DNA of 64,000 nt from Sphagnum magellanicum (Eukaryota > Streptophyta > Sphagnopsida > Sphagnales > Sphagnaceae): positions 10,074,146 to 10,138,145 of the forward strand of contig CM038921.1 in assembly GCA_021904315.1 (NCBI GenBank), written 5' to 3'. This document shows positions 1 to 64,000 of the stretch, one piece after another; position 1 is the first letter of the stretch; each line of letters starts with the position of its first letter. A model generated the notes under the pieces. The model had not been told where the DNA came from, searched no databases, and saw nothing but the letters and a program-made list of their open reading frames with translations. Position numbers and translations under genes: made by a program.

Positions 1-551
1 CAAATCCTTGATGGAATATTGAAAATAAGAGAGTATGATTGAAGGTGTTCCTTATATAGCCTTGAAGACGATCACACCTTGGCCCAAGGACTCACTAGTT
101 ATATGTAAATGATATATATCAATGATTTGTTTTTGGCAAAAATATTGATGAAGTCTTTTGAGTGTAAATTTGACTAATTTGATTATTAACAAAATCCATC
201 AAAATTTAATATCACAAAAAATAAAGAAAAAATAAAGAAGTTACAACTTGCACAACAAGTTACGATAGGTTGAGATTTCAATATTTCAACCTATGGAAAC
301 AAGTCATTGCAATTTGCAAGCTACAAACTGCATAGAAAATAGGCAATTAAAAACTTGCAAAAAAGATATGTTAGTCACAACACCTCCATATCTAGCTAGG
401 GGAAACACATGAAGAAATTTCATAAACCTAACTTGATAAGCACAACAAGCACTTGGAGAAGCTTCCTAATGTATTTGGAGAGCACCTTATTATGTCTATG
501 GAAGAGGAGAGAGTCAGAGGTTAAGCTTTTCTCTTAAAACTTGGGATTTGT
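1..551. other. AT-rich intergenic DNA, no gene seen
   Basis: I see no open frame with family resemblance and no RNA gene in this stretch. It is ordinary AT-rich flanking DNA next to the dispersed repeat that begins near 552. Confidence 0.5.
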
Positions 552-900
552 TGGCCATGCCTACCAAGGCAAGGATATTGTGTTAAGATTCATTATAGAG
601 AATATAGTAGCTTAAGGGGATTTTGGCCCCTAGGTAATAATGATAATAATAATAGGTCTATTTTTATGTAAGGATTTTTGAAAGATGATATTTTGGGCTT
701 GTGTTGAAACTTGAGATTAATTATAGAGTTATAATATCTTGAAGGATTTTGGTTTCTTTTAGAGGATTTTGGGAAGGTTATATTTTTGGATGGTGAAATA
801 TTTGAGTTTCCATAATTCTTCTTCTTTTGCCTTAAGATACTCTTTAATGTAAATGGCAAGGCCACAAGTGTGACACACCCCTTGTTGTTTTGGGAGACTT
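552..900. repeat. LTR-like dispersed repeat, copy 1
   Basis: This stretch matches 28348-28655 in the same orientation with many shared blocks, for example the block ending in AAATGGCAAGGCCACAA followed by GTGACACACCCC. Small indels separate the copies. Read on the minus strand the element would begin GGGGTGTGTCACA, which resembles a plant LTR terminus, but no partner LTR, primer-binding site or internal domain is visible nearby. The open frames here (minus strand) are repeat-derived and not proposed as genes. Solo LTR or fragment is an inference. Confidence 0.6.
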
Positions 901-1112
901 TTTGCAATGAAAAAAAATGAGATTTTCTTTTTTCCAGTGTAATTTAGACTAAAATTTCTGTTTTGGGGTCAAAATTCGCCAATTCATCGACCTCACAATT
1001 TATTTTTAAAACAAAAAAAATCCCTGTAAATTCCAAATTCCCAAAAATAACTACCCAAACTATTCACAAGTTAAATTCACAGAGGAAGTAGGCTTGAGTA
1101 GGTCTTTGTGCA

Positions 1113-1209
1113 CACGTGTCGGAATTAGGGCTTCGTTTTGCACAAAAGAATTAGGGATCGGATGCACACGTGCCAGATTAGGGTTTCGTGGCACAAACGA
1201 TTAGGGTTT
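1113..1209 (+). promoter_or_regulatory. Tandem telo-box / G-box promoter of ABCE1
   Basis: Two perfect telo-box cores TTAGGGTTT lie at 1178-1186 and 1201-1209, and two degenerate ones at 1125-1133 (TTAGGGCTT) and 1151-1159 (TTAGGGATC), spaced 26, 27 and 23 bp. Two palindromic G-boxes CACGTG lie at 1113-1118 and 1167-1172, 54 bp apart, so the region looks like a decayed tandem duplication. Telo-boxes are known in plant promoters and leaders of translation and ribosome-biogenesis genes, which fits the gene that follows. Whether the motifs are upstream of, or inside, the transcript cannot be told from sequence. A short CT run (about 1255-1274) follows in the probable leader. Confidence 0.65.
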
Positions 1210-1465
1210 GGCGACAAGGTCTTTTGCGAGCGCATACGTACGTGGATTGTGTTGCTCTCTCTCTCTCTCTCTCTGTGTCTGCAGTTTCTCTCTGGATTGC
1301 TTCTCGAATATAGTTGGCGAAGGAGAGCTCCTAGGATAGTCCAAGTGCTTCGCAGAAGCGTGAATCCAAGAGAAGCTTTCTTTTTGATCTAGTGCGCGAT
1401 TGGAGCTAGGAGGTTGGGAAAGGTGTGGGGGCGGGGGGTTGGGGGAAGAGAACAAGGCCGGTGCG

Positions 1466-4400
1466 ATGTCAGAACGATTGACGAGGATTGCAATTGTGAG
1501 CTCCGACAGATGCAAGCCTAAGAAATGTCGTCAGGAGTGCAAGAAGAGCTGTCCGGTTGTGAAGACAGGTATTTTTTTTCCTTTCCTTTGATTCCTAATT
1601 TCTATTCTCTTCTTTTTTTGCAATTCTTCTTCTAGTCCCTCCCTACTTTGAAGTCCTCTCGGTTGCTAAAAGGATTCTCTTTTCCCTTACGATTACTATG
1701 GTATTGGAACGGTAGATTGATTTTCCGAGATCACTGTGTGCGTTTTGTGTATTTCGTGGGCTGGCAGGCAAACTCTGTATTGAGGTTTCATCTCAGTCGA
1801 AGATTGCCTTCATCTCTGAGGAGCTTTGTATAGGTTGCGGTATCTGTGTGAAGGTGAGCTCTTTGTTTTGCTGCTGGATGTGGTTGAGTACGATCTCAAT
1901 CATGATTGGCTGAATTGTGTTGTGTTGTAGGCTAGTTCGAGCTGCTTCTCTACTTACTCCTATGACCTGAGATTCCTTCCACATAAGGCCTTGGAAAATA
2001 CTCCACTCCGGGCAACAAATGCAGTTCACATACTATCTCTCTATAATTAGGGTTCTATATGTTATAAGCCTCTCTTAGCTACTTGGGAGAAAGTCATGTA
2101 AAATTCATTATGGTGCACTTGTCTCATAGATTTTTGAACCATGGTTTGCACTTATAAAGTGATCAACATCTCTCTTTGTGCATGCTTTCCTGGACTTCCA
2201 AGTGCTAGCTGGTGGATTTTAGATGCCAGAAGTTCATGGAGTGGAGTTTGTGATCTCCACAGCGGTGGTTCCTCAACCCAGACCTTGTTTTGTTGTTGGT
2301 AATGATGCAGAAATGTCCATTTGAGGCCATCCAGATTATAAATCTTCCAAAGGATCTTGACAAGGATACTACACATCGTTATGGTCCCAACACCTTTAAG
2401 CTCCATAGGTCTGTGTCTTGCTTCACACTTCAGAGCTCAGTAGGAGGTCAATATGTTCTATCATTGGGCATAATTGTTATTTGCATTCCAGACTTTATGT
2501 TTTGGTATGCAGATGTAGGTAGATTGCTGTCAAATGAGCAACTTTTCAGGTGTGACTCGACAGTCCTAATTGTTTTGCTGCTGTTACAGGTTGCCTGTTC
2601 CAAGGCCTGGGCAAGTCTTGGGGCTGGTGGGAACAAATGGTATTGGCAAGTCAACTGCACTTAAAGTGTTGGCAGGCAAGCTGAAACCCAACCTTGGAAG
2701 ATTTTTGGTACACCCCTCACCAGTAGCTCTTTCAGGAATAAAGTCTCTCTTTGCCCTTTGCCTCAGTCCTTTTGCTCTCACAGGAAGAAATCAAACTATC
2801 AATAAGACTTAAACCACCTTTGAATGGCATCAATGTAGAGCAAGATAATCAGCTTCTAGAATGGAGGTGGTTTCTTTCTGTCGCCAATATACCACTCAGG
2901 GTTGCAGATTGCCTGTCTAGGTCTTATATTTCTAGTGCAGTTGCACAAGTGTGGCATGTTGTTGGTTACAGGGGAATTTGTCTATCGTAGTCTTAATGTA
3001 TTTCATGTGGTTTCTTTTGCAGAATCCACCTGATTGGCAAGAGATCTTGACCTATTTCAGAGGTTCTGAGCTGCAAAATTACTTTACACGTATCCTGGAG
3101 GACAATTTGAAGGTTTAACTTTGTTTCACTTCTTTTTGCATAGTTTGAATCAATTCCACATGAATGCTGGGTGTGTATGTGGCATTTAGACATTGCAATG
3201 TCTAAGACCACATCTTTGAACTGCATGATCATGGCAGGCAATAATCAAGCCCCAGTACGTTGATCACATTCCTAAAGCAGTGAAGGGTAATGTTGGCGAA
3301 GTTTTGGCCCAGAAGGATGAGAGAGAAATGCGATTTGAACTGGCCAAGGACCTTGACTTGAACCGGGTTCTTGACCGTGATGTTGGTGATCTCTCTGGAG
3401 GGGAGTTGCAGCGCTTTGCAATTGCTGTAGTTGCCACACAGCATGCTGAAATCTACATGTTTGACGAGCCATCAAGTTACTTGGATGTGAAGCAGAGGTT
3501 GCGGGCTGCCCAAGTTGTTCGCTCTCTTCTCCGACCAAACAGGTGGGGAGCTTCATTTTCCCTTTTTGCAATCAAGTCAAGGGTTGAGACTTGAGACTCT
3601 GCCATTGGTTGAACAGATTCCTCAGTTGAGGTCAGTTGAGGGTTGATTTGTCAGTTGGAAGATGGTCTTCTATAACCCTGTGGGCATGAATAGTAGTGAT
3701 GTATGTTCATAAGCAGAAATGCTGGTAAAGCTGCAGTCTCCATAGCATGTCCGAGGGTGTTGTTGCCGTACTGCAGTCAACTCATCATTCCCTTTACTGT
3801 CCATCTGCAGTTATGTGATTGTGGTGGAGCATGACTTAAGTGTGTTGGACTACCTGTCTGACTTCATCTGCTGCCTGTATGGAAAACCTGGAGCTTATGG
3901 TGTGGTGACTTTGCCCTTCTCTGTGAGAGAGGGCATCAATATATTTTTGGCTGGCTTTGTTCCCACTGAGAATCTTCGCTTCAGGGATGAGTCTCTCACA
4001 TTTAAGGTAGGGAACTTTTACTCCTTTTTATTTAGAGTTCTTTCCCCCATGGGGTTCTTGTAAGAGAATATAATGTTGAAGGAGGATTGATCTTAGCTTT
4101 CAGTCCTTGGTTTGTTTTTAACTCTGATGCAACTTGAGTTACGAGAGTTTACTTTACTGTTGCAAATGCAGTTTGTTAATCCTATTGGTGATTCGCCTTC
4201 TCCTGCAGGTTGCAGAGACCCCACAGGAGAGTGCAGAGGAGATCCAGACATATGCACGCTATAAATACCCTTCCATGTCCAAGACACAGGGTGGCTTTAA
4301 GCTCCGTGTTAAGGAGGGGGAATTTACAGACTCCCAAATCATTGTAATGCTTGGAGAAAATGGCACTGGCAAGACAACCTTCATTCAGATGCTGGTCAGT

Positions 4401-5731
4401 GGGACTTTCCCCTTTTCCTGGGAGTAGACTGTACCCCTGTGTTTCAGCAGAAGCATTTTGCAGTTGGGCATTGAGTGTTGTAGATGCCTGAAATGATATA
4501 CCAAATGTTTGTGTATTCCAAGCACATTGTTATTCTCTGAAAATAAGCATCTTGGTTGAGAGTTCTACAGGAGGGCCATATCCTCCTTAAGCTGACATGG
4601 CTGGTGGATAAACTTGTAACAGGCCGGTTTGCTGAAACCAGATGAAACTGGGGATAGTGATGTGGAGGTTCCAGAATTCAATGTGTCATACAAACCACAG
4701 AAGATCAGTCCCAAGTTTGCATCAACAGTGAGGCATCTTCTGCACCAAAAGATAAGAGACTCTTATATGCACCCACAGTTCAACTCAGATGTGATGAAAC
4801 CACTGCAGATTGAGGCCCTTATGGATCAGGAAGTGATAAATCTTTCTGGAGGCGAGCTCCAGCGGGTTGCACTCTGTCTTTGCCTGGGCAAGGTATGCAA
4901 GTAGCTTGAATGTTGATGTTTGTTGTTTGCATGTTGTGTATGGACAAAGGAAGTGGTTGTAATGTGATAGTTCAAAGTTCTCCCAATCTTTTGAATATTA
5001 CTTCTGTGTGTGCCTTGTTCCTTTGCACCATCTTCTTAACTGAATCCCCTTCTGCCCTCCAACTCTGTGCATGTCTTATGTTTGCAGCCAGCTGATATCT
5101 ACCTCATTGATGAACCAAGTGCCTATCTGGATTCAGAGCAACGCATTGTGGCAGCCAAGGTGATAAAGCGTTTCATATTGCATGCAAAAACAACAGCTTT
5201 TGTGGTGGAGCATGACTTCATTATGGCCACATATTTGGCTGATCGAGTGATTGTGTATGAGGGAGAGCCTTCGATTGATTGTGTGGCCAATACTCCCCAA
5301 AGCTTACTGACAGGGATGAATTTGTTTCTTTCGGTAAGTTTGGGGAACTTATATTAGGGTCTTGGACATCATTTTTTAATATGCTTTGCTTGTAACTTTT
5401 GAGGAGAGGATATATTCTCTGAGCTTTTGAGTTACTGTAAAGTCTGAGGAGTCTTATTGATTTTCATCTGTACTGTTTTTCATTCTTCACTGCTCATATT
5501 AAATTTACCCCTCCCTTTGTTCCTTCTTTGAACTAGATTGTAGTGATGTATGTTCATAAGCCACTCATGTTGCATGGATCCTGACACTGGCTGGTGGATT
5601 TGTGGAAACAGCAATTGGATATCACATTCCGTCGGGATCCCACAAATTTCAGGCCTCGCATCAATAAGCTTGACTCTACAAAGGACAGGGAACAGAAGAA
5701 TGCAGGCTCTTACTATTACCTTGATGATTGA
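1466..5731 (+). CDS. ABCE1: ABCE1 / RNase L inhibitor (RLI), ribosome-recycling ATPase
   Basis: Eleven exons: 1466-1568, 1768-1853, 2311-2408, 2590-2707, 3023-3112, 3238-3542, 3811-4006, 4209-4394, 4623-4892, 5088-5333, 5612-5731. All introns are GT-AG and the frame is continuous for 605 aa, the usual family length. The N-terminal Fe-S domain has Cys16, 21, 25, 29 and 38 and Cys55, 58, 61 and 65. ATPase domain 1 has Walker [10 protein letters not shown] (110-118), signature LSGGE (217-221) and Walker B ending FDE (240-242). ATPase domain 2 has GENGTGKTT (381-389), LSGGE (468-472) and IDE (491-493). ABCE1 splits 80S/post-termination ribosomes in the cytosol using two Fe-S clusters and ATP. The start ATG at 1466 gives the conserved [11 protein letters not shown] beginning; the open frame upstream of it is leader. 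No broken motif is seen; this is an intact gene. Confidence 0.97.
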
Positions 5732-8700
5732 GTCGATTCCTGCACTTCCATGTTGGATCAGCTTGAGTGTAGTCATGCGGACAACAATTCTACCTATACT
5801 GCAGTCTCTGGGTTACGCAGCCACTGTCATGGATACCAATGCTGCAGTCATGCCAGTGTGACAATAGTTTCCTGATTTTAAGAAAGTAAACAGGAGTTCA
5901 ACTGATCTTTGTCATCTTTTCCTGCAATTCTTTCTCATTCACAATGATCTGAGCTTGGAGAATTGTTTTATGTCAAGGTGGCCACAAGAAGTTTATTTTC
6001 TTTGGTAAACTTATGTGCCCTATTCCCATTCAATAGAGAGAGGATTAACTGTTGAGAGTAGTAGTCACATCAGATGCATAGCATATGAACCAGGACAGCC
6101 ATTTCAATGTATTTCTTTGCAATATAGTTGTGAACACCATGGTAGGACCCTTAGTAAACAGCAGATGGGATGTCTAGTTCCAAGCACAGAAGGGTGTTGG
6201 AACAAGGACTTTTGATATTCTTATTCTTGTTTTTTTAAAGAGTTTTGTTCAAGATTTATGCACAATTTTTTTGTTGACAAATAGTTGATGATGGTTCTTT
6301 CTGTAAGTTGGGGTTGTGATGTTCTTTGTATTCCAGGTGATGACTTTGGATTCCAATATCAAAATTTCTATTGCATCTGGGCACATTGGATGATGAATCC
6401 TGTTCTGGCACTTCCCTTTAAAAGGTGATCACCCTACTTTGTTGACATTTGATTCAGATGAGAATGGACTCAAATGTATAATATGTGGATATCTCACTTC
6501 ACCATGTTTGACCTACAAAAGTCAGGGGCATCCTAGCTAGTTCAATCCTTTTAGTTATTATTTATGATATCCTTGCTTTTTGGCTCTGTCGGCTACACCT
6601 AAAGACCTCTTGGTTCCCCTTATTTTCATTGCCCTACCAATTAGTAATAAAGTAAAGTGCTGCAAAAGCATCAAGGGCTGCAAAAGCATGAGGGGCTGCA
6701 AAACCGTGAGGGGTTGCAGAACCATCACCTAATGAAAATTTTCTCAAGACCTACTACAGGGTTGGTGAAGAAATTATTGCATATGAAATTATTGTGATTG
6801 GGGATTATGTAATCCATATGTGGAGGATTTTTTCTTCAAAAAAAGGATCCAAGAGAAGTGGTAATTGGGATGATCATGTGCTTTGTTACCGTTTTGAAAT
6901 CAATAAAGCACATTGTTAATGTGGTATTCCTAAGCCACTTATTATAGGCTTAATGATGTTAAGTTTATAAAGAAACAAAATCAAAGTAAATGAGTAAATT
7001 TAATCTTTGAGTTAATTTTGTAGTGTTACAAAATACGAAGGTTGACATTGTTAATGACATGAGTGGGATAGGACTTTCACATTCTAAGTTTATACTTAGG
7101 GTATGAGATTATGCATTAATAGACTTTATGTAAATATGTAAATATAGTAATGTCCTTAAAGTCAAATTCATTAACCTACTCACAATAACCATTTCATCTT
7201 CGAGTTGTAACAAAATCTTGTTCATTAATGCCAATGTTCAGGCATTCACTTCATCTCACAACTAAGCATCATGAACATTATGATCTAGAGCGCATCACCA
7301 TTGGATATTCACTAATATTAATGTTTCATTTCTAAATGAATTTTGATTTCAAATCATGCTAAAACATGTTACCTATTATGAAGTTTACTTATTTTTTAAT
7401 AAACTACAATTTTGTTTTAAACATCATATACATTACATCACAAGAAAATGTTTCCACAAAGGGGGTTAAAATACAAACCAAAATTAAAAAAACAAATTCC
7501 AGTTTGGAGTATTTTAGGAAGCTTTTTGGCCATATGTGGAGGGTTAGGTTTCAAGTATCATAATTTTGTTGGAACGCAAATTGGATCCCCAACCATGAAA
7601 CCAGCCTCTTGTTGAAATTGGGACCAGGAAGCCCTTCTCTTTTAGGGTATGTTCAAGTACTTTAGTTATCTCAAGTTTAAACTTATTTTTAAAACATCAA
7701 AAAGTAAGGAAGGCCCAACTTTCAAAGTGAGTTTCTTGTTTTAATTAATTATATGCGATTATTAACATGGAATCTTTTGTTTTTGGGATTCAAATATTGA
7801 TAATTTGGTGCATCGCCATCTTCTAAGCCTCTTTCAAGGAGTGGGTTCCAAAGAACCATAACATTCAAAAACCATTGCATGTTGCATGTGTTGTGTGGCT
7901 TCTTGAAGGATAGCTGTATAGAAAAGGAAACCAAAAAAGTCGGGGTATTGACTCATACTAAAATCATATGCATATCAATGCAATTTTTCCTTTGGTGAAA
8001 TTTCTGGATGGCACATGATCATACACTGATTGTAATAGTGGCCAAAATGTAGTATGGAACGGTCAAGCCCCTACCCATTATTATGTTGGGTAACGCACCA
8101 AGCAATCCCATTAGGGTGAGACAAAATAGTCATAAGATTACTAAAGACCTTAACAAAGTAGTTGTCTCCAAATATGTCAGAAAGATCATGGAGATGAATC
8201 ACTTTGGACTCACAAGCTTCAGTGATGCAAAGAAAATAGAACCAATGTGACATGATTGAAAGGGTTGAACAAACACATCACATTGACACCAAAAAAAAAG
8301 GAACCCAAACCAACCAAGGGAGAGCAAGCTAAAGGAGTTCAGCACAAGCAATTGAAATTGCAGGGTTAGCCAAGTGAAATATGATTATATTGCAGATATG
8401 GATATTATGGCACAACCCCAATAATCCATGTTGATACTGGAAATACAATAGAGAAAAAAACCATAACCCCACTGTGATAACTTGTGGTAGATTCGGGAAT
8501 TGGCAATTGGTGAGGCATTTCAAAACCTCCAAAATGCAAGGGTGAAGATTGGAGAAGCAATGTAATATGACATGGCACCTTCTTGAGTGACAGGTTGAAT
8601 GCAGCAGCTTGTATGGTCTGTGGTGGTGGCATGAACTTGTGGGACAAACTTTGCAGAAATGGTAGGCAGTATATTAGTGTGCCCAAATCTCATCTTCTTG

Positions 8701-9258
8701 CAGTTGTCAGGAATGCATTGAAGACAACAGAAGATTGAGAAAAGAAGAATACAAAAAAAAAGGAACAAGATACCACAAAGAGAGATCAACTACCTTTTCA
8801 TCATTGTAAGGACTTGTGTTTGGATTTCAATTTGTGAAATGACAATCCACAAGTATAAGAGAACCCTGAGAAATAACAACATCAACAAGCCCGAGGATCA
8901 AAACTTTTAAGCGTCCATTGACAAAGCAGGTGAGCAGCAAACATTGAACAAACAGAAAAAGCATACTGGACTAAGAAATTCTGTCAATGGGGTCAACCCC
9001 ATTGCTTAGAACCCATGTTTGATACAATACTCAAAAACCATTTATTCATTCTGATGGTATGATTTGTTCTGCAACATGAGCAAGGGATTCTACACTTGAT
9101 GACAACAAAGGCAATCACACACTTGTCAGACTCAACAACTTCACATCTGCAAATTGTAGATTCATTTGACTCTTGTGACATATGACTTGCTTGTCATCAT
9201 CCCTGCCATAAAACTCAATGCAAAATGTCCAAGAGCAAAAGCAGGATCCTTGTATACA

Positions 9259-9262
<4 letters not shown>
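5732..9262. other. ABCE1 3' flank and intergenic DNA
   Basis: The first few hundred bases after the ABCE1 stop are presumably 3' UTR. The rest is AT-rich with short frames only and no recognisable protein. The one ordered structure is the 18-bp minisatellite near 6660. I see no gene here. Confidence 0.5.
6659..6728. repeat. 18-bp minisatellite, about four units
   Basis: The block TGCAAAAGC or a close variant starts at 6661, 6679, 6697 and 6715, exactly 18 bp apart, with point changes in later units (AAAACC, AGAACC). It sits about 0.9 kb downstream of the ABCE1 stop. Confidence 0.85.

Positions 9263-9309
<47 letters not shown>
9263..9309. repeat. (CT)n microsatellite
   Basis: An almost uninterrupted CT dinucleotide run of about 23 units. 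It lies roughly 270 bp beyond the stop codon of the minus-strand TatD gene, so it may be in that gene's 3' region. Confidence 0.97.
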
Positions 9310-9312
<3 letters not shown>

Positions 9313-9577
9313 TCATAGTCCCTGAATTCCTTCCAAAACTCTTCCATGTGTCTGAGGCCTGCCACTCAACAAAAGCTTTGGAAAAACTTGTTGTACCCCA
9401 TCTCTTTTTTCACAAAAGACATTTTCTTCACCAGACAAATTTCAACCTAGGGTTTGCAGATTTTTCTGAAAACAACAATACTGAAAGTACTACTTCCTTG
9501 AGATTCACTCACAAATCATGAGCTCCAGCAAAGAAGTAAGAAAGAAGGAACATGGAGGATAGTTTTCAACAAATTCT

Positions 9578-10531
9578 CTAACTACAATCAACAAGCTTTG
9601 AACCAGGAAAGGAGAACAAAGTGCTTGCATTTGTGAAAACTGCATCTGCCAAAACTTCCTCAGTTACCTCCAGAAGTGATGCAACATGTGAGAGAATGGC
9701 ACGCAGATTTGCTGGTTGGTTCAAAGCTCCCTTTCCAATTCCTCCTCTTCCATTGCCTGCAGATTTGGAATGCAGTTCCTCTTCATGGCAGCAGTCGGAA
9801 TTTGAGGATGGAACTGCTGCTGTTACTGCTGGATCTCCTGGTACCCAAAAGAGTGCAGTGGGATCATCAACCTGAGGAAGAGCATCAGGGCAATCTGTTT
9901 CCAACAAGAGTCTGTCTCTTGGCACCTGCTGCCATACGCGTCGAGCTTTCTGTGGGTTCACATGTGTGTTGAATCCGGAGAAGGAGAAATACGCTCCGTG
10001 CTTGGCAAACACTTTCACAAACTCCGCAGAGCCTGAATAGGAATGGAGGATGATGCCTGCAGGGAAACTCCCCATCTCCTCTAGCAAACCTTGCAACGAT
10101 CCGAAAGCTCGTACACAATGGATAGCAGCCGGTCTCTCAAGTTCTCTCGCAAGCTTCAGTTGCTGTCGCAACACATCCACCTGAATGCTTTCTTCCACTT
10201 CTCTGCCTCTGATGCTTTGGCAGAGACCGATCTCTCCTACTGTGGAGCATGGAACGCTTTCGAGCATGCATCTGAGCTTGGACAACCAGTCTTTGGATCG
10301 CTGTGAAGCCCACCACGGATGCAAACCAAAACAAGGGATGATGCAGGAATTGTGCTCACTCATCTGTCGCACCTTCTCCCAGTCTGCTTCCGAGGTTCCA
10401 TTCACTGCCATCCACTTCACGCCTGCCTTTGTTGCTGCTTTGATCAAGCTCGGTGCTGTGTCGACTATTCTGTTGTCTTGTAAATGGCAGTGCACGTCGA
10501 AGAGCGGCGTCCTCGTTGTTGCCATAGCCAT
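9578..10531 (-). CDS. TatD-family metal-dependent hydrolase (deoxyribonuclease-like)
   Basis: One uninterrupted 317-aa frame with no intron. Family metal ligands are all present: His14 and His16 in DVHCHLQD, Glu100 in VGEIGL, His138 in AIHC, His163 in LHSYSG and Asp213 in ETDCPD. The later NQPANL motif (271-276) is also typical. TatD proteins are two-metal TIM-barrel hydrolases with 3'-5' exonuclease activity, linked to DNA repair and programmed DNA breakdown; the exact substrate in plants is uncertain. Between ETD..P and NQPANL there is an insertion of about 50 residues (roughly 222-270) rich in Ser, Gly and acidic residues compared with compact bacterial TatD. The ATG at 10531 has a good plant context (GCC before, G after). 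No signal or membrane segment is seen. Confidence 0.93.
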   Translation of the reverse strand: MAMATTRTPLFDVHCHLQDNRIVDTAPSLIKAATKAGVKWMAVNGTSEADWEKVRQMSEHNSCIIPCFGLHPWWASQRSKDWLSKLRCMLESVPCSTVGEIGLCQSIRGREVEESIQVDVLRQQLKLARELERPAAIHCVRAFGSLQGLLEEMGSFPAGIILHSYSGSAEFVKVFAKHGAYFSFSGFNTHVNPQKARRVWQQVPRDRLLLETDCPDALPQVDDPTALFWVPGDPAVTAAVPSSNSDCCHEEELHSKSAGNGRGGIGKGALNQPANLRAILSHVASLLEVTEEVLADAVFTNASTLFSFPGSKLVDCS

Positions 10532-12660
10532 GGCTTTCCAAGCTTCTTCTGCTACTCTTCCTTTCCTTCTTCCTTCCTTCTTCTACTTCTGCGAAAAGTT
10601 TCGTCTGCTTTCTGTAACCCTCTCTTCTTCTGGATTGATGGCGCTTCCTCTCTCCCTCTCCTTTGTCTCCACTCCTCTCGAAACTCGAAACTTGTCTTTT
10701 CTTTGCGTTGCTCTTGAGAGTTCCCTTCCGGAGAAACAAGCAATCTTATCGAGGATTTCTGCGATTTTTTTGCTTGCTGTAGAAAGCTTTTCTTTGCTGC
10801 TGGTAAGTTGGGGAGCAAGAGCAACATTCCTGTTGTCGATGTAGCCGGAATCGGAGCTTTAGGTCATTCGTTTCTGTGCAGAACTCCTGCATTTTATGGA
10901 GTGCTAGCACTACTCTTATGGAGTAGATCAAGCAATCAACGACAAACAAACTTCTGTAGCAGAAAAGATCCGAGCTTGCAACAACATCATGTCATCACAC
11001 GCACACACAGCATCTCTCTTTTGCATTTGTTGTCCGCCAAGGTTTGTGGAATCATTGAAGATTGAAGAAACTCCCGGGCTGGTAAGTGGATTCTTCTTCT
11101 TGCATGCTGTTTGATTTGTTCCTCATGTTCCTTGGATTCTTCTTGCATGTCAACTGTTGATTGTTTTCTCATGTTCCTTGGATTCTCCTTGCATGTTGTT
11201 GATTGTTTTCTCATCTTGTTTCTTTCTTACCAGATTGAAGATTGCAGGTTTTATTTGAAAGAGAAGTAGAAGAAGCAGAAGCAGAAATCAGAAAATACAG
11301 TAAAAAGACTGAACCAGACTAGTCATGCAGTTGCAAGAATTTATGTATTAGAGGAGAATCATGCATGCATGTTCTGTATACTAAAAGCTTACTATGCTTT
11401 GTCTGTTGGGATTTAGGTGATAGGGTACTTTGGAGGACACAGTGTTGCATCAAAGCTTACTGCAGAGGTATGGCATTCTCTTTCTGCAGACAGAAGAGAA
11501 GCTCTTCTTCTCCTATTATGCATTGAAAAATAGAGGATTGTCTGACTTAGAGAGTGTATCTAGTTCAAAGGTTTGTCTGTCAATGGAGAAAGCTACAGAG
11601 GCAAATTTTTGGAGTTCAGGATTTCTTGGAAGAATATCAGAGTGCTGTGCCTCAAAACACCTCTTGGCAAGCATCTGATCAAACTTGTGCCTTAGATTCC
11701 ACTCCATTGTCTTTTAGAGAACCCAGCTGCAAGGTGGTTAATCTCTTGATAAAAGTTCCTCAATCTCAGCTTGCTGTTTGCAGACTAGAGTGATGCTGCT
11801 GTCAGTGATGCTCAACTCTACTTACTGCATCCAGGCAATGTTCATGCTGCCAGGTATTTTCTTAATGTTACAGGATTCTGATGACGTGCTCATCTTTTCC
11901 TATCTATCTATGTCTTTGGTTTCTCTTGGTGACAACCTCACAAATCTTATTGCCATACTGAAAGCTAGAGATTTCAAAGTTGTCTCTTCTGCATCCACTT
12001 TGGAGCCAGAAATGTAAAGGATTGTTGCATCTCTTGTCACCCATTGTGATGTCACAGTCTCTCTGCTTCTTACAGTGAACAAAGAAGCTACAGATCCAAG
12101 TATATGACACTGGAGCAAAAGAATACCAACTGAAACATAAAAAGCAGCCATTCTCTGTATGGGAAAGGATGCACCTCTCTGCTGTGTTGATGGAGGTCTC
12201 ACGGTCTCTTCCTTCAACAACCAGGTACCCATGAATGAATCTGATTTCCACCAAAATGAAGAAGGAACTTCCCATGCCAGTTCCACTCATCCCTTCCTCA
12301 TCATGCCTTGCATCTTTGGAGTATTTATCTAAACATTGGCCAGCATGCTAGAGCAGGGGTTCAGAAGATGATTTGTGCAGTCCGTGAAGAACTCCATCAG
12401 CTCCTCAATTATACTCTGTGATCCTTCATATACTGCTCACCCTAGATCATCAATCCTTGACCTGGTACTGAGGAGGTTTGAAGTTGCCTGAATCATGTGC
12501 AGTGCAAAATCTTTGCCACTTCCTGAGGTTTAGTTTTGTGATTTCTTGAAGATTTGGCTTGAAGAAGATTTTTTGCCTGTTGAAGTTTCTACAGATAATG
12601 GAAGAATGGCATTTGAAGCAAGCCCATTGGAGACTTGTGACATGTTCCATTGCATGAAGA
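10532..12660. other. TatD upstream region and unresolved DNA
   Basis: The first few hundred bases are the probable promoter and leader of the minus-strand TatD gene, with pyrimidine-rich stretches on +. Beyond about 11.4 kb there are several overlapping frames of 80-128 residues on both strands (for example 11430-11678 + and 11904-12290 -) with no family I recognise. Base composition is richer than the surroundings, so a decayed or non-coding transcript is possible, but nothing supports a firm gene call. Confidence 0.35.
11088..11225. repeat. 46-bp tandem repeat, three units
   Basis: The block beginning GGATTCT followed by a CTTGCATG core starts at 11088, 11134 and 11180, a constant 46-bp spacing. 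Units share TTGATTGTTTTCTCAT toward their ends. The period is not a multiple of three and the array is not coding. Confidence 0.85.
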
Positions 12661-15600
12661 AGAAGCCACCTGATCTTGAACTGTGAGTTTTGTCACATGT
12701 AGGCCCAGGGTGGGGGCATTCCTGAAAAAGGGGCATAGGATGACAGGGTCACAGCTGAGTCTGGCCTCGCATTTTGAGAATGCCCCATCCATGGGCTGTA
12801 CCCATTGCAAAGCACAAGGCAAACATCATCATGGACCTAAACATATGTGAATCATAATGTGCAGGAGGGGGAGGGTTCTTATGCCTACACCTCAAGAGTG
12901 TGAAGGATCTTACACCTATAAGTAGGCACAACATCCCTCCAACTCTCAATGAGTAGGCACAAGATCCCTCCTATTTCCTATGAGGGATAATCAGTGGTAT
13001 AAGGTGCCTTTCAAATACACTTGGGAAATTTTACTGAGTGCTTATGTGTAATGGAAGGCTTGATCCCCAAGGCCTCCCCTAATTTGAGGGTCGTAGCCTT
13101 GATTAGTAGACGGCTCCTTCAACAACAAAGGCTCCTTCAACAACAAATCTTCTGTGCAAGGAGGGGCATTCAAATACAAAGCAAAAAACCTTGGAATGCT
13201 TCACTTGGTAAGCAATTAGTGGCCAAAGAGTACGTATTGGTAAAAGGGCGCATGCACCCAAATTAAGTTTTTTGTCTAGAGTTTGTGAGTGAATTGTGTC
13301 TTTGTACCTGCAAATTTAGCCCATGCTTCTAAGTGTTTAGCAAGTTCAAAACCAAACAATGGAAGCTGACATTGAGGTAATAATTTTTTCTTTTTTGATA
13401 TTGTAACTACAATATCAGAACAATAACTGGGATTTTAATTTTAAAGGAACTTATGTAAATTCATATAAGTGCATAAATCTCATCCACTTCTGTGTAATTG
13501 TAAAACCCATACAATTTGCATGCAATGTAATGAATGTGTAAAATTAATTTTGCAAAACTGGATAGGAGAATGCTGAATAAATACATAAATTAAGAAAACA
13601 TAATAGGTGCAAAACATGTAGACTTCTTTAAAAAGGTGGAATGCTTGACCAATCTTCACCAATACACTTCAAAAATGATGTACAAAGTGATTCCAAATCA
13701 GGTATTTTGGAAATGTTGCAGTGATACTCACTTTGGCTAGTCGTGAACTGGTGGTCCAAGTTTTGGCTATTAGAATTAAATAAAACCCAAACTGGATTTT
13801 TGAAACTGGTTTGGAAACTGGAGCTGGAAATGCAAATTTTGCATTTTCCACAGAACTGAAACCAAAACTAAAACCAAAATCTGTTTCCCTCTTGGTGTTC
13901 AATCTGGAACCAAAACCAGATCAATGGTTAACAAACCTGACCACCAACCAGATTGAACCTAACTGGAGGTTTTTGAAATGCCGGTGTTACTCTTTTATCA
14001 TCATACCCACCAGGTACCCGGTGGGTATCATGGTTTTAAGAAAAAAGTAAACATCCAGTCAATTTTTACAATGTGGAAACACCCTTGGGCCAGGGCATTC
14101 TCGAAATAACAGGCCCTTGGCCTCTTGCCACAAGGGGGCATTATTTCAGGAACTCGCCTGCCCTAGGGCATTACCATAAACTCTATTTCATCCCTTTGGT
14201 TATCTAACAGACAGACCTCTTGAGGTGGAATGGGCTTCCCATTCATGCAAATCCCTTCCACCTCAAGAAAAACCCTCTCTTCAAAAAGATCAACAAGCAT
14301 TAAGCTGCGGGGTGCCGACCTCTCCCTTTGGCTCTCAAGAGGTTCCCTGCAGAACCTTATGCAACAATCATTACCAAACCAAAAGAGAAGTGTGCGTAGC
14401 TCACAATGCCTAATATCTTCACTCTTCCTAAAGAGGACCCCTCACATGTAGATCAGTGATGTTTGGCTTACATAGAGAAGCTTTTGTGAGACCTCCTCAG
14501 GGAGCAGGAGTGGAAAGAAGGGCAAGGTTTTGTCTTTCTTTTTTCTTCCATCATAACTGGTGGGTATCTTCCGGGTATCATGGGGAAAATGGCACACAAA
14601 AAGGCGAGAATGTTTCAAAAATACGGCAAGCATCTCATTTTTTAAACATACTCTCCTTGTGTGCAAGGCAATATTTTTTGTTTATAAGAGGGCCTCCAAA
14701 TGCACTAAGGCCTTTCAATGAGGGCTTTGCATGGACATGAAACAAATTTTCAATTCTATTCCTGTCCTGTGCTTAACCATGGTGGTTAGTTATGTACAAA
14801 CCCATCCGCATGTAACTCCCAACCTAGTAGCCACCAATTGCTTTTACCTACTTACAAACATATGTTCCCTACTTACTTACATATGATACTTCCTCCAATT
14901 TATATAAGTAGATAGCAAGGTAGTGTGAGATGGAAGAAGGAGGGTTTACACAATAGGTTATCAAGGCAAAACCTTGGTAACTCAGTTGTGGTTAATTCAC
15001 AACCTAGTCATGACAGGTTTCCAATGGATGGTGTTGTAGTGGGTGCTTGGTCACATGATCCCTTACAAGTGCCTCTACTCTTCCCCAGCACATCCTCAAT
15101 TTGTATATTAACCAGGACTCAATCAAGCCCACAGATGAGAGTATACCATCCAATGCTTCTTTAAGGAACCCATCACTTTGAAAGCCAAAAAAAAGGTTTA
15201 AAAAAGTTATGCCCATCAAAAGACATGAAGTAGGATATGTGTGCTTGTCACGTGGACAAGCGACATAACAAATAGCCCATCAAAAAAAATTGTAAAAAAG
15301 AAGTAACCTCTCACTAGACGAGGGGCAAAAATGAACCAACACTTGCATTGGTAGGTTGGCACTTGGTACCTTAACCTTCTTGAGTGGGGCCTCTTAAATA
15401 TTAAAGCTTACATCAACTTGGGAAATGTTAAAATTAGACCTTGATTTGGTCTAATAGTTAAAAATTTATAATGTTTTAAAACAACCCAAGAAAAGTAGGG
15501 ATTCTTAGATTTTTATCATGATCTCATTTGAGATGTTGTCAGATGATTCAATCAAAGCCCAAATGAGGTTGGAAGATTTTTTTTTACTAAGTTACTAATA

Positions 15601-15974
15601 AGTTACTAATATCTTGTCATGCAATAAAAAAAAAAAGAAAAAATCCATTGAATAATGGGGACCATGTCTAGTGCATTGTTGGATGCCCTTCCTACATAAA
15701 GGAACCTATTTTGATATGCACAAGGAGCATGCTAAGCAAGTTTAGTGATACTGTTTCCGTAAAACAGAACCATAATTCATAACCTTTTGTAGGAAAGAAT
15801 TCCGTGACTTTTTTTACATGGTCCAAATTTTTTTAAGGTGTACCAAAATTTTGTGACAACATCATCAAATTTTATTTTCTTTAATCGTGTCTTTTTTTTA
15901 CCATATAAAAACATTATTATTCTGAGAATCCAAAACCCAGAACATGTTTATTCAGCTTAATTTTTTCAGTGTAT
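12661..15974. other. Intergenic DNA with scattered small repeats
   Basis: No gene is recognised. Several short repeated or palindromic patches occur, including a hairpin at about 14004-14031 with stem ATACCCACC / GGTGGGTAT and related GGGTATCA patches near 14560 and 16995. GGGCATT-type patches recur near 12710, 14095 and 16910. These look like fragments of old elements. Confidence 0.45.
13112..13147. repeat. 18-bp perfect duplication
   Basis: GGCTCCTTCAACAACAAA occurs twice back to back, at 13112 and 13130. Confidence 0.95.
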
Positions 15975-16695
15975 ATAAGGCCTGCTTTACGCTAGAGTCA
16001 GGGCCGAAAAAAAACTGGAGTCCAACTTTGAGTGGCAGTTTTGGCTTGTTGTTTGGCCCCGAGTTACTAATAAATACTGGAACATTGGAGTTCTCCGCAA
16101 AGTAAGAAACACACAGCACCAGAACCCTGAGTTTGGTCATACACAGGGTGAGATTAAAAAAAAACCTGCAAAGAAGTACATTAGCATTCAACGGGGGATG
16201 AAACTCAGAAAACCATCAACTTTGGTGGTAAACTGAGTTTCATCCTGTCTTTCCTTTCTCTTCAGCAGCGCCTCCTCTGCTGCTACATATATTTTCACTG
16301 CTCCTAACTGTACAACTACTATAATTAGTCTCGAACCTTGTGGATCAAATGCTGAGTTTCAGCATTTCATACAGTTGCAGCATTTCATATTGAGATTTAA
16401 TAAAATGTCTTTACTTTGCGGATACCACTGAAAGACAGGATAGGGCCCAAAGACAGGGTGAAGACAGGGTTACTTTATAGACAACTCTATTGACTTCAGG
16501 ATATTAATAAATGCTGGAAGATTGGCCCCAAGGGTTCCAAAATTGGCTTCTCAAATTCGATGGAGTACTTTTTTTTTCAGCCTGGGGGCCAATACAAGGC
16601 CATCAAGTTCAGCATTCATTAGTAACTTGGGGCAGATTGAAAATATTTTTTCTATTTCAGCCTTGACTTGACTCCTAGTGTAAAGCCCTTGAGGC
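15975..16695. mobile_element. MITE-like element with long degenerate inverted ends
   Basis: The left end (about 15978-16085) and right end (about 16605-16693) are inverted copies. Left has GCTTTACGCTAGAGTC and later GAGTTACTAATAAATACTGG; the reverse complement of the right has GCTTTACACTAGGAGTC and AAGTTACTAATGAATGCTG. No transposase frame lies inside, so it would be non-autonomous. Borders and target duplication are not clear. A further GCTGGAAGATTGGC-type subrepeat near 16514 suggests internal duplication. Confidence 0.5.
16222..16487 (+). repeat. Left arm of 0.25-kb inverted repeat
   Basis: This arm pairs with 17710-17945 in reverse complement. Anchors are CTGAGTTTCATCC (16233-16245) against GGATGAAACTCAG (17921-17933), and the blocks CACTGCTCC, GTACAACTACTATAATTA and CCACTGAAAGA. 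The arms are imperfect and contain indels. The loop between them is about 1.2 kb. Confidence 0.8.
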
Positions 16696-17200
16696 TGATT
16701 TCAACTTTTGCACCAATATGAATGTGCTCTTTCTAATTCTCACCTTGACATGACAGCGTACAGCTAATTGGGTTACGAGCTTTGGGTTTTCTCAAAATAA
16801 TTTTATATCATAATGGACCTCCAATTACAAAGAAAAAATGGCAATGCTTTAGGGTAAGGTCCAAGGCCATGGGCAATTATTGGAGTAAGAGTTCGCATGA
16901 TGCCCATGACCAAGGGCATTAAATGGTGAAAAAATCAATGATTTTTTTATAAAAATTCCTGTGATACTAGCAAATATTCAGCGGCTACCATCGGGTATCA
17001 CAAAAGAAAAAACATTGCAAGGCATTTTGAAAACACCGGCAGGTTTGGGCATTCCATTTTCTAAAATGTCTTGTGAGTTCTTACATGCCATAAGTGTTCT
17101 TCCAAATACACTACGAAAATTGTCTGTCGGAGGTTTTTGCATTATACGGAAAGTCACCTTTTCTTTAGGCGCTAGTTTGACCCACTTTGCAATTCCCTTT

Positions 17201-17410
17201 TCATCCCCAATTTGAGCGTAGCCATAAAGTGAGCCAAATTTGGGTGTAGTGTTTCAGAAGATTGGGGGGTTCTAATTTTGAGAACCTTCTTTGTAATCCC
17301 TGTTTCATCCCCAATTTGAGTGTTGCCATAAATTGAGCCAAATTGGGGTAATACTCTGTTTCATGATAGTAGATATTAGCTCCAAAGATTGGATCTTATT
17401 TTGAGAAAGC
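17201..17410. repeat. 104-bp tandem duplication
   Basis: TCATCCCCAATTTGAG begins at 17201 and again at 17305. Both units continue with GCCATAAA.TGAGCCAAATT and end near a TTTCA followed by AGATTGG. The duplication sits in the loop of the 16-18 kb inverted repeat. Confidence 0.85.
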
Positions 17411-17709
17411 TTGATTCAATGATGACAATGAGCAGCAGTGAAGAACTGGGGGTGAAAGTCCTGTAAGGCCCACTTTAGCTGAGAAAACTAGTTTGGTCCA
17501 GTCTTTTTCATGTGTATTATTTTCATCCTGACTTTTCATTTCGCCCCCAGTTTTTGCAAACCTGAGGCCTTGTAGCCCAGATTGTCAATACTTTACAGAT
17601 AACTCTAATATCTAGGGCCTTTACAGTGCAAATAAAGATGATGAAATCTTCCAGCAACCTGGAGAATCGGGTGTGGAAAACAATTGGGCTTTTCTATGGT
17701 TATATGATA

Positions 17710-17945
17710 AAGTTGTCCATAAAGTCATCCTCTTTTTCACCCCTTGTCCCCTCTTTCAGTGGTATCTGCAAAGTAAGAAAATTTTATTAAATCTCAGTAC
17801 GAAATGCTGAAACTCAGCATTTACTGCACAAGGTTCGATAGTAATTATAGTAGTTGTACAGGTAGGAGCAGTGAAAATATATGTAGCAGCAGTGGAGGCG
17901 CTCATGAAAAAGGAAAGAGGGGATGAAACTCAGTTTACCACCAAA
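17710..17945 (-). repeat. Right arm of 0.25-kb inverted repeat
   Basis: Reverse-complement partner of 16222-16487. Just outside it, near 17610, a CTAGGGCCTTTACAG patch resembles the end of the MITE-like element at 15975-16695, so this is probably a second, inverted and partly deleted copy of the same family. Confidence 0.75.
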
Positions 17946-18010
17946 ATAGGTGGGAAAATTAGTTTGGGTCAGTTATTTCGTGTTGTAAAATTTCATTCTC
18001 AATTATGCGG

Positions 18011-20400
18011 TTGATGCCCTATCATGCCAAAACTGGCCGGTCTCGCCCCCTAATCGCCTGACTTTACGGATGGATGACTTTAATGGGAGTGAAAGCCTCT
18101 TATTTGGGAGTCTACAAAGTCTCAGAATTTTCCTGTGATGAGCCAATCAAAGAGGCTCATTGCAATAAAAAAATTCTGAACTTGAGAGAGATACCCCAAA
18201 CTAATCAATAGGAAATCACAATATATAGCCATACCTATTAAACACAACACTCTTTGTCTTTAAAGACAATTTTTTTTTTTGTTGCCATGAAGAGCGTGAG
18301 GTTGGTTGCAGTAACACAAGGCAAAAGGGTTGGAAAGAATCCTGGTTAGTAAACTTAAGTTATAAGGTAAGCCTTCTCAATTGTGGTTTATGGTTGTAGT
18401 AAAACCAACTCCACCTCCATAGCAATAACCACAATTTTATATTAAATTTTGCAATAGAATAATGACATAAAACTTTTTCCTATGCACTAAGTTTGGCCAA
18501 AATGTCTTCACCATCAAGACCATCTTTAAAGCGAATTATTTGTTGTGAATTGGTCAAGAATAATGATTGACCCATGTGAAGACATTTAAGTAGTCTCTTA
18601 TACAAATTAGTGGACTTTTTCATGTTTATGCATGGGAATGGGTGAACATTAAACATTAAACTAAGTTAATACAAAAATGTGTTTATTGTTGTGAGGTGGA
18701 GATGCTCTAAGCTCCCTATTATATCTGAGGTGCATGAGAAGCTTACAACCATAATATCCAAAATTGGAAGAAACCAAAAAACCAAAGTGACCTTGGCATG
18801 TTATGTTATTTACGCATAGAGTTAATCACCCAAATACATCACTATTTATTTCATGTTATTTGCAAAAGAATATATATATATATATATATAACCTAATCAA
18901 TATATATATTGAATATCATTTTCATCCTGATTTAATTTCATCTATGTGATAAATCTCATGGCAATACATATTCAGCCATTTAGTATGATTCATGTTTGTC
19001 ATCAATTTATTCATATGACTAATTACTCATCATACTCCGTGCAACTATGAAGAATTGCATCTTTGTTTCATGCATTTTGTGTATTTCATTGTTGACATTT
19101 GCTTTATCTATGTTTTCAAATGTTATCTATTTAGTATCTCTTATTTCATCAAATTTCATTTATTTATTGACTCTAATTTCTTCATTCTCAATCCTATCTA
19201 GGGATTCTTTTCTCAAATTTTCTTGTGACATTTTTTTAAAAAAAGTGTCATGTAAATGCAAAATAAAAAAAAGTAACATGTAAATGCAAAATTTCACACC
19301 AAAATAATTTGGTTATCCCATCCTCCTCTTTTCCAATTTCCTTTTTTCTCCTTCCTTGTTCACTTCTCCCTTTCTCTCCGCCTTCCCCATTTCTTCCTTC
19401 TATCCCTACTTCCCCATCCTAAGATGGACGTCCTTTATTGCAATTGGTTTTTTCTTCATCATTTTCCAAACCTATTTGTTTTTCTTTTGTCAATTTTGAT
19501 TCAACCCTAAGTGTAATCTTCTTATTAAAATGTGATGATGAAACATGAAACCTTGCCAATCATAAATAAATCAAAGCATCCAAAAAAGGGGAAATACAAA
19601 GAACAAAATGGAAGGACCCACATCTGAGAAGACAAAAGAACCACCTAAGAAGGCAAACCATAAAGGGAACATCAAGTTCCCGGACCCCTCCTATCATGAG
19701 AAGCATTGTCAAAAGTGTTTGCTAAACAACCCCCTTGAAAGGATGAAACAACATTTGTAGTTTATTAGCAAATGAATTATAATGAATTGCTTTTATATTA
19801 TGTGACATTTGAGTGTTGCAATATTTTACATTGACATGCAACATACACAAACAAATGGCTATGTCACAAGAGGTTCTATCCCAAAAGAATGTTTTACATG
19901 AAATAAAGTTAATGGGTTTAGAGTTCATTGGCTTTACAAATAAAGGCCAATTTTTAAAAATAAAAATCAATGTTACAAAATTGCACCAAATTGAACTTGA
20001 ACACAAATTGCATCCAAGTTTTTTATATATTTTCCTTCACAAAGATTAAACTGAATTTTCTTAATTATATAGCAATTAACCACCACCACCACCACCCCCA
20101 AATCATTCTCATAAAACAAAGATTCACTCACAAACCCCTATATCCAAGAACAACCCCTTTGGAGAGGGGAAGAAATTAAAAATTCAACTTTCTCCTTCCT
20201 TCCTTCTTAACTTGACACATACAACCTTATTTCACCCCACCCCATTCAACTTTAAAAAAAAGAAACTTACACTTTATCCATAAAGCCTACTTTTGATTCT
20301 TTACCCCCCATACCCCATTCAAAAGGAATTCCCACAATACCTCCATAAGAAAGAGCCAACACACTTATTATATAATAACTTGCTTTTCATAGTACCTTGG
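18011..20400. other. AT-rich intergenic DNA
   Basis: No gene seen. It contains a (TA)10 run at 18871-18890, an imperfect hairpin at 18122-18179 (outer stem TCAGAATTTT / AAAATTCTGA, inner stem TGAGCC / GGCTCA), and a pyrimidine-rich strip near 19320-19410. Confidence 0.5.
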
Positions 20401-23039
20401 CAACATTAACACTAATTATATGTTTGTAAAAATGTTGAATTTGGAGAAGAGCACAATGGAATTTAAGAAGCAACTTAGAAGAAGGTTTAGAACCTATCTT
20501 GAGTTGAACTAAAGCATAGTTAAAAGCTAATTATCATAGATTAGTGTGATCTTGTATGACATGTATTGATGTATTGTCTTTTCAAGTTTGCTTTGGTAAT
20601 GTTCATTACAAGTTTAGTGGATATTTGGTTTAGGGTTGCAATGCTAGTGGTTTGGAGGAAGGGCTAGTAAAGGAAGGTATGAAAATTTCAACTTGGATCA
20701 TCTTAGTGAAACTCACAACATAATTTTGGAATGTGAGTGCAGAAATCGTGTTAGGGTTCACTATGTTAGGGTTTGATAAGGAAATTATTTAGATGCATGA
20801 CCAACAATTTGGGTGTTGCATTGGAAGGTGAGGATGGTTGGGAGACTTTGTTGGTGGTGAAGAATGAGACTATGATGAAACAATGATAGTGCTAATTGAT
20901 TATCCTACTCATTTGTTGCAAGTTTTGTCTAAAGTTTAAAACCTTTTCACTAGGTTAAGGATTATTCTAATAGATGGCTTGTCTAAAGGTGGTCCAAAAA
21001 AATATGAGAGGTTAGAAGAAAACCTTCTTCACAAGGTGAAAAAAAATTGTGACAAGAAGGGTGAGAGCTAGAACCACTAGTAGAAACAATCATAGGACTA
21101 GGGGTAAAATATCTTATTACCAATGGTCAAATTGGAAATACACCCAATACCTTCTCATCAAACAAGCATTTAACACCTACTTAAGAGGATGACAACCAAA
21201 AAGGGAAGGACATTGATGGCTTTGTCATGGGCACCAATGGTAGAAAAAGTAAATCAAAGAAGGATAAATCCATGTTCAAATGGATTTCACTAAGTAACAT
21301 GTTGATTATTCTAAAGGTGCTACATTAAAATGATGGCAATATGTTTAGAGGGCAACCATACATGGTGGGGTGGGTGCAACCATGCTAACACATACCAAAG
21401 CCATTGTAACCATTGTTTAATATTTTATATTTAAAAGTGGTGGTAATTTAATTTGGTGTTGAATTTTTTGGATTTATTTATATATTAACATTCATAATAT
21501 AACATGTGAATAAATTTGAAATTAATATTATGAATAAAGAATAATCATACTCATTTTAAAAAATCGATGTACAATATGTTTTTTTAAGCAAAAAATAAAT
21601 TGGAAATGATTTTTTTTGAAATAAATGTTAAGATAAACCTTATCATAATAATTTTTTAATTAAATTTTTTGAAAGAAATTTTACATTTTTTTTTTGAAAA
21701 TATTCCAAATTAAACAATCACTTAAAGGGGGCAAAGTTAATTCCTATTAGCATGGTTGGATCCAAGTGTCAAAAGTCAAGATGTTGTGGTTAGTGGAGCT
21801 AACAAGGAACTATTGGGTGAGAAGTCAACTTGGTGGATTGTTGGGTTGGTGTAGAAGGTCAAGGCTCTACTAGCATAACAAGATGCAAAGGTGAGAATAA
21901 GAAGTCTAAGCAATAATTAACTAAAGGTCTATCAATAAAAAGAAAATTGTTTCATGATGAAAGAATAATAATATGGTTTCCAAGAAAATTTTCATGTGTA
22001 ACCTTGAAAGAATTACAAATCATGAACCATCCATTAGTAAGGATTCCTTAGTACCTAATGGAGGATCTACTACTTCTATGGTGGTCCTGGATAGTTTGAT
22101 GGGCAACATTAACAATTTTAATCATCAATAACAAACTATTAATGTAATTTTTTTTGTGGGTGGGGGTTTCCTTGTCGCCATTGGTCATCATGCTATTGGC
22201 TTGGACATTTCTAAAGGCATCACAATGGGAGATTTTGAATTGCAAGTTATTACCATAAAAAACCCCATTAATGTAGAGGTTGACAAATTGGTGTTGGTTC
22301 AAGGTGTAAAACATGATAACAAAGTTCACAATCAAATTGAGTACTTTACAAGAGGTGTGGATGGAAATTAACCATTGAAGGTAATGAACAATAACATCAA
22401 AAACAAGGTGTTGGAAGATAAAAGCTAGAAGGAAACATGGAATTAAGCAAAGTTGTTGTCCACACATAAAGATGTAAGATGTTTGTGAAGAGGTGAACCA
22501 TAAACACAAGTTTGAATCTTCCTTCCATAAAATTAAATCAAATGCACAAATAAATTGCAAAAAGAATGAAGTAAGATTGAAGAAGCATGCACCATATCTC
22601 ATACAAAAATTGAAGTTGCTTAGAAGTAACACAAGAAATGAGCAAAGTCTTGCTTTCATTAGATGATGATGTAGTTGTAGATAATTTCCCATAATGTCAA
22701 GGTTTAAATGACATAGCTTTTGTGTAGAAATTTTTGCTTTATTACAAAGAATAAACTCTTAATTTGGGCATCCTTCTATTGTAAGAACATAAACTCTACA
22801 ATGAAAAAGTTTAAAAGAGTAATCGTTGGTTGATCTTGCAAGTGAGGATGTTAAATTAGGCGGCTTAAAAAACATTTCAATGTGGAAGATTTTTTTAATT
22901 CAAAGGGTAAGTTGAAATATTCATGGGACAACAAGCATAAAAATGGGATCAAGGTTTTGACAAGGATCACCAAGTTTTATGTTCCTAAAGGTACTAAGGC
23001 TTAACAAGAAGGTTCCGTTGAAAGTTATGTGATTAAGGG
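20401..23039. other. Probable 5' part of decayed LINE or other old element DNA
   Basis: Reading frames are broken everywhere. A 214-codon minus-strand frame at 22048-22692 has no family resemblance and is best read as the accidental antisense of decayed plus-strand element DNA. The stretch leads into the LINE endonuclease-end motif at 23055, so part of it may be the same element. Confidence 0.35.
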
Positions 23040-25730
23040 GGACTAGGGGTGTTTGACCATCACTTGGTCCTTTTTCATTACAAAATGGGAGAACCATGTA
23101 GTATGAGAGGAATCATTTTTCATATGAATAATTAGTATATGAATAGTTTAAAAGCCATTGTTAGAACGTTAAAGGTTTGGAATGGACTAAAAACAAATTT
23201 GTCTTTTCTCTCAAATCTATGTAAGGTGGTAATATACTACAAGGTTTCTTGTAAAAGAAAAGCAAAGGAATGGAAAGTGGTGGAAAATATGTTGAAGGTC
23301 ATCACGAGGCTACACAAGGAGATCTATAGAAAGATGTTGGGGGACATAACTATTTGTATATTTTAGGAAGCACATAAGATAAAAGGGTATTTTTTAATAT
23401 GCTATGAAATAGGGTGAAGACATCATTAGGTGGCTTATTTTTGGCATTGTGAGAATTCATTTTTAACATTAATGAAAATTCTTACATTTTGATAATTAAC
23501 AACTTATGCATTCAATGTATATTTCCCTAGGTTTCCAATGAAAAATATGGGTAATTCCAAGTGTGTAAATGATTGAACATATGTTTGATAAAAAAATCCA
23601 TGTAAAAAATGAAGTTTTGAATGAAACATGGATTAATCAAACAATATAATACAATATTAAAATTAAAAATCAGGATATTTTATATAAGGAAAATTTTAAT
23701 CCATTTTATTTTTTTAAAATCATTTAATTTTTTTCCTATCAAAAAAAACCCCACTATGGCATTTTTGGAGTTTTCATGTCAAATTTTAACTATGTGATTT
23801 GGAAAGTGCGATTGTTTCATAAGTCCATTATGAATCCATTCTTTTTTTAGATTTCATCTATAATTTTTTTATGATTCCAAGTAAAGTCTATTACAACATG
23901 GACAATTAAAAAATTGAAAATATTAATGTGGAATGTGATTTTACATTTTAAATTCATCTACAATCCAAATAGTCTTCCTAATTGTGCTTTCACCCATTAT
24001 GAAATACTTTAGATATGTTTTAATTATATCCTCATAATGAATTATAAGCACCTTATTTATAATTTATAATTTATTTTTTTCAATAAATTGCACCTTTTTT
24101 TTTTTACTTACCATTTGGAATAAAATGGAAGTCAACTCCCCATGTGAAAACCTACAATGAAGCAAATAAAGTTGCAATAAAAAGAAAGCACATTGGAAGA
24201 ACTAAAGTATCTAAATTTGTTTGGATGAAAACAAAATTTGCAACCTTAGTATAAGGTCAAAGGTGAAATGGCTAAAAAGAAAGGCATGAAACCACCAAAG
24301 AAATTTTTGTTGAATTTAAGGAACATGGCCCTCTTTCAATAATAAAAAGCTATGAAAAACCAAATCCTAGAATTGATGAAAAAGGGGTTGGTTGGACCCA
24401 TAACAAAGGAAGAATTGATTGTATTCTCATTTGATTGTATCGGTAAGCTAATGATTCCATTTGAGTTCATTAGGATCATGAAAGTGTTATTCAATGGGGT
24501 TAATTTGTGCAAGTGTAATAGTGAATAGGAATGCATCTAAGGCCTTTTGTAATACAGAGATGTGCAACAAGGATGCCCATTGGTCCCCTATTTGTTTTTA
24601 ATATCAGGGGAAAGCCCTTAATGTGAAGATATGTAAGAAGAAGAGAATTGGTAAAATTGAAGGCATCTTACAATTGCCCATGTTAGAGAAGAAGCAAATG
24701 ATAATTGCTTGGTATGTTAACAACATTAGCTTAACAATTTAAAAGTGTCTCTAGAAGGCATGTTTCACTTGGCACATGTGTTGCATCTCTTTCATAATAC
24801 ATTTGGCCTCCAAATTAACCATGCCATGTCAATAGCCTTTTGGATTTGAAGGAAAAAGGAAATCAAAATGGTTGGGGAAAAAAAGTTTAAATGGACATGG
24901 GCTCAACTTGAGGCCAACTCTAAATTGTTTGATATCTCATTCCAATTGTCATTGGGTTCAACAAATGGAAATACATATATTCATATTGTAAAAGGTGCAA
25001 TGTAAATTTAAATATTGGGCTATGACAAAACTTTTCTTTAGTTAGCAAATAAGTGGTCATAAATGACATTCTTCTTTTTTCCTTTTATTACTTTGTGATT
25101 GTTTGGGGCGACTAGAAAGGGAATCATTAAAATTAACTACCTATTGAAGACTTACCTATGGAAGGTTCACCTCACAATTATAAGTGTCAAATTGCATGGG
25201 GATCAATGCTATGAAAAAAAATAGAAAGGTTTAAAAGTTTGGTGTCCACCCAATAGAAGCAATTGAAGCTCTTGTGTAAATGGTGGTGCATGCTTTAAAG
25301 CTCAAAGGCTTTAATTTACAAGAGCTTCTTAGGGTTTAGTTATGACAATATTAACCCCAAAAGGGTTGAAATGGATTTCAAACTTGGCGTGGTGCTTACA
25401 AGTTGATCACAAAAAAGTCCCTAATTTTGCTTTATGGAATAGGGTATGTGGAACATGGGTTAGTATAGTGGAAGGATTTAAGTTCAACTATCCAAAAACC
25501 CATTAACAATAGGTATCCTTGGTGTCAAACTTTTGTTGAAGCTTCTTGAAAATTCCATAAGGGTTGACAAATTTGATAGTGGTGTTATGATGACCTTCAT
25601 AGGGGTGGTTGTCATTTTTAACATGTGGTAGTTCTCCCTTGTTATGGGGTTTATTGTGTTGGGGTTCTCTTCACAATGAATTCTTTTCATTTGTGCCCAA
25701 AAAACCAAAAAAAAAAACAAAAAAAATGTT
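23040..25730 (+). mobile_element. Dead LINE (non-LTR retrotransposon)
   Basis: Fragments in different frames match a plant LINE. A DHHLV motif at 23055-23069 resembles the end of the apurinic-type endonuclease domain. RT fragments follow: KLMIPFEFIRIMKVLFNGV from about 24445, QQGCPLVPYLF at 24565-24597 (family form RQGCPLSP.LF), and YVNN at 24713-24724 where an active enzyme has an (F/Y)XDD box. Stops and frameshifts separate all of these. An A-rich tract at about 25697-25730 would fit the 3' tail. The 5' limit is not visible. Confidence 0.7.
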
Positions 25731-27228
25731 TTTTAAAAAATATTTTTAAAAATGGAAACAAAGAATATGAAAGAATATTTAATTCATGACATGGAATTTT
25801 CAAAATTAATCAATTATTCAACAAACATCTATTGAAACTACCCATATATTAATTATAATATTTAGATGCATTTGAAAATGTTAATGGAAATTGAACCTTT
25901 TTGTGCACTAATTACATTGTAAAACCTTTGAAACCAACCAAAGTTGGATGTGATCATATAAAACATTTTATGTACGTTCATACAAATTGTTTTTTTATAA
26001 ACAATCAATTTTATACAATGGGCAAATGGTCCATGTGTAAAACAATCATGATTAGGTTATAAAGGAGGTTCATGTATGAGTGGGCCTGTTTAAGGGAGGG
26101 CCATCCGAGGGTGTGATCTGGAGGGGTTCCTAAACTTTAAGAGAACCTATAATTTGATATAAATAGTTTATTATTTATGTAATTATCTAGGGGTTAAGTT
26201 TGGTAATTTATTTGATAGTTAAATTTTATAATTTAGTATTGGTTTGGTGAATCATCATCAAAATAGTAAAAGTTTCAATTAATGTGTATGACTCACACAT
26301 GATAATTTACGAGGAATGTTTTTGCTCACATTAATGTGTATATTGTTTATGTTGAATCATATGTGATGTGTAAGATTTTAGGAAATTCTTTGTTTAATTT
26401 TGTTTTGGTTAATATATAAATGGGTGTTTGAAACTTTTGAAAACACTTTCATTTTGAAAAAAAAATTTGTTATATGAATGCAAAAGTTTCATAGAATAAA
26501 ATTGTGAAAGGAATTGAAATTTTAATTTAAAAAAGCTTTGGCATAATTTAAGAAACCCATGATAAGAAAATGGTGGGGCATAATATTTATAATTAAAAAT
26601 AAAAAAGAAAAAAATTGTGCACACAAAAACATAAATTTTCATAGCTATATAATAAATAGACATAATTTTGGTCCTAAACCCACTTGTGATTTACAAACTC
26701 ATTTGTACATGAATTTCCATGTACATAAATAACTATATTTTATGGGAATTTAAAATCATATCAAAATATGAAAATTTCCCTTTACTTGGCATAACACCTT
26801 AGGGGTTTTTTCCTTGGGGAGATCTTTCAAAATATATTAGAATTTTTTTTTTACATATTAAAATTATTTGTAAAATATCCCAAACTAGAAATAAAATTAA
26901 TCATTAAGGGTCTAACAAAAGTTGAAATGATTAGGTGAATATTAAATTATTAAATTAATTTTCATTGGGTGCCAAAGTCAAGATTAAATTATTTTTTGCA
27001 CTTTTTCACAAGTGATAAATAAAATTTGGTCTGAGATGTGATTTTCAATGCAAATCTTGAAATAGACAACCAAAATATGATAACCAACACAATTATATTA
27101 AATTCACTTTATCATAGCACCATTCAATAATCTCATTCTCAGTTTTGCAAAATGAAGAAGGTAAATTTTATTTTTAAAAAAAGGAAAAAAAGGCCCTAAA
27201 TTGAGTATGCTTTTAAAGATAATCTAGC
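25731..27228. other. AT-rich intergenic DNA
   Basis: Very AT-rich, no frame with family resemblance, no ordered repeat of note. Confidence 0.5.
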
Positions 27229-27581
27229 AGAGCATCTCCAGCGGTGCTCAGTATGTAACCCTGCATTTTTACATCCAACTTTAGTTATTTAATTTTTTTC
27301 AACGCCACCCATAAAAATGAAACAGGGACAGCAAATACGTGGGGGACCAAACCACCTGGACCAATCATTATGATGCGACGATCAGAAACACTGAGCAGCA
27401 ATCAGATTACATCCATTACACTCTTTTTTGCAGGTGCACAATGTTGCTGCGCCTTTTACCAGCCACCGAAAGCTTTGATATTATGCTGAGCCAAAACTAT
27501 TTTCCTGAGCCAAACTGGCAAATTTTGACTTTTCTTCATCTAATTTTACGATCATATGCTGAGCACCACTGGAGATGCTCT
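27229..27581. mobile_element. 353-bp MITE with 23-bp terminal inverted repeats
   Basis: The left end AGAGCATCTCCAGCGGTGC plus TCAG (27229-27251) is matched by the reverse complement of 27559-27581 with one mismatch. There is no transposase inside. GAGCATCTCCA-type ends are common among plant MITEs. I could not identify a convincing target-site duplication, so the superfamily is left open. A related end (GAGCAACCCCACCGGTGCA) occurs near 38306 as a fragment. Confidence 0.9.
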
Positions 27582-28347
27582 TAAGAGCAAGGCAAAAAAA
27601 TTCAGATTCATATATATATGGAGCCTGCTGACTACTTAGTATCTATATCAAGGAAATTAATAGCTAGTGCACATCCATCACTAGCTGATTTGTGGCAGAT
27701 GACAGCTTTTTCATCTTAGATCTTCTTTGTTATACTTGATTGTCACTTTGTAGTCATGAGTCCTCTTTGCATAGGATCTTTATCTGATTATTTTGTTTTG
27801 TCGTTGATTGTTTGCTTTTGTTTTTGCTTTACGTTGTGTCTACTTGTGTTTTCATTTGCCTTGTACTTTTGATGGATGGGTTCCTATCCTTGATTTTTAT
27901 TTATAAGATTTTTTTTAAAAAAATTTAATAAGCTTATCCACTTCCACCCATGTTCTTATAGATTCCCCTTGTCTAGAAATTGTCTTTTGGAGTGCCTAGT
28001 GATTGCCTGCTTGACAGAATGGCCACCAAGCCCTGTTCTTTAGTACGTGACAACTTATGAAGAACAACTTTGTGTCCCATTCTTATGCTATTGTGAAAAT
28101 TATATATGAAGATGAAATCTCAACTCCCGACCTAATTATTCAGCTTCCAATATCTATGGTATGGCATAACACATCCGCTATAGCTATTATCATAATAAAA
28201 TTTCATGTTGGGTGGTAAAATGAGCATTTTTTTAGAAATTACTTGCTCAAAATTTCAAAAGTCGGGAACATTACTCTGTCCTTGATTCTAAAATTTTGAG
28301 AACTTGTGATAACTGGATAGGTTGTATTAAGGTCCATCATGCTCTTT
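27582..28347. other. Intergenic DNA
   Basis: No gene or ordered repeat seen. Confidence 0.5.
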
Positions 28348-28655
28348 GTTGGCCAAGGCAAGGCTATCGCGTTTAGATTCATTATAGAGTATAGTAGCTT
28401 AATGGATTTTCGCCACTAGTTAATAGGTCTATTTTTATATGAGGATTTTTGAAAGATGATATTTTGGCTTGTGTTGAACCTTGAGATTAGTTATAGAGTT
28501 ATAATAAATCTTGTAGGATTTTGGTTTTGTTTTACAGGATTTTCTGAAGATTATATTTTTGGATGGTGAAATATTTGAGTTTCCATACTTCTTCTTTTGC
28601 CTTAAGATACTTTTTAATGTAAATGGCAAGGCCACAATGTGACACACCCCTTTTG
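28348..28655. repeat. LTR-like dispersed repeat, copy 2
   Basis: Direct-orientation partner of 552-900. Shared blocks include AGGATTTTTGAAAGATGATA, GATGGTGAAATATTTGAGTT and AAATGGCAAGGCCACAA. It lies about 0.9 kb upstream of the alpha-tubulin start. Confidence 0.6.
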
Positions 28656-29189
28656 TTTCTATTATTTAGTAGTCAATAATAGTTAGGTGATTTTATCAAT
28701 CACTTATCTATTTATCTTTAGTAATGTGTATTTTCAATGTAGGTATATTGCGACTCACTAAAGTTATTGGATTTTTATGGAATCTTGCTTGCGATCAAGA
28801 ACTCAGATGAGAAAAAGAAATAATGAAACACTTCTTTTTTTTCTTAATGAGAACTTTCAATGGACATTATTAAGTGCAATGAATTGGTCACCATTGCCAA
28901 AAATATTGTAATTTTGGCATAATTTTATCAAGTCAAAAATTCCATAAATGATCATCACCATTGTTGAACATGATTCCAAAAAAATTAAGATAATTATTTA
29001 GGCACCCGAGTGCAGGAACCATATGAGATAAGGTACTCTGGTAGTTATCAAACATCAAACAGGGGTACCCACTTTACCATTTGTTCAACCCCTTGGTAGG
29101 CCCCATGTAGGCCCTACAGTTGTAGGGCCTACAAGTGATTGGTAGGTGGGTATGTAGGTACGCCCTCTCCTACCCTACTCTCTGTCTGA

Positions 29190-29549
29190 GATAACCGGGC
29201 CAAGTGGCGCCGGACGTCCCTGCGACCGGGTCATCGAACCCCGACCGACGGGCCACCCGGTCTGGCGGACCCGCCATCTGGTCGCTGTCAGAGCTGGGGG
29301 CCGGTCGAATCGAACCCCGGGTAAGTGCACACGGGTTGACCCGGTGCTTCAGGGGGCCACCAGCGTCGTCCCTTCGTCTCCAGTGTAGCGACTAAGCGCC
29401 CCTTTCGTGTCTAGAGAGCTTCGTCGCGACCGTCGCTCGATCGCTTTTGTTGCGCCGCTCGGAACGCACTTCTTGCGCACAAGTCCGTTCCGCTGCTCTT
29501 TCCGCAACGCAATCCCATCGAAGATCGGCTATATTTCGAGCTTATCAAA
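29190..29549 (+). promoter_or_regulatory. GC-rich, CpG-rich promoter and leader of alpha-tubulin
   Basis: Composition changes abruptly from AT-rich to strongly GC- and CpG-rich at about 29195 and stays so until the leader just before the ATG at 29550. It includes repeated CGAACCCCG and ACCCGGT blocks. A GGCCCTACA / TGTAGGGCC palindromic patch lies just upstream near 29112-29132. No clear TATA box is visible at a convincing distance. A promoter/5' UTR role is inferred from position. Confidence 0.55.
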
Positions 29550-32778
<3,229 letters not shown>

Positions 32779-34321
32779 ATGATAGCAGTCTTGTTTTTCT
32801 TGTTGTGCCATCATGATGGTGAAATTGTAGGGGCAAACACGGCGTCCTTGTCAGAGGGCCATGAATAAAATGTTGCTTAATTCTCGGTCTGGATTTTAAG
32901 ACTCATCAGCCAAGAAGTTATTGGAAGGTGATCCATCCTTGACTGCAGATAATACTGTAGACTTCAGAAATGGGCCTTATTGCTCTCTTACTGCTCTGCC
33001 ACATCGTAAGCCATTTTCACACACTAATATCAAAACCCCCTTCCAAGCCTTCTAGATGTGTGATTGCAAGTCTCCCTTATTATGCTGCTTGATTCAGAAT
33101 CAACATGTTTTGGTTCACAAAAAATGACACCTATCAATGTGACGGAAAGCAATTCAAGCAATTCGAGAAATTTTTGAAGCATATTTTAAGAGCACCTTAT
33201 ATTTGTGAATATTCAAATTAAAGGGGGGATATTACCAGTGTTGTGTGGGTAAATGATTTAGGAGTGTATTGTGTGTAAATGATTTAGGACTTAACACTCT
33301 GTGTGAGCATAAGTTCCATAATGAAATTAAGTGTCTAGTATCCATTTATGTTCATGTAAGTGTAAATATAGAACACGAGATGTTTTAAGTGTAAAACCAT
33401 GTAGATTTATTTCATGCCATGCAAAATAGTGTAAGTGTAAAAACAAATACACTTATATATTAAAAAAATGTGATTTCTACTTGGGAGAGGGAGATTTCAT
33501 AATGTTTTGACAATGGCCTAACTAAATGGCCCATTGCATATATATATATACATATCAAAACATTTATGCTTTGAAATGAATAACAACTAATTAAATTAAT
33601 TAACATGAATCGCAATAAGTACCTAAGTTCTTGCAAAAGCTTAGGCCAAAAATGATGATGAACAAAGTTAGGAATAAAAGTTGTATTCAAGCAATTAGGT
33701 GGGACAAAATGTGCATTCGAGATATTTTTTTGAATAGCAGCACCATAATCTCAAATTGGTTAAAAATGTTAATTTTTGAAAAATATCAAAGTATCATTTT
33801 TTTTTTTCAAGGGCCAATCAAAGTGGTGCATTGCAAAAAAAAATATAAAAAATAAAAAATGAAAATAATAATAGAGCTTTGGGATGCATGGACAACTAAT
33901 TAATATGAACTTGCAAAACAGTATAGTCGTCAAGAATATATAATATATACACTTCACTTATACATCCCAAAACATTTACAAAGGACCATGTAAATGTATT
34001 TGACAAATATTTATATTGTGTAGAATAAATTTATATACTACAATAATATAAATGTAAGTATAAAAAGTTCTGACATGTAAGTGTGAATGATTTACACTCA
34101 CACACAAGAGATTTACACACCAAAACAAGGGGCCAAGGGTGGCATAGACATTTGTACAACAGCATATAGTTTTTCTTCCTACAACAGCAGGGCTTCACTC
34201 ATGACACTTGTCATGTGTGAAATAGATTATGCAATTTCATCCATTTGAGTGGAAAATATAAGTGATATATATTTTCTGGATTTTATCCAGAGTTTATGGC
34301 TTCAAGTGGTCCATATATATA
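32779..34321. other. Tubulin 3' flank and AT-rich intergenic DNA
   Basis: The first ~150-250 bp are presumably 3' UTR; an AATAAA lies near 32864. The remainder is AT-rich with TA-rich patches and no recognisable gene. Confidence 0.5.
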
Positions 34322-34873
34322 TCTTATATATTAATTCAACAAGTCTGTCTGTCAGTCGGTCTGTGACAGTGACTCCAGTAACTACTGTGAAATCGCCCAA
34401 AAGTGCACCCTTTTGGTAAAATTTCCAAGTGCCAATTAAAACTGACTGCGGCTTTTCCTTTTGATACATTTCCAGGTGCCAATTAAAATTGACTGCGGCT
34501 TATCCTTTTGGTAAATTTCCCAGGTCCCAATTAAAACTGACTACGGCTCAACCTTTTGGTAAATTTCCAGGTCCCAATTAAAACTACGACCTTTTTTCCT
34601 TTTGGTAAGTTTCCAGGTCCCAAACTGCAGCTTTTCTTGTAGAGTCATTATTAAGTAGAGGGAAAGATATGGGTACCCGGGGTGACTAACTAACCACATG
34701 TTGAGATCCGAAACGTCGACTGACATCTTAATCGACAGATTACTATTACACAACAGACTCCAAAATCCAAATGCCAAAAGCGCTGCCTAACCGACTTTCC
34801 CTCTCTTTCCGGAACGCTTTGGGAATTAACTTGAAATAACACACATGTGCATTATGCACAGGGTTACCACTAG
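34322..34873 (+). mobile_element. Small non-autonomous Helitron with canonical ends
   Basis: It starts A^TC (TCTTATATATTAATTC at 34322) with a CTGTCTGTC patch shortly inside, as in many plant Helitrons. It ends with the perfect palindrome TGTGCATTATGCACA (34846-34860), then nine bases, then CTAG^T (34870-34873). No target duplication is expected. Most of the interior is a 47-48 bp tandem array. At 552 bp it encodes no RepHel protein. The 3' end is well supported; the 5' end is the best candidate by rule (A^TC). Confidence 0.7.
34411..34640. repeat. 47-48 bp tandem array, about five units
   Basis: TTTTGGTAAATTTCC or a variant begins at 34411, 34459, 34506, 34554 and 34600, giving periods of 48, 47, 48 and 46. 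Units share CAGGTCCCAATTAAAACTGA and a C.GCGGCT-type tail. The array lies inside the small Helitron, near its 3' end. Confidence 0.9.
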
Positions 34874-35544
34874 TATATATATAATCCAAAAATTTTATTA
34901 TTTCAATAGTTTTTTAAAAAACTTGAAATGGCCAATAACGTGTTCCTTGTTCATGTCCATGTTATATAATAACATCAAAATTGGTATTAACACAAATAGT
35001 GATCAACTATTAGAAACCATATGGGAACATATGAAGGAAGTGAACAAGAGGGAGGTGATATTATTAAATTTTAAATTTTCATCTCTTTTATCATTATTTT
35101 TATTTTTGTCTCACATTTTCAAAGTGAAACTTAAATTAAAATTTAAGATCTATTTCATTATTAGAGTACATTCCACAAATCCCAAGCTTTTTCCCTGGCC
35201 ACAAGGTTCTAATACTCATATGTATGTGTATATGTACATATTTATCCTAGTTAAACATTTTTCTACTAATGTGCCACCATATTTTATTATATTACATGTT
35301 GAATTGATAGGTGCTTAAGCGTGAAGAACACCTTGTGCACATATCGAGTCATGTTGTTAATTATATTTTGTAATGTGATGGCATTGTACCTTGGTGGCAC
35401 ACATAAATAAAATTGCACATAATTTAAATTTCACAATCCACCAAGACATGGTGGTTAAACCTAGGTGACACTTAATGACTAAAATTAGGCTAAACCTAAT
35501 GGTTAAATTTAACAATTAAACTTCAATTAAGCATAGTGGCAAAA
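34874..35544. other. AT-rich DNA
   Basis: One 157-codon frame (34845-35318) has biased, low-complexity content, overlaps the Helitron end and is rejected as a gene. Nothing else seen. Confidence 0.5.
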
Positions 35545-35765
35545 CTTATGATAAAATAAATAGTTAAATCTAATGATTAAATATAATGGTTAAACTTATA
35601 CTAAATTAAATAGTTAAATATAATGGTTAAACTTATACTAAACTAAATAGTTGAATCTAATGATTAAATATAATGGCTAAACTTATACTAAACTAAATAG
35701 TTAAATCTAATGATTAAATATAATGGCTAAACTTATACTAAATTAAATAGTTAAAATTTGATTAA
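35545..35765. repeat. 50-bp AT-rich tandem array with one 37-bp unit
   Basis: TAAACTTATACTAAA starts at 35591, 35628, 35678 and 35728. Full units are 50 bp and carry TCTAATGATTAAATATAATGG; the short unit lacks 13 bp of this. Confidence 0.9.
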
Positions 35766-35805
35766 AATTTTGGTAAACCTCATAGTTAAATTTAATGATT
35801 AAATT

Positions 35806-35871
35806 AGGTAGGTAAGTGAGTGAGTAGGTAGGTAAGTAGGTAAGTAAGTAAATAAGTGAGTGAGTAAATAA
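35806..35871. repeat. Tetranucleotide repeat (TAGG/TAAG/TGAG)n
   Basis: A run of about 16 four-base units of the form T(A/G)(A/G)G, directly after the 50-bp array. Confidence 0.9.
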
Positions 35872-37229
35872 GAGGTGAATACATAGGGTAACAAACCATG
35901 TCACATTTAACTAAAGAACATTAACCATGTTGATTAAATGTTCCATTGGTCATTTTGACTAAAGTTATACAATTTAAATAGATGTATCTAATCAAATAAA
36001 TCATTATAATTAAGTTGATTAGTCAACAAATATATGCGTCATCCACATCTTTGACCTTTAGTCAAAATGTATGTAATGACCATTAATCAAAAATGACAAA
36101 TCAATCAACTTAAACCTCTTAAAAAATCATGATTTGTAATAATGAAAGAAAGGAAATGAAAAAGTTCATGTGTCCCTATTTTCCATTGTTTTAGTTTTCT
36201 TCATGGAAAAACGAATTGTAAACTTTATCAATAATCATACTATATGCAATAATGTTCCATGTTGAAAGTTTATGAATACATGGATTTTGTGAAAACAATC
36301 AATGGAGGTGGAGGCTATGGATTGATGGCAAGTCAAGGAGTTTTAGTAGTGAGCAAATTGTAAATGTTTCTAGCAATTCTTGTGCGAGTAGTTGTTAATT
36401 GTGTTGACAACACTAGAGTAAAAGTCTATGTCATCTCCATGAAATGAGTCAATGATTAATCAAATAAATTTCAGGAAATTGTTGTCAAAGATATGGTGAT
36501 GGCCATTGTGAAGAAGGGAAAACATGATCTATGAAAGAAAGTGATGCCTATTGTCATCATTTGCTAACCCATACAGTACAAAAAAAAACCCAAAATATGG
36601 TATAGATTTTATATGAATTTATTTGTCAAATTATCAAATTTCAGCTTTGTTTTTGGTTTATCCCTTGATTGAGGGTGATACTCAATGATGTATGTATCGT
36701 TAACAAAAAAGACGAGTGATTGTGCATCATATCAATGAATGAATTTCAGTGTTCTTCTGGTATCAACTTTTGAACATACCAGCTTGATATTGGTATTGTT
36801 GGGTCCCATGGCTGGTATGAAGCATGTGTATACATGACATTGAGATTGATATGAGGCAAGTATATATACATGAATGATATCACCTTAGGTCCTTCTTAAG
36901 CTTGTATTGATACAAGGCAGGTAGGTATTGCCTCAGGTCATATGAGTCTGGGCAGGGCCCTTGATAAGACCTGGTGCTATATACCAGACCAACTGGGTCC
37001 AAGAACCAATGAGAGATGAGGGGTGGAAGCTTGGGGGCCAGTGATTGGAAAATGAGGCTAAGGGTGGGCAGCAGGAAAGTTTTATGGTGCCCATGAGGCT
37101 ACCATGAAGGAACAGGGAGAGGAGTTATGAAGGCCATGGCACTTCCACCACATGTCATCCATGTAGGGGCTTGTTTTTGGTCCAGGGCCCTTCAACTGCA
37201 GGTTTTAAAAGCTTCCAAACCTCCCAAAT
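35872..37229. other. Intergenic DNA
   Basis: No gene seen. From about 36.8 kb the composition becomes less AT-rich, probably old element DNA next to the R1 copy. Confidence 0.45.
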
Positions 37230-37640
37230 AGGAGGTACCCCAGGCCAAAAATGTTGACAAACAATTTTGGAAATAAAAGTTCCATGCAGCCAATGAAAGA
37301 CTCAGCATAGACTCATGAGGGGTCCAGGTTTTTTTTTTATAAAATTTATTGGAAGGAGGACGAGGATTTTTTTTTGCTTTTTTTCCTTGTTCCCATCATG
37401 TTGCCTATGTGTTCCCATGAGGTTCGCAAAGGGTTCCCCAAAATGTTCCCAATAGCACCTCACTTTTATCCCATATGGTTTTGCCCAAAGTTCAACTCTC
37501 ATGTAATATGAACATGAAAAGGTAGGCCACAGGGAGCACATTTGTTTCCATTTTGCAACTAGCTGTCCAAAGAGGTGCTTCTATTGGGGTTTGCCCAATG
37601 TTGCAAAAAAGAATTGTGATAGGCCAATCAATATGGCCCC
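37230..37640 (+). repeat. R1 dispersed repeat, copy a
   Basis: A ~400-bp element recognised by repeated occurrence. Key blocks in order are GACAAACAATTTTGGAAAT, several GTTCCCA units (TTGTTCCCATCATGTTGCC then further TTCCC motifs), AGCACCTCACTTTTATCCCA, GTGCTTCTATTGGGGTTTGCC and GGCCAATCAATATGGCCCC. The same order is seen at 49185-49590, 60060-60465 (inverted) and 52800-53126 plus 57453-57600. No protein is encoded; the class is unknown. Confidence 0.8.
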
Positions 37641-40600
37641 CTTCAAAAGAAAAAAAGTGTGAGCACACCCATGAAGTAATTAATATGAATCACACTAGGT
37701 CAAAATTTGCCAAATTTATAATGACCATTATCTAAGCTTGGGGATGGGGGGAAGGGGGCGCAATGCCTATTTGTAGAAAGAAAAAATCAGGTTGGAAGTT
37801 TACTTATGTGCCAACAAAACTGACTTCAAGGAGCACCACCATTGACATTTCTAAGCATGCATTAGGTGGGTTGAGCATGGTCAATATGTGTGACACCTTA
37901 TAATTTTTTTGCCACTAATTCCAATGAGAGCTTGCTTATTTTATCATTAAGGCAAAAATGAGTGTAGTGCACCACAATGATTTTGAGTTGTATACCTAAA
38001 GAAATCATTCCATGAGACAAGCTAGATGTGGTGTTTATACTCAAACCTAGCATGAAATGCAACCCATGTATTCTTCTTGTTCACCAAATTATGCTAAAGT
38101 TTGAACTTTTTGCTTCTCATGGAAAAGCAGATTGACTAATGTTTTGATGCTCACTTCTTCTAGCATATGACCAAAAACCTTAAAATTGTAAGAGATGAGC
38201 TTCTTGGGCTCACCATTGGTTTATGTATACTCATTGCTCAATCCATTCTTTGGGAATTTTGCACAACAAAATGATTGTTGACAATGTCTTGATCTCGAGT
38301 GTTCAGAGCAACCCCACCGGTGCACTTTACAGCAAATTTTGGATGAACAAAAGTCAAAACAGGCCAGTTTGGCTCAACAAAATGGTTTTGGCCCAACATT
38401 TTTGCTCAGGAAACTGAGATTGGCAAAAGGCACAACAAAGCCTAACGACTAGGTACCGTTGATTGGCTAGATAGTTTGATTACTCCAGGTGGGTTGCTTT
38501 ACTAGTCTCTTGCCTTTTGCAGTGCCAGTGCCAGTTTCAGTTTGATGGGTGAAGTTGGGAAAAAAACAGGCAGCTCTGCCACCAGAGATTCTCTGTAAAA
38601 ATGATGTTTTAAATTTTTCATTCAAGAAAGAAATGGCAACATAAATGTATTGCATATACAGTGGTAGCTTAGGCACTAATTATATTATTTGCAAATATGT
38701 TGATTTTTAAACATCTTTGCCAAAGAAACATTGTGTGAAGGAGAATAGAGATTATTTGGGAATACTCAAGAATATTTCACTTGTTGAAACGGAATTGTGA
38801 AAATTAATTATTTATTCAAAAAAATGTGTTAAAGTTGCCACGGTATATTATTTTGAATTTAAACTAAATGGTTGGAATTCCGTTGATTTGAATGTGTAGC
38901 TTTACTTATATGAGATTTTTCATTTGCTGTTATGCCAAAGCATTACCAACCCACCATTTGAGCATTAAAAATTAGGCGCAAAAAACATTTGAGGGCTAAG
39001 GTAGGACTAACTAGCAATTTAATAAATTTTAAGAAATGTGGCAGTCTAATCTCTAAACATAATGGGGCAATTTGAGATAACATTAAGCACGAGGTGTAAA
39101 ACTTTAACTAACACTTGCATTATCCATTCAACCCTAGCATTATTCCTTGCCCCTTATACCTGCAAAATGAGTTAGGGCAATGCCTTTGAGCAATGCCTTT
39201 GTGGGATACTGCAAAAAACAATTGATGGGGAAAGTAGTACTAACTAGCAAAAGAATTTTTAAGAAATGTGGAAACTAAACAAATGTTGTTCGATTATTGG
39301 CTTTTAGACCTATCATATGGATACCAATAAAAAACATTCTTTTTTTTTTTACCAAAGAAAATTCTATTTATTAACTAATCAATTACACATTCATTTAAAA
39401 AAATTCATTTGCCAATTATGAATAGGCTGGTTTTCAAAGTTCAAAACATGGTACATATGCACAAAGGTTTATATGTGAAATTTTTAATTATGGTTACTTG
39501 CAAAAAGAATACAATCTAACCTCCAAGAATAAAGCCAACATGAACAAAATTCAAAACAAAGGAACTTGCAAAGGAATTGAACCCTAATTTTATGAAGACC
39601 TTTGTCCAATTGTAGCACAAGTTCCCTACCCAAACCACAAACCCACACAAACACTCCCTAACAACACAAAATTAATCATCATCAACTTGCAATTTTTAAA
39701 AAAAGGTATGTTCTTTAATCCAATCGTAGTTTTCCTTTACCAAGGACTCTTATGCTTTCATGTATTGTTTCAAGTTTGAATTTGGCCTATAATTGAAGAG
39801 TGGGTCATCAAGCCAAATTTTCACCACAATAATAATTGAATCCATGTTTTGTACTTGCAAGCAACAATGCCTTAAAAATATCAAAATCTAACAAGATTAA
39901 ACATCATTCAATTTTAATTTGTGAACCTAGGATTTTAATCATCTACTTTGCAAGGAAAAGGGCATTCAAAAATTGGCCCTTATGGATGCACCACCAAATT
40001 AGTGCATCTGCACATGCAAATGGGGCAATAGGAAGAAGCCTCTTGAACAATTTTTTTTTCCATTAACTTGTGTTGATGAAGATTCTTCAATTGAAGTCCC
40101 CACACCAAACATATTTTCTTCAAGATTCAATCCCACAACACTGAGTATACTATTGTAGCATATGCATTGGCAATAGGGTTCAACTAATCAAAACACACCA
40201 TTAAAAGAGGAATGACAACCTTGACATTACTTTTAGATGCTAGTTGGATTGCATTCCCATGTTCCACGAAGATTTCCATAATGGGCAAAAGCTTGAAGTG
40301 TGGATTCAACATGATGCCCATCATGTGATGAACATGTCATGTATCAAAAGACTTTAAAAACTCCAAAAAGGATATGATCACCTTCATAACCTCTAACTAC
40401 ATATTTTTATGGAAAAGGAGAATCTTGCTTTCAAATTGTTCAAAGATTTTAGGCCCACTAGAAACCTACAAAAATTTAACTTTCATGTTCATAATAAATG
40501 CAATAGTTATTGTCAAAGCATTTGACAAGAACTAATGGCCCCTTGACTAATTCATCACACATGTCAATACAATAGGGTTCAAACCAAATGTGATTGCTTC

Positions 40601-42639
40601 AACAATAACCCACATTTGGGCTTTAGGTATTTTTTAGTTATTAAAACCAAAAAAAATTGCCTTCCATAACAAAAAATTATGGCATTTTTAAACTTAAGAG
40701 TTATTTCAAATATAATGACCTTATTGGTGAATATATTTTCATGGGAATTTTTGATTTTTGATGCCACATCCTACTTTCAGAACAAGCCTACTCTCACTCT
40801 TGCTTCCTTTTCTTGGACTTTTTGATACAAATAATGGTTTATTGTAAATCAACATAAGTTTTTTTCACATTCACATTTCTTAACCCAAAATAGATTTTGT
40901 CATTTGTAGCCTAAATTTAGACTTGGAGAAACAAGGGTTATGCCACCTCCATGGCCTAGACTTGGTAAAGAGGACATATGCATCATTAGTAGTGATGATG
41001 ACTTCTCACTTACTCCCCATAAAAACAAAGGTAAGCAAGCAGGTGTCACCGAACTCTCCATTTTTAAAAGTAATTCCTATGTACAACATGTTCCCAAGGA
41101 CAAGGCAAAACAAGACTATCGCACCAATCTTTAATTCACAGTCTATTGCAAACTAATCTATTACATTTCCATAAAGAAATCTGATGAATTTAAGTAGAGT
41201 TAAAGTGGAGGCAAGGGCATTAGCCAATGCATAAACATTCACAATTGAGGGTGATTGTGAACCGCCTCCTCCTCCAAAAGAAGTGTTAATGAATGGGTTG
41301 TTTGCATTGTTGTTAGAGACGGACACAATTATGGATAGGACTCTTCAGCAAGATCCCAAAGAATGCATGGCAATCCTTATGAACATGGAAACAATAAGAA
41401 TTTTGCTCAACAATCTTGTTGCTACATTTGGCCAATGGTATTTATATCTTACTGTAAGTTTACATCCACCACCCCTCCATGTTTTTTCAATTCTTGCACC
41501 CAATTTTTTCATTCTCATCTTGTATATGGTTTGTCCATGTGTTAATTAACTTTTGCATCCTACTCTAGGAAATGGAGGTATTGACAAAAGTGGTCAAACA
41601 TAGGTTATTGTGAAAAATTGTTTGGCTACATGGACAACCAATGGGGTTGAAGAGAAGACAATGGAGAGATTTCAAGAAATTAAAGGATTTAAGGACTACT
41701 TTCAATACCTAACATTGAAGAAAGAGTATGAGGCCAAGAAGTAGGTGTTTCATTGACCTTCAAGAAAACGAAAAGATGAATATGTTCTACAACTTCAAGA
41801 TTTTGATGAAAAAGTAAATATCCATGAATATATTGCAATTAAAAAATCCCAAGTTAGATCATTGTTAATGTTCATGTTACATGGAATATTTTAATTTATT
41901 TTTTTGATTCATCCTTAACTATATCAACTAGATAATGTAGGAAAATAATCAAATGATACACATTTTTAATCTTAAAATTTAAATGTTATGAATGCCCTTA
42001 ATATTTAAATTCCTAAACCTTAAAACATTTAAAAACCCTTTTAAATAATTTTTAAAAAAATTATTGGCAATGCACATCATAATAAATTGTTAATTTTTTA
42101 AACCAAAACCAAGGGTTCTTCATAAAAGTGAAAAACTACCCAACATTAGTTCAAACTTCATTTTAAAAATTTGATTCAACCTCTAGTTCTAATTGTAGAT
42201 AATTTTTTGTAATTTGATGGAACATGTTGTCAAGTTCAAAACCTACCGATTCACATGTCCTTAAACTTACAATTTCCAAATTTTCCAAAATAAAATCCAA
42301 AATTAATTCAATTTCAATGTGGGATTCAAGTTCACAAGTTTAAGCGCAATTTAAAAATATCTTGAAATTTCATTGAACATCTGTAAAAAACATGATATTG
42401 AAAGTTATAATCAAATTATCCTTAAAATCATGTTTAATTCAACCTTTTTTTAATGCCCAATTTTCCCTTGTTTGTTTGTTCATGCCCATTTTGATGTTAT
42501 TTACTAAATCTCAAATAATCATGAACAAAGACAAACTTAACATCCAAGATTCACAAAGGGAAGACTCAACACATTTTTTTTTTCAACTAAGGGTTGTCCA
42601 ACTAAATCTATGTTATATGTGGTTTTTAGGTTGTAGTGT
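37641..42639. other. AT-rich intergenic DNA with one exon-like patch
   Basis: Mostly featureless. At 40940-41134 and 41283-41455 there are plus-strand frames in different phases, the second ending at a GTAAGT donor-like site (41453) with an acceptor-like CTCTAG near 41569 and a further charged segment to about 41830. I do not recognise the protein and stops interrupt it, so it is at best a decayed gene or element. No other gene is seen. Confidence 0.4.
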
Positions 42640-42750
42640 TGGGTTGGGTTATAGGCCTAAGGTTTGAGGGCTTAAAATTTGAGACTTTAGGCTTAATGTT
42701 TAAGGTCAAGATTTTAAGGTTGGGGTTTTAGGGTTTAATTCTTATAATTT
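42640..42750. repeat. Degenerate telomere-like patch
   Basis: Repeated TTTAGGG-like and TTTAAGG-like words (for example GGGGTTTTAGGGTTTAATT at about 42723) in one orientation. Confidence 0.5.
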
Positions 42751-44199
42751 TGGGTCATTACACCAAAACCTTGGTTTTATTATTACATCCATGACTACAT
42801 TTGGTTTCAAATACACCACTGATGAACCTTCTTAATCACCCACCTACATATTTATTTATATAACTTACATATTATTAACTAATTATCTTCTTATCAATGT
42901 ACATATTACCAACTTGTTTAGCTTAGCCCAACCTACTTAACCTTATAACTTAACATACCTACTTCAACCTACCTAATGTTCTTATTTTAGCCTACCTAAA
43001 GTATCTAGCTTTAATATATGCATCATTAATTTAATTTTGATAAATAGTAATTAAATTAACGTCAATGATTAGTATTATATATGTAGTTTTGATTATTATT
43101 ATAGTCATTATTTGTAAGATAATATAAGCATGCAATATGGTTCCAATCATTGATTACAAACTATTATAGTCATGTATATGACTATAATCACCTATTGTAA
43201 TGTGCTATAGTTATGTCACAAGAAGGAATCATGGGTTTTGCAACTACACAAATTTACTAGGGTTTTAGTGAAATGAAACAAAAATTGACTAATATGCAAT
43301 TTGTATGGTTTTGGTAAAAAATGACAAATTGATTAGGAAATTTTTATTGAAAGTTGTTTTAGTCATTTTGAATAATCACATTTTTTGACATGGATATTAT
43401 GAAGTTGCAAGGTAATATGATGTGGACATTATGTTTATTTATTTTAGGTCATGGAATCAACAAAATATTTTTTTATTAAAACCCAAAATTCACCAATTTT
43501 TTTTATTTTTTCAAAAAGATAAAATCTTACAATGGGTTCTAGGACATATAACCAAAATACAAAAGGATCTTAACAATTTTATATTTCCATATATGATCTA
43601 TAACCAAAATGTGCCCAAATCTTCTTATGGATTATTTTGAACAACACCAAAAATTTGAAAAAAAAATATTCTTGATGTCATGATAAATATCATCATTTTA
43701 AATTCATTTAAAATTTTATTTTATTTTATTATTGAAATATTTAAACATAAAATTATAACAAAACATACTTTAAAAATTGTTAAATCATGATTAAAAATTA
43801 AAACTTAAAAATTTTAATCTTGATAATTTAAATAAATAAAAATTTTAAGTGTGTATACATATATAATGAAATTTTTTTAGAAAAATTTAATCAATGTTTT
43901 TTGGCATGGATTTATTTTTTCCCTTGTACATTAAGGTTAAAAAATGGGAAAGAAGTTTAGGAATTATTTTCTATGTGACATCATGAACATTTATAATAAT
44001 TTTTTTTCCATGATGCCTAAAACAAACTAACAAATTTTTAAAAATAATTTACATAAATATACAAAAAAATAGTTTACTAAAAGTTTGTAATTTAGAGGTT
44101 TATAGACACCTTAGAGTTTGCATGCATGAACATTTTAACTTAAATATTAACCCATTCAAATTTGACTATGAGATCTACTAAATTTTTACACATCCATTT
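42751..44199. other. AT-rich intergenic DNA
   Basis: No gene or ordered repeat recognised. Confidence 0.5.
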
Positions 44200-44790
44200 C
44201 AAGAAATTGTGATGAATGCAAAATATAACTTATGAATAACTCAACTCATGTGCAAATGTTGATAGTTCAAAAGATGTGAAAAAACTCAATAACACATTCA
44301 AATATAAATGTTAGGCATTAAGTCATGTGTGTTTCAATATATAATAATGTGTGCAATATGCAACATTTAAGTAATGGTTTAATCAATAGGTTCAAAGTGG
44401 ATGATTCAACTCATGTATATTGATAGTTCAATAGATGTGAAAAAAATCACAAAAATATTGAGTATAATTGAGTAGTTGCATGTGTTTTAATATATTGTAA
44501 TAAGTGTAAGATGTAACCTATGAAGAATAGTTTTAACATATTAAAAACAAATGGTTCAATTCATGTACACATGTTGACATTTGAAGAGATGTCAAAAAAG
44601 TCACAAACTCATTCCAATATAAATGTGAGGTTTTAAATTGTTACATGGGTTTTAATAAATTATGGTAAGTGTAAAATGCAACCCATGAACAATGGTTTCA
44701 ACATGTTAAAAATTTATGGTTCAATTCATGTACTATGTTGATAATTGAAAAGATGTAAAAAACATTACTAACCCATTATAGTGCATCATG
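44200..44790. repeat. Satellite-like tandem repeat, four decayed units
   Basis: TCAACTCATG or TCAATTCATG marks each unit at 44241, 44406, 44556 and 44721, giving spacings of 165, 150 and 165 bp. Each unit also has a GATGT.AAAAAA.TCA block and a TAAGTGTAAAATG(C/T)AACCTATGAA block. Units are substantially diverged. Confidence 0.75.
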
Positions 44791-45179
44791 TAAATAAAGT
44801 TAAATGCTACCCCAATTTCCATGTCAATAATTTGAAATTATTAAAAAGTAAAATAAGGTTCAAATTATACTCATGTGTGAACAATGTAGCGAATGTTGCA
44901 ACTATAAACAATATATTAATTAGTGTAACAAGCCATTTGCAAACTTAATATGGCCAAATGTGGTCAAAATGTAATAAAATCAAATGGTCATTATAACGTG
45001 TGAGGATGGAAAATGATAAGATTTTTTCTTGTATATAATAATAAACATGATTACGACTAGTTAACCCATGGAAGGACATGTCATCCATGACTACATGATT
45101 AACTTAATAGGACATATCACAAAATGTCCTAATCATGAATGGTAGGTTTTGGCATAATGGGTTTTAAATTTGAAATTTT

Positions 45180-45470
45180 AATGTACTTTAATTTTTAGGG
45201 TTCATGTTTTAATGATTTTGGGGTTGTGGGGTGTAGGTTTAATTTCTAAGGTTTAATAGGGTTGGTAGGTTTAAATTTTTTGGTTATATGGTTTCAAGGT
45301 TTAACTTTTAAGGTTTATGTTTGGGGCTTTTAAGGTTTCATTGTTTAGGGTTTGGGATTTTTTTGGTTTGATTTTTAGGATTTATGGTTAGGGTTTAAAG
45401 GTAAAGACCATGGTTTAGGACCTTAGGGATGAACGTTACTTAGAAATCGTATTTTAGGGTTGGGCTTTGT
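45180..45470. repeat. Degenerate interstitial telomere-like array
   Basis: About 290 bp dominated by TTTAGGG-related words in one orientation (GGTTTAATAGGG, TTTAGGGTTTGGG, TTAGGGTTTAAAGG), too decayed for a unit count. Confidence 0.55.
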
Positions 45471-46529
45471 GTGTATGTAGAATGATTAAGTTAAAAATCA
45501 ACCCCAAAGGGGCGGATTTAGGTGTAGGTTATCTAGAAAGTAAGTGTCTACAATCTAAACAAAGATTTTCATGGGGACTATCATAACCTAGCCTTAGTTT
45601 CATCATTAAATGATCCATGAAACCTTAAAATGAAATTATGTAACATGTGCATGAAGAGGTCTTGAAAGTGATCATTATTTCACATTTACAATCACAAAAT
45701 TTGTGAAAGCAAAATAGATTCATGACAAAAATTTCAAATGGTTACAAATTAGTATAATAATGTTTTTGTTTTTGTTGTTGGAGGTTGTTGATTTAAAACT
45801 TAATTAATTATTTTGTTGATTGCTAACATTTTCATCAATTCTTTCATGTATGGTTGCTATGTGGTGCTTTAATTCTTTATTATGATCCATTTAATAAAAG
45901 TACAATATTTAGCAACTAGTTAATGACAAAAATGGAACTAACTTGCATAGGTTATTGTTCTAAGCTAGAAGTGCCTACATTTGTAATAGTTTTTTTAGTG
46001 GACAAATAATTGTTACATAATCATCATTTGGTTATGATGTTTTCCTCGGTTTAGTTTGTGTTTTTGAAATATGATCTTTGTAGTTTCAAATAGCCAAAAC
46101 AACAAGCTATTTTAGGGTCAATAGGTTGGTGAATGAACATTTAAGAATTCAAAGGAAGTCAAATCCTCACACATTTTTCCTCTACTTTTGAAGTTGAAAA
46201 CGCAATTGTGGCTTTCTAGCTAGTGCTTCCACAATTGCAAAAATTGTTCAATTTGGTCAAGGAATGTGAAAGATATGGGGTGTTCAATGAAAGGGGCTTT
46301 ACTATTGGATGATGAATGAATTAAAATAGATTAGGATTTTGAGCTTCAGATCTCTCATCATTGCATATTTGCTTTTGGAATAAAAAAAAGTTTTATGAAA
46401 CCTTAGTTGGCCACCCATCAAGTTTTAAATCATTTTATAAGGACTAAAAATGAGGAAGATGCAGGGTTGGAACTAGAGAAGGGTCTAAAGCTATTTTTTC
46501 AAAAAAAAATTGACACAAACTATTAGTCA
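45471..46529. other. AT-rich intergenic DNA
   Basis: No recognised gene. Inverted homology to the region right of 62430 may continue here weakly, but I could not align it with confidence. Confidence 0.4.
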
Positions 46530-47671
46530 TCATTTTCTATGTGTTCTATGTTGATCTTTTGTTTGATTATTTTGCTACAAAAACATATGGAGGGTGCAAA
46601 AAAATTCATGTGCTACCTTTTGTAATATGTTTCGTTCGTGTTCCCATGGTTCCTTGATTGGCATTCACCCATTCTTCATAAACAACTTCAAAATGGTTAT
46701 GAATTTCTTCCTAGTCCTTTGGTGGTTCATAATATGGTGGATTTGGAATTACCAAGCATGTACATGGGTCACCCATCTTATTACAAATTTTTCTCTTTCC
46801 TCCAACTCCATGCTTTCACTACCAAATGAACCTTAAAAATTTGAATGTCAAGAAGTTTGGAATTAGTATCCCTCCTTTTCTAGCACTTGTTGCCTCAAAT
46901 TTGGAGATGCGTGTTTTTTTTTATAGATTTTGGTTGTGAATTTGAAAAATTCTTTGAAGAATCTCCTTACCCAAAGTACCAATCTTAGTCATTGTAGCAC
47001 TTCATTGCTAATACAATTTGAATTTTTTTTGAAACATTTATCTTTGTTAAAATAGTCATGTACCCTTGCAAGTTTATCTTCTATTTATGACGTTTGTGAT
47101 TACACATGCATCGATGTTACAACCTCCATTTCTTCATGTTCACGACATACTTCCGTTGCTGGCACACACATTATTTTTGGATATTTATTCGTTGTTTGAT
47201 CCAATTGCTTCGCAAGATTCTTGTAATCATTCCGTTCACTTTTTCCTTCTCTAACCAAGATCCTATAATAGATTCCATTGTAGACCAAACCTTTACCGAA
47301 ACTATCCCACTTTGATTTAAATCCTTAAAAAAACTTAATCAATCAATAAGATAGATTTAAAAGAAAAACAAGAACATGAAATTTTCTTATAAAAAATATT
47401 TAGTAGATCACAGTAGAAGTTATAATATTATTTTATCATAAAAATATTACAGTAACAAGTACATATATTATAAAACTACAGATCATGCAACAAACCAAAC
47501 ACACATGTGCAAAATACTTCATTCAACATACAATCCATTTTTCTTCACAAATTTAAAATCTTGAAAAAAAATCACATTAAAAAAAAAACAAGTATGAAAT
47601 CAATCGTCAACAAAGCCCATGTCCAAGAATTCAAAATTAAGGAAGAAAATCACTAGGGTAAACCAGTTGGT

Positions 47672-48221
47672 GATCGAACATTTAAGCACTTAGGGCAGGC
47701 TAGATCCAAGGGGAGGGCTTTGTCGTTTCTAGTGTCCAAACAAAACTTGAACCCCTCATGTTGGTGCATCTAGTGCACTAAAAATTGTCAAAAACGAAAT
47801 AGAATTGAGAAAATTATTGCCCCCGAAAGTAGAGGGGGTCAAGAACTAAAAAAACCAAACCACCAAAACGTTACAAAGGCCGATTCCAGAACACCCAAAA
47901 AATTCCTTCCATGTTGCTCTGTTGCTATTCCAGTTCCAAGATGATTTGTAGAATTTCAAGTGATGCTCCTATAGCACTTTAAATCGTTTAAAATGAATAA
48001 GAAATCAGAATGTTATGAGGTTTGAAAGTAGGAGGGGTCAAAATGAAGAAAAAGAAGTTTTGCAATTTGAAAAAATGTATTTCCTTTACTGCTCTTTTTT
48101 GGCTGGTCCTTTGGCTTTGCATTTGAAAGATGATTGGTAAAGCTTGAGAAGGCACTCCTATAACAATTTAAATCACTCAAAATGGAGAAGAATTGAGAAA
48201 GATCTGCCAAAGTGTTCGATC
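47672..48221. mobile_element. Insertion unique to left outer arm, with ~190-bp internal tandem repeats
   Basis: Absent from the homologous right arm. Short inverted ends GATCGAACA (47672-47680) and TGTTCGATC (48213-48221) bound it. Inside, a unit begins near 47763, 47960 and 48152 (GTGATGCTCCTATAGCACTTT-type start, followed by AAAATGAA.AAGAA and a GAAAGTAG.GGGGTCAA block), period about 190-197 bp, with the third unit partial. No protein is encoded. Confidence 0.5.
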
Positions 48222-48378
48222 ATAGGCTGCCTTGGTGATGGGCCAGCATACCCTAACTACTTACTAACTATTCCTCCTTTAACACAATCATACAAGCATG
48301 TATATTGACCATACATTTTTTCAGGTGCTGAATTGATATAGCCCCTATACCCATTCATGCATCATTTATAGGGGTATT

Positions 48379-48381
<3 letters not shown>

Positions 48382-48418
<37 letters not shown>
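48382..48418. repeat. (TA)n microsatellite
   Basis: About 18 TA units just outside the left core arm, in DNA lacking from the right arm. Confidence 0.97.
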
Positions 48419-48420
<2 letters not shown>

Positions 48421-49184
48421 GTAAAATATGAAAACTCTTGTGACGCAATGGTTTTTTCTTTTTCTTTTTCAAATTTTTGATCTAGCTGAGGTAGCAGGCA
48501 TCCATAAGCTGTTGTAGCCAAATTTGGCTTTTACATAAATATGAAAGGAAAACTTTAAAAACATCCTTATACTTTTTGGTTAATAATTGCTTGAAACATG
48601 TATAGAAAGCTGGTGACTTTTGTAGATTGTTTTAATTCAATTTTTCGTGATTTACTTTCAAAAAAATCATTGAATTTTGTGACGCAAAGTCTCAAATTTT
48701 TTTGTTTTACGCGTGTGCAAAATGGTCGGCCCATGTGGTGACGGTCTACCCTGTCTGTCCATGGATTATTGGGCGGGTTCCGTAACCTGTTGTCGCTAGG
48801 ACCCCTGATGACCAGAGATCGGCCCTTGCCGAAGGAAACGCAGGACTGTGTATACGCGTTGTCTGGACTGCAGCCTGTATAGCTGCTGAGTCGTCTACAT
48901 AGATCGCATGCGTGTAATCTACACGTGGTGGACATCTCGTACCCTCGAATCACCATGTAATCAAAGTCAGCCCTTTCTCAGCCTCCGTGCAACCGCCGGC
49001 AAGTAACCGTACTAACGACCATGATCTACGATATTTTGTTTGAGACGGGCTAAACCCCTAAGAAGGCTAGTTTGTAAGAGGATCAAAATTTCAAGTTCAC
49101 CGTTTGATGTGGAGCGGACCTCACTTAAATACTACCCTGTGCATATTTAGGACTACGTCCCACAGTTTGTGCCCCTCCCATTAA

Positions 49185-49590
49185 TTGGCCCAGGCCAAAA
49201 ATGGTGAGAAACAGTTTTGGAAATTAAAGTTGTATGCAGCCAATGACAAGGCTCAGGATGCACTCAGCTTTTTGTATTTTGGGGTGGGAGGGGGGGGGGG
49301 TCCAGGGATTTTTTTTCCTCTTGTTCCCAATGTGTTCCCATCGTATTCACACGAGGCTCCCACCCGGTTCCCAGAGGGCTCCCCAAGTTCCCAATTTGTT
49401 CCCAACAGCACCTCAACTTTATCCCACACAAAGTTGCATTCCCATGTACACAAACTGAAAAGTTGGAGAGCACATTTGATTCTATATCTGGACTTGGGGT
49501 CCGAAGAGATGTTTCTACTGGGGAGTGCCCGATGTTCCAAAAGATTGGTGATGGGTCAATCAACCTGGCCCCTTCCAAAAAGATTTTGCC
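49185..49590 (+). repeat. R1 dispersed repeat, copy b
   Basis: Same block order as the copy at 37230: AAACAGTTTTGGAAATTAAA, repeated GTTCCCA words, AGCACCTCAACTTTATCCCA, then GGGAGTGCCCGATGTTCC and GGGTCAATCAACCTGGCCCC. It ends about 160 bp upstream of the germin TATA box, so the gene's distal promoter is element-derived or element-adjacent. Confidence 0.8.
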
Positions 49591-49749
49591 CTTTGTCTCA
49601 GTATGCCACTATCTCCTACAGCTTCTAGAGCCATCGGTTAGAATGGTCCATCACGGGATTGACAAGGACAGTAGACAATTGATTGAACGTGTACGCACTT
49701 TTCCACCTCCACCTTTGGCATCCCTTGTACGCCACCTTGGCCATCTCAC

Positions 49750-49756
49750 TATAAAT
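49750..49756 (+). promoter_or_regulatory. TATA box of germin-like gene (left copy)
   Basis: TATAAAT at 49750, about 200 bp before the chosen ATG, giving a leader of roughly 170 bp. A CAATTTGCAG acceptor-like site at about 49913-49922 leaves room for a leader intron, which I cannot confirm. Confidence 0.6.
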
Positions 49757-49952
49757 CCAAACTGCACACTCCTCCATTCCAACTGCAGAGCTCACCTGAC
49801 TCTTCTTCTTACACTGCCTTCCTTGCCTATCAGACCCCTTCGTCCTACACTAGTATTGCTGGCTCAATTGTTTTCTGCCTACCTGGGGTCAAGAATATTC
49901 ACTAACTTTGCTCAATTTGCAGCGGTCTCCCCAACAAGCATTCGTCAACGCG

Positions 49953-50639
49953 ATGGCTGGGAGCTTTTTAGCTCATGTTCGTCGTGTCACAGTGGCACTT
50001 TTTGTGTTGCAGCTAGCTCTCCTCCCCATGATGGCCATTGCATCAGATGCGGACCCAGAGCAAGACTTCTGTGTCGCCGATCCCAACAACCCCACCATCG
50101 TTAACGGTCTGGTCTGCAAGAACCCTGCCCTTGTGACCGGCACCGACTTCGCGTCCCCTCTCTTGGCCGCCCCTGGAAACACCAACAACCCCCTTGGAAG
50201 TAACGTCACAGGAGCATTTGCAGGAGCATTCCCGGGCATCAACACTTTGGGGATTTCCATGGCACGCCTGGACTTCGCTAAAGGAGGTCTCGTCCCACCC
50301 CACACACACCCTCGAGCCACTGAGATCATTTTCGTGGTGGAGGGTTCTTTGTTCGTCGGTTTCGTGAGCACCGATGAAAAACTTTATGCAACCACGTTGC
50401 AGCAGGGCGATGTGTTTGTGTTCCCGAGAGGTCTTTTGCACTTCGAGCTCAACGTGTGCGACGGTACTGCAACTGCAATTGCAGCCCTGAACAGCCAGAA
50501 CCCAGGTACGCAAATACAGGCAGTAGCGTTATTCAATTCCAACATCACCGAGGTGGTCTTGGAAAAAGCATTCGGATTGGGTGAAAAGGCAGTCCAAAAG
50601 ATCGAGTACGCAGTCGAAGCTGCTAATAAGAAAGCTTGA
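49953..50639 (+). CDS. Germin-like protein (cupin), left copy
   Basis: Single exon, 228 aa, the usual germin length. ATG 49953 (GCGATGGCT) has a strong plant context and starts a signal peptide (MAGSFLAHVRR, then a hydrophobic stretch to about residue 30); an in-frame TTG 45 bp upstream is not used. Germin box 1 is GGLVPPHTHPRATE (111-124) with His117, His119 and Glu124; box 2 is GDVFVFPRGLLHFELN (152-167) with His163, so all four Mn ligands are present. Cys40 and Cys55 can form the conserved disulfide; N84 (NVT) and N197 (NIT) are glycosylation sites. Germins are secreted hexameric apoplastic proteins; some are oxalate oxidases or superoxide dismutases. Activity cannot be predicted here. An identical protein is encoded on the opposite strand at 59011-59697. 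Confidence 0.96.
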   Translation: MAGSFLAHVRRVTVALFVLQLALLPMMAIASDADPEQDFCVADPNNPTIVNGLVCKNPALVTGTDFASPLLAAPGNTNNPLGSNVTGAFAGAFPGINTLGISMARLDFAKGGLVPPHTHPRATEIIFVVEGSLFVGFVSTDEKLYATTLQQGDVFVFPRGLLHFELNVCDGTATAIAALNSQNPGTQIQAVALFNSNITEVVLEKAFGLGEKAVQKIEYAVEAANKKA

Positions 50640-50706
50640 ATCAAAGGTCATATATATTCATACATACTTTATGTCTATAGATGTTGCATGAGATGAAACC
50701 TTTAAA

Positions 50707-51117
50707 TTATTCTTTAGGGCTGCCTATGGCACAGCAGCAAATTTTGTGCGGGGCATCAGATTCAGTATCCCACTTGACATGAAAGTGGTTGAGTTGGCCG
50801 TCATGCCATTCAATTCCCAATAAAGTTTTATCTTTTGTAATATTTCGTGGATGGTTACAAACCTTGTGTGCTTTGGCCATTAGCGCAACATGGATTGGTG
50901 TTGTGTCCCTGTAGAATGTTCCATGCATACGCGCAATTATGTCCTTTACGCAGGCATGTCCACTCACAAATGAAAGAGTAAATGTATGCTTCACTCCGTT
51001 GGAAGAAAAACATTTCTTATCCTTTTGGTTGCCATACTTGGGTTTCATGTATTGGAAGTTTACTTTTAATTGAGGATGGGGAATTGTTTTGAAATGTGGA
51101 CAAAAAGGTAATAACAT
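50707..51117 (-). CDS. Unidentified 136-aa open frame convergent with germin gene
   Basis: ATG at 51117, stop at 50707, only 67 bp beyond the germin stop on the opposite strand. The C-terminal 77 residues (from IARMHGTFYRDTTPI) lie inside the inverted-duplication arm; the first 59 residues lie outside it. Composition is protein-like (many His, Cys, Lys) and not low complexity, but I recognise no family. In the right arm (58712-58943) only the C-terminal part is present, joined by chance to an unrelated upstream frame. It may be a real exon cut by the duplication, or just an open frame. Confidence 0.3.
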   Translation of the reverse strand: MLLPFCPHFKTIPHPQLKVNFQYMKPKYGNQKDKKCFSSNGVKHTFTLSFVSGHACVKDIIARMHGTFYRDTTPIHVALMAKAHKVCNHPRNITKDKTLLGIEWHDGQLNHFHVKWDTESDAPHKICCCAIGSPKE

Positions 51118-52799
51118 GGAAGGATAATCTTGGAACTCGTGTAAATTCTAACATTTTGCAACTTTGATTTGTTGTTGATGGAATCTTTTTTACTTAACTT
51201 ATTGATAAGATTCTGCTTCTTGCAATTTATTTATATTATTTGCCTTTTACCCTAAGAGCAAGCAATATTTTTTCCAACTTTCTGATGTTGCATCATTGGC
51301 TAGCATCCCAAGAGGGATTTAGCATTAAATGCTAACAGGTTTTTAATCATGTCTAAGCAGTTTAAAAACTGGTCGTAAAAATGCTACCAAATTAAAATCA
51401 ACATCCAAATGTGGCAGAGGGTTTTCAATTTGACCATTTTTAGCAGAAAAAGGAATATTGCCACAAAATATTCCTGTTTCATTTTTCACATTTTGACAAA
51501 ATTTGGCACCAAAAGAACATAGCTTAGAGCAAGACTGTTACCTTGTACCCTTGGAAGCTACCTAGCTTGTGTTACCAGTTGTCATTTTAATGGTCACTAA
51601 CACGTGTGAGAAGGTTTCGTTTTGCTAAATTTCTATGTGGCAATCAAAGAGTTGATGTAGTCCACAAAATATTCTCAGGGAAGTGTTGGTTTCCGTTATA
51701 TATGGAGCTTTCGTCAAGCCTAGGTTCACATGTAGAATAATAGGCATCATGTGTAGGGGTCCATGTCATCTTCCAAATTTGATTAAAACCAAAAATGCCA
51801 CTCATGGACAAATGATGGCGTGAACTTGATGACAAAATAATTTCGTGTGGTGAAATTATAGACATCGACTAATATTATATTGTTGGTGTTTGGCTCTCTG
51901 ATGGTTTTCATAGACTCAAAGGCAATTTGTCCAATGCAAAGAATTTATGTAATATTTCTTAAATTGGTGATTGTCAAATTTTGAACATATGTTTTTTGCA
52001 ATCCTAATATTCTGAACACATTTATTTTGGCCAGACACAATTAACTAGGAGTTCAGCCAATGTCCATTACCTGTATAATGTGAGTTGGTCAAGCCACATG
52101 TTTCATAATTTAATGAAAAGTAAGTTTCCTCAACAGGATAGAACCCTGACCACAAAGGTCTTGCCCATGCAATAGGTAAGTTCTACAATCTGTTAAGAAT
52201 GACGCCCAACTTTGAAGCACCTACAAAAGAACACCCACAGTTTGGCACCTTGCTCATGATCAATATTGAACAATTTTTTTACACACCATATCACTTGCCA
52301 AACCCAAGGGTGCATCAAAGGGTAACCAAATTGTCAATTGAATTTACAAGTCATAATAAAATAAATGTCCATTTTTTTCCACGACCCACATTTGACTGTT
52401 TGACTTAGAAATAGATAGATAGTCTATAGCACATGAAGTCGAGTATATGAAATTTAAGCAGTAGGATCGTTTTGAGACTTTTGGTTTTGAAAGATTGGCT
52501 ATATTTGAAATTTTGGGTTGCCTATGGTAATATTGTGCATTAGTTGATTAAAAAGGTGAAGTATATCAAAATGAAAAGGTATATAATGTTATTCTTTCTT
52601 GGACCTTCAAGATCCTATCCATGATTCACAAAATATCATAAAGAAAATTATGTAAAATGCACAAGAAGCAAAAATATTATTAGTAAAATATCTCACACAA
52701 ATCAGTCTGAATAAGTCATTAAATTTTTTGGAATACATATATAAGCCATGAGACTGTTTGTTTACAAATCTATATGTAAAATTCAAGTACATACAAGCC
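50939..52799. other. Spacer DNA, no gene seen
   Basis: First part of the 7,773-bp spacer between the core arms. AT-rich, with no recognised gene or ordered repeat apart from the start of the open frame above. Confidence 0.5.
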
Positions 52800-53126
52800 A
52801 ATAAGTACCCCAGGTTGTAAGGGGGGCAATTAGCCTAGGTTCAAAACGGTGACAAACAATTTTGGAAATAGAAAGTTTATGTAGTGAATGAGAAGGCTCA
52901 ACATGCAGTTGGGGGTGGGCCTTAGCTTTTTTTTCTTTCAGGTTCAGGGGAGGGGGGTGTGGAATCTTTTGTTTTTTTTTGTCTCCTCCCAACATGTTCC
53001 CAATGTGGTCCCATCAAGTTCCCATCAACGTTCCCCAAGTTCCCAATGTGTTCCCTAGGACTTTCCCAATTACACCTCGATTTTATCTCACATTGTTTGG
53101 CCATAGTTCAACTTCCATGTATATTA
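52800..53126 (+). repeat. R1 dispersed repeat, copy c, left part
   Basis: Matches R1 from GACAAACAATTTTGGAAAT through GTTCCCAATGTG, GTTCCCCAAGTTCCCAATGT and CACCTCGATTTTATC, then stops at TTCCATGTATATTA (53126). The missing part resumes at 57453 after the Helitron block. Confidence 0.8.
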
Positions 53127-53217
53127 TCATATATTGTAAAGGATGTCGAGATGAAATGAAACTTTCCATCCATCCGTCCCGTCGTCCATCCGTCCATCCG
53201 TCCGGTCATCCATGCGA

Positions 53218-53425
53218 ATCCACACCCTGGAAGCTCTAAGGTTGCCGGTTGCACACCATCCCTCTACTGAGTTTGACACTGCAGCTTTCTTTCTGCCCAC
53301 CAAGAATGGGAAGGAAATAAACCAGGAATGGCCCTCCATCCATGTCCCTATTTAGATACATCATCATCCTTCATGTGTTGCTTGCTTGCTGGACGGTGCA
53401 TAAATAATCACCATGTATGATGAAT
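53218..53425 (+). repeat. Internal Helitron segment, copy 1
   Basis: Matches 55483-55790 in the same orientation (GGAAGCTC, CACACCATCCCTCTACTGA, CACCAAGAATGGGAAGGAAA, TTTAGATACATCATCATCC). It lacks about 100 bp present in the second copy (55569-55675). Confidence 0.9.
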
Positions 53426-53692
53426 AATTACATATATTAAAGGAAGGATGGCACCGACAATGGTCCTCGATACGGAGAGTGGACACTATGGCCCAACCGG
53501 CTGCGGGCGTGCGGAGAGAGAGAAAGTGTGTGTGTTCAAAGTAACTTCCCCTGACTCCGAACGGTACGGACAGTGGGAGACAGAGAGAGTGTGTGTTTGT
53601 TCAAAGGACCACAACCGGTGGTTCTTCGCCGGTTCTTTTAGGAAAGTAGCTAAATATAGCAGAATTCTGCTTTTCTGCCTTTTCTGCCAGCA

Positions 53693-53715
53693 GGGGGGGG
53701 GGGGGGGGGGGGGGG
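53693..53715 (+). repeat. Run of 23 G in a G-rich tract
   Basis: Twenty-three consecutive G at 53693-53715, followed to about 53768 by further G runs (GGGGGGGCACGGGCGGGG). It lies just upstream of an internal Helitron 3' end. Confidence 0.95.
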
Positions 53716-55482
53716 CCAAGCACGGGCGAAGGGGGGGCACGGGCGGGGAAGGATCGGGCGGGGGGGAGCTCGACGGGTGCATTATGCACCGGGTTCACAC
53801 ACACCTGTGCCTTAGGCACGGGGCACACACTAGTTATTACATATAGTAAAGGACGTCGTGGTCGTTTTTCGTGAAGCTTTCCATCCATCCACAAGCAGTG
53901 ACCCATCGCTCTATCTCTGTAGGTCATCCCAGGATTTGAAATCCCTGTAGAGGTTAGAACAAACCCCACAAAAACCTTGCTAGACTGGGTCATTCAAAAT
54001 GTGGAAAAGCATACATTGGAAATTTGATAGTTTTATTATTATGCATTTGTAGGTAATGTATTAATATATTATATGGGCTTTTGTTCTACTAAGAAATTAA
54101 ATATCATCAAAATAACCTTTCAATTGTAGATTAATGTTGTGAGGGCCATGAAATGAATTCCCTTCCAATATGGATGACCAAAATTACCAATTTAAAAAAA
54201 TAAAAATCACAATAACATCCAAACAAAAACTGTGTGAATAAAAATGGAAACAACACTACATTGCCAAACATATACCCACAAATAACCCTAAACCCTAAAC
54301 CCACACATTCAAAAAAATATTGTTTTTCAAGTTTCAAATAGCACCCCCCCCAAAAAAGAAAAATCGCCTTCAAGTTGCAACAAGACAAACTAGAATAAAA
54401 GTTTTTATACTTAATAATATACAAGTTTAAAAAAAGGATAAACACAAACATGAAAAGCAATTGAGGAGGAGAAAAAATGTGTCAAGGTGTGCTTTACAAA
54501 TTTAGAAACAAACTAAACAAAAACCAATAGAGGATGATGTCATGGACACCAACATCATTCAGCATCATTTTGTAATATGTACCGTCAAATACACACATCT
54601 GTGCATTAGGCACAGGGTTCAAACTAGTATATTGTAAAGGACGTCGGGATGAAATGAAGCTTTCCATCTATCCATCTCGTCCCGTCATCCATCCAAACAG
54701 AACAAATATATATTTTAAAAAGGGAAGAAACTAGGGAAAAAAAAACGGAAAAACACTTTAACAATTAGAAACTTTTTGTAAACACTTAAACATGAAAAAA
54801 AAAGGGAAATACAGTAAAATAATGTTAAAAGAAAATTAAAAAATAGATGACAAAAAATAAAAAATAAAACAGAGAGCAAAAGAAAGAGAAAAAAAACCAT
54901 ACTTGAAAAAAAAATGAGGTTTGTCTTCTTTTTCCAAACTTGAAACCTGCATTCAATCAAACAAATTTTTTTTTTAATTTAATTATTTTTTATTATAAAA
55001 CATATTAGAAAAACTAGAATTTTTTTGGAAAAGAAAATAGAAACTAAATAAATAAATAAACGCATAAAAATAGAAAACAAATGAAGATAGACAAAATAAG
55101 AATAGAAAAAACATGAAACAAACATAAACAAAAAAAAGTAAAAACACAAAAACTATAAAAAAAAAACAAATGAAACAAGGAAAGGGAAATACAGTGAAAT
55201 CATTTTGAAAGAAAAAAATTACAAAAAAGAAGAAACCAAATAAATAGTAGAAAATAAGAAAAAAATAAAACTTATAATAATGAAGAAAAACCCTACTTGA
55301 AAAAGAATGAGGTGTGTCTTCTCTCTCCAAACTTCAAACTTGCATCCAAATAAACAAAAATACAAAAATGAAAAAGAAACACTATATTTTTATTATATAA
55401 AATAATAATAAAAACAGAAAACACATAATAATAAAAAATTAAAAAAATAAAAGCTGTTTAAAAAAACTAAAAAACATGAACA

Positions 55483-55790
55483 CCCGGAAGCTCCGAGGTT
55501 GCCAGCTGCACACCATCCCTCTACTGAATCTGACACTGCAGCTTTCTGCCCACCAAGAATGGGAAGGAAATCTATCCATCATGCAATGCTCTCCCAGCTA
55601 GCTACTTCCCAAATGCCCAACTTGGTCGGTGAAATGGCCTCCAAGTTATGGCCGGTGAAATTTTTTTTTATAAAATAAACCAGGAATGGCCCTCCATCCA
55701 TGTCCCTATTTAGATACATCATCATCCTCCATGTGCGGCTTGCTTGCTTGCTGGACTGTGCATAAATAATCACCATGTATGATGAAATAT
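55483..55790 (+). repeat. Internal Helitron segment, copy 2
   Basis: Longer partner of 53218-53425, within the last member of the Helitron block. The DNA between this member's 5' end (54629) and this segment is an extremely A-rich ~780-bp stretch; the 81- and 115-codon minus-strand frames there are Phe-rich low-complexity artefacts. Confidence 0.85.
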
Positions 55791-57452
55791 TTACACATGA
55801 CCGCATGTAATGCGTTTTTTCGTTTTTTTTCGGTCAATCTTGTAATGCACCCAAAGTGGTGATGATCCACATGAATAATTAGCCATATAGTTAAAAAGTG
55901 CTGAAATCAATTAATTTTTAAATGTTTTCAATAGTCAGAATTTTTTTTAAAAAGGAAAAATGTCAGATTTCTGTCTATACATGGTTCAAGAATATTTTAG
56001 CCAAAAACATAAAATAACATGTTATGACAAGACAAAATGTGGCATAAATTTTGGTAATTTAATAAATAATACATTTTTTTATGAAGTGTCCAATATGCTT
56101 TTGATATCTATGTTGCATTGGTGCATTTGTCCGAATATGATCAATTTGTGTATGTTAATAATTAAATTCTTTAAAAAATCTAAATGTATTTGTTATAAAG
56201 GTATGTGTGTTTTGGCGATGAGAAGAAGCGTGTGACAGAAGCCAAGATTGGAGATGAAGCACTCGACAAAAGTGGAGCAACATACAAATGAGAGGGTGAA
56301 GTGTCTGTAGTTGATGTCTGAAGTTTCTTTTTTTCTTCCATTCTCCAGAACTAGCTAGCTAGCAAGCAAGCTTGAAGAAGCAAAGGTTTTCTTCAGAGAT
56401 GAGAACGTAGTAAGAAGATAGGCTCAATGATGATCAGACGTCAGACATTCGTCCGATCATCCATCCATCCCGTCATGGTCTGTTTATTCCCACCGAAAAT
56501 GGCTGACTCTGCCTGGAGGGCCTGTCATGTGTAGCATTTCAAGCATTTGCCTTTCCTGTTCTTCCTTTCTCCTCTCAATCAGGAAAAGTTTATGAAAAAA
56601 AACAGGAAAAAAAGAAAACATGTTTGTGATGGAAAAATAGAAAAAATACATATTACTTCTTCTTTTTTTTACCCTACAGCCTACCCTACCTAGACAATAT
56701 AACTGGTGGTTTGCAAGGTGAGTATTTGAAAACTGACCTTTATGCATAATTTATTATTTAAATAAAAACCCAAGTAAATTGATAACCAGGGGTATTACTT
56801 TGACAATGAAATTGTTAACTCATGAGTCTAAATTTTTCAAAAAGATTGATACCTTATGTGATCCAAATTTTTAAATGGCATTATTATTTACTATTTTTTC
56901 CCTCAAAATCATTTTTTTTTCAATTTTTCAATTTTTTAATTTCACTTTTCTGCGAATTTTTTCCAATAAATAAAAGGGCTGGGGATGACCATTCAGGCTC
57001 ACCTGGTGTTTAATTGAGACCCAATTGCACTTGCTGCTGATTTTGTCATTCTGCAACTACATCCCTACTCTTAATGTCAAGAAAGGGGTCCTCTATGGCC
57101 GGCCTACAAATTTGTCATGGGGCTTGACTCCTTACTTTTAATGCTAAGGATTAGGTCCTCTGTGGCAGATTCTGCCACTTAAGCCCTTGATGCCACTATT
57201 TTTACCAGAGAAATTTCGCTAAAAAGTGAAATGAAAAATTCAAAAATTCAAAAATGAAGTGATTTTGGAGGGTTTCAAAAGCCAAAAGTGAGGTGGAAAA
57301 TTAGTAAAAGATTGCCAGATTTCTACATTGGATTTTCAGTGCGTCACCATGAGCACAGACAGTTGTTTAAAAAATTTGTACTTCATATCTGGTTTTGTAA
57401 CATGTACCATCAAATACACACACCTGTGCATTAGGCACGGGGTTCAAACTAG

Positions 57453-57610
57453 TAAGTTGTAAATGGGGGCCCAAAGGGAAGCAGAACTATGTGTCTATTT
57501 GGGGAAGAAGTCTAGGCTTCTACATTGGGCAGTGCCCAATGATCCAAAATTATTGGCCATCAGCCAATGAATGTGGATCTTTCTCGGAAGAAAAAAACTT
57601 AACTATGCTT
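57453..57610 (+). repeat. R1 dispersed repeat, copy c, right part
   Basis: Continues R1 immediately after the Helitron end: TAAGTTGTAAATGGGGGCCC, then GCTTCTACATTGGGCAGTGCC and GCCAATGAATGTGG, in the order found in uninterrupted R1 copies. Confidence 0.75.
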
Positions 57611-58329
57611 CTCTTTTGGGGTGGGAAGCATTGTAGCCGAACAACGGGTGGCGGGACAGTGACTCCATGACTGTGCAGTTTGTGTGAACACAAAAACCTT
57701 GATCAGGGTAATCTGGCTGCCTCTATTGATGAGTGGCAGCGGATTTCTTCTTCATTAGTGTGAGAGGGAAATTAGATATGCATGGGGTGCATGGGAGAAG
57801 GGGGTCTGTATGTGTGGGATGGGAGGACAGGAAGATGACGGCGCGTTTGATGAAGAGGAGTGGCGCCACATTGATTAGGGATGGAAGAAAGCTTTTGGTG
57901 AGAAAAGCGAGGAGGAAGCTTGTGCAGGAAGCTGCATCCAAGGAGGTAGAGAAGAGGATAATCAGCTGGAGGTAGATCGGTGGGTTTTGGCAGAACAGCT
58001 AGGAGCTTAGGGAACTCTCGTTTGGTTGCTTTCTTTTTCCGTTGCGATTAGTGACCAGAGACATCTTTGGCTCCTTGATCTAAGAAAGTTTAGTGGGAAT
58101 TTAGGATGAAGGCAATCGATGTAGCAATTTTGGGAGGCAGGAGAATTGGTTCTGTACGAGACATTATGTGTAATAAGAGCTATGGAGTTTTGTCTTTGAA
58201 ATCTATTTCGCTTGAGTTGTGTGTTGCATAATTGTGAGATTGCATTGTGCTCGCTTTGTCAGAGCAAGGCAGTTTGAGAGAGGTTTGGTTATTGCTGTGT
58301 TTTCTCTGTTTCTCTAGATCCCTCCTTTT
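57611..58329 (+). other. Less AT-rich spacer DNA with unidentified frame
   Basis: Composition is richer than the surrounding spacer. A plus-strand frame 57733-57975 (80 codons, ATG at 57733, many Arg and Lys) has no family I recognise. It could be a gene fragment carried by an element or chance. No splice structure is proposed. Confidence 0.3.
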
Positions 58330-58440
58330 TTGGTTACAGCATGTCTACACTTCTCTGTTGAGCAATGCCCAATGTTCCAAAAATATTGGCGATGGGCCAA
58401 TCAATGTGGCTCCTTCTCAAAGAGAAAAGGAAGAACTCCA
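58330..58440 (+). repeat. R1 dispersed repeat, copy d, 3' part only
   Basis: Carries only the last ~110 bp of R1 (GAGCAATGCCCAATGTTCC, GATGGGCCAATCAATGTGGC). Confidence 0.7.
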
Positions 58441-59010
58441 GGGGTGCACCCCCCCATCCTAATTAATAATAGCACCACAAATAAGTACACCCCCTTTCAT
58501 GTGCCAGATAGGATGAATATTCAAGACAAGACTAAATATTCACCAATTGGGTAGGATAAAGAGCACTGGATACCAAACGTTTTTTCCTAACCAAGTTAGG
58601 CAACGTATTTTTAGCCCTCAATTTATTGGTAGTTTACCTAGGTAAAGATGGACTTACCCACCACATAGTAGTTTCCACCAGAGGTCCTCTTCTCTTTTCT
58701 TTATTCAAAGCAATTGCGCGTATGCATGGAACATTCTACAGGGACACAACACCAATCCATGTTGCGCTAATGGCCAAAGCACACAAGGTTTGTAACCATC
58801 CACGAAATATTACAAAAGATAAAACTTTATTGGGAATTGAATGGCATGACGGCCAACTCAACCACTTTCATGTCAAGTGGGATACTGAATCTGATGCCCC
58901 GCACAAAATTTGCTGCTGTGCCATAGGCAGCCCTAAAGAATAATTTAAAGGTTTCATCTCATGCAACATCTATAGACATAAAGTATGTATGAATATATAT
59001 GACCTTTGAT

Positions 59011-59697
59011 TCAAGCTTTCTTATTAGCAGCTTCGACTGCGTACTCGATCTTTTGGACTGCCTTTTCACCCAATCCGAATGCTTTTTCCAAGACCACCTC
59101 GGTGATGTTGGAATTGAATAACGCTACTGCCTGTATTTGCGTACCTGGGTTCTGGCTGTTCAGGGCTGCAATTGCAGTTGCAGTACCGTCGCACACGTTG
59201 AGCTCGAAGTGCAAAAGACCTCTCGGGAACACAAACACATCGCCCTGCTGCAACGTGGTTGCATAAAGTTTTTCATCGGTGCTCACGAAACCGACGAACA
59301 AAGAACCCTCCACCACGAAAATGATCTCAGTGGCTCGAGGGTGTGTGTGGGGTGGGACGAGACCTCCTTTAGCGAAGTCCAGGCGTGCCATGGAAATCCC
59401 CAAAGTGTTGATGCCCGGGAATGCTCCTGCAAATGCTCCTGTGACGTTACTTCCAAGGGGGTTGTTGGTGTTTCCAGGGGCGGCCAAGAGAGGGGACGCG
59501 AAGTCGGTGCCGGTCACAAGGGCAGGGTTCTTGCAGACCAGACCGTTAACGATGGTGGGGTTGTTGGGATCGGCGACACAGAAGTCTTGCTCTGGGTCCG
59601 CATCTGATGCAATGGCCATCATGGGGAGGAGAGCTAGCTGCAACACAAAAAGTGCCACTGTGACACGACGAACATGAGCTAAAAAGCTCCCAGCCAT
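59011..59697 (-). CDS. Germin-like protein (cupin), right copy
   Basis: Encodes a 228-aa protein identical to the left copy at 49953-50639, with the same signal peptide, His117/His119/Glu124/His163 ligand set and Cys40/Cys55 pair. No coding difference of any kind was found, synonymous included, which points to very recent copying or homogenisation. It is transcribed toward its twin, so the two genes are convergent across the spacer. The start was chosen as in the left copy. Its promoter is also identical, with the TATA box at 59894-59900. Confidence 0.96.
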   Translation of the reverse strand: MAGSFLAHVRRVTVALFVLQLALLPMMAIASDADPEQDFCVADPNNPTIVNGLVCKNPALVTGTDFASPLLAAPGNTNNPLGSNVTGAFAGAFPGINTLGISMARLDFAKGGLVPPHTHPRATEIIFVVEGSLFVGFVSTDEKLYATTLQQGDVFVFPRGLLHFELNVCDGTATAIAALNSQNPGTQIQAVALFNSNITEVVLEKAFGLGEKAVQKIEYAVEAANKKA

Positions 59698-59893
59698 CGC
59701 GTTGACGAATGCTTGTTGGGGAGACCGCTGCAAATTGAGCAAAGTTAGTGAATATTCTTGACCCCAGGTAGGCAGAAAACAATTGAGCCAGCAATACTAG
59801 TGTAGGACGAAGGGGTCTGATAGGCAAGGAAGGCAGTGTAAGAAGAAGAGTCAGGTGAGCTCTGCAGTTGGAATGGAGGAGTGTGCAGTTTGG

Positions 59894-59900
59894 ATTTATA
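59894..59900 (-). promoter_or_regulatory. TATA box of germin-like gene (right copy)
   Basis: Mirror of the TATAAAT at 49750-49756; identical sequence and spacing. Confidence 0.6.
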
Positions 59901-60059
59901 GTGAGATGGCCAAGGTGGCGTACAAGGGATGCCAAAGGTGGAGGTGGAAAAGTGCGTACACGTTCAATCAATTGTCTACTGTCCTTGTCAATCCCGTGAT
60001 GGACCATTCTAACCGATGGCTCTAGAAGCTGTAGGAGATAGTGGCATACTGAGACAAAG

Positions 60060-60465
60060 GGCAAAATCTTTTTGGAAGGGGCCAGGTTGATTGACCCATC
60101 ACCAATCTTTTGGAACATCGGGCACTCCCCAGTAGAAACATCTCTTCGGACCCCAAGTCCAGATATAGAATCAAATGTGCTCTCCAACTTTTCAGTTTGT
60201 GTACATGGGAATGCAACTTTGTGTGGGATAAAGTTGAGGTGCTGTTGGGAACAAATTGGGAACTTGGGGAGCCCTCTGGGAACCGGGTGGGAGCCTCGTG
60301 TGAATACGATGGGAACACATTGGGAACAAGAGAAAAAAAAATCCCTGGACCCCCCCCCCCTCCCACCCCAAAATACAAAAAGCTGAGTGCATCCTGAGCC
60401 TTGTCATTGGCTGCATACAACTTTAATTTCCAAAACTGTTTCTCACCATTTTTGGCCTGGGCCAA
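60060..60465 (-). repeat. R1 dispersed repeat, copy b' (in right arm)
   Basis: Inverted duplicate of copy b, differing at one base (60333). Confidence 0.8.
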
Positions 60466-61173
60466 TTAATGGGAGGGGCACAAACTGTGGGACGTAGTCC
60501 TAAATATGCACAGGGTAGTATTTAAGTGAGGTCCGCTCCACATCAAACGGTGAACTTGAAATTTTGATCCTCTTACAAACTAGCCTTCTTAGGGGTTTAG
60601 CCCGTCTCAAACAAAATGTCGTAGATCATGGTCGTTAGTACGGTTACTTGCCGGCGGTTGCACGGAGGCTGAGAAAGGGCTGACTTTGATTACATGGTGA
60701 TTCGAGGGTACGAGATGTCCACCACGTGTAGATTACACGCATGCGATCTATGTAGACGACTCAGCAGCTATACAGGCTGCAGTCCAGACAACGCGTATAC
60801 ACAGTCCTGCGTTTCCTTCGGCAAGGGCCGATCTCTGGTCATCAGGGGTCCTAGCGACAACAGGTTACGGAACCCGCCCAATAATCCATGGACAGACAGG
60901 GTAGACCGTCACCACATGGGCCGACCATTTTGCACACGCGTAAAACAAAAAAATTTGAGACTTTGCGTCACAAAATTCAATGATTTTTTTGAAAGTAAAT
61001 CACGAAAAATTGAATTAAAACAATCTACAAAAGTCACCAGCTTTCTATACATGTTTCAAGCAATTATTAACCAAAAAGTATAAGGATGTTTTTAAAGTTT
61101 TCCTTTCATATTTATGTAAAAGCCAAATTTGGCTACAACAGCTTATGGATGCCTGCTACCTCAGCTGGATCAA

Positions 61174-62430
61174 GGTATGGTCAACCTATGTGCTTGTATC
61201 ATTTTGTTAAAGGAGGAATAGTTAGTAGTTTGTAAGTAGTTGGTGATTTTCTCCTCTAATTTTGAATTCTTGGACATGAGTTTTATTGATAATTAATTCC
61301 ATTTTTTCTTTTGTGGAAATGTGATTTTTTTTAAAAATTCAGAACTTTTGAAGAAGAATGGATTCTATGTTGCACATGTGTGTATGGTTTGTACAAGATC
61401 TGCAATTTTATGGTACATGTATTTGTTAGTGCAAGATTTCTATGTTAAAATAGTATCGTAACTTCAAGAACTGGTGAAATGAAAGAATATATGTTACCAT
61501 TCGATGATTATTTTTGGGATGAACTCAACCAAGAATTGTAGTTTTTTTTAGGTTGTATTCTGATTTATTATTGTTTTCTATAAATAAATTGCATATTTTC
61601 TTCTAAATCTACATGTTATTGATTAATTAATTTTTTTAAAGGATTTAAATCTAAGGGGGATCATAGTTGTTGTGAAAGTTTGGTCTACAAGGGAATCTAT
61701 CGGGAGATCTTGGTTAGAGAAGGGGAAAATGAACATAATGATTATAAGATGCTTATGAATGCAATTAAATCAAGCAACGGATAGAGATCAATAAATAATG
61801 TTCCTCCCACCAACAAAAGTATGTTGTGAATAGCAATGTGCATGTAACCATAAAACCCACAAATGTCAAAAACAAAGGAAAAGCCTACAAGGTACATCAA
61901 TATTCTAATGAAGATAAATGTTTCAAAAGAAATTCAAACTATAGTAGCAATGAAGTAAAACTACAATGATTGAGATTGGAACTTTGGGAGGAAAAATTAC
62001 TTGAAGAATTTATGGGATTCACAACAAAACATGTATTTCCAAATTTGAGTCAACAAGTGCTAGAAGGGGAGGGATAGGGATTTTTAACCCTTCAACAATC
62101 AAATTTTGAGGGTTCATTTAATAGTCAAAGCATGGAGTTGGAGAAAGAATAAGTATCTGCAACAAGATGGGTGGCCCATGTACATGCTTGGCAATCCAAG
62201 ATTCCACCATACTATGAACCACCAAATAGTGGGAAGAAATTCATAACTATTGCAAAGTTGTTTAATGAATAATGGGTGAATGCCAATCAAGTAGTGGAAT
62301 CGCTAGTACCATACTTTGTTGGAACAATTCAAAGACTATAATTACTCAAATGAAACAAATTATAAAACGTAGTGCATCAACTGTTTGCACCAACTCCACA
62401 TGTCTTTGTAAACGAATAATTGGTGACAAA
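61174..62430 (+). repeat. Outer, diverged arm of the inverted duplication (right)
   Basis: Partner of 46530-48476 read in reverse complement, about 75-80% alike by eye. Coding-like remnants run on +, including VYKGIYREILVREGENEHND near 61681 and SATRWVAHVHAWQSKI near 62157, with stops in places. The left arm has the same remnants on -. The source element or gene is not recognised. Confidence 0.85.
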
Positions 62431-64000
62431 AGCATAAACTATGGACAATGGTATGGAACGTATGAACTAGGGAATGATGATTTTCATTGGTTAACAAGGA
62501 TGGTGAATGGACAACCATTACATCGACAGATCCATGTGCCAAATTGAATACCTAGGTTTTCACTGTCCATTAAGTGCAGATACTATCAATAGAAAAAACA
62601 TGTTATGGATGAATGCCTTTACATTGATGATCCATTATGTTAAGGAATAATATAACATGTATTTGATGAATTCACATATCAATCTATATCAGCATATTTA
62701 ATTATTGATAATGTCATATCTATACCCATGAAAACGATGGAGGCCATGTGTGTGGAAGCATGGGTGTAAACCAATCTTCTAATTACAGTTAGATTACCTT
62801 TATGGACATATCACTTCTTATAGCACAAATGTAGGTTCTTATTGTTCCAATAAAATCAACCAATGTGGTTATGGATAACCTTTATGTTAATACTACGAGA
62901 GGAATAATTTGAGGTGCATCTCCATGGCCCCGAGGTTGTTAAAATGGCATGACATGCCCAATTTGGGTTCGTTGTCATGTCAACATCCATTCAAACACAT
63001 CAGTTTTGTTTATCAGGACAAACGTTGACCAATTTTTTTGGTTTAGACTAGTTCTACAATCAAAATTATTTGAATGTCCAAATTTTGAATCATTAAATTA
63101 GGCAACCAAAAAAATTCAATCACCAAATCAAGTGGCCAAAATTTTCAATCGTTTCAATCGACAATGGTTCGATCTCCACCATTGATGTACAAGTGAGCAA
63201 TCACTACTTGAAAAATTTGATCACTGCTTTAAAACTTCAACCACCAACTTAAGCAACCAAAAACGTTCCTTCATCAAATTGAATGATTGAAAATTTTCAA
63301 TCATTGGATGGACAATGGTTAAATCTCCACAATTGATTTAACATTAAAAAAATTTAATTGTTGGCCAAAAACATTTTATTCATTACATGAAATTTTTTTG
63401 ATCACTACCGGAATTTTTTCCATCACCCCAAAATGAACTTTTGATTGCCACAAGGTTTAAGTTGGTTAAATGATGTGATTGTCAACTCCCTTAACTTTCC
63501 CCCAAATAGCCCAACATCACTTTGACCTATGGTTGGCCCTATTTTAACATGGTTGGGTGAAAGCATGGTAAAGTATACACAAAAAGTAGTGTAAGCAACA
63601 AAATATTGGGGTCCCTAAAGAAAAGGACAAACAAGTAGATGATTTATGGGGATAATAAATAAAAATTTGAGTGCATTATTTTTTAACTCTTGTTTGCATG
63701 GACTTCAAAAGTTAAATTATTATAATCATGTTTTTTAAAGCTACTTGCAAGTACTTGAATTGGACCTAAAATTTATGGCAGTTTGAAAAATAAAGTTCAA
63801 GTACTTGAAAGTAAGTGAAATGTTTTTGCAAGTATTTGGTTTTTTTTTCAAGCACCTTAATATTGATGTGGTGAAGATTCTAATATATATTTTTTGGTTA
63901 ATCCAGCTTGCTTTCATAACTAAAATCATCCCCAACCCTTAAAAAATGGGGGATACTTTTGGGGTACTTTTTCAAATCCAAATGACGACACAAATTACTT
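62431..64000. other. AT-rich intergenic DNA to window end
   Basis: No gene seen apart from the tandem repeat listed separately. Confidence 0.5.
63060..63370. repeat. ~152-bp tandem repeat, two units
   Basis: AAAATTTTCAATC begins at 63138 and 63290 and GACAATGGTT at 63160 and 63311; both are followed by (A/G)ATCTCCAC.ATTGAT. Units are diverged and a third may be partly present on either side. Confidence 0.75.

Follow-up and report, generated by a model that had tools for sequence, protein, structure and literature searches.

Why should two inverted copies of a gene be almost identical when the sequence on either side of them has diverged widely? The question is raised by a stretch of 64,000 nucleotides (the window) on contig C15 of the 438,994,042-base Sphagnum genome, which holds a palindrome with two inverted arms around a spacer. 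In a self-BLAST of the window, the left arm (48477-50938, forward strand) and the right arm (61173-58712, reverse strand) gave an inverted match of 2462 bp with no gaps and 3 mismatches, at arm positions 7, 556 and 841. Each arm carries a germin-like gene, the left copy at 49953-50639 on the forward strand with a single open frame of 228 aa and the right copy at 59011-59697 on the reverse strand with 0 differences from it. The spacer between the arms (50939-58711, forward strand) was subdivided by us into S1 (50939-52884), S2 (52885-56257) and S3 (56258-58707).

The surroundings of the arms are also inverted homologues. The left outer flank, A (46552-47652, forward strand), is a diverged counterpart of the right outer flank, B (61174-64000, forward strand), which extends, as does its homology, beyond the end of the window. 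Self-BLAST returned two inverted collinear flank matches, 46653-47367 with 62291-61596 (75.8% identity, E 1e-139) and 47416-47653 with 61465-61243 (75.2%, E 5e-42), and upon realignment of the flanks 230 of 1038 columns differed (22.2%). A preliminary description of this DNA had claimed a core about 99.9% alike between older inverted flanks of 75-80% identity, and had proposed following divergence by position from flank to arm. Per 100 aligned bases, we counted 0-1 mismatches inside the arm (60612-61111), 8 across its edge and 18-30 beyond. This sharp step, the collinear similarity outside it, the difference between 3/2462 and 22.2%, and the identities of the two flank matches all agree with that description. 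The collinearity of the flanks holds as well, with a length of about 1.0 kb rather than the more than 1.2 kb claimed.

The left excess of about 0.7 kb described earlier is likewise present, as 823 bp (47654-48476) stand opposite 69 bp (61174-61242), a surplus of roughly 0.75 kb. Most of it is a dispersed repeat of about 600 bp inserted in the left flank only (47651-48255) and has at least 33 other scored places in the genome at 80-85%; by eye, its ends resemble CACTA-type termini. The remainder (48256-48476) consists of a short piece that looks like 61174-61242, again by eye, followed by a TA-rich insert with a (TA)18.5 tract at 48382-48418. It had been cautioned that the outer sequence might be so abundant genome-wide that its placement here was due to chance. 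Most of the B-flank places among those listed abut a copy of the same core or lie within about 1.3 kb of one, so chance placement is not likely. The exceptions are C15:14475569 (22 kb from a core), C14:532637 and C17:12796673, and C14:478421 lies in the opposite orientation.

We compared the arms of 14 two-armed units on several chromosomes: the window unit (W), c4_5.25, c15_14.4, c16_7.2, c3_23.78, c3_20.06, c19_5.58, c19_5.64, c19_6.78, c15_7.36, c15_7.387, c15_7.46, c17_12.73 and c17_12.77. One-armed or broken places (c19_6.85, c19_5.535, c15_13.1, c15_7.445, c16_7.40, the C14 copies and C11) were kept outside this set. The 14-unit arm tree took its outside arms from c19_6.85, c15_13.1, c16_7.40 and two arms on C14; the search for each arm's nearest relative omitted c15_7.445, and no arm tree included c19_5.535.

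Flanks grouped by side, with tree support of 1.0 for A (n=5), B (n=6) and T (n=9) and of 0.999 for P (n=10). The five A flanks, from C3, C15 and C19, are 3.6-6.8% apart and the six B flanks 1.3-3.0%. Arms grouped by unit in 6 of the 14 units including W, and in each of these six the two arms resemble each other more than either resembles any other compared arm; beside W at 3/2462, the within-unit differences are 0/2500 (c4_5.25), 2/2148 (c15_14.4), 7/2405 (c16_7.2), 16/2502 (c3_23.78) and 20/2518 (c3_20.06). The arms of two further units, c19_5.58 and c19_5.64, fell into one joint four-arm cluster and show 1 and 10 differences within the unit. The remaining six units are unpaired, with 81/2451 differences in c19_6.78, 42-53 in c15_7.36, c15_7.387 and c15_7.46, 51/1326 in c17_12.73 and 35/1340 in c17_12.77. 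The right arm of c19_6.78 matches a lone arm 60 kb off with 4 differences. Overall, the arms are more than 99% alike in 8 of the 14 units and range from identical to 3.9% apart. In all 11 units for which two flanks as well as both arms were measured, the flanks differ by 7.8-23.3% and the arms by 0-3.3%; c15_14.4, included among them, has its second flank 22 kb away. Site patterns among W and three relatives comprise 59 whole-unit sites, 1 side site, 18 singletons and 9 mixed sites.

The grouping of flanks by side, the pairing of arms by unit in 6 of 14 and the 59 whole-unit sites against 1 side site imply that the duplication came before the type-1 units spread and that the core has been reset since. 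On the comparison of copies within one genome assembly, we therefore regard an old inverted duplication with arm-to-arm gene conversion in its core as very probable, in line with the second of two models offered in the preliminary description. An inverted duplication that preceded the genome-wide spread of type-1 units would have left two convergent germin-like genes in mirror-image surroundings. The two arms could then pair and recombine, whether on one chromatid or across sister chromatids, and repair without crossover would copy one arm onto the other. Such conversion would keep the arms of a unit near-identical, and isolated units would drift apart from other units. Copying would stop at the outer arm edge, at an insertion in one flank of each pair, with the dispersed repeat and TA tract (A side) and a 1.2-kb insert (T side, second type) as the presumed breaks in homology; beyond that edge the flanks would diverge freely. 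Mismatches do concentrate near the outer edge in c3_23.78 (16/16 within 321 bp) and c16_7.2 (6/7 within 194 bp). Units that lie close together may also swap arms with each other. For each of the 8 units that do not self-pair, the places examined include a further copy no more than about 110 kb away on its chromosome, and the lack of pairing could be due to exchange between neighbours.

A young core between old flanks would also be expected if each unit had undergone its own recent copying event, by break-induced replication or template switching in old inverted repeats, and any one such event equals a single long conversion tract; for an individual event, one long tract is possible. As the general explanation, however, separate events are very unlikely. 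The A/core and B/core junctions are alike in the type-1 units in which they occur, and both arms must thus predate the type-1 spread. Differences within units are moreover graded, and clustered in some units, rather than all-or-nothing. The other earlier model, a single break-induced copying of the germin segment, could produce one unit but predicts no combination of common flank/core junctions in several units with unit-specific arm identity.

At least 14 two-armed units with inverted ends on several chromosomes, and a middle whose tested ORFs gave no Pfam domain, might suggest a transposon bounded by long terminal inverted repeats and carrying a captured germin-like gene, the match between its arms arising from transposition. 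We consider this very unlikely. The arm ends are not a shared outer limit: in type-1 units common sequence goes on beyond the arms into the flanks, for kilobases on the B side, and on the A side it stops at different places in different units. None of the nine ORFs tested from the spacer, the flanks and the spacer/arm edge, the spacer ORFs included, gave a Pfam match. The transposon explanation was set aside because of the homology beyond the arm ends and the lack of a Pfam domain in these nine ORFs.

The spacer occurs in either orientation in sister units. S1 adjoins A in W and c19_5.64 and adjoins B in c19_5.58, c3_20.06 and c19_6.78; it adjoins P in c4_5.25 and c3_23.78 and lies on the side opposite P in c15_7.387, c15_7.46 and c15_14.4. 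By our parsimony count this amounts to at least 4 flips in 10 units. Under arm-to-arm recombination, crossovers between arms would invert the spacer. Recombination between inverted repeats flips the intervening segment in the plastid inverted repeat and the 2-micron plasmid, giving flip-flop isomers; the moss spacers resemble these in the inversion itself and differ in that the flips would have occurred between paralogous nuclear units. The units c19_5.58 and c19_5.64, 60 kb apart on C19, have spacer pieces with 0/1936 and 0/1369 differences and left arms with 0/2511 mismatches and one gap, in opposite orientations of arm-spacer-arm, while their B flanks differ at 17/1264 and their left flanks at 182/827 positions. 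It is conceivable, though rather doubtful, that arm-spacer-arm behaves as an exchangeable cassette, swapped either way round between flanks within and between chromosomes. That the clustered units are those with unpaired arms fits such exchange, by which, if it occurs, germin-like genes would spread and renew through their own palindromes.

These observations also bear on whether the assembly is at fault, the consensus of one arm having been laid over the other. The published Sphagnum assembly of matching size was built from PacBio CLR reads (PMC9946827), and we assume that polishing could wipe out a few arm differences. Such an artefact is nonetheless highly improbable given the diverged flanks, the graded arm differences from 0 to 81, the several units that differ at arm position 7 and the opposite spacer orientations; the earlier judgement that an assembly hairpin was unlikely had cited the flanks alone, and we concur.

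The direction of change was evaluated by region, omitting differences fixed between the two unit types because these cannot be polarised. For all changes, the ratio of AT-to-GC to GC-to-AT rates is 1.49 in the non-coding arm, 0.69 in the spacer and 0.31 in the flank, and GC content is 45.7% in the non-coding arm compared with 30.5% in flank A and 32.1% in flank B. With transversions only, the core differs from the spacer at p 0.023 and from the flank at p 0.11. With CpG contexts excluded, the ratio in the core drops to 1.05 and yet exceeds that of the spacer (p 0.0073) and that of the flank (p 1e-9). Changes in the arms lean strongly to G/C when all are counted, and the two controls give a mixed picture.

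Palindrome gene conversion is best known from sex chromosomes (PMC7023750). The window's chromosome, C15 with 18,169,471 bases (18.2 Mb), is probably an autosome; the sex chromosome of Sphagnum is of far smaller size. Palindromes of the mammalian X and Y, as described in PMC8981503, have near-identical gene-bearing inverted arms, gene conversion and GC-biased change. The moss units share such arms and probably the gene conversion, whereas their arms are 2.5 kb long, belong to many dispersed units and enclose a spacer found both ways round. Among plants, the Salix purpurea W chromosome is reported to carry two consecutive sex-linked palindromes, together spanning 200 kb, whose arms have undergone gene conversion in places (PMC7023750); the moss set is likewise a plant palindrome with probable gene conversion, but small and dispersed. 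Excerpts of PMC3045890 describe a high frequency of homologous recombination in Physcomitrella and cite Lang 2008 for concerted evolution of its tandemly arrayed genes, the similarity of neighbours being ascribed to gene conversion. That explanation for similar neighbouring moss genes parallels ours; here the pairs are inverted, the flanks are an internal control and the spacer occurs flipped. Among the titles and abstract openings listed, none dealt with moss or autosomal gene-converting palindromes or with Sphagnum or moss germin-like palindromes, and the main text of the Sphagnum paper mentions neither palindromes nor gene conversion (PMC9946827). The mechanism as such is already familiar from palindromes of sex chromosomes; the dispersed, flipping set is a new form of it. 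In a single moss genome the same palindrome is present many times over: its diverged flanks can act as an internal clock, tract ends seem to be visible, the spacer occurs both ways round, and the arms range from no difference to 3.9%. Comparison among these units could give tract length, GC bias, what halts a tract, the frequency of crossover flips, and when exchange takes place within or between units.

The germin-like protein matches Pfam Cupin_1 at 7.5e-45, and among proteins of solved structure it comes closest to oxalate oxidase 1 (E 3e-43). The 228-aa product has both germin boxes. None of the 38 close gene copies among the matches listed has a stop within its matched part, which would suit strong purifying selection, but there is practically no chance that selection alone holds the arms alike: it conflicts with the likeness of arms by unit, the stretch of identical arm upstream of the gene measures about 1.5 kb, the left arm of W differs from other type-1 arms at 43-88 sites in ~2450, and mean dN/dS is 0.42-0.88 in four comparison groups. 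For a second germin-like subfamily the sample is too small to be informative: two pairs compared over 408 nt each gave 0 and 0 differences within the pairs and 1 between them.

Self-alignment of the window placed the palindrome arms at 48477-50938 and 58712-61173, inverted copies with 3 mismatches per 2462 bp, consistent with the ~99.9% identity given for this core in the preliminary description. The diverged collinear flanks described there were also present, at 75-76% by BLAST, although they extended about 1.0 kb on each side and not over 1.2 kb; on realignment, 230 of 1038 columns differed. Plotted by position, divergence at the arm edge is a step rather than a slope, with 0-1 mismatches per 100 aligned bases within the arm near its edge, 8 in the block crossing the edge and 18-30 further out. 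The left excess, earlier put at ~0.7 kb, measured 754 bp (47654-48476 versus 61174-61242) and comprises a dispersed repeat (47651-48255; at least 33 other scored places, 80-85%) and a TA-rich insert within 47654-48476. The self-alignment also returned a direct repeat pair (564-890 and 28353-28658, 86%) and an inverted repeat pair (16213-16490 and 17707-17953, 78%) in the window.

Each window arm contains a 228-aa open frame, and the two genes are convergent. Because the predicted protein has a Cupin_1 domain, has oxalate oxidase 1 (barley germin) as its nearest solved structure and contains both germin boxes, it is by sequence a germin-like protein. A separate 317-aa open frame on the minus strand at 9578-10531 resembles, by eye, a TatD-type metal-dependent hydrolase.

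The window lies at C15:10074146-10138145 in the genome (438,994,042 bases, 31 contigs). Searching that genome with the arm sequence gave at least 58 matches, from 40 scored among 1338 candidates. The protein search listed 38 matches at ≥84% identity, all stop-free in the matched part; by hand count these formed 14 adjacent opposite-strand pairs, every one convergent, and 10 singles. Both arms were compared in 14 units, named by contig and approximate Mb position. They were sorted into type 1 (flanks A+B, or x+B as in c19_5.58; the window unit, W, has A on its left and B on its right), type 2 (flanks P+T, with a 1.2-kb insert in T that begins about 23 bp beyond the arm) and a further two, more distant, on C17. 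At C11:17707171-17710206 a B flank has just 197 bp of matching arm sequence and is probably the remnant of a unit. Just beyond the window end, after the B flank, sequence at about C15:10138800-10140800 is tandemly repeated every 237 bp or so (BLAST offsets), and another such array lies beside c19_5.64.

Flank divergence was 3.6-6.8% for A-A, 1.3-3.0% for B-B, 21-23% for A-B and 7-12% for P-T, and the flank tree grouped sequences by side irrespective of unit (support 1.0 for A, B and T, 0.999 for P). In the arm tree, by contrast, arms were closest within their own unit in 6 of 14 units (W, c3_20.06, c4_5.25, c3_23.78, c16_7.2 and c15_14.4), supporting the earlier model of an old inverted duplication with its centre kept identical by conversion, which had been offered beside break-induced replication in old inverted repeats. 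The four nearly identical arms of c19_5.58 and c19_5.64 formed a single cluster, and those of c19_6.78, c15_7.36, c15_7.387, c15_7.46, c17_12.73 and c17_12.77 did not pair within their unit. Among the places seen, a further copy lies within about 110 kb of each of the eight other units but of none of the six that pair, a pattern suggesting that neighbouring units also exchange arms. The local clusters holding the non-pairing units are C15:7.36-7.47 Mb, C17:12.73-12.78 Mb and C19:5.5-5.65 and 6.78-6.85 Mb; isolated units pair.

When both arms of each of W, c3_20.06, c19_5.64 and c19_5.58 were compared site by site (flank x counted as A side), 59 sites separated whole units, 1 separated A side from B side, 18 were singletons and 9 mixed. 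At the flank rate, about 545 differences would be expected between a left and a right arm without conversion. The lone site that marks side fits arm position 7; this position differs within these four units and c19_6.78 and, just inside the edge, seems to be beyond the reach of conversion. The contrast between flanks and arms, together with the site patterns, argues that the arm-making duplication predates the spread of type-1 units and that the arms were homogenised later. Very probably, then, these units go back to an old inverted duplication whose arms have since been converted by each other and whose spacer has been inverted. We dated the window with a moss substitution rate of 9.4e-9 per site per year and with the Populus tremula rate of 2.5e-9 per site per year as quoted from PMC7023750. 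Across both rates the last reset of the window arms falls at 0.07-0.24 My and the split between the A and B flanks at 14-53 My before present, orders of magnitude only.

All 16 arm mismatches in c3_23.78 lay no more than 321 bp from the outer edge, with 0 in the remaining 2.1 kb, 6 of 7 in c16_7.2 lay within 194 bp of it, and those in c17_12.77 formed two main clusters; these clusters look like conversion tract ends. The 20 arm differences in c3_20.06 were scattered, and the 3 in the window are too few to show clustering or scatter.

A crossover between inverted arms would invert the spacer. Spacer orientation was read in 10 units (c15_7.36 and c16_7.2 left out) from S1, the division next to the left arm in the window (50939-52884). 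Among type-1 units, S1 adjoins A in W and c19_5.64, whereas c19_5.58, c3_20.06 and c19_6.78 have it beside B. Among type-2 units, S1 adjoins P in c4_5.25 and c3_23.78 and the opposite side in c15_7.387, c15_7.46 and c15_14.4. By our parsimony count the spacer tree needs at least two flips per type. The spacer and the inner arm parts are gone from c15_7.445, and a second arm looked for at the c15_13.1 locus was not found, as might be expected of unstable palindromes. Units c19_5.58 and c19_5.64 lie 60 kb from each other; their spacer pieces are identical (0/1936 and 0/1369) and their left arms show 0/2511 mismatches and one gap, all in opposite orientation, with flanks 1.34% (B) and 22% (left) apart. 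Two histories would explain this: copying of a whole cassette between units via the arms, or duplication of one unit with replacement of its flank. Two outward-facing C19 arms (6788814-6791311 and 6850570-6853080), also 60 kb apart, differ at only 4 sites; one is part of c19_6.78, a unit with 81 differences between its own two arms.

Among changes that could be polarised with the other unit type, the ratio of AT-to-GC over GC-to-AT rates was 1.49 in the non-coding arm (133/1782 versus 70/1402), 0.69 in the spacer and 0.31 in the flanks (all changes, core versus spacer, p 0.0013). With CpG contexts removed the core ratio was 1.05 (p 0.0073 versus spacer, 1e-9 versus flank), and for transversions only p was 0.023 and 0.11, respectively. 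GC-biased conversion in the arms is plausible, and methylation differences could lie behind part of the lean.

The principle is already known from sex-chromosome palindromes, and gene conversion has been proposed for arrays of genes in moss; what is new here is a dispersed set of small palindromes in which the flanks serve as an internal control and cassettes occur in either orientation. Inverted pairs, here head to head, are also formed by a second, more distant germin-like subfamily; by hand count the protein matches listed include 17 such pairs, their members spaced up to about 16 kb, all outside the window (C5, C12, C6, C4, C15:15.79 Mb, C11:17.63 Mb and C25). Two of these pairs, compared over 408 nt, showed 0 differences within each and 1 between them.
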